Below are positions 1-20,464 of a stretch of DNA of 20,464 bases, one piece after another; position 1 is the stretch's first letter, and each line of letters begins with the position of its first letter. Below the pieces are notes generated by a model that worked only from the letters and a program-made list of their open reading frames with translations, was not told where the DNA came from and searched no databases. The position numbers were made by a program, and so were the translations under genes. The stretch is from a virus, in the IMG/VR virus record IMGVR_UViG_3300014325_000055, positions 1 through 20,464 of that record. One strand, given 5' to 3'.

Positions 1-7
1 AGGCTTG

Positions 8-103
8 ATGCCATGCTATCCGACCTGTGATTGTCATCTCTGTGCTGGAGTTTACGCAAAGGCGAAAGCCGCACTCGCCAAAGCCCGAGGCGATAATGCC
101 TAA
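8..103 (+). CDS. Small Cys-rich protein, possibly cut by the window edge
   Basis: The frame is open from base 2 and ends with TAA at 101-103. From the ATG at 8 it gives 31 residues with the pattern C-x3-C-x-C-x2-C near the N-terminus, followed by a Lys/Ala-rich tail. The cysteine spacing suggests metal binding. The stop overlaps the probable start of the next gene (ATG at 96) by 8 bases, the tight packing seen throughout this genome. Because only 7 bases precede the ATG, the real start could lie upstream of the window. No function is recognised. I rate it as real mainly because of the cysteine pattern and the coupling to the next gene. Confidence 0.45.
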   Translation: MPCYPTCDCHLCAGVYAKAKAALAKARGDNA

Positions 104-230
104 ATGCCCGACCCATCAGACTACGCTTATCTGTCCATCCTGCATTGCCTCCATTAAGAGTGCGGCCAAAGCGGCAGCCGCTCGGGCCAACGGCAAGCTC
201 GGAGGACGACCCAAAAAGGAGAAACCATGA
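96..230 (+). CDS. Small Zn-knuckle/basic-tail phage protein
   Basis: A 44-residue protein. It begins with a paired-cysteine segment (C at residue 4, then CPSC near 16-19) and ends with the basic motif ANGKLGGRPKK, which contains a GRPKK core like an AT-hook. Ala/Lys-rich tails with an NGKxGGRPKK ending are common on small phage proteins and may contact DNA; this is inference. The frame is open further upstream to a possible start at 27, but the ATG at 96 has a purine-rich CGAGG just before it and fits the spacing to the previous stop. The stop TGA (228-230) overlaps the ATG of the next gene as ATGA, so translation is probably coupled. Confidence 0.55.
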   Translation: MPKCPTHQTTLICPSCIASIKSAAKAAAARANGKLGGRPKKEKP

Positions 231-403
231 AGATCGATATGACCGCCACCGACGCAGAACTCCGCGAATACCTCGACGAACTCAAAGGCAAAATCGCCAA
301 ATGCATCGAACTGGGCATGCCCGAACGCTTTACCGATCACTATAAAGACCTCGCCATTGAAGTCCTGGACGAACTCAATGCGCGGGATGTGGCCATCTCA
401 TGA
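227..403 (+). CDS. Small acidic helical protein of unknown function
   Basis: A 58-residue protein starting at the ATG inside an ATGA overlap (227-230) and ending with TGA at 401-403, which again forms an ATGA overlap with the following gene. The start sits right after AAAAAGGAGAAACC, a strong ribosome binding site located inside the previous gene. The sequence is mostly helical and acidic (ATDAELREYLDELKGKIAKC near residues 7-26) with one cysteine and no recognisable motif. I do not recognise the family. The double coupling and good ribosome binding site make it a confident gene call despite its size. Confidence 0.6.
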   Translation: MKIDMTATDAELREYLDELKGKIAKCIELGMPERFTDHYKDLAIEVLDELNARDVAIS

Positions 404-636
404 AACCCATGCACATGCCCATCCTCAAGACTCCGGCTTATGAACAGCCGCGCCATCCTCACGAAAACGAAGATGCGCTGAAATCTTACTGGAAAGATCT
501 GTCCCAACGGCTCTGGAGGCGAATTCGCCAAGGCGAATCCCTCACCCTGCCCTGCCGCTGGTGCCGTCGATTTGTCCATCCCGCCCCAGGATCCAACTGC
601 TGCCAGTACTGCGGAAGCGTCCTATGGGATATCTAA
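400..636 (+). CDS. Small protein with C-terminal two-CxxC zinc ribbon
   Basis: A 78-residue protein. The N-terminal half is His/Pro/Glu-rich and probably flexible. Residues about 52-74 hold CRWC and CQYC pairs, with one further Cys beside the second pair, spaced as in a small zinc ribbon. The gene begins at an ATGA overlap with its upstream neighbour. Its end overlaps the end of the opposite-strand nuclease gene by 15 bases, so two transcription units converge here without an obvious terminator. The function is unknown; zinc binding is inferred from cysteine spacing. It is the last plus-strand gene of the left block. Confidence 0.6.
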   Translation: MKPMHMPILKTPAYEQPRHPHENEDALKSYWKDLSQRLWRRIRQGESLTLPCRWCRRFVHPAPGSNCCQYCGSVLWDI

Positions 637-972
637 TGCCTGAAGTTCATACTCCGCAATTGCCATATCGAGGCTATCGGCCCAGAAGGCGATAGCCCCT
701 TTTTCGCGACAGGAGGCCAGCCACGCGATTTGATCTTCCGAGGGTGTCTTATCGGTCGCTTTCACTTCAATTTCGATGTGGCGGCCTGTTTCCGGCTGAA
801 TTCCCCATAAGTCCGCCTGTCCCTTCGAGCTGAATCGCACGAATCGGCTCTTCCCGGCGTGTTCGAGCTTAAACGCTCCGGTATTGCGTCGATGCAGCTG
901 GATTTTATAGACGAGGGAGAAATACTCGACGATGGAGGCGCTGACATCGCGTTCGGCTTCCTTGAGCTTCAT
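622..972 (-). CDS. VRR-NUC domain nuclease
   Basis: A 116-residue protein that matches the stand-alone phage VRR-NUC type of PD-(D/E)XK nuclease. Visible active-site elements are Glu5 and Glu7 in the first helix, GQADL at 51-55 (catalytic Asp54), EVK at 69-71 (Glu69, Lys71) and a following Gln81. The length is normal for single-domain phage members, which are metal-dependent DNA nucleases thought to act on branched or processed DNA; the exact substrate here is unknown. It is the last gene of the leftward unit and its start overlaps the upstream gene by ATGA (969-972). A role in replication or recombination intermediates is inferred. Confidence 0.85.
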   Translation of the reverse strand: MKLKEAERDVSASIVEYFSLVYKIQLHRRNTGAFKLEHAGKSRFVRFSSKGQADLWGIQPETGRHIEIEVKATDKTPSEDQIAWLASCREKGAIAFWADSLDMAIAEYELQALDIP

Positions 973-1295
973 TGAGCGTTTTTCCAGTCGTCGTTGCTCG
1001 CTTCCGGTCCAAACGTCGTCAGCCCATCGATGACTCGCTTCATGGCATCTTGCTTATCACCTGCATTCGGCGTCATCGCTTCCAGGTTCTCCAGAATGGC
1101 GACAGTCGCATAATAGAAACTTCCGGCATACGAACCCTTCGGCACTTCGGCTTTGATCTCATCAATCGCCTTCCATGCCACCCGCAGCGATTCGGCCATG
1201 GCGTCATACTCCTTCAGAAGCTGTGGATAGAGGCACGTGTGCGAATTCATCGCACCAGCGATGGGAAAGCATCCGCATTTTTGATGTTCGCTCAT
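969..1295 (-). CDS. Hypothetical protein, leftward early unit
   Basis: A 108-residue protein. The N-terminal 25 residues contain Cys and His (KCGC at 6-9, HTC at 19-21), which could bind a metal. The middle is predicted helical (LLKEYDAMAESLRVAWKAI, about 26-44) and the C-terminal part is acidic. I do not recognise a family. Both ends overlap neighbours by four bases (ATGA), placing it in one co-translated unit with the replication-initiator-like protein upstream and the VRR-NUC nuclease downstream, so an accessory role in DNA metabolism is a reasonable guess only. Confidence 0.7.
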   Translation of the reverse strand: MSEHQKCGCFPIAGAMNSHTCLYPQLLKEYDAMAESLRVAWKAIDEIKAEVPKGSYAGSFYYATVAILENLEAMTPNAGDKQDAMKRVIDGLTTFGPEASNDDWKNAQ

Positions 1296-1642
1296 AATCC
1301 CCTCTCCGCATCAAGTTCCTTAATCGCCTTGCGACACAATTCCAGGCTGTTCGGGCTCCAGCCTTCCCTCAACCTCGTACGAAACAGGATTTCCGCCCGA
1401 TGATTCTGTTCCGCCTCCTCGATGATCGGCGCAGGCTTTGGCGTCGCTCTCTCAATCGTGACGTCCTTGCGCAGCCAATTGAGTAGCCGCGCATAATCCG
1501 ACGCGCCTTTCGCCTTTCGTGGATTGTCTTTTCTCCAACAACTCAGCTTTTCAATGTATTGGTTTGCCATAGAACCTCCATATCTCTTTTGGAGCTTCTG
1601 CAATTCTATGGCCGTTAGCATGACATTCTCAAATTCGCCCAT
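1292..1642 (-). CDS. Replication-initiator C-terminal-like (DnaD/DnaT-type) protein
   Basis: About 116 residues from the ATG at 1642. That start is preceded by GGAAAGG at a normal distance; a longer frame begins at a TTG at 1657. Residues roughly 7-55 read LTAIELQKL...YIEKLSCWRKD...SDYARLLNWLRKD. This resembles the C-terminal DnaD-like module of phage replisome-organiser proteins, whose signature is a helix pair ending in a Y-x3-LxxWxRK(D/E) element. The usual N-terminal winged-helix half is absent, so it may be a stand-alone helicase-loader or single-strand-binding accessory, or a remnant. It overlaps the upstream 53-residue gene by 14 bases and the downstream gene by ATGA. The assignment rests on pattern memory, hence moderate confidence. 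Confidence 0.6.
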   Translation of the reverse strand: MGEFENVMLTAIELQKLQKRYGGSMANQYIEKLSCWRKDNPRKAKGASDYARLLNWLRKDVTIERATPKPAPIIEEAEQNHRAEILFRTRLREGWSPNSLELCRKAIKELDAERGL

Positions 1643-1790
1643 CACGCACCTTTCCAAACGGTTTTTTCGGCAACCGCGTTTTTGAACCCATTGGATTCAG
1701 AATCATTTGCGCCAACTTCCATTGCTTTCGACGCGCTTCTTTCACTCGTTTGAGTTCGGCCTCACTCCAAGTCTTCATGTGCTTCTTCAT
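1629..1790 (-). CDS. Small basic protein of 53 residues
   Basis: A minus-strand frame from ATG at 1790 to TGA at 1629-1631. It encodes 53 residues with a strongly basic composition: W-S-E-A-E-L-K-R-V-K-E-A-R-R-K-Q-W-K near residues 8-25, then a Lys/Pro-rich C-terminus. A second ATG at 1778 is an alternative start and has GAAGAAG upstream of it. Its end overlaps the next gene's start by 14 bases, and that gene's ribosome binding site lies inside it, which supports a genuine gene. The basic helix suggests nucleic-acid contact, but no family is recognised. Confidence 0.55.
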   Translation of the reverse strand: MKKHMKTWSEAELKRVKEARRKQWKLAQMILNPMGSKTRLPKKPFGKVRDGRI

Positions 1791-1827
1791 ACTTCAAACC
1801 TAGTGCCGGGTGGTGAATTTGAGCGCA

Positions 1828-1853
1828 GCAAGACCTACCCGCTAGGTCCTTGC
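1828..1853. repeat. Bulged 10-bp hairpin in the non-coding gap
   Basis: GCAAGACCTA at 1828-1837 pairs with TAGGTCCTTGC at 1843-1853, leaving a 5-base loop (CCCGC) and one bulged base. It lies 38 bases upstream of the ATG at 1790 on the minus strand, so in the transcript it would sit in the leader of the 53-residue gene. A 7-base direct repeat GTGCCGG flanks it at 1803-1809 and 1857-1863. No T-run follows on either strand, so it does not look like an intrinsic terminator. It could be an mRNA leader structure or a processing site. Confidence 0.55.
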
Positions 1854-1901
1854 ATTGTGCCGGTATGGAGCCATTCTCACTTTGCAACCAGTACTCGCTA
1901 G

Positions 1902-2090
1902 TTAGAACCTTTTCCCGAAAAGGCGGTCAATTGCGTTTATCGTCGTGTCTAGCGAAGGTTGAATGACGAGTCGAGCGCGACTTTTGCCGTGGCTGTCCTC
2001 AGACGGGCTTTGCTGGTGATCCCCTCTGGCGCTGGTCCGGTTTTTTGAATTATCGCTGTCTTCGTCATACTGGCAACTCTCTACCCACAT
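1902..2090 (-). CDS. Doubtful 62-residue frame in the gap
   Basis: The frame starts at ATG 2090, inside the 12-base palindrome, and lacks a ribosome binding site. The N-terminal half is Ser/Asp/Asn-rich and looks like noise. The C-terminal part (LDTTINAIDRLFGKRF) looks more protein-like. A second frame from ATG 2068 to TAG at 1949-1951 gives 39 residues beginning MTKTAIIQKTG and also looks plausible. The two frames overlap, so the region may be a decayed or frameshifted small gene that once read from the second frame into the first. It could equally be non-coding. Confidence 0.25.
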   Translation of the reverse strand: MWVESCQYDEDSDNSKNRTSARGDHQQSPSEDSHGKSRARLVIQPSLDTTINAIDRLFGKRF

Positions 2091-2100
2091 CGACGTCGAT
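2089..2100. promoter_or_regulatory. Perfect 12-base palindrome, possible operator
   Basis: ATCGACGTCGAT is a perfect inverted repeat with no spacer. It overlaps the ATG of the doubtful frame at 2090 and lies downstream (in the leftward transcript) of the structured RNA segment. A dimeric regulator such as the nearby ribbon-helix-helix protein could bind it, or it could be a host-type restriction/methylation target; neither can be told from sequence alone. Confidence 0.4.
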
Positions 2101-2137
2101 TGCTCGAAGAGACTAAGCGCGTATTGGGAAATCTTTT

Positions 2138-2262
2138 TGGAAGGATTGAACAGGTAGGCTTCCAGAGAGATTTACGCCCAGAGAGGTTTGCGTACCGGGG
2201 CCAAGGGCTCTCTGGAATCCCTCGTCCAAGGACAACACCTTTCGGTGCTGGCCCCAGTACTT
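2138..2262 (-). ncRNA. Candidate structured RNA, multi-helix with possible pseudoknot
   Basis: Read on the minus strand, GTACTGGGGCCA (2260-2249) pairs with TGGCCCCGGTAC (2203-2192), a 12-bp helix with one G-U pair. Inside it are three hairpins: CACC-GAAA-GGTG (2247-2236, a GNRA loop), GTC-CTTG-GAC (2233-2224), and AGGG...CCCT (2222-2219 with 2207-2204). The last has an 11-base loop. That loop's TTCCAGAGAG (2217-2208) is perfectly complementary over 10 bases to CTCTCTGGAA at 2169-2160, giving a pseudoknot or an alternative fold. CTCTCTGG recurs at 2185-2178, and TGGAAG (2164-2159) can also pair with CTTCCA (2143-2138). The wobble pair would be an A-C mismatch on the plus strand, which favours a minus-strand RNA. 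I do not recognise a known family. Confidence 0.55.
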
Positions 2263-2280
2263 ACAAATTGAACACGAACG

Positions 2281-2430
2281 CTATCTAACGTCAACGAAAA
2301 TGTGGTGGCCTTCGGCGGATCGAAAGGAGACGACCCGGTACATTCCGTACAGACCACCATGCATGTATTGCTGGCAGGCGGACCCATCCAGGATCTTCGA
2401 GAGCAATCGAATGCCCGCCAGCAATGTCAT
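2281..2430 (-). CDS. Small hypothetical protein of 49 residues
   Basis: The ATG at 2430 overlaps the TGA of the upstream gene (ATGA at 2427-2430) and has GGAGA at a normal distance inside that gene. The frame ends with TAG at 2281-2283. The 49 residues begin with a hydrophobic helix (MTLLAGIRLLSKILDG) and continue with a Gly/Tyr/His-rich segment ending HHIFVDVR. No family is recognised. Start coupling and the ribosome binding site support it. It is the last gene before the structured non-coding gap. Confidence 0.55.
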   Translation of the reverse strand: MTLLAGIRLLSKILDGSACQQYMHGGLYGMYRVVSFRSAEGHHIFVDVR

Positions 2431-2669
2431 TTCAATCTCCACTGCGCTTTATTCTGCGAGAATCGCCGCTCCACCAGATTGCCCAGTTCGTGAAGCAGCT
2501 GGCCGGCTTCTATCGGCGATAACCCGTCAATCGCCGCTGCGATCTTCACCGTCGGCTGCCAGTCTTTCGTCGTCTGCGAATGCACGCGATGCCGCATTTT
2601 CTTGCGCTCGCAGTTGACGAGGAACGTCGAGAAAGCGTCCTCATAGTAGCCTGCGGGTGCTCGGCTCAT
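2427..2669 (-). CDS. Hypothetical partner of the RHH regulator
   Basis: An 80-residue protein with no domain I can name. The first half is basic and aromatic (AGYYEDAFSTFLVNCERKKM near residues 6-25). The second half looks like two helices (VKIAAAIDGLSPIEAGQLLHEL, then a LVERRF turn). It starts in an ATGA overlap with the ribbon-helix-helix gene and ends in an ATGA overlap with the 49-residue gene, so the three are co-translated. An RHH protein followed by a small partner resembles the order of some toxin-antitoxin pairs, but nothing here matches a known toxin fold, so this stays speculative. Confidence 0.65.
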   Translation of the reverse strand: MSRAPAGYYEDAFSTFLVNCERKKMRHRVHSQTTKDWQPTVKIAAAIDGLSPIEAGQLLHELGNLVERRFSQNKAQWRLK

Positions 2670-2839
2670 TTCGCGCCCTTTCGCTGAAGTTCCCCTGCCG
2701 CAACAAGCAAAAGCGTATCCACAATATATTCGGAGAGTTTTTTCTTTGCTGCCCGTGCCTCAGCCTTAATTAGATCCTTATGGCGGCGCTCCAGCCTCAC
2801 TCCGATTGACGCATCCTTCACATATACCGTTTTTCTCAT
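2666..2839 (-). CDS. Ribbon-helix-helix transcriptional regulator
   Basis: About 57 residues from the ATG at 2839; an in-frame ATG at 2854 would add five residues. The N-terminal strand segment (TVYVKDASIGVRLERRHKDL) followed by two helices (IKAEARAAKKKLSEYIVDTL) fits the Arc/CopG ribbon-helix-helix DNA-binding fold, which works as a dimer on operator repeats. It is the first gene of the leftward unit and faces the rightward promoter across about 110 bases. A TAATAT at 2862-2857 (minus strand) could be its own -10 box, though I see no good -35; it would place the transcript start very close to 2850, which favours the ATG at 2839. It probably regulates one or both divergent units (inference from position). 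Confidence 0.7.
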   Translation of the reverse strand: MRKTVYVKDASIGVRLERRHKDLIKAEARAAKKKLSEYIVDTLLLVAAGELQRKGAK

Positions 2840-2906
2840 AATCCGTTTATACATGAATATTAGCTGAATGCAAAACTATTTTTGTTAGACGTTAAACATT
2901 TCGTGC

Positions 2907-2935
2907 TTGACACGCATTCGCACTTCGCTTAGAGT
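2907..2935 (+). promoter_or_regulatory. Sigma70-type promoter for the rightward unit
   Basis: TTGACA at 2907-2912 is a perfect -35 consensus. Exactly 17 bases later TAGAGT at 2930-2935 is a reasonable -10 box. The first gene of the rightward train starts at 2963 behind a strong AAGGAG (2951-2956), giving a leader of roughly 20 bases. The perfect -35 and ideal spacer predict strong recognition by the host's main sigma factor, fitting an early phage promoter. The divergent regulator gene starts about 70 bases away, so repression by that protein is plausible. Confidence 0.75.
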
Positions 2936-2962
2936 TGCTTCACGGCGGAAAAGGAGAAAGCA

Positions 2963-3079
2963 ATGCGAGACGAAAACGATGTGGATGTGGCGGCAGAAAT
3001 GGATTACATGCGCGAGTCACTTTGGCTGGAGGATTTGATGCGAGCCGAACTGGGGATGGATGACGATGAAAACTGCTAG
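2963..3079 (+). CDS. Acidic 38-residue leader protein
   Basis: The ATG at 2963 follows AAGGAG with six bases between, and the frame ends with TAG at 3077-3079. The 38 residues are very acidic (MRDENDVDVAAEMDYM at the start, MDDDENC at the end) and contain several Met and one C-terminal Cys. It is the first gene behind the strong promoter. Small acidic early phage proteins often bind and inhibit host or foreign DNA-binding proteins, some by mimicking DNA; that role is only a possibility here. The strong promoter and near-ideal ribosome binding site make expression likely. Confidence 0.65.
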   Translation: MRDENDVDVAAEMDYMRESLWLEDLMRAELGMDDDENC

Positions 3080-3129
3080 ATGTGCGTGCGGTGCAGGCAT
3101 AGCGATTACTAAGAGAGGAAAGGACAATC

Positions 3130-3378
3130 ATGAATAACGAACTACACGTCAGCGAAGATTTTGATTCAATCGCCGCATTCATCCGGGATGCCGAGCGTCT
3201 GCACTCCATCCGCATCCGTCTGGAGGAAGCCTTGCGGCAAGAGACGCGGCTGAGCCTGGTTGCGCGAGTGGTCGGTAGTTTGTACACGATGCCGGTGGAG
3301 CAGCTCATTGAGATGATACTGGAGCCAATGACTGCGGACGAGATTCGCTCTTGCGCTCGGAGCTATGGTGTCGAATGA
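3130..3378 (+). CDS. Small helical hypothetical protein
   Basis: An 82-residue protein starting at ATG 3130 behind AGAGAGGAAAGGAC, a purine-rich ribosome binding region. Predicted helices span about residues 11-40 (DSIAAFIRDAERLHSIRIRL and onward) and 44-66. The C-terminus (MTADEIRSCARSYGVE) ends in an ATGA overlap with the next gene. It is charged and soluble with no metal-binding or catalytic motif visible, and I do not recognise the family. It is the second gene of the rightward unit and separated from the first by 50 bases. Confidence 0.65.
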   Translation: MNNELHVSEDFDSIAAFIRDAERLHSIRIRLEEALRQETRLSLVARVVGSLYTMPVEQLIEMILEPMTADEIRSCARSYGVE

Positions 3379-3545
3379 GCAAGCCGATTAATCCAAGTGC
3401 GATGACGGGATTGAAGATGGCCTTTCAGGCGGGGTTCAAGTCCGGCCTGCGTGGTGGCCATGCACCGCAACCGCACTACAAGTCCGAGATTCTAAACATG
3501 GCTTATGAAAGAGGCTTTCGGAAAGCAAAGGAAGGGAAGAAATGA
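3375..3545 (+). CDS. Small basic phage protein upstream of the annealing protein
   Basis: A 56-residue protein from the ATG at 3375 inside the ATGA overlap with the upstream stop; a longer frame from 3351 exists but ignores that coupling. The sequence is Gly/Lys-rich with two similar units (AFQAGFKSGLRGGH and AYERGFRKAKEGKK) that look like a repeated A-x3-GF-(K/R)-x-(G/A) helix motif. Such short basic proteins next to recombination genes are common in phages, and their roles are usually unknown. It ends in an ATGA overlap with the candidate single-strand annealing protein gene. Confidence 0.6.
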   Translation: MSKPINPSAMTGLKMAFQAGFKSGLRGGHAPQPHYKSEILNMAYERGFRKAKEGKK

Positions 3546-4504
3546 GCAAAGAACTGGCAACGCGTGAATCCGTCGGTGAAGCTGTCGAGCGAGTCATGAT
3601 CGCAGGCGATCTGGCGAAGCTCAGCGCGGAAGAGCGCGTCGGCTATTACAAATCCGTATGTGAGTCGGTTGGACTCAACCCGCTCACTCGTCCGCTGGAA
3701 TACATTACCCTGAATGGCAAGCTGACGCTGTACGCCCGTAAAGACGCTACAGACCAGCTACGCGCTATTAACCAGGTCAGCATCAATATCGTCAGCCGCG
3801 AGGTTGTCGAAGGCTGCTACGTGGTCACCGCACGCGCCACGATGCCGTCAGGGCGATGTGATGAGAGTATTGGAGCCTGTCCCATCGAAGGATTGAAGGG
3901 CGAGGCACGCTCCAATCAAATGATGAAAGTGGAGACGAAGGCGAAGCGTCGGGTGACGCTGAGTATCTGCGGCATGGGCATGCTCGATGAGAGCGAAGTG
4001 GACTCGATTCCCGGCGCAAGGCTTGGCGAGAATGTGCCAGCCGTCACGACAGCGCCAAAGACATTTGGCAAGCCGAAGACGGATGCTCAAGAGTTTCAGA
4101 ACCTACCGGCGCTGGAGGAATTGGTGGAAAAAGCCAAAGCTGCCGCTGCTCCGCTGCCGGAGTCGAAGGATAGCCAATTCGTTCAGCCGTTGGGCGTGTT
4201 TGCGTCTGGCACGTTAGCAAAAGCGGCGGTTCCTGATGCTGATGAACCAAGCACGGTTCCACAGCAGAATAAGTTCGCAGCTGAATATAGGTTGGCACTT
4301 CCAGAAAAATTTCGACCTCATAGCGATCAGCTTCGTCGCGCCGCTCTCGCTGAAGAGGGATACATCGTTGATGGAGTCGGATCATCGAAGGCAATCTTGC
4401 GGAAGGATTTTCAAAGAGTTGCGAACAAACTTATACGTGCTGCAAAAGAAATGACCGATCCGTTTCTTGGCGATGATTCAGACATCCCGGACAACCTGCG
4501 ATGA
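3542..4504 (+). CDS. Candidate single-strand annealing recombinase (RecT/Bet/Rad52-like role)
   Basis: A 320-residue protein. Its conserved-looking core is residues 25-155: YYKSVCESVGLNPLTRPLEY near 35-54, KLTLYARKDATDQLR at 60-74, then ETKAKRRVTLSICGMGMLDE at 131-150. The early part recalls Bet-type proteins (a 'GLNP.TR' element) and the ETKAKRR helix recalls Rad52/Erf-like proteins. After about residue 165 a Pro/Ala-rich linker leads to a basic C-terminal segment of about 80 residues. The next gene encodes a PD-(D/E)XK exonuclease, so the pair most likely does Red-like end resection and strand annealing. The core matches a family I recall from environmental phages, but no Pfam name can be confirmed. 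The start is an ATGA overlap. Confidence 0.65.
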   Translation: MSKELATRESVGEAVERVMIAGDLAKLSAEERVGYYKSVCESVGLNPLTRPLEYITLNGKLTLYARKDATDQLRAINQVSINIVSREVVEGCYVVTARATMPSGRCDESIGACPIEGLKGEARSNQMMKVETKAKRRVTLSICGMGMLDESEVDSIPGARLGENVPAVTTAPKTFGKPKTDAQEFQNLPALEELVEKAKAAAAPLPESKDSQFVQPLGVFASGTLAKAAVPDADEPSTVPQQNKFAAEYRLALPEKFRPHSDQLRRAALAEEGYIVDGVGSSKAILRKDFQRVANKLIRAAKEMTDPFLGDDSDIPDNLR

Positions 4505-5106
4505 GCACGACTCAGGATCTCTGCCGATACGTTCCTGAAACACATCAGTATTTCAGGGGCAATGTTGAACTTCCTTCAATCACGACCATTTTAAAGGCCG
4601 TCTGGCCGAGAGACGACCAAGCACCCGCTGATAAAATTGAAGGGGCCAGATTGCGCGGTGAGTTCGTGGATAAAGCGTTCACCGAGTTTTTAAAGACTGG
4701 CGAGGTAACTTTACCGGCTGGCACGCGACAAGACTGGTCTGACTGTGTGGGCCAATGCGTCGATTGGTGGCAGGCTGAGAGGGCTGGTGCGAAAGTGGAA
4801 TCGCAAGTAGTCCTCTTCGGAGAGCGCGAGGCCGGTACAGCGGATCTGATCGTGGATGGCTGCGAGATCCTGGAACTGAAATCCACATGGGAGATCAGCT
4901 GCACGGTGCCTGCACAGCTTGGCGGGTATGGGGATTTACGTGAATACTCCGAAGGGTTGCCACATCCCGGAGGGATTAAATGTGGCGTGCTGCACTGCCA
5001 TAAGCGGCTAAAGAAGGCTAGCTTTAAGGCTATCGATTATGTGACCGCATGGGACCAATGGCGCACCGTTCGGAACTTCTATCGGCTCACGAAAGGAATC
5101 AAATGA
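4501..5106 (+). CDS. PD-(D/E)XK phage exonuclease (RecB/lambda-Exo-like)
   Basis: A 201-residue nuclease. Visible motifs are Y-x-PETHQYF near 10-18 followed by LPSITTIL at 24-31 (typical of the N-terminus of this phage group), Glu100 in the E-x-Q element, GTAD at 112-115 with the metal-binding Asp115, ELK at 125-127 (Glu125, Lys127), and QLGGY at 139-143 supplying the Gln/Tyr of the RecB-type motif. All active-site positions are intact and the length is normal. It starts in an ATGA overlap with the annealing protein gene, and such pairs process double-strand ends for recombination and replication of phage DNA. It would act on linear duplex DNA; polarity cannot be read from sequence. Confidence 0.85.
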   Translation: MSTTQDLCRYVPETHQYFRGNVELPSITTILKAVWPRDDQAPADKIEGARLRGEFVDKAFTEFLKTGEVTLPAGTRQDWSDCVGQCVDWWQAERAGAKVESQVVLFGEREAGTADLIVDGCEILELKSTWEISCTVPAQLGGYGDLREYSEGLPHPGGIKCGVLHCHKRLKKASFKAIDYVTAWDQWRTVRNFYRLTKGIK

Positions 5107-5321
5107 AAAACATAAACACACCCGTCGCCATATTTCCGGCATCGCTTCAAGATGCGTGCCCACGTAGCGGTTGCGGCATGAAGATGGCAACCGTGAGGGT
5201 TGAAGACTTCGAAGTAACGGAGTGCGGTTGCGGTTATCAATGCAAAACGATATCTGGCGCACTCAAACTCGAATATCATGCTGGCTTATTCGAGCGCACG
5301 GCGCAGAGGCGGCTGCAATGA
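5103..5321 (+). CDS. Zinc-ribbon microprotein
   Basis: A 72-residue protein from the ATG at 5103, inside an ATGA overlap with the exonuclease stop. GAAAGGAATCAA just before it is a reasonable ribosome binding site. It has CPRSGC near residues 17-22 and C-x-C-x3-C near 39-45 separated by a beta-like stretch (KMATVRVEDFEVTEC), which resembles a compact zinc ribbon. The function is unknown. Position directly after the recombination genes and coupling to them suggest co-expression early in infection. It ends in another ATGA overlap. Confidence 0.6.
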   Translation: MKNINTPVAIFPASLQDACPRSGCGMKMATVRVEDFEVTECGCGYQCKTISGALKLEYHAGLFERTAQRRLQ

Positions 5322-5431
5322 CCATCAACGAATCCATGCGGGCGCTGGCGGAGGCGCTTCGGTGCTGCAAGCGGTGCCATCTGCTCAAGGGTAATGAAAG
5401 CCGCCGAAGACGAAATGAGGCACAGCGATGA
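5318..5431 (+). CDS. 37-residue Cys/Arg-rich microprotein
   Basis: From ATG 5318 (ATGA overlap) to TGA 5429-5431 (also an ATGA overlap). An N-terminal helix (SMRALAEALRCCKRCHLLKG) contains C-C-x2-C-H, which may bind a metal, followed by a strongly basic tail (ESRRRRNEAQR). It is too short for a confident family. The frame is open further upstream, but that part overlaps the previous zinc-ribbon gene in another frame. Coupled starts on both sides are the main support. Confidence 0.45.
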   Translation: MTINESMRALAEALRCCKRCHLLKGNESRRRRNEAQR

Positions 5432-5700
5432 CCATTCAGGAAGCAGCGATCCAATTAGCCGATAGTCTTGGGCATTCAGACCATCCTGATTATTTGGGCT
5501 CCGAAGACGCATCAGCGATGCTGCTGGATGCGATGCCGACACCGCTGCTTAATAGAAACCGTGACCGATTCCCGGAAGAACAATGGGCATGTTCGGAAGA
5601 TGTCTTCAAAGGCATTTGCCACTATTCAGCCGACCGCAAAACCGTCGTATTCCTTGCGGCACTCGCTTGGAAGCAAATCGAAAGGCCGGATGGGTTATGA
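5428..5700 (+). CDS. Hypothetical protein of the microgene train
   Basis: A 90-residue protein beginning MTIQEAAIQLADSLG and ending in an ATGA overlap at 5697-5700. It is acidic and helical. Asp/His-rich DHPDYLGSEDASAMLLDAMP covers about residues 18-37, and the last third (KTVVFLAALAWKQIERPDGL) is amphipathic. No catalytic motif stands out and I do not recognise it. Its first four residues (MTI, then Q/N, then E) resemble those of the 37-residue gene just upstream (MTINES), hinting at shared start-site sequences. It is well embedded in the coupled train. Confidence 0.6.
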   Translation: MTIQEAAIQLADSLGHSDHPDYLGSEDASAMLLDAMPTPLLNRNRDRFPEEQWACSEDVFKGICHYSADRKTVVFLAALAWKQIERPDGL

Positions 5701-5909
5701 GCAGCCAAATAAATTTCTCATGCCAGAAGTGCGGTAAGCCGACGGATGTCGCTCCAGATCCACCAGAAAGAGCCATCTGCGAGGATTGCTGTGAAGACCA
5801 TGAATATATTTATTCGCGCGGAGATCGAACGCATTATTGCAGCCACTGTGGTCAAAATCCCCCGCCAGACTGGTATGACGATATCGAGATGGACTGGAGA
5901 TCCCGATGA
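5697..5909 (+). CDS. Zinc-finger microprotein with a PPxDWYDD tail
   Basis: A 70-residue protein from the ATGA at 5697. It has three cysteine clusters: CQKC at 9-12, C-x2-CC near 28-32 and CSHC near 47-50. It ends with CGQNPPPDWYDDIEMDW. The combination of an N-terminal CxxC, a central CxDCCxDH(E/D)Y and a C-terminal C-x2-C-x3-PPxDWYDD is a pattern I recall from many environmental phage and bacterial small proteins of unknown function. It probably binds one or two zinc ions. The arrangement suggests a stable fold with a protein- or nucleic-acid-binding role. Both ends are ATGA-coupled. Confidence 0.7.
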   Translation: MSSQINFSCQKCGKPTDVAPDPPERAICEDCCEDHEYIYSRGDRTHYCSHCGQNPPPDWYDDIEMDWRSR

Positions 5910-5953
5910 CCGAAGCAGCCCTGCGCTGCTCAGATAAGGAAGGTGAGAGATGA
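5906..5953 (+). CDS. Possible 15-residue coupling peptide
   Basis: ATG 5906 overlaps the upstream TGA and the frame ends at TGA 5951-5953, itself overlapping the next ATG (5950). The peptide reads MTEAALRCSDKEGER. Its last residues EGER and the DNA GGAAGGTGAGAGATGA recur at the end of the next gene. The frame may serve mainly to carry ribosomes and a strong ribosome binding site to the next start rather than to make a functional protein. Confidence 0.3.
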   Translation: MTEAALRCSDKEGER

Positions 5954-5954
5954 G
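5937..5954 (+). repeat. Gene-junction repeat, copy 1
   Basis: AGGAAGGTGAGAGATGAG, an 18-base sequence that holds a ribosome binding site (GGAAGG), the end of one frame and the start of the next. An identical copy is at 6107-6124. Both copies therefore join two genes through the same stop/start element. Confidence 0.85.
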
Positions 5955-6123
5955 ACGATTCTTTATTCGCGTTTGGCATTGGAGAGTGGGTCACGAATGG
6001 GAATTCAAATATAACGTCTATGGCGACATGATCATTTATCACAATTGGAATCGGTCTGTTTATCAGTGCAAATCTTGCGGTGCTGAGAAGTGGTGCCCCA
6101 ATTTACAGGAAGGTGAGAGATGA
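5950..6123 (+). CDS. 57-residue aromatic zinc-knuckle protein
   Basis: From ATG 5950 behind the strong GGAAGG to TGA 6121-6123. The protein is rich in Trp, Tyr, Phe and His (FFIRVWHWRVGHEWEF at residues 4-19), then has CKSC near 41-44 and a further Cys near 50. It ends EGER like the preceding 15-residue frame. The high aromatic content and short beta-like segments suggest a small folded domain with a zinc site, but no family is recognised. It is coupled by ATGA on both sides. Confidence 0.55.
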   Translation: MRRFFIRVWHWRVGHEWEFKYNVYGDMIIYHNWNRSVYQCKSCGAEKWCPNLQEGER

Positions 6124-6124
6124 G
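6107..6124 (+). repeat. Gene-junction repeat, copy 2
   Basis: Identical to 5937-5954 over 18 bases. It carries the end of the 57-residue gene and the ribosome binding site plus ATG of the 84-residue gene. The unit between the copies is 170 bases, so the 57-residue gene is flanked by direct repeats at its ends. Confidence 0.85.
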
Positions 6125-6134
6125 CGATAAGACC
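6120..6134 (+). repeat. Start-codon repeat ATGAGCGATAAGACC, copy 1
   Basis: This 15-base sequence encodes MSDKT at the start of the 84-residue protein. The same 15 bases occur at 6371-6385, starting the next gene. The following sequences are unrelated, so only the start region is shared. Confidence 0.85.
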
Positions 6135-6374
6135 TTTCCAGTCCAAACGAGACAGCCAATTCATGAAGGCGCTCGCGTTAACGAAGCGGTCTATATGGCG
6201 GCATACGCAGTGTACTGCGCGAACCACGGCCCCCAACCGGCAATGATTGAGGGGCATTGTCGTGGCGGATTCAGTTCGGGAGAACTAATCGCATTTCTCT
6301 ATGCTCGATCATTTCCAAAAGCAGAGTGGCGGCAGCGTGAGAACGAAGCCTTAAACGGAATGAGGCAGCTATGA
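6120..6374 (+). CDS. Hypothetical protein of the microgene train (MSDKT start)
   Basis: An 84-residue protein starting behind GGAAGGTGAGAG and ending in an ATGA overlap at 6371-6374. After the shared MSDKT start it has a helical middle (NEAVYMAAYAVYCANHG near 21-37) and a Gly/Phe segment (GHCRGGFSSGELIAFLYARS near 45-64). The C-terminus is charged. I see a His-Cys pair but no clear metal site, and I do not recognise the family. It is a coupled member of the rightward unit. Confidence 0.65.
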   Translation: MSDKTFPVQTRQPIHEGARVNEAVYMAAYAVYCANHGPQPAMIEGHCRGGFSSGELIAFLYARSFPKAEWRQRENEALNGMRQL

Positions 6375-6385
6375 GCGATAAGACC
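6371..6385 (+). repeat. Start-codon repeat ATGAGCGATAAGACC, copy 2
   Basis: Identical 15 bases to 6120-6134, encoding MSDKT at the start of the 136-residue coiled-coil protein. Together with the 18-base junction repeat it shows that gene boundaries in this train share sequence. Confidence 0.85.
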
Positions 6386-6781
6386 GTGGATGAGATTATG
6401 AAAGATGTTCGTGATCTTGCGATTGCTCGAACAGACAGATTGCAGCAGATCCATGTCCTTGATATTGAAGCCGCCATCACGGCCCTTGCCGCTGAGAGGG
6501 ATTTGGCGGTGAAGGATAGCCTTGCTTTAAAGCAAGTATTAGAAATAGCGCAGAATGATTTTGATGCGTGCGTGCGAAGGAATTTCGGTCTTGCCCGAGA
6601 GCGCGATGCCCTTCAAGCGCGGGTGGTGGAGCTGGAGAAGGCGGTGCTGGATACGTGGCGGGAATTCGGCGACGATTGGCACGGGTGTCATCATTGCAAT
6701 GGCAAGCATGCCGACCTGATGGTTAATTTCCAGCACACGCCCGACTGCATCGTTCGGACAATCGAGGGGAAGACACCATGA
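6371..6781 (+). CDS. Coiled-coil protein with C-terminal zinc-binding motif
   Basis: A 136-residue protein. Residues about 5-95 are long helices with heptad character (IEAAITALAAERDLAVKDSL, then LARERDALQARVVELEKAVL), probably a coiled coil. Residues about 103-126 carry HGCHHC...H-x3-C, a CCHC-type zinc site. This layout, a coiled coil followed by a C-x2-C...H-x3-C element with a HTPDC-like end, occurs in small phage proteins of unknown role. It shares its first 15 coding bases with the upstream gene. It ends in an ATGA overlap with the PEP-CTERM gene, so that gene is translated as part of the phage operon. Confidence 0.7.
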   Translation: MSDKTVDEIMKDVRDLAIARTDRLQQIHVLDIEAAITALAAERDLAVKDSLALKQVLEIAQNDFDACVRRNFGLARERDALQARVVELEKAVLDTWREFGDDWHGCHHCNGKHADLMVNFQHTPDCIVRTIEGKTP

Positions 6782-7290
6782 AGAAAACGCTGCTGCTGAT
6801 CCTGATGCTGCTACCGACTTCGCTGTTTGCGAATTCGATTCAGTACACGTTCACCACGACGAGCGGCGATTGTTGTCGTTTTTCCGGTAGCTTTCTAGGG
6901 TTGAACATACAGGACTATCAACCGCCATACGATTCGGCCCTAGATCAATTACGGGGCGACTTCTGGATGCTACGCGACAACCTATCCAGCAATGTATTGA
7001 ACGGGAGATCCGTGATAGCACTCTCAATCATTGAAAATATCAGTCCGGATTCATTAAATGGCCCGAGTTTCAGCCCGCCGATACCGGGTCATCTAATGGG
7101 GCCAGACATACAAATGATTGTTCAATTCTCGGATGGCACGTTTGACGGTGTGGGGCTTACGTCGCTGGCGATGGCGCAGCCGATCGCGCTGGCATCGATC
7201 ACAAACGTACCTGAGCCGCCGACATGGGTGACGATGGGGCTGGGCTTGCTGATGCTGGCGATATTCGCAAGAAAGATAAGGAAGATATGA
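6778..7290 (+). CDS. Secreted PEP-CTERM domain protein
   Basis: A 170-residue protein. The N-terminus is a clear Sec signal peptide (MKKT, then a Leu-rich core, likely cut after LFA at 18). The C-terminus has VPEPPTW at 144-150, a hydrophobic helix (MGLGLLMLAIFA) and a basic end (RKIRKI). That is the PEP-CTERM sorting signal recognised by exosortases in exopolysaccharide-making Gram-negative bacteria. The middle is beta-rich with a Cys pair (GDCC near 30-33) and no enzyme motif. It is coupled to both neighbours by ATGA overlaps, so it belongs to the phage operon and is not stray host DNA. It probably ends up at the cell surface or in the matrix. Confidence 0.85.
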   Translation: MKKTLLLILMLLPTSLFANSIQYTFTTTSGDCCRFSGSFLGLNIQDYQPPYDSALDQLRGDFWMLRDNLSSNVLNGRSVIALSIIENISPDSLNGPSFSPPIPGHLMGPDIQMIVQFSDGTFDGVGLTSLAMAQPIALASITNVPEPPTWVTMGLGLLMLAIFARKIRKI

Positions 7291-7391
7291 GTTGGTTCAC
7301 GTTGGGCGTAGTCATCGGAGTCTTCATCGGCGCAATAGCCGGATACCTGCTTGCCGCGATTCTGCTGACGTTTAATAAGGAATATGACTAG
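7287..7391 (+). CDS. 34-residue single-helix membrane peptide
   Basis: From ATG 7287 (ATGA overlap with the PEP-CTERM gene) to TAG 7389-7391. Nearly the whole peptide is one membrane helix with small residues (GVVIGVFIGAIAGYLLAAIL), a Gly-rich face like a glycine zipper, then a short charged tail (NKEYD). It could be a small membrane modulator or a partner of the exported protein. It is the last gene of the rightward unit. Its TAG lies within a CTAG that also supplies the stop of the converging gene on the other strand. Confidence 0.55.
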   Translation: MSWFTLGVVIGVFIGAIAGYLLAAILLTFNKEYD

Positions 7392-7588
7392 ATATGGTCC
7401 TGATGGACAAACTTCGTCAAGTCCATCGGAGCGCCGACTTCCGCCTGATGCGCAGCCAGAACCTTCGCGACTAAATCCTCAAGCGCCGCTATCGTCGCAA
7501 CATCTCCCTGCACATGCGTTCCTTGCGCCATGCTCTGCGCAATGTTCGTCGCGATTTGAATGATCCCAATCAATGCTGCGATGTCCAT
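7388..7588 (-). CDS. Small hypothetical protein at the end of the late region
   Basis: A 66-residue protein with Ala/Ile-rich helices (DIAALIGIIQIATNIAQSMA at 2-21, then ALEDLVAKVLAAHQAEVG). It is not hydrophobic enough to be a sure membrane protein. It starts in a TAATG overlap with the lipoprotein gene, with AAAGGAG as ribosome binding site inside that gene. It is the last gene of the leftward late unit, behind the lysis genes, and no function is recognised. Its stop codon shares CTAG (7388-7391) with the opposing gene. Confidence 0.65.
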   Translation of the reverse strand: MDIAALIGIIQIATNIAQSMAQGTHVQGDVATIAALEDLVAKVLAAHQAEVGAPMDLTKFVHQDHI

Positions 7589-7947
7589 TACTTCGCTCCT
7601 TTAAATGCCGCAAGCGATGCGTCGAGCGTGGCCTTTGCTGCATTGAGTTGAGTTAGCTTCGCATCGGCGGGCAAGCCCTTCGTCACCGCATCGTGGTACG
7701 CCTGCAAGGCTGGATAGGCGACGTTGTAGGCATCCACGAGTTTGTTGAATGCGGGCTTCAGCCGATCAGGCAACACGCCGGATGCGAACTGCGCACGCGA
7801 GATGTTGATGATGCTGTTGGCGTCATTGACCAGATCGTAGGTCTTCGACTCCGCGACACTGACAGCGCCAGGATGCACGATGTAGGCACCGCACGATGTT
7901 AAAAGAATCAGCATGACGGCGGCAGCAACGGTTCTATGAAGTCTCAC
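7588..7947 (-). CDS. Small lipoprotein (possible outer-membrane lysis factor)
   Basis: A 119-residue protein starting at GTG 7947, which overlaps the upstream TGA as GTGA. The N-terminus is a lipoprotein signal: basic start, a hydrophobic stretch and the lipobox LTSC with Cys19. The mature part is Ala-rich and helical. Its place at the end of a lysis region next to small membrane proteins suggests an outer-membrane spanin-like role. It is longer than typical o-spanins and not Pro-rich, so that assignment is weak. It would be exported and lipid-anchored in a Gram-negative host. Confidence 0.75.
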   Translation of the reverse strand: MRLHRTVAAAVMLILLTSCGAYIVHPGAVSVAESKTYDLVNDANSIINISRAQFASGVLPDRLKPAFNKLVDAYNVAYPALQAYHDAVTKGLPADAKLTQLNAAKATLDASLAAFKGAK

Positions 7948-8201
7948 TTCTTAACCTCTTCTTTCGGTTTATCGGTGGAGGATGTCACGGTCGTCGTGCC
8001 ATCTGGTTTGGGTTGCTTCAGCGAGTTAATCAAAGTCGTGATGCCGACGATCACCGCGCCGATGGTATTCCGCGCCCATGCGGCGGTCGTATCGTCATGG
8101 ACATGAATGGCAAAGATCAGCACGATGACAGCGGCCAAGATAATCATCGAGAGCAGCAGTTCGGGGAAGTTGGTTTGGACGAAGTCCTTTAGCGATTTCA
8201 T
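7944..8201 (-). CDS. Two-helix membrane protein, holin candidate
   Basis: An 85-residue protein. A hydrophobic helix lies at about 14-33 (ELLLSMIILAAVIVLIFAIH), a second weaker one at about 46-62 (TIGAVIVGITTLINSL), and the tail is charged and Lys/Glu-rich (DKPKEEVKK). Size, two membrane spans and a charged C-terminus fit a class II type holin. It overlaps both neighbours by four bases and lies in the gene group that also holds the lysozyme. At least three neighbouring genes have similar two-span layouts, so which one is the true holin cannot be decided. Confidence 0.65.
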   Translation of the reverse strand: MKSLKDFVQTNFPELLLSMIILAAVIVLIFAIHVHDDTTAAWARNTIGAVIVGITTLINSLKQPKPDGTTTVTSSTDKPKEEVKK

Positions 8202-8461
8202 CTGGTGTCGGTACCTCCTATACCGCCAACCTTCGTGTGATTCTGCCTGACGAAATAAAGTGCAATGATGAGCGTGAAGGCATTACCCAATAGCAATGAT
8301 TCTTTTCCCTGTAACGCACTCCATATGGTTGCCGCTGTCACCATGAGCGCCACAAGGGCCTGCGTGGCTTCCCAGATGAGGTTGACACGCCGCTGTCCGA
8401 GCGTGCGCTTGTCCTGCTCCAGCGTGGTAGTAGACTCAACATTAAGCGGTTCCTCGACCAT
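8198..8461 (-). CDS. Two-helix membrane protein, holin-like
   Basis: An 87-residue protein. A charged N-terminus precedes NLIWEATQALVALMVTAATI (about 27-46) and a second span (LLGNAFTLIIALYFVRQNH, about 57-75), ending in a Gly-rich tail. The pattern N-L-(I/V)-W-E-x-T-Q-A...FxLII-x2-YF-x-R-x-NH is one I recall from small membrane proteins in many phages, usually annotated as hypothetical or holin-like. It ends in an ATGA overlap with the next membrane protein. It lies between the Thivi_2564-like gene and the holin candidate in the lysis region. Confidence 0.65.
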   Translation of the reverse strand: MVEEPLNVESTTTLEQDKRTLGQRRVNLIWEATQALVALMVTAATIWSALQGKESLLLGNAFTLIIALYFVRQNHTKVGGIGGTDTR

Positions 8462-8471
8462 GAATTATCAA

Positions 8472-8657
8472 TTAATGAATTCTAGAATTTGGGAATATCG
8501 GATAGTGCCCAAACGCTCCAACAATTGACAGAATCCAAATTAAGACGAGGACCGCTAACACGACACGAATGATTCTCTTGATTCCTTCATCCATCGGAAA
8601 CAGTGCAAAGCAGACAGCGGCAATGATGAGAACCAGAATCAATGTTCCTAAGTCCAT
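8472..8657 (-). CDS. Thivi_2564-like small membrane protein
   Basis: A 61-residue protein with two membrane helices, LILVLIIAAVCFALF near 6-20 and VVLAVLVLIWILSIVGAFG near 32-50. They are joined by PMDEGIKRIIR. The order helix, P-M-D/E-x2-I-K-x-I, helix ending WILS-x-(V/F)G resembles the Thivi_2564 membrane protein family found in bacteria and phages. Its function is unknown. A near-perfect ribosome binding site (AAGGAGG) precedes the ATG at 8657, so strong translation is expected. It follows the lysozyme gene by ten bases. Confidence 0.7.
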   Translation of the reverse strand: MDLGTLILVLIIAAVCFALFPMDEGIKRIIRVVLAVLVLIWILSIVGAFGHYPIFPNSRIH

Positions 8658-8667
8658 AGAACCTCCT

Positions 8668-9078
8668 TCAACCCCGCTCCATTAATTGTGCAAGCCGGAT
8701 GGCACGCTGTCCCACCTGCGCGGCCCATTTAGAATCGAGCATCTGCCGAGCGGCTTCGCTAAATTTGCTATCCTTGCAGGCCATCAGCATATGCGTAAAC
8801 TGAAGTAAACCGCCAATTCCCATGTTGAACGCCATATTTGCCAGCACCATCTGCCGGTTGTCGCTGAGCAGAATCCACCAGGGAATCTCTTTGTTCAAAT
8901 CCAGCTGAACCTTTTGAATATCGTTGGTGAGCAGAAAGTCCGACTCGACCTTGCTGATACCCACATCGTCGAGATTCCGACCCACTCCGATTGTGATTTT
9001 ACCGACCGAATCCTTATACGGCCTGAGCTTTTCTCCTTCGTCGATACGGAGCAGTATCTTTAATTGAGCAATATCCAT
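8668..9078 (-). CDS. T4-type lysozyme (GH24 endolysin)
   Basis: A 136-residue muramidase. The catalytic triad spacing matches T4 lysozyme exactly: RIDEG with Glu14, YKD with Asp23 and GKITIGVG with Thr29 (9 and 6 residues apart, as Glu11-Asp20-Thr26 in T4). Further along, NRQMVLANMAFNMGIGGLLQ carries the conserved NMAFNxG element. It cleaves the N-acetylmuramic acid-N-acetylglucosamine bond of peptidoglycan at the end of infection. No signal peptide is visible, so it needs a holin for release. It starts in a TAATG overlap with the upstream membrane protein gene. Confidence 0.93.
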   Translation of the reverse strand: MDIAQLKILLRIDEGEKLRPYKDSVGKITIGVGRNLDDVGISKVESDFLLTNDIQKVQLDLNKEIPWWILLSDNRQMVLANMAFNMGIGGLLQFTHMLMACKDSKFSEAARQMLDSKWAAQVGQRAIRLAQLMERG

Positions 9079-9467
9079 TACTGGGGATCGCCTCGGCGGC
9101 GGGAGTAATGGCGCTGATCCTCATGCCCGGTGCCTTCATGGCGCTCGATAAAGCTGCGCACGTCGACCATGAACTGCTTATCATCCTCAACATGAAGATC
9201 GAATTCCTTGCGCGATGGCACATCCTTCAACATGGCGGCGATTGCCGGATTGATACTCAGCTTGGTAATCAGCACATTGATGAGTCCAATGAATCCGCCT
9301 GCCGCCACAAAGAACACCACCCAACTGGTCAGGTTTATAGGTGCTGGAGGCAATTCCACTTGAGCCTGGAATACTAGCGGCATGCCGACCAAGAGTAACG
9401 ATATGACGACACCGATCAACAAATGCATGGTCTCGATCTCGCTTTCATGGGTAAGGGTGTGGCTCAT
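9078..9467 (-). CDS. Two-span membrane protein with soluble tail, upstream of lysozyme
   Basis: A 129-residue protein. Helices are at about 15-33 (HLLIGVVISLLLVGMPLVF) and 49-68 (WVVFFVAAGGFIGLINVLIT). A soluble, charged C-terminal half of about 60 residues follows, rich in Arg/His/Asp. The start at 9467 has GAGGAA upstream; an internal Met14 is an alternative. The layout could fit an inner-membrane lysis regulator, a holin or an inner-membrane spanin-like protein. Position directly before the lysozyme gene, with a one-base overlap, supports a lysis role. No sequence family is recognised. Confidence 0.65.
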   Translation of the reverse strand: MSHTLTHESEIETMHLLIGVVISLLLVGMPLVFQAQVELPPAPINLTSWVVFFVAAGGFIGLINVLITKLSINPAIAAMLKDVPSRKEFDLHVEDDKQFMVDVRSFIERHEGTGHEDQRHYSRRRGDPQ

Positions 9468-9486
9468 GGTTTTATTCCTCGATCAT

Positions 9487-9771
9487 TTAGACCTTTGGAG
9501 ATTCCATATTGGCAGGGACCTGGACTGGAGGCGCAGGCATGGTGGTGCGATCCTTGAAAGTCTTGGAAGTGAGGTCAAACGTATAATCCTTGGCCACATC
9601 AATGGTCAATTTCTCAGCAGACTGGCGAACATATTCCTCCAATGCGGCCAGAGCATCATTGTAAAGCTGCTGTGCGGCTTGAAGCCGTGCCTGCGCAGCT
9701 TGGAAATTGGACAGCACTGGAGTCATGACCGTTTGCTGTCCAGCGGTGAGTATCTTGTCGGGTAGAGCCAT
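9487..9771 (-). CDS. Small coiled-coil protein downstream of the fibre
   Basis: A 94-residue protein starting behind a consensus AAGGAG that overlaps the stop region of the fibre gene. Residues about 20-60 form a long Ala/Gln/Leu-rich helix (AAQARLQAAQQLYNDALAAL) with coiled-coil character. The C-terminus is Pro-rich and probably disordered. Its place between the tail fibre and the lysis genes would fit a small virion protein or fibre-assembly chaperone, but nothing in the sequence proves this. Confidence 0.65.
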   Translation of the reverse strand: MALPDKILTAGQQTVMTPVLSNFQAAQARLQAAQQLYNDALAALEEYVRQSAEKLTIDVAKDYTFDLTSKTFKDRTTMPAPPVQVPANMESPKV

Positions 9772-9782
9772 CGAATCTCCTT

Positions 9783-10424
9783 TTACGCTATGCTGGTGAG
9801 AAGTCCATCTGTAAACGACAGGGTTGTATATAAGTTTGGATTAAAAGCCCCGCTAAATGCACCAAACGTATAGTTCAATAGCGACGGCGTCAGCGTTCCG
9901 CAAGTCAGATTTCCAGCCGCGCTATCATCACCATTTCGAACCGATAGCGTGGTTCCTGATCGCCGCAAACTCACTTCACTAGAAGTCGTGCCTCCCATAT
10001 AAATAACGCTGTCGCCCGTTTGGAGCGTTTTGGCATAAAGGCCAGCGAATCCAGAGGCATCGCCCAGCTGCACCAGTAAGGTCGTGCCGGAACGGCGGAA
10101 GCTGATATCGGTTGCGGCATTACCGCCCATATAAATAAGAGCGGATCCGACCGTCAGCGCCTTGGTGATGCCGACACCGCCCGCCGTGATGATGGAACCG
10201 GTACTCGGTGAGGTGGTATCCGTGGTGAGAGTGGAACTGATACCAGCGGCAAAGGGGATACGGGCGGTCGCCGCAGTCTGTCCATCTTTCGTGATGCAGG
10301 TCGAAAGACCTGTCGCAAGATCCGCTGTCAGCGCATTTGCCCACGTAGAGGAAATGACGGTCGCGGTTACAACTGGATTTCCAGTACTTGTGATCTGGAA
10401 CAATCCCGATCCATTAAAACTCAT
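9783..10424 (-). CDS. Tail fibre / receptor-binding protein with 44-residue repeat
   Basis: A 213-residue protein. Residues 1-60 resemble the N-terminal particle-anchor of podovirus-type fibres: MSFNGSGLFQ at the start, then LATGLSTCITKDGQTAATAR, a segment also seen in many fibre proteins. A linker with GGVGITKALTVG leads to two tandem copies of a 44-residue unit, with IYMGG at 97-101 and 141-145 and RRSGTTL at 110-116 and 154-160. The C-terminal 35 residues are unique and may bind the receptor. The protein is short, so it may form a trimeric fibre with few shaft turns. GGAGA before the ATG is the ribosome binding site, directly beside the inverted HNH gene. Confidence 0.75.
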   Translation of the reverse strand: MSFNGSGLFQITSTGNPVVTATVISSTWANALTADLATGLSTCITKDGQTAATARIPFAAGISSTLTTDTTSPSTGSIITAGGVGITKALTVGSALIYMGGNAATDISFRRSGTTLLVQLGDASGFAGLYAKTLQTGDSVIYMGGTTSSEVSLRRSGTTLSVRNGDDSAAGNLTCGTLTPSLLNYTFGAFSGAFNPNLYTTLSFTDGLLTSIA

Positions 10425-10458
10425 TGCAATGTCTCCAGCTTACAGGCATAGTGAACTC

Positions 10459-11085
10459 ATGAAAAAACATGGACTTTGCACGAGAACAGAAAGACATTCG
10501 CTCTATACAAGATGGGTTCAAATGAAACAGCGCTGCTCTAATCCCAATGATCAAGGCTTTCATCTTTATGGAGGCAGAGGAATTTCCGTTTGTGAACGGT
10601 GGATCAATAGTTTCGCTGCATTTTTGGAAGATATGGGAGAGTGTCCGCCCAGTTTTCAACTTGATCGAATCAATACTGACGGCAATTATGAGCCATCGAA
10701 TTGCAAGTGGTCTTCTCCAACTGAAAACTCTAGAAATCGTCGGGATGCGCGAAAAGTTATAGCAGACGGCGTCGAATATAATGTGAACGTACTCGCAGAA
10801 ATGTCTGGATTGAAAACGGATACTATCATGGCAAGAGCTAAGAGCACTCAGGATCTTCAGCAATTGATTGATCCATCTCGTCATTATCATTTGGTGCCGC
10901 CGCGTCGAGAGCGCCGATCCGGAAAGAAAACGCATTGCAAGCACGGACATCCATACGACGAAGCTAATACTTATTGGAATCCAGACGGGAATCGACAATG
11001 CATTGCATGTAGGCAATATCGCTTGCAGAAGCGAGCTCATTTACAGGCACCTCGCGCATCATCGAGCAAGCAACAGAACACGTAA
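10459..11085 (+). CDS. HNH homing-type endonuclease, inserted on the opposite strand
   Basis: About 208 residues from ATG 10459; ATG 10429 would add ten. The core matches a phage HNH endonuclease family: LYTRWVQMKQRCSNP at 15-29, LYGGRGISVCERW at 36-48, LDRINTDGNYEPSNCKW at 68-84. Then follows a DNA-contact segment (VLAEMSGLKTDTIMARAKS) like the NUMOD-type helix-turn-helix and a second Cys/His site (HCKHGH...CIACRQYR near 162-192). These enzymes cut DNA site-specifically and spread their own genes. The gene is opposite in direction to all its neighbours and sits between the fibre gene and the last internal-protein gene, typical of a free-standing homing gene. The exact start is uncertain because no clear ribosome binding site is seen. 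Confidence 0.85.
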   Translation: MKKHGLCTRTERHSLYTRWVQMKQRCSNPNDQGFHLYGGRGISVCERWINSFAAFLEDMGECPPSFQLDRINTDGNYEPSNCKWSSPTENSRNRRDARKVIADGVEYNVNVLAEMSGLKTDTIMARAKSTQDLQQLIDPSRHYHLVPPRRERRSGKKTHCKHGHPYDEANTYWNPDGNRQCIACRQYRLQKRAHLQAPRASSSKQQNT

Positions 11086-11110
11086 TAGATCACGATAAAA
11101 CATGCGAATG

Positions 11111-12151
11111 TCATGGCAATGGCGCTCCCATCTTTTTAGAGGCTTCATAGAGTCCGGCACCAATCGCAGCACGAGCGGCCCATTTCTTAATCACCGCAGC
11201 TTTTTCCGCAAGATTTGACGCTCTGGCAAATTCGCTCATGGCGGAATCATAAAGATCGCCCATGCCTACGCTTACCGCTGCTGCTCGATTCGAGGTATCC
11301 AGCGCCGTCCCGAACTGTTTGACCTTCGATAGCATGGCCTTATTCGCCATTTGCTTTTCACCAAAAGCCAGATCGCCCGCATTCGAGGCAAACTGTCTCC
11401 CAATGTCGTAATTGATCGGGGCCAGAGGATCGGCGGGATACTTATTGATATAGTCTGAGAAGACTTTGGGAAGCGTCGTACCCGTCGTAGAAAGCTGCTG
11501 CGCTTCCATGGCGATACGTCCCGGCTCTGTGGTATCAATTGGTACGTTCTTGGCCTTTTTAAGTACAGCTTGGAAGTTCGCGCCCGCCCGCGCCTTGCTG
11601 GGAATTTGATTTACCAGACTGCGGGCGATGGGAGAAATCACCTTACCCGCACCCGCAATGGCATTCGGGAGTTCCGCTGCGCCGAGCATCGCACCTGCAC
11701 CTTGAGCCGCCTGCTTCCAGCTTTCATCCGATGGCGCGTTGACAGACTTCGGTGCAAGTAAAGCCGCCAATCCTTGAGCTGAGGTGGTTATCGGCTGAGC
11801 CGCACCTTGCAGCATCTGGCTTCCAGTATCGGCTGCCGCGCCATAGTTGCCAGCCAGTCCATTCCATACCGCGCCGCCAATCGCTTTCGCTGCCGCTGGG
11901 ATTCCAATGACGGCTTGAGGGATTCCTTTCAGCACCTCTGCGGCCTGATCCTGCATGGTCTGAGTGCCTGTGGGTCCAGCACCTGGATACATCACGGGTG
12001 CAACGGATTTTTCCTGAGACTTTGCCAGTCCTTGCGCTAATTCGGGATCGTTTATCGCAATGACTCTCCAAATATCATTGTCATTCAATGATTTGAGCTG
12101 TGGGAAGTGCTCACGGTAGGCGGTAATGGCAGAAGTCCGATAGTCAGGCAT
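11111..12151 (-). CDS. Probable internal virion / DNA ejection protein
   Basis: A 346-residue protein. The N-terminal 50 residues look like a small helical domain (YREHFPQLKSLNDNDIWRVI near 12-31). A long Ala/Gly/Gln-rich region follows (about 70-180) with several hydrophobic stretches such as GIPQAVIGIPAAAKAIGGAV, then a charged helical C-terminal half. Ala-rich proteins with membrane-active stretches directly after the tail-tube genes in podovirus-like phages are usually ejected into the host with the DNA. No family can be named. It starts in a one-base TGATG overlap with the upstream gene. The HNH gene separates it from the fibre gene. Confidence 0.6.
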   Translation of the reverse strand: MPDYRTSAITAYREHFPQLKSLNDNDIWRVIAINDPELAQGLAKSQEKSVAPVMYPGAGPTGTQTMQDQAAEVLKGIPQAVIGIPAAAKAIGGAVWNGLAGNYGAAADTGSQMLQGAAQPITTSAQGLAALLAPKSVNAPSDESWKQAAQGAGAMLGAAELPNAIAGAGKVISPIARSLVNQIPSKARAGANFQAVLKKAKNVPIDTTEPGRIAMEAQQLSTTGTTLPKVFSDYINKYPADPLAPINYDIGRQFASNAGDLAFGEKQMANKAMLSKVKQFGTALDTSNRAAAVSVGMGDLYDSAMSEFARASNLAEKAAVIKKWAARAAIGAGLYEASKKMGAPLP

Positions 12152-13602
12152 CAGGGGCCGAGGATCTTCTTCCGAATATCATCGGGAAGAACCAATCCGC
12201 CTCCTTTCGCTGGCGCATTACCCGCAGGAGCACCGCCCTGCTGAAACTTAGTGAAGTATTTTCCAAGCAACGCCGACTGATCCCGAGTGAAGGCTTCTTC
12301 CACCAATGCAAGATTATCTTTGGCATACTGTGGCGCAAAATTCGCCGACTTCCATCCGGGGATCAATCCCAGTACTCGGCTGACATCCTTATCAGTCACG
12401 ACGCCCCGCTCACCCTTGGCTCTGGCGAACTGCGTACCGATGGCTTGAACGTATTGATCGAGCCTCGCGGAGAGAACAACCTTCTGACTGATATCCTTAG
12501 TCGAATTGATTTCATCGACTAGCTTATGCACTGGCACTAATAGATTCTTGGCGCGTTCGATATCGGTATTGGCTGTACGTATGGCGGTCGGCAGCACCAG
12601 ATCATCCGAAAGCGATTCGGTTAGCGCACCACCGAGTCCACCACGAACTCCGCCCAGCGCGGCGAGTCCATTGGAAATCGTATATTCGCCAGCCGCCACC
12701 TTCGCGGCAACGGCATCGACTCGCTCCTTATCCTTAGGATTCAGATCAGCATAGCCCATACCTTCTCGCGTCGATTGCGCTGTGGGCTTCACGCTTCCCA
12801 CGCGGATGTCATATTTGCCGGTAGCGGGATTAAACTGCATGACGCCTTCCGCAGTATCAACGGTCTGATTCTGAACATTTGGCGCTGGGCGTTCGGGAAT
12901 TGGCGTCGTGCCGGTCTGCTGGAATCCTCCAGTGGTGGAATTAAAGATGCCTTGCGCCTGTCCCGGCCCCCCCTGCTCAAATGAATATCGTGGCTGCGCA
13001 CGATTCGCCGCATTTTCGCCAGCAGTGAATTGCTGTGACTTCGCTTGCTGGCCCGCCGTGAAATCCTGTCCGGCGAGTTGCCGCGCCATTTCGGCAGCCT
13101 GAGTTTTCTCTTCACGGCTACCAGTCAATAGCGATTGCAGTAGTGTCTTTCCTGCATCGCGCATCGTCGGATCCGATGAGGACAACGCCTTTGCCAGTGA
13201 ACTCACGGCGGTATCGCGAGTATCTCGCACGCTCTGTGGTTCCTGAATTGTCGGCGGAGCGGATGGAGCCAGTTCCGGTAGTGGTAAGCCACTGACCGGT
13301 GGCGGCGTGGTATCGCCGGGAGTCTGCGGCACGACCTGATTCGAGAGACTCAAGGCTTGCGCCAGTCGGCTCTGCTGTTCCTGACCCGCCAGCGCTTGCT
13401 GTTCCTGATCCAAACCCGCGTTCTGATACTGACCCAGAAGGCTCTGCGCAATCTTCGAGATTCCTTCCAGTGGTGAGACTCGCGCTCCACGCACTTGCGG
13501 CAGCACTATCGGAGCCATGCTTTCGCGCTGAAGAGCCAGCGCCATCAAGCGGCGGCGGTCAATTCCAGACTGTGCGGCGGCATAAGGATCGAGTGTTGAC
13601 AT
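12151..13602 (-). CDS. Probable internal virion / ejection protein, Gln-rich
   Basis: A 483-residue protein. The N-terminus has a helical segment with Gln/Arg (DRRRLMALALQRESMAP near 15-31). Pro- and Gln-rich low-complexity sequence follows (70-120), then helical repeats with similar units (QDFTAGQQAKSQQFTAGENA near 184-203). A folded, charged C-terminal half contains KDKERVDAVAAKVAAGEYTI and LVEEAFTRDQSALLGKYF. The FTAGxxA repeats recall ejection proteins of podovirus-like phages. It ends beside a Gly/Pro linker. No homology can be proven by eye; the call rests on composition and gene order. Its end overlaps the next gene by one base. Confidence 0.6.
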   Translation of the reverse strand: MSTLDPYAAAQSGIDRRRLMALALQRESMAPIVLPQVRGARVSPLEGISKIAQSLLGQYQNAGLDQEQQALAGQEQQSRLAQALSLSNQVVPQTPGDTTPPPVSGLPLPELAPSAPPTIQEPQSVRDTRDTAVSSLAKALSSSDPTMRDAGKTLLQSLLTGSREEKTQAAEMARQLAGQDFTAGQQAKSQQFTAGENAANRAQPRYSFEQGGPGQAQGIFNSTTGGFQQTGTTPIPERPAPNVQNQTVDTAEGVMQFNPATGKYDIRVGSVKPTAQSTREGMGYADLNPKDKERVDAVAAKVAAGEYTISNGLAALGGVRGGLGGALTESLSDDLVLPTAIRTANTDIERAKNLLVPVHKLVDEINSTKDISQKVVLSARLDQYVQAIGTQFARAKGERGVVTDKDVSRVLGLIPGWKSANFAPQYAKDNLALVEEAFTRDQSALLGKYFTKFQQGGAPAGNAPAKGGGLVLPDDIRKKILGP

Positions 13603-13605
13603 AAA

Positions 13606-14586
13606 TTATCCGAGCAGCGGCTTCACGCTTGAAAATCCTGAGAACTGCCGCAGTGTATTCTTGGCCTGATAGTATTCGTCCTTGCCTTTCTTACTGAAGG
13701 CAACAAGAGCCTGTTCCATTTCGCGATCTCTTGCATCGGCGGCTTCCGCTTGCTGCTCTGGAGGTAGCTGCTGAATCTGCTGCGTGGCCTGAGTAAAGAA
13801 GGCATGCACATTGTTGGGATTGCCGTCTGCGCCGGTCAATTGATTTGCCGCCTGACGATCACCGCCATTGCCAAAGAACTTCTTCGCCAATAAGGCAATC
13901 CCGGCAATAGCGCCACCGACTACCGGAATCGTTGCGGCACCGAGGCCGAAGAGACCCGCACCACCGCCAAGTCCCAGAGCGCCACCAATGCCGCCTCCAC
14001 CTGTTGCCGCTGTTCCCGCTGCCGTGCCTGCGGTTCCTGCCGCACCGCCTGCCGCTTGTCCAATCGCGGGAGCCGCAGCCTTCGCCGCACCAATCCCAAG
14101 CGCCTTGCCGAGAAGCGGAGCGCCAACCGATCCCCCGAGGCTGAACAATCCCTGCATGGTGGAGTTGTGCTGTGCTGCATCAATCGCTCGCTGATCGGCT
14201 TGCTGCTGATAGCCGAGCTGCTGGCCTTGCAATCCAAAGTTGCCTTGATCGAGCGCCTGGCCAAATCCTTGCGCATTGGCCTGAGTGTCGAGATTCAAAC
14301 CCTGCAAGACCGCTTGCGTGCGAGCATCATTTTCTTGCTGGCCTAAGAGGTTGGCGGCATTGTCATATGCCTCACCACCGGGACGCAGACCCTGGTTGAT
14401 CCATTGCGTCTCCTGAGAGGTGCGCTGCTGTTGGAGTTGCGGATTCAGCCGCGACAGTATGGCTTCCTGCCCTGTCGTGCCGGGATTCACCGGCATCGGC
14501 GCGACTCCGCTGAGATTGAGTTTCGGACCAAAGCCAAAAAGCTGCGACTGTCCGGTAGGAGCGAAACTATAAGGTTGTGTCGCCAT
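13606..14586 (-). CDS. Probable internal virion protein, Gly/Gln-rich
   Basis: A 326-residue protein. Residues 40-145 are rich in Gln/Asn/Ala with repeated short motifs (QTQWINQGLRPGG-like, ANLLGQQENDARTQAVLQGL, QGFGQALDQGNFGLQGQQLG). Residues 150-240 are Gly/Ala-rich and hydrophobic (GGAGLFGLGAATIPVVGGAI), as in membrane-inserting ejection proteins. The C-terminus is charged and helical. Similar Gln-rich 'NLLGQQ...' proteins follow the tail-tube genes in many podovirus-like environmental phages. A role in DNA delivery is inferred from this order. It starts immediately after the stop of the upstream gene (TAGATG). Confidence 0.6.
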   Translation of the reverse strand: MATQPYSFAPTGQSQLFGFGPKLNLSGVAPMPVNPGTTGQEAILSRLNPQLQQQRTSQETQWINQGLRPGGEAYDNAANLLGQQENDARTQAVLQGLNLDTQANAQGFGQALDQGNFGLQGQQLGYQQQADQRAIDAAQHNSTMQGLFSLGGSVGAPLLGKALGIGAAKAAAPAIGQAAGGAAGTAGTAAGTAATGGGGIGGALGLGGGAGLFGLGAATIPVVGGAIAGIALLAKKFFGNGGDRQAANQLTGADGNPNNVHAFFTQATQQIQQLPPEQQAEAADARDREMEQALVAFSKKGKDEYYQAKNTLRQFSGFSSVKPLLG

Positions 14587-16134
14587 CTAAAGAGCGCCTC
14601 CTACCTCGAACATTAAATCGGTCGCGGCCCATTGTAATTGAATCCCGTTCGTGGCGGTCTTTATTATTGGTGCAAACGAATACCCGATACCCGTAGCGCC
14701 CTCCCAGTCGGCAATATTGACCAGTCCGGAACCCCATGTCGCGCTATCCCACGTCCCGGTTCCCCAGACTCCAGAACCTCCTCCAGTCCCGCTGGATAAC
14801 TCCGCTGATGTATCGGACAGGTCGTAATCGACGTTCACGTTTCCATAAATGGCGGGTACTCCGTCGCTCTGGAAATGAAATCGAATCATCTTGCACTGCT
14901 TCTGCAATGCCGTTCCGTAAGTCTGGAACGATTGGATGGCAAAGCCGGGGATGCTGGCTCCGTTATCGGTGGTGCCATCCCACGCCTTGTTGACGACGCC
15001 ATTACCTCCGAAGTACGGCGCATTGTTCAATAGCTCCCAGCAGTTCGCCTCCCAGCGCGTGAATTTGCACCATGCGCCCGTAATGTTGTTCTGCACATAC
15101 TGCTGCTGACTCGCACCCGCCGTCACCGGTACGTTCAAATACAACTGATTCTCTTTCGGGAACATCAGCAATTCCCAACCGAAATTAGCTCCGTATGACG
15201 TAGTGGCATTATTCATCGCCAACTGGATCTGATCGGTAATCGTGGCTCCCGGACTTCCACCCACAGCGGGCAGCCGCTTCGCCAAGGCGATGACGCCTTC
15301 ATTAGTGATAATCAACAGATCACCACCGTATTTGATCCAGCAGCGTCGGCCAATGGGAGCGCCAATCCGCCAGATGCCAATCAGAGAGATGCCGCTGATC
15401 GATGTGGGATCCGTCAGTTGCCAGACCAGCACTTCGCCCATGGAAGTGATGAAGGCCAAATGGTCGTCCATGCCCTGACCGCCATCGAGCGTCCATGTCA
15501 TTGCCGCAACCAGATATCCGCCCAACTGGCAGAGGCTCGACATATCCAAGGCCGTTGCCGCGCCGGCGACCGCATTGATCTGGAGATACCACGCCTTGAG
15601 CGTCCCAGTCTGCGTCAGCCAAATACGATTCTTGAATACGGTAATATTGGTGGCTGTGGCGGTATCGACTCCGGTGATATCGTGCGTTCCATCACCGTCC
15701 GCATGCCATGCACTGCCGTTCCAGGATCGCAGCTTATCTGCGCCATTGACCATCAGGAGGTAAATCGCACCACCCGCTGTGGTGAAGTTCACATGCTCGA
15801 ATCGCGCATTCGTCAGGGATGTCACGACCGCTGCACCTACCGCACCCGCTGAGGTGACGTTATAGATGGACGTTCCGGCAGCCCCGAACATGGTCGATGT
15901 CGCCCCGCCGTTGTACGTCATCAGCGATTCGACTTGCCCGGTAATTCCGGTCACATGCGCGGAATAGCCTTTGCGGATATTGACAGTATTGGTGGCAGGC
16001 CAGAAGTTTTCCAGCGTGACGGCATTTAGTGGATCCATATCCCCAAATGCGTTTTTTGCATCCCAGCCTCGCACGGGAGCAGCCACCGTGATGGTTCGAG
16101 ACTGCTGGCCAGTGCGTCGGGTTAGAACTGCCAT
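14587..16134 (-). CDS. Podovirus-type tail tube / packaged-DNA stabilisation protein (gp10/gp12-like)
   Basis: A 515-residue protein from ATG 16134; a GTG at 16155 gives seven more residues but no better site. The N-terminal part reads PVRGWDAKNAFGDMDPLNAV followed by LENFWPATNTVNIRKGY. That is the typical start of the T7 gp12/P22 gp10-type beta-propeller tail proteins ('GW...M.P.DA..L.N..P....V..R.GY'). Later segments with NGSAWH, TVFKNRIWLT and GLKAW-like blades fit a propeller. The C-terminal 120 residues hold beta-sandwich-like sequence with a Trp/Gly-rich piece (SGVWGTGTWDSATWGSG). It closes the tail channel in the virion. It overlaps the adaptor gene by 13 bases. Confidence 0.8.
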   Translation of the reverse strand: MAVLTRRTGQQSRTITVAAPVRGWDAKNAFGDMDPLNAVTLENFWPATNTVNIRKGYSAHVTGITGQVESLMTYNGGATSTMFGAAGTSIYNVTSAGAVGAAVVTSLTNARFEHVNFTTAGGAIYLLMVNGADKLRSWNGSAWHADGDGTHDITGVDTATATNITVFKNRIWLTQTGTLKAWYLQINAVAGAATALDMSSLCQLGGYLVAAMTWTLDGGQGMDDHLAFITSMGEVLVWQLTDPTSISGISLIGIWRIGAPIGRRCWIKYGGDLLIITNEGVIALAKRLPAVGGSPGATITDQIQLAMNNATTSYGANFGWELLMFPKENQLYLNVPVTAGASQQQYVQNNITGAWCKFTRWEANCWELLNNAPYFGGNGVVNKAWDGTTDNGASIPGFAIQSFQTYGTALQKQCKMIRFHFQSDGVPAIYGNVNVDYDLSDTSAELSSGTGGGSGVWGTGTWDSATWGSGLVNIADWEGATGIGYSFAPIIKTATNGIQLQWAATDLMFEVGGAL

Positions 16135-17048
16135 GATCCATCCGGCACAGACCACGGCCCGATCAGCATCGGCAAGTCCACCGGAGTGAGGGACTGCATC
16201 GATACCGGCTGGTCTTGAGCCTTCGCCATGGCCTTCAAATCCTCAAACTTCTTCTGCTCGACTCCGCATTCCAGTTTCTTGGCATTGAGGAAGTAGTACT
16301 TCAGGCCCGCACGCATGAGCGCATCGGGGAAGATGCAGGTATCGCTGTCTACCGTGAAGGATTCTTTCGTGGCAGTTGTTCCAGCCGCTGCGATAACCCA
16401 GTAGTTCGAGACGTATTCGAAAGCTTCGTTATATGCTGCGGTAGGCGCGGGAAAGAATCGCAGCTTGTTATCAACGACACGAAACCGCTCCCGAGGCCCA
16501 GTCGAGATGACGCCTCCCTGAAGCGTCTGCCATTCCTGAGAGCTTTTGGGTCCAAGATTCCTCCAGTGATTCGTTCGGTCCCAGTTCGTATCCGAGATCA
16601 TCCGGTTATAATCGGCAGGCAGTGCGTAATCCTGCACTGCAAAGGTAAGCGTGCTGGTAACGGGCACACTGCCTGTCCCTGATGTGGCGGGAACATTCAT
16701 AACAAACTCATTCCCACTGCTGATGGATACGATCTCGGCATAGGGAGCAATGCCTGAGCCGCTAATCACCATTCCCGGAGTGAGTCCTCCGGTCGAAACA
16801 GCACCATTTACCAATGTGCTTCCATACAGGGTGCAACCGGGAAAGACTTGCGCTGCGGTCGTCTGGAAGATATAGGCACGTACCGAACGCTGCCATTCGA
16901 ACTCGCGGTTCAGGTCTTCCCCCAGCGATTGAGTCAGCGCCAGCAGCTGCATGGTCTGATTCAAGCCAGAACCAATGACAATACTGGGCTGGGCTAAGCC
17001 CAACTCACCAGAGACGCGATCCACGAGTTGTAATAGCGTTATCGCCAT
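16122..17048 (-). CDS. Tail tubular protein A-like adaptor
   Basis: A 308-residue protein. The N-terminus (ITLLQLVDRVSGELGLAQPS at 3-22, then ALTQSLGEDLNREFEWQ) is the helical adaptor pattern seen in podovirus proteins that join portal and tail tube. The middle holds DYALPADYNRMISDTNWDRT and FRVVDNKLRFFPAP, both familiar from this family. Residues about 85-135 form an inserted beta-rich loop (GLTPGMVISGSGIAPYAEIV) that many environmental members carry. It lies directly upstream of the tail tube gene in transcription order, as expected. It likely forms a 12-fold ring under the portal; this is family knowledge. Confidence 0.75.
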   Translation of the reverse strand: MAITLLQLVDRVSGELGLAQPSIVIGSGLNQTMQLLALTQSLGEDLNREFEWQRSVRAYIFQTTAAQVFPGCTLYGSTLVNGAVSTGGLTPGMVISGSGIAPYAEIVSISSGNEFVMNVPATSGTGSVPVTSTLTFAVQDYALPADYNRMISDTNWDRTNHWRNLGPKSSQEWQTLQGGVISTGPRERFRVVDNKLRFFPAPTAAYNEAFEYVSNYWVIAAAGTTATKESFTVDSDTCIFPDALMRAGLKYYFLNAKKLECGVEQKKFEDLKAMAKAQDQPVSMQSLTPVDLPMLIGPWSVPDGSWQF

Positions 17049-17603
17049 TTATACCTTCTTCTTGAGCAATGCCTTCATCTCATCGAGTTCCTTGCGCATC
17101 GCCGATACCTCTGCATTGGCTTCTTCCCGAATGCGGGCCACCAGCTCGGCATCCTTACCCGACTCGATAAAACTCTTGGCTTTCGCCCGGAGGTCGTTGA
17201 ATCCCATGATTTTCTGAGCGTAAGAATCCGGCAAATTGGCAAATTGTTCAATGGTAAAGATGCTCAAGGCGCGGAATTCTGCCTTCTGGGTATCGCTGAC
17301 CGCGTGCCACATCTCAATGGGCATCCCGATTACCTTGGTTTCCCGAGTCTTCTGCCAGCGTTCCCACTCCAATGGATACTCTTCGATGTCAGCTTCCGTC
17401 ACCGGGCGGTCAATCCGCAGGTGCTGATCTGCCGGGATCTTGATAATATGCACGATCGGTTCATATACCGGTCGATTCTCTTTCTTGGACCGGAAGTTAT
17501 TCTTCCTTTGTATCTCGTGGAACATAACGGCCAGCTTACCCTGTACGGGCGCAATGCTGTCGCTGGAATTGGACCAACCGGCTTCTTTGAATTCTCTGCT
17601 CAT
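17049..17603 (-). CDS. Conserved-looking phage protein of the structural block
   Basis: A 184-residue protein. It contains a beta-like segment with RPVYEPIVHIIKIPADQH near 44-61 and a VTEADIEEYPLEWERW element near 69-84. A helix-hairpin-helix-like stretch then reads FRALSIFTIEQFANLPDSYA and FNDLRAKAKSFIE, near residues 110-146. The C-terminus is a coiled coil (EVSAMRKELDEMKALLKKK). The HhH-like region with 'TIEQFANL' resembles a common small structural-block protein in podovirus-like phages whose role is unknown. It starts in an ATGA overlap with the MptE-like gene and ends next to the adaptor gene. Confidence 0.65.
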   Translation of the reverse strand: MSREFKEAGWSNSSDSIAPVQGKLAVMFHEIQRKNNFRSKKENRPVYEPIVHIIKIPADQHLRIDRPVTEADIEEYPLEWERWQKTRETKVIGMPIEMWHAVSDTQKAEFRALSIFTIEQFANLPDSYAQKIMGFNDLRAKAKSFIESGKDAELVARIREEANAEVSAMRKELDEMKALLKKKV

Positions 17604-18367
17604 ACTTTCCTCTTTCGTTGAATGCTCGCGGCCACTGTTTGCATCAGGCCGGAGCCATGAAATTCGATATCAATTGGGGTGGTTTCCAAGAACTCTGCCA
17701 TCTCGCGGGCGGCTTGCCATAAGTGCGGTGTCGTCTTGAAGGTCTTTCCGGCAAGTTCGACATGGATGATTGGCTCATTGTTTCCAGGATGAGGGCCAGA
17801 CCAATGCTGATAACCAAATGAGCAGTCCATGCCGAAGACCCGAAACTTGCGATAGCCCAAGGCATTGGCGACGTTGATGGCCCGCTGACCGACGGTGGAT
17901 CCCCCGCCGATCATGGATTTCAGCCCGCGACTGTGGTTCATACGTACCCATTCGACGGTCTCTTCTCCATTGATCATGTGCCAGAGTTCGACGTTCTTGC
18001 CTTTAAGCACTTCCCAGAAACCTTCCGGGCAGACCGATGCCATGAGATAGCGCGTATGGGCGTTGGCCGCTTGCAGCATCTCCAGCTCGTAGGGTCGCGG
18101 GTCCAGATGCACATGAAAGCTGGGGGTCAGTCCGCGCTCCATCAGGAAGTCATGTGCTCCCGAGACAGTCATCATGGGCAGGTAATCGGTGCGGTTGATA
18201 TCCTGCCATGTTTCCAGCAAGGACGGCCCGTAACAGATGATGGAGATTGCGCCCAGATCGGTCGATGGCGGCAGCTTGCGGAGAAATGGAAATCCGGACT
18301 TGCATGCAATGGCCATCTGCGCATGTCTGTCCGCAGTCGGCATGATGGCAGGTATGGCGATGCTCAT
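17600..18367 (-). CDS. MptE/DUF115-like protein (6-hydroxymethylpterin-kinase-like fold)
   Basis: A 255-residue protein. The core has ICYGPSLLETW near 44-54, a GPS-L nucleotide-binding-type loop, then VSGAHDFLMERGLTPSFHVH at 68-87 followed by LDPRP. A later block reads GGGSTVGQRAINVANALGYR and FGMDCSF. This order (GxSL, GAH/N..L...G..PxxxxxxDP, GGG/SV...A...G) is that of the DUF115/MptE-like family (Pfam PF01973). Its members are annotated as pterin pyrophosphokinases or as enzymes of flagellin or surface glycosylation. In phages the role is unclear. It neighbours two glycosyltransferases and a methyltransferase, so surface-sugar or nucleotide-sugar chemistry is the best guess. Confidence 0.8.
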   Translation of the reverse strand: MSIAIPAIMPTADRHAQMAIACKSGFPFLRKLPPSTDLGAISIICYGPSLLETWQDINRTDYLPMMTVSGAHDFLMERGLTPSFHVHLDPRPYELEMLQAANAHTRYLMASVCPEGFWEVLKGKNVELWHMINGEETVEWVRMNHSRGLKSMIGGGSTVGQRAINVANALGYRKFRVFGMDCSFGYQHWSGPHPGNNEPIIHVELAGKTFKTTPHLWQAAREMAEFLETTPIDIEFHGSGLMQTVAASIQRKRKV

Positions 18368-18549
18368 TTCGATTGTCGATCCGTGGCGCAGGGTTCCAAT
18401 TTAACAGCAGCCAGTCGTTCGAGGCGTTCTTCCTCGCTAGGCTTTTCGTTATAAAACAATAGCCATTGATGCCCGCAGGAAGATTCCACCAGAAGAAGCC
18501 AGAGTCCTTGATCGAATCGCAGTTCCCCGACTTCCATTAAGTTTTTCAT
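18364..18549 (-). CDS. Small hypothetical protein of the sugar module
   Basis: A 61-residue protein from ATG 18549; a TTG at 18588 could add 13 residues but would overlap the upstream gene. It has a beta-rich first half (GELRFDQGLWLLLVESSCGH near 8-27, then WLLFYNEKP) and a helical, charged second half (SEEERLERLAAVKLEP). Cys and His in SSCGH and a later Cys may bind metal. The family is unknown. It ends in an ATGA overlap with the MptE-like gene. The ATG lies eight bases after the stop of the Cys-rich gene, with no strong ribosome binding site, so reinitiation is likely. Confidence 0.55.
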   Translation of the reverse strand: MKNLMEVGELRFDQGLWLLLVESSCGHQWLLFYNEKPSEEERLERLAAVKLEPCATDRQSK

Positions 18550-18556
18550 ATTGTGA

Positions 18557-18706
18557 TCATTTATTTGCTTCTTGGCAGCAGAAAGCAACCCCGTCTTTTA
18601 TAGGCTCACATGGATTCCCGCCATAAGGATTGCAGTGGCAATCGCATTCGCACTTACAATTAATGCAATGATTGCACATATAAGCGTCCTGCTGCTCTTT
18701 TGTCAT
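18557..18706 (-). CDS. 49-residue cysteine-rich metallothionein-like protein
   Basis: The ATG at 18706 overlaps the stop of the GT8-like gene (ATGA at 18703-18706). The frame ends with TGA at 18557-18559. Ten of 49 residues are Cys, most in CNHCINCKCECDCHC at 11-25: C-x2-C-x2-C followed by four alternating C-x-C steps. Another Cys is near 33 and a CC pair sits at 43-44. Alternating C-x-C is typical of metallothionein-like metal clusters. There is no signal peptide, so it probably stays in the cytoplasm. I know of no such protein in a phage sugar module. The coupling to the glycosyltransferase supports a real gene. Confidence 0.6.
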   Translation of the reverse strand: MTKEQQDAYMCNHCINCKCECDCHCNPYGGNPCEPIKDGVAFCCQEANK

Positions 18707-19341
18707 TGTGTCACCTTAAGTTTCTCCAGATGCGGGACGTGTACGCTTTGTCCCATGAGTTCATTGAACGATACGGACGAGTTCATGCGCCGATAGGTAT
18801 CGCGCCATTCCTGAGCGAACTCGCAGTTCTTGGTTTCTTCCCAGATGGGAATTCCCATGGTATAATGAACGATTTTGGCGTTAGGGTTGGGTGCGTCATA
18901 GCCGACAAGATGGTTCCATTCCTTTGGTAGCGCATTCATCTCTTCGCACCATGCCCAGTCATACATCCGATTTACCGGATTATCGATATATATTGGAGTC
19001 AAATGCTTGAACATTGAATTATCGAACAGCATGACGGAAGCCCACTCGAACTTGCGTTCTCCCTTGACGATATTGACACCATTAAATTTCGGCATCTCAC
19101 AAACATCGCCGCGCACAAGAATATCGGAATCCAGAAACAGCGAATAGCCTTCATAGTTGGACAGGTACGGCACGAGAAACCGCGAGTAGGTAAATTCTGT
19201 CAAGCCTCGTCGAGTGATTGGAAGAGTGCGAAGGTCCAGCCGCACAATCTCAACAGGCTTCGAAGCATGCTCCCACACCGATTGAGCGCAGACCTGAAAG
19301 GCAATGGGTTGTCGTGGATCATAACCAATGTAACACCTCAC
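18703..19341 (-). CDS. GT8-like glycosyltransferase
   Basis: A 212-residue protein from GTG 19341, which overlaps the TGA of the methyltransferase gene as GTGA. A longer frame exists upstream but reads through the methyltransferase in another frame. The N-terminus (RCYIGYDPRQPIAFQVCAQS at 2-21) and EFTYSRFLVPYL at 49-60 match a phage/bacterial glycosyltransferase group related to family 8. LFLDSDILV at 68-76 carries the metal-binding DxD (Asp71, Asp73). These enzymes move a sugar from a nucleotide sugar to an acceptor in the cytoplasm. The acceptor here is unknown: a virion protein, phage DNA or host surface glycan are all possible. It is coupled to the Cys-rich gene downstream. Confidence 0.8.
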   Translation of the reverse strand: MRCYIGYDPRQPIAFQVCAQSVWEHASKPVEIVRLDLRTLPITRRGLTEFTYSRFLVPYLSNYEGYSLFLDSDILVRGDVCEMPKFNGVNIVKGERKFEWASVMLFDNSMFKHLTPIYIDNPVNRMYDWAWCEEMNALPKEWNHLVGYDAPNPNAKIVHYTMGIPIWEETKNCEFAQEWRDTYRRMNSSVSFNELMGQSVHVPHLEKLKVTQ

Positions 19342-19940
19342 TTGATGCACTCCACGCGCTGATCCCGCATGGGGAAGTGATAGCGCGGCTCCATGAAATG
19401 AATTTCCCGCATGCCGACTTTCTCCAGCAAGACACCCAAAGACTTTTCGAAATATGCCCATTTGTGACACATCGATACATCATGATATTTGGGATCGCCA
19501 TACAGTGCATGCAGCGTCATGAACGCCAGCATCGGCTCATTCATCTTGATCGAATGCGCCATATACCTCATCACCTTATCGAGACATGGCAGTTCTAAAA
19601 TCAACTTGCCACCGGGCTTCAAGATTCGTCGCCATTCTTTTAGGACTGACTCGGCTTCCCACTCGTAGAAATGCTCCAATACATGAATTGCCGCCACGGC
19701 ATCTGCAGAATCGGTGTCTATTGGGAGTTTGCGTAGATCGGATTGGAGGTCGGCTCCGGGTCCGGCATCGACGTTGATCCATCCGGACCAGTGTGCGCGT
19801 CCGCTGCCGAGGTTATAGGCTGTTGGATAGCTTTCCTCCACATTGACGTAACTATTGCTGGCGTGAAGTTTTCCTTCACGTATGTCTGCGCCATCAAAAT
19901 ACGACGAGAAATCTCGAATACCGACTGTTGCTTCAGCCAT
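19338..19940 (-). CDS. Class I SAM-dependent methyltransferase
   Basis: Up to 200 residues. The methyltransferase core begins near residue 42: YNLGSGRAHWSGWINVDAGP holds motif I and the acidic ribose-binding residue. VAAIHVLEHFYEW follows, then LKEWRRILKPGGKLILELPC, both standard Methyltransf_11 elements (COG4627-like). ATG 19940 has GGAAGG at six bases but makes a 223-base overlap with the upstream glycosyltransferase. GTG 19841 would start just before the core without a clear ribosome binding site. Residues 1-40 look unlike a conserved domain. The substrate is probably a sugar or small molecule given the glycosyltransferases on both sides. It ends in a GTGA overlap with the GT8-like gene. 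Confidence 0.85.
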   Translation of the reverse strand: MAEATVGIRDFSSYFDGADIREGKLHASNSYVNVEESYPTAYNLGSGRAHWSGWINVDAGPGADLQSDLRKLPIDTDSADAVAAIHVLEHFYEWEAESVLKEWRRILKPGGKLILELPCLDKVMRYMAHSIKMNEPMLAFMTLHALYGDPKYHDVSMCHKWAYFEKSLGVLLEKVGMREIHFMEPRYHFPMRDQRVECIK

Positions 19941-20464
19941 TCCAGTCCTTCCTTGATGTTGCCAACCCAGATCCCGGGGACATTATTGACGGAAGGATGA
20001 GGTTCCGCAATAACAAAGCAGCCTTGTCGCACCGCTTCCACGGTTCGATTTGCACTTTTGTATTCCGCCGTTGCGGGCATAAGCACCACATCGGCCAATG
20101 CGAACTCTTTGAGCATCGTCGAGTGCGACCACGGAATGGCATGCTCGAAGTTTCCAACGATCCGCAATGGATAGTCTTTGATGTCATCGAGGATTCGATA
20201 AATGCTTTCCTGGTTGACCGCATTTCCAAACCAGAGGCATTGCCAGCCACCGCAATGGGGCTTCTCTTCGGGAAACTCGAACGGATCGGGAATCACAATC
20301 GCGTCCGGGCGTCCATACTTCGGCACATTGGCGATGATCTCCTTCATCGTCTCGGTGGGACACGTCACGATATCGGCCCGCTGTAGGAATTCCTTATAAT
20401 GAAGCCATTTGAAATGGTCATCGCAGAAGTCCACGATGATCTTCTGGCCTCGCGCTTTGGCGCG
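19718..20464 (-). CDS. Glycosyltransferase, group 1-like, 5' end beyond the window
   Basis: The frame is open to the window edge at 20464, so the N-terminus is missing. The visible 248 residues start RAKARGQKIIVDFCDDHF, then have LQRADIVTCPTETMKEII, VIPDPFEFP and GWQCLWFGNAVNQES. ADVVLMPATAEYKSANRTVE and AVRQGCFVIAEPHP follow. This is the C-terminal GT-B domain of group-1-type transferases as found in phages: the E-x7-E region is replaced by an S-x-N-R-x-V-E-A element. The last about 40 residues (QPITSAADAHTGPDG onward) read over the methyltransferase motif I in another frame and look unlike a conserved domain. It probably modifies a phage or host surface glycan; the sugar and acceptor are unknown. 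Confidence 0.8.
   Translation of the reverse strand, partial: RAKARGQKIIVDFCDDHFKWLHYKEFLQRADIVTCPTETMKEIIANVPKYGRPDAIVIPDPFEFPEEKPHCGGWQCLWFGNAVNQESIYRILDDIKDYPLRIVGNFEHAIPWSHSTMLKEFALADVVLMPATAEYKSANRTVEAVRQGCFVIAEPHPSVNNVPGIWVGNIKEGLEWLKQQSVFEISRRILMAQTYVKENFTPAIVTSMWRKAIQQPITSAADAHTGPDGSTSMPDPEPTSNPIYANSQ

Follow-up and report, generated by a model that had tools for sequence, protein, structure and literature searches.

A probable noncoding RNA of about 430 nucleotides with a structure conserved between two phages

The locus and its counterpart in a second phage

The window, which is the whole analysed stretch of 20,464 nucleotides of DNA from an uncultured phage, contains a leftward operon in which a gap of ~490 nt between genes holds the element described here; in a second uncultured phage, L003, the corresponding gap measures ~520 nt. 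An earlier note had placed a structured RNA at 2138-2262, in a long gap of this operon. The element does lie between genes, but the boundaries of the gap had to be corrected to 2280-1791, because an unlisted 49-codon ORF precedes it and is probably the true last gene before the RNA. The segment is indeed structured; its 125 nt were too short, however, and cover only the 5' third of a conserved structure that runs on the minus strand to ~1828, ~430 nt in total. A listed ORF at 1902-2090 shows no sign of coding. The following features frame the element:

2430-2281, minus strand: unlisted 49-codon ORF, starting in an ATGA overlap with the stop of the preceding gene
2267-2294, minus strand: predicted sigma-70-like promoter TTGACG-16-TTCAAT, 9/12 matches, ending 8 nt before the P1 core
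1808-1817, minus strand: invariant UUCACCACCC, shortly upstream of the next gene, whose start codon is at 1790; identical in L003 at 1860-1851

The predicted promoter has a counterpart in L003 (TTGAAT-18-TATAAA, 9/12 matches, 6 nt before P1), and 9/12 sites at that spacing occur by background at ~0.4% of positions in either sequence; the site before P1 is missing from the list of a stricter promoter scan. A further promoter-like sequence, TTGnCA-16-GATAAT, lies inside the element and may reflect nothing more than conservation of the RNA. In the window, a terminator scan of the element and the bases directly following it was negative; in L003 the scan gave one weak site, overlapping a conserved motif. 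Because no terminator was recognised, transcription may continue into the next gene, of which the RNA would then be the leader. This next gene is a 53-aa ORF in one phage, the window, and RNase H in L003; the RNA-adjacent proteins of the two phages gave no sequence match with each other.

The second phage was reached by a search with the RecT-like protein of the window (3542-4504), which led to two IMG/VR contigs, L002 and L003. These are identical over the 10,789 bases compared, that is, the same virus in two samples, and therefore count as one comparator. The window and the L003 contig have no proteins in common apart from the RecT-like protein, a PD-DEXK exonuclease and one of ~90 aa. By blastn, window 1901-2106 matches L003 1948-2156 at 73%; upstream of this block a plain sequence search finds nothing in L003, yet the same RNA architecture is present there, with only ~43% identity over the segment of the earlier note.

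Elsewhere in the window, a phage protein at 6778-7290 (plus strand) appears to carry a signal peptide, together with a PEP-CTERM-like sorting tail (Pfam PF07589, narrowly below the cut-off at E 6e-4); such a tail is unusual for a phage and a possible hint of the host. Relatives of the RecT-like protein occur in two Acidobacteriota and two Bacillota assemblies, which is a host hint only. A long ORF opposite the tail-gene region (10162-11085, plus strand) reads as HNH-type homing endonuclease-like, with no Pfam match, and the late region includes a sugar- or methyl-transfer-like cluster (17600-20434, minus strand; MptE-like, methyltransferase and a weak glycosyltransferase match).

Architecture of the element

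The 5' domain follows a linker-free plan common to both phages, in which P1 closes a four-way junction with P2, P3 and P4, P5 and P6 come next, and a loop-to-tail pairing is added. In L003, too, P2, P3 and P4 follow the first P1 strand without linker; after the second P1 strand come P5, with its 3-nt bulge, and P6.

2259-2250 / 2202-2193, minus strand: P1, 10-bp closing helix of the four-way junction; UGCGGUUGGC/GCCAGCCGCA in L003, 5/10 pairs changed on both sides
2234-2249, minus strand: P2, hairpin with GAAA tetraloop; by structure-guided alignment, the 6-bp stem of L003 differs on both sides of every pair, has a 2-nt bulge and closes a larger loop
2224-2233, minus strand: P3, hairpin GUC-CUUG-GAC; GUC-GAG-GAC in L003, pairs invariant
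2203-2223, minus strand: P4, hairpin whose loop is the 5' strand of the pseudoknot; in L003 2/5 pairs changed on both sides, one G.G mismatch, outer pair absent
2217-2208 / 2169-2160, minus strand: loop-to-tail pseudoknot, 10 bp perfect in the window, 9 bp perfect in L003, two pairs changed on both sides
2175-2193, minus strand: P5, hairpin ACGC...GCGU with a 3-nt [A/U]AA bulge, directly after P1; the same in L003, core pairs invariant
2173-2168 / 2134-2129, minus strand: P6a, outer stem; GGAUUC/GAAUUU in L003, two pairs changed on both sides and two by wobble
2164-2159 / 2143-2138, minus strand: P6b, inner stem, excluding the pseudoknot; invariant in L003 except for a lost outer pair

The helix that the earlier note had drawn over 12 positions (2260-2249 with 2203-2192) is present with one U-G wobble, and so are the three hairpins it was said to enclose, as AGCACC-GAAA-GGUGUU, GUC-CUUG-GAC and GAGGG-loop-CCCUU. 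The P1 strands read ACUGGGGCC/GGCCCCGGU in the window and GCGGUUGGC/GCCAGCCGC in L003. A second CUCUCUGG in the P5 loop of the window was taken as accidental and is absent from its L003 counterpart.

The 10-base complementarity between the third loop and the tail is perfect, as had been claimed, with strands UUCCAGAGAG/CUCUCUGGAA in the window and CUUCCAGUC/GACUGGAAG in L003. By itself, the pseudoknot is not significant under letter shuffling (4295/20,000), because only two of its pairs vary; judged from the two sequences, its support is the persistence of nine perfect pairs at the same place. We also confirmed that UGGAAG at 2164-2159 is able to pair with CUUCCA at 2143-2138. The proposal that these folds compete holds in part: compensation preserves the loop-to-tail helix and the base of P6, but the five inner pairs of P6b, GGAAG/CUUCC, do not vary between the phages and, being invariant, are uninformative either way. 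By simple energies without a pseudoknot loop penalty, the pseudoknot duplex compares with the P6 hairpin as -16.1 with -8.1 kcal/mol in the window and as -13.4 with -13.2 kcal/mol in L003. Because the inner P6b pairs are invariant, a true two-state switch between pseudoknot and P6b is no more than plausible.

The 3' domain comprises P7 to P12:

2096-2107, minus strand: P7, hairpin UCGA-GCAA-UCGA with GNRA loop; CCGA-GUAA-UCGG in L003, outer pair changed on both sides, GNRA kept
2074-2070 / 1891-1887, minus strand: P8, long-range helix; GUCAG/CUGAC in L003, one pair changed on both sides and one on one side
2068-2062 / 1969-1963, minus strand: P9; GUGAAAG/CUUUUGC in L003, 7/7 pairs kept, 4 changed on both sides
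1956-1949 / 1901-1894, minus strand: P10; 3 pairs changed on both sides, one bulged U in L003
1923-1918 / 1913-1908, minus strand: P11, hairpin inside P10; CCUUUU/AAAAGG in the window, CGUUU/AAACG in L003
1872-1860, minus strand: invariant GGCUCCAUACCGG, preceding P12
1828-1853, minus strand: P12, hairpin with a conserved GGGUA in the loop; 3 pairs changed on both sides in L003

P8 encloses P9 and P10 and so forms a three-way junction. P9 surrounds the most conserved core (~2061-1970), and its strands overlap a would-be small ORF.

Covariation, folding and the search for relatives

A covariance model built from the window alone gave its best match on the 14-kb L003 record at L003 2175-2314, with 23.0 bits (E 2.5e-4), while the next match had 5.5 bits. 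When the structure was removed, a model of the same sequence scored only 5.2 bits over part of this interval, and structure thus adds ~18 bits to the L003 score. The match is detected only with the speed filters off, default filters having missed it; with filters off, the best scores elsewhere were 16.0 bits (59 kb of bacterial contigs) and 10.9 bits (65 kb of related phage loci).

The comparison with a related phage contig that the earlier note had advised did reveal covarying pairs. Over 14 helices in a structure-aware alignment, 80/85 pairs are kept, 30 of them by two-sided changes, a single comparison because only one independent homologue was found; no shuffle of the substituted letters (0/20,000) reached 80 kept or 30 two-sided. 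Since the helices of this count had been chosen after inspecting both sequences, with a structure-guided alignment of the upper domain, a blind helix scan was also run. Requiring a minimum of 5 bp and of 3 two-sided changes, it returned 4 helices, compared with a shuffled mean of 0.6 (1/150 shuffles had as many); with the minimum length raised to 7 bp it returned 2, compared with a shuffled mean of 0.05 (shuffle maximum 1).

A fold of 141 nt, calculated without the pseudoknot, reaches -50.2 kcal/mol, where shuffles average -39.5 (z -2.7; 1/200 shuffles as good), and over 386 nt the folding energy gives z -0.9. Single-sequence folding energy is moderate evidence by itself; it is the homologue that settles the reality of the element. 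Computation establishes both the RNA structure and its conservation. The element is real and new, and its function is inferred.

Only L003/L002 carry the element, no third member having been found in Rfam, phage, plasmid and genome searches. A protein-led homologue search with the 80-aa neighbour returned none. Searches with the RecT-like protein, the would-be small ORF and a tail protein, as well as three DNA patterns run over viral contigs and blastn on phages and plasmids, gave no carrier beyond L003/L002. The element was also absent from whole related phage records and 396 Acidobacteriota genomes; the negative from the genomes is weak, as their set included none known to match. Two candidates were rejected: a 24-nt match in L012 falls within a coding repeat and is due to chance, and a structural match in L057 is an iteron array of TTGCGCAT/ATGCGCAA. 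The dense TTGCGCAT/ATGCGCAA repeats (L057:4184-4360) lie by a replication-type gene on an Acidobacteriota contig and resemble an iteron origin. In another contig (L004:6995-9882), three tandem paralogous tail-fibre-like ORFs are each followed by a short ORF of ~80-90 aa, and these short ORFs are mutually similar.

Explanations and known structured RNAs

Taken together, the element is probably a discrete structured noncoding RNA of ~430 nt (~2260-1828, minus strand), which the phage would transcribe from a dedicated sigma-70-type promoter in the leftward operon. The earlier proposal of a minus-strand phage noncoding RNA agrees with the covariation in the second phage and with the lack of a preferred frame among the three of the minus strand. 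The 5' end of such an RNA would be sealed in P1, which would close the linker-free four-way junction P1-P4, with P5 and P6 directly after it; the P4 loop, by pairing with the 5' side of P6, would tie the domain into a compact shape, and the same GGAAG could alternatively close P6b, giving two mutually exclusive states of the domain. The second domain (P8-P11) would then present the nearly invariant core, and P12 would end the conserved part. Because the neighbours are unrelated in the two phages, we infer a role in trans, either as a scaffold or within a ribonucleoprotein, rather than that of a one-gene switch. Against this explanation stand the invariance of P3, P5 and the five inner P6b pairs and the P4 mismatch in L003.

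The unrelated flanking genes favour a stand-alone noncoding RNA over a gene-specific switch, although they are still compatible with a generic leader. A cis-acting leader, a long 5' UTR controlling translation or transcription of the following genes with pseudoknot and P6b as its switch states, is in our view unlikely. The element does end just before a gene in both phages with no terminator between, it has a promoter at its 5' end, and the two exclusive pairings share GGAAG; however, the switch would lie ~340 nt from the start codon with the second conserved domain in between, and selection for the invariant P6b is unproven. The downstream gene also differs (53-aa ORF or RNase H), and no association with a related downstream gene is conserved, so that the riboswitch-like leader suggested earlier was not upheld.

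Very unlikely is a structured leader or mRNA of a conserved small protein, encoded by a would-be 39-codon ORF (window 2068-1949, minus strand; L003 from 2119) with SD-like GAGAG/GAGG upstream. The start codons align (ATG/GTG) with a purine-rich stretch ~8 nt before them, and a 3-nt indel preserves a frame of 59% identity, but amino-acid identity in the three minus-strand frames is 59, 59 and 58%, and differences by codon position are 14/8/14. No minus-strand frame is thus preferred as coding, and the small-ORF reading was dropped after this three-frame test. The start and end of the ORF moreover fall in the covarying helices P9 and P10, and the would-be protein matches no family.

An element acting as DNA (a cruciform, replication origin or resolvase target) is more improbable still. 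The four-way junction is perfect and the operon encodes a VRR-NUC / Holliday-junction-resolvase-like protein; yet all 12 wobble pairs of the element fit the minus strand only, as the earlier note had observed of one, and would be mismatches on the opposite strand, and the pseudoknot, the three-way junctions over 430 nt and the promoter at the start of the helix also argue against it. A chance fold between genes, with recent descent as the only source of the sequence similarity, is scarcely credible: although the folding energy is only moderately unusual, 30 pairs are compensated, no shuffle equals them and structure contributes ~18 bits to the homologue score.

As in the earlier note, the noncoding RNA could be matched to no known family. 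Rfam 15, including ROOL, GOLLD, tmRNA, RNase P, known riboswitches and phi29 pRNA, gave no family at the gathering threshold over the whole window; for the element itself, searched in each of the two phages with cut-offs as loose as E 5 or 10, it gave only sub-threshold chance matches. Segments of L003 that look like RNase P were dropped, having no Rfam match. ARAGORN found no tRNA or tmRNA in the 20-kb window, and no tRNA-like domain was recognised.

The phi29 pRNA, a phage-encoded structured RNA, measures 120-174 nt and has a three-way junction; its loops pair intermolecularly. The RNA of the window likewise uses loop complementarity, but it has a four-way junction, a longer second domain and loop-to-tail pairing, and it lacks an Rfam match to pRNA. 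Some riboswitches, such as the cobalamin riboswitch, have a four-way junction and a hairpin loop that pairs with a downstream hairpin (kissing loop), a similar arrangement; the RNA here has neither an Rfam riboswitch match nor a shared downstream gene. The manA and wcaG motif RNAs are cyanophage-borne structured RNAs and possible regulators of adjacent metabolic genes (PMC2864571), and resemble it as structured RNAs on phages, whereas its neighbours are not conserved and Rfam gives no match.

ROOL and GOLLD, large RNAs of phages and prophages whose function is unknown, assemble into RNA-only cages; ROOL contains pseudoknots, its studied example has 659 nt and the class is often near tRNA islands, where GOLLD, with many members >800 nt, is also found (PMC12286853). 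Like ROOL, the RNA described here is a large, ornate, phage-borne noncoding RNA with a pseudoknot, and with GOLLD it shares being a large phage or prophage noncoding RNA; it has the extensive covarying structure, pseudoknot and noncoding character of these classes, as seen in two sequences. It differs from both in its length of ~430 nt, in having no Rfam match and in the lack of tRNA genes in the 20-kb window, a neighbourhood that is frequent but not absolute in those classes. It is quite unlikely, though conceivable, that the P4 loop and the tail pair between molecules and that copies of the RNA thereby build a ring or cage made of RNA only, with a third kind of fold that has no relation to those of ROOL and GOLLD. 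From its sequence and predicted structure, the RNA would be a new family of the general kind of ROOL and GOLLD and a member of neither. Large intricate phage-encoded RNAs are rare and of unknown function; another that is smaller and unrelated would serve as an independent case for comparison, and an RNA kept by two phages that share little else would help to test the role of such RNAs during infection.

Follow-up and report, generated by a model that had tools for sequence, protein, structure and literature searches.

A phage operon gene for an apparently exported protein with a PEP-CTERM-type tail, most plausibly a member of a recurrent class of putative host-exosortase substrates

The closest described counterpart of the protein reported here is the PEP-CTERM/EpsH (exosortase) system (TIGR02595, PF07589) of Haft et al. 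2006 (PMC1569441). According to that paper, PEP-CTERM bodies are low in basic residues and Cys and rich in Thr, Ser, and Asn, and homology between the proteins is as a rule confined to the tail; the words "phage" and "viral" are absent from its main text. The LPXTG/sortase substrates of Gram-positive bacteria are alike in that a C-terminal motif, helix, and basic end are read by a host membrane transpeptidase, but motif, enzyme family, and envelope type differ from those of PEP-CTERM (PMC1569441). PEP-CTERM proteins and exosortases have been implicated in holding exopolysaccharide at the cell surface and in floc or biofilm formation (PMC9850573 and PMC12188702). A title and abstract-opening search of open-licence PMC, with subscription papers and bioRxiv outside its scope, yielded no paper on phage-encoded PEP-CTERM proteins among the matches listed; a Microcystis paper (PMC12642866) mentions PEP-CTERM, in the portion retrieved, for Microcystis genes only.

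The protein that we describe shares with the PEP-CTERM/EpsH system, as set out in PMC1569441, a signal-peptide-like start, Pro-Glu-Pro, a helix, and a basic end, together with an orphan body of low basic content and raised Ser and Asn. It differs in its phage origin, in the company of recombination-type genes in its operon, in the lack of an exosortase in the contig, in scoring at the model threshold, and in its atypical Thr and Cys. It has its tail in common with PepA of Aquincola tertiaricarbonis (NF033554; PMC9850573), to which the match is weak (17.3 bits, E=0.003) and confined to residues 109-166 towards the C-terminus; PepA shares part of its body with family A, one of the recurrent families described below.

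The stretch of DNA that we analysed, here called the window, is a virus record of 20,464 bases and, judged from its sequence, is a fragment of a short-tailed phage (Table 1). A run of plus-strand ORFs extends from about 3130 to 7391, and its gene content, strand, and layout make it a probable early operon. The 170-aa ORF lies near the end of this run, with a GAGGGGAAG stretch a few bases 5' of its ATG. An earlier note on this DNA had described this ORF as coupled by ATGA on both sides and encoded inside a phage operon; its coordinates, frame, length, and coupling are as described, and the ORF layout together with HMM and PHROG matches places it beside recombination-type genes. The 320-aa protein of the operon, which we presume to be a single-strand-annealing recombinase, a probable name not given by its family match, has relatives at 50 to 64% in three viral contigs (L002-L004). 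The converging minus-strand genes include an endolysin (phrog_7, 6e-20; Phage_lysozyme PF00959), a 522-aa tail or "stabilization" protein (phrog_5107, 4e-113), a tail protein (phrog_6013), and a virion protein (phrog_6121). EBPR podovirus 2 and phages of Bradyrhizobium and Sulfitobacter are among those with relatives of the 522-aa protein. No homologues were found for the neighbouring 136-aa protein (in viral_contigs) or the 201-aa protein, and the sequence parts examined of the structural relatives (L005-L014) and the recombinase relatives (L002-L004) showed no PEP-CTERM tail gene, a point against the reading favoured below.

Table 1. Features of the window around the PEP-CTERM-tailed ORF
Feature	Coordinates	Strand	Length	Basis
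PEP-CTERM-tailed, apparently exported protein (CDS)	6778..7290	+	170 aa	ORF and coupling, TIGR02595, NF038129, PF07589
ATGA overlap of the 170-aa ORF with the upstream ORF (6371-6781)	6778..6781	+		sequence
ATGA overlap of the 170-aa ORF with the downstream ORF (7287-7391)	7287..7290	+		sequence
Signal-peptide-like N-terminus, residues 1-18 (MKKTLLLILMLLPTSLFA)	6778..6831	+		by eye; hydrophobicity peak at residues 4-22
PEP-CTERM tail (VPEP, then a hydrophobic helix and a basic end; residues 144-170)	7207..7287	+		HMM matches at residues 144-168, hydrophobicity peak
ORF coupled upstream	6371..6781	+	136 aa	phrog_38725, E=0.004; no relatives in viral_contigs
Single-TM glycine-rich peptide (glycine-zipper), coupled downstream, last operon gene	7287..7391	+	34 aa	sequence; no significant family hit
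Putative single-strand-annealing recombinase	3542..4504	+	320 aa	phrog_14463 (unknown function), E=3e-4
Exonuclease-like protein	4501..5106	+		phrog_298 exonuclease, E=1.8e-4; PF13366 PDDEXK_3 weak, E=0.18
Late genes (virion, lysis, accessory), converging on the early operon	7388..20464	-		phrog_7, phrog_5107, phrog_6013, phrog_6121, PF00959

Three other features of the late region were recorded. A lipoprotein-like ORF (LLTSC) at 7588-8461 (minus strand) adjoins two small membrane ORFs near the endolysin, probably forming a lysis cassette that converges tail to tail with the early operon. Antisense to the late operon, a plus-strand ORF at 10162-11085 has an internal part (LYTRWVQMKQRCSNP...YGGRGISVCERW) that looks homing-endonuclease-like by eye and gave no Pfam hit. 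At 17600-20464 (minus strand), genes for an MptE-like protein (PF01973, 8.9e-15), a methyltransferase, and a glycosyltransferase-like protein adjoin the tail genes and are about 50 to 57% conserved in relatives such as L006, L009, and L012.

The window protein begins with MKK, followed by a hydrophobic core and SLFA/NS, and carries no lipobox Cys. These n-, h-, and c-regions, recognised by eye and from the Kyte-Doolittle hydrophobicity peak, look like a signal peptide, in line with the earlier note. In 19-residue windows, hydrophobicity peaks begin at residues 3-6 and at 149; in between, where a PEP-CTERM protein is expected to have no further transmembrane segment, a weaker peak begins at 124 (1.31). 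An identity as a u-spanin was rejected, since the protein has no lipobox Cys. At the other end (tail letters TNVPEPPTWVTMGLGLLMLAIFARKIRKI), Pro-Glu-Pro is followed by a hydrophobic helix and then by a basic cluster at the extreme C-terminus (VPEPPTWVTMGLGLLMLAIFARKIRKI, residues 144-170 of 170). NCBIfam TIGR02595 scored 16.0 bits against a cut-off of 16, and Pfam PF07589 scored 20.2 bits, slightly below its cut-off of 20.7; the best NCBIfam PEP-CTERM model, NF038129 (E=1.6e-6), covered residues 128-166 only. A genome-wide PF07589 profile search misses the window protein itself and was not counted as negative evidence. The exported-type ORF with a PEP-CTERM-type tail in a phage operon holds as a sequence observation, with the HMM score at threshold level. 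The earlier note had named the absence of any PEP-CTERM HMM hit as a refutation; the models do hit, at threshold.

Such threshold scores would also suit an ordinary inner-membrane protein, in which a signal peptide or anchor and a C-terminal helix stand next to a coincidental VPEP. A protein of this kind would act in the periplasm or inner membrane, for example by blocking DNA entry together with the adjacent 34-aa TM peptide, and the coupling of the gene to this second small membrane protein speaks for it. Against it, the full tail pattern is rare by chance. When the last 40 residues were shuffled 200,000 times, 46 of the products passed the rule of VPEP plus hydrophobic plus basic segments, and the window ORF was the only one to pass it among 10,463 stop-to-stop ORFs of at least 40 aa (window and L002-L053). 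We consider the tail very probably a genuine PEP-CTERM tail and the inner-membrane alternative rather unlikely.

The body of the window protein contains 3.2% Lys plus Arg, versus 10.7% in the other window proteins, as well as 12.8% Ser and 6.4% Asn, versus 5.9% and 3.9%. Thr (5.6%, not raised) and Cys (1.6%, not low) are off the PEP-CTERM pattern. No homologue was found in viral_contigs (91 pattern stretches with no relative among them), in the phages collection (50,697 GenBank phage records, tblastn), in plasmids (three matches, best E=0.8), or in genome_contigs (20 stretches with no relative among them). Because none of the collections searched held a relative, evidence of conservation is absent for this body, which the inner-membrane alternative would accommodate. 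We counted the orphan body in favour of the PEP-CTERM reading, since orphan bodies are typical of the class (PMC1569441). A single-sequence AlphaFold2 model had a mean pLDDT of 44.7 with a few short strands and was unusable for the body; within this otherwise poor model, the tail helix (residues 149-169) reached a pLDDT of 75-79. The earlier note had listed a signal peptide, a beta-rich middle, and a VPEPPTW tail; a signal-peptide-like start and the tail were borne out, and the poor model did not establish the beta-rich middle.

We scanned IMG/VR for DNA encoding VPEPxTWA (at least 120 stretches), VPEPPTW (14), and VPEPxT[L/F]A..G (65), and retained ORFs in which the tail stood at the C-terminus; some of the loci are near-duplicates of one another. 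The scans returned at least 150 PEP-CTERM-like proteins in at least 138 loci, window excluded. Under a stricter stop-to-stop rule, 135 of 199 loci passed versus 2 of 199 reversed sequences, a control that tests the C-terminal setting only because the scan patterns select for VPEP. All 18 distinct proteins submitted to NCBIfam passed TIGR02595. The exact VPEPPTW variant was rejected as a recurring class, as only 1 of its 14 loci had a strict tail. This recurrence of the tail in other phage contigs, with clear HMM scores, argues against the inner-membrane alternative, and it is a stronger result than the window gene alone. Tblastn against the 50,697 GenBank phage records found nothing for the window protein, for members of families A, B, and C, or for the L120 protein; with the L147 protein and with the window tail, no match was better than E=4.

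Annotated neighbours of the PEP-CTERM genes included terminase, portal, major head, scaffold, helicase, tail-fibre, methyltransferase, and holin genes. A homologue of one of eight annotated hallmark proteins was present in 37 of 138 loci, within two genes in 11, and in nine loci annotated phage genes (helicase included) flank the PEP-CTERM gene on both sides. The large terminase (phrog_2) was found in 17 of the 50 PEP-CTERM-bearing records tested. The matches of 149 neighbouring proteins scanned from 60 loci fell into 109 PHROG families (E<=1e-5), portal, terminase, head, and polymerase among them; each of the best 25 of these 109 families was found in at most three neighbouring proteins. Some of the remaining loci could be host DNA at prophage edges. 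Locus L231 resembles the window in its two-sided ATGA overlaps: its 105-aa PEP-CTERM protein (TIGR02595, 25.1 bits) has no clear signal peptide, and the gene adjoins a primase/helicase-like ORF, with terminase- and portal-like ORFs on the same contig (all names by eye). Two or three PEP-CTERM genes stand in tandem in several viral contigs (L147:808-1815, L189:7437-8971, L196:3390-5353, and L210:2988-4337). In two further records (L245:6279-7653 and L250), the PEP-CTERM gene lies directly downstream of a holin gene (phrog_3427, 2e-34); to judge from the record numbers, these records appear to derive from an isolate genome.

Clustering of the proteins collected gave 69 clusters, in which the window protein was a singleton. 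Three body families recurred, A (at least 28 proteins), B (at least 24), and C (at least 16), with conserved bodies in proteins of about 210 to 240 aa. Homology of the window protein body to these families was rejected: the tail alone matches, and the best body hit had an E of about 0.07-0.1. Family A partially matches the flocculation protein PepA (E=1e-11, L240). The predicted structure of family B (23 sequences, pLDDT 86.5) is a beta-sandwich followed directly by the tail helix. The best structural matches comprised a Bdellovibrio protein with a Z of 9.3, a surface glycan-binding protein of Bacteroides (8.8), CBM61 and a glucosyltransferase domain (both 8.2), and a K2-2 tailspike (8.1). Family B is thus predicted to be a jelly roll close to carbohydrate-binding modules; carbohydrate binding is only a lead, since a Z near 8 can reflect the common fold alone. 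We count the PepA resemblance of family A and the predicted fold of family B in favour of the exosortase-substrate reading given below. Bacterial searches for families A and B gave matches in 70 of 349 genomes in the order of Herminiimonas, mostly in the tail, and none of the matches listed reached the first 69 model positions; among 385 genomes in the class of a Rhizobiales MAG, a search without a positive control, none matched at E<=1e-12.

The known comparison classes on the phage side are moron or lysogenic-conversion genes and superinfection-exclusion envelope proteins. A moron is an extra gene with its own transcription unit, inserted between genes that adjoin in relatives; the window gene, on the operon strand and coupled on both sides, does not fit this description. 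Moron-like placement was seen only in four family B loci (L088, L110, L125, and L173), in which the PEP-CTERM gene, often on the opposite strand, interrupts the terminase-portal pair. In L088 and L110 it runs opposite to both terminase and portal; in L125 it is opposed to the terminase alone, and in L173 all three genes share one strand. The terminase and portal genes overlap in Ochrobactrum phage OH, which has a terminase with 53% identity to the L088 protein. This family B arrangement is characteristic of inserted cargo.

No exosortase (PF09721) was found in the 20,464-base window contig or in any of the 50 other PEP-CTERM-bearing virus records tested, which are fragments; any processing would therefore depend on the host. 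Relatives of the 522-aa tail protein (28 to 46% identity) were present in 20 proteobacterial genomes, mostly MAGs, of which one, from a Lake Baikal gammaproteobacterium, had a detectable exosortase. This scarcity counts against the exosortase reading, although the relatives are distant, and speaks for the inner-membrane alternative. Naming a host through these relatives was rejected, since even the best (46%, in a Sulfuricaulis MAG) is too remote. The earlier proposal that the phage protein uses host sorting is supported in part: the PEP-CTERM-type tail, the phage operon, and the lack of an exosortase in the contig and the 50 records all speak in its favour; the single exosortase-bearing genome in 20 does not name the host.

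On balance, we favour the reading that the window gene encodes a phage-borne PEP-CTERM protein, a substrate of the host exosortase that changes the envelope of the infected cell. After infection, the ORF would be co-translated with early phage genes and its product would cross the inner membrane by Sec. The C-terminal helix would hold the protein in the inner membrane with VPEP at the periplasmic face, and the host exosortase, to which we assign this step because none was found in the phage contig, would then process it. The product would reach the outer surface or the exopolysaccharide layer and alter the envelope, and the most likely benefit would be that competing phages are kept out or that host aggregation is changed. 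Given a genuine PEP-CTERM tail, dependence on exosortase is quite probable. A surface change as the function of the window protein we regard as evenly balanced; we infer superinfection exclusion or matrix change, of which superinfection exclusion specifically is doubtful. To our knowledge, the known superinfection-exclusion proteins are not exosortase substrates.

For a surface role, exclusion of other phages and a change in matrix or aggregation come first among the candidates; an exosortase decoy is possible. The phage tail would then occupy or stall the host exosortase, so that less host matrix protein is displayed, flocs or biofilm loosen, and progeny escape. The early-type genes of the operon, the shortness of some phage PEP-CTERM proteins (75 to 111 aa; L147, L149, and L231), and the lack of exosortase in the 50 records fit this idea. 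The conserved bodies of families A to C and the confidently predicted domain of family B would be needless for a decoy, which makes it improbable. A recently captured host PEP-CTERM gene, carried as transient cargo with no phage function, would explain the lack of relatives in related phages and accords with PEP-CTERM proteins being among the fastest-evolving in their genomes (PMC1569441), but it has equally little chance in our view, as tight two-sided ATGA coupling is expected of an integrated operon member and no bacterial relative was found in genome_contigs.

Together, these sequence comparisons suggest that some phages borrow a host sorting enzyme to display proteins of their own on the infected cell, and the window gene is best read as belonging to a recurrent group of PEP-CTERM proteins, encoded by phages, that would depend on host exosortase. 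A broader generalisation, which we advance tentatively and hold at slightly short of even, is that phages of exosortase-bearing proteobacteria commonly encode PEP-CTERM proteins, with several unrelated body families at several genome positions, and take over surface sorting in infection or lysogeny to re-dress the surface or the polysaccharide matrix. If this reading is true, these proteins would form a class of phage effector in uncultivated phages, of which the GenBank phage records searched showed no example. Families A, B, and C offer a small set of genes for testing. Should phages bring exosortase substrates of their own, infection could alter floc and biofilm structure and phage competition in such habitats, and the tail would be a clue to the hosts of uncultivated phages, because the host must carry an exosortase.
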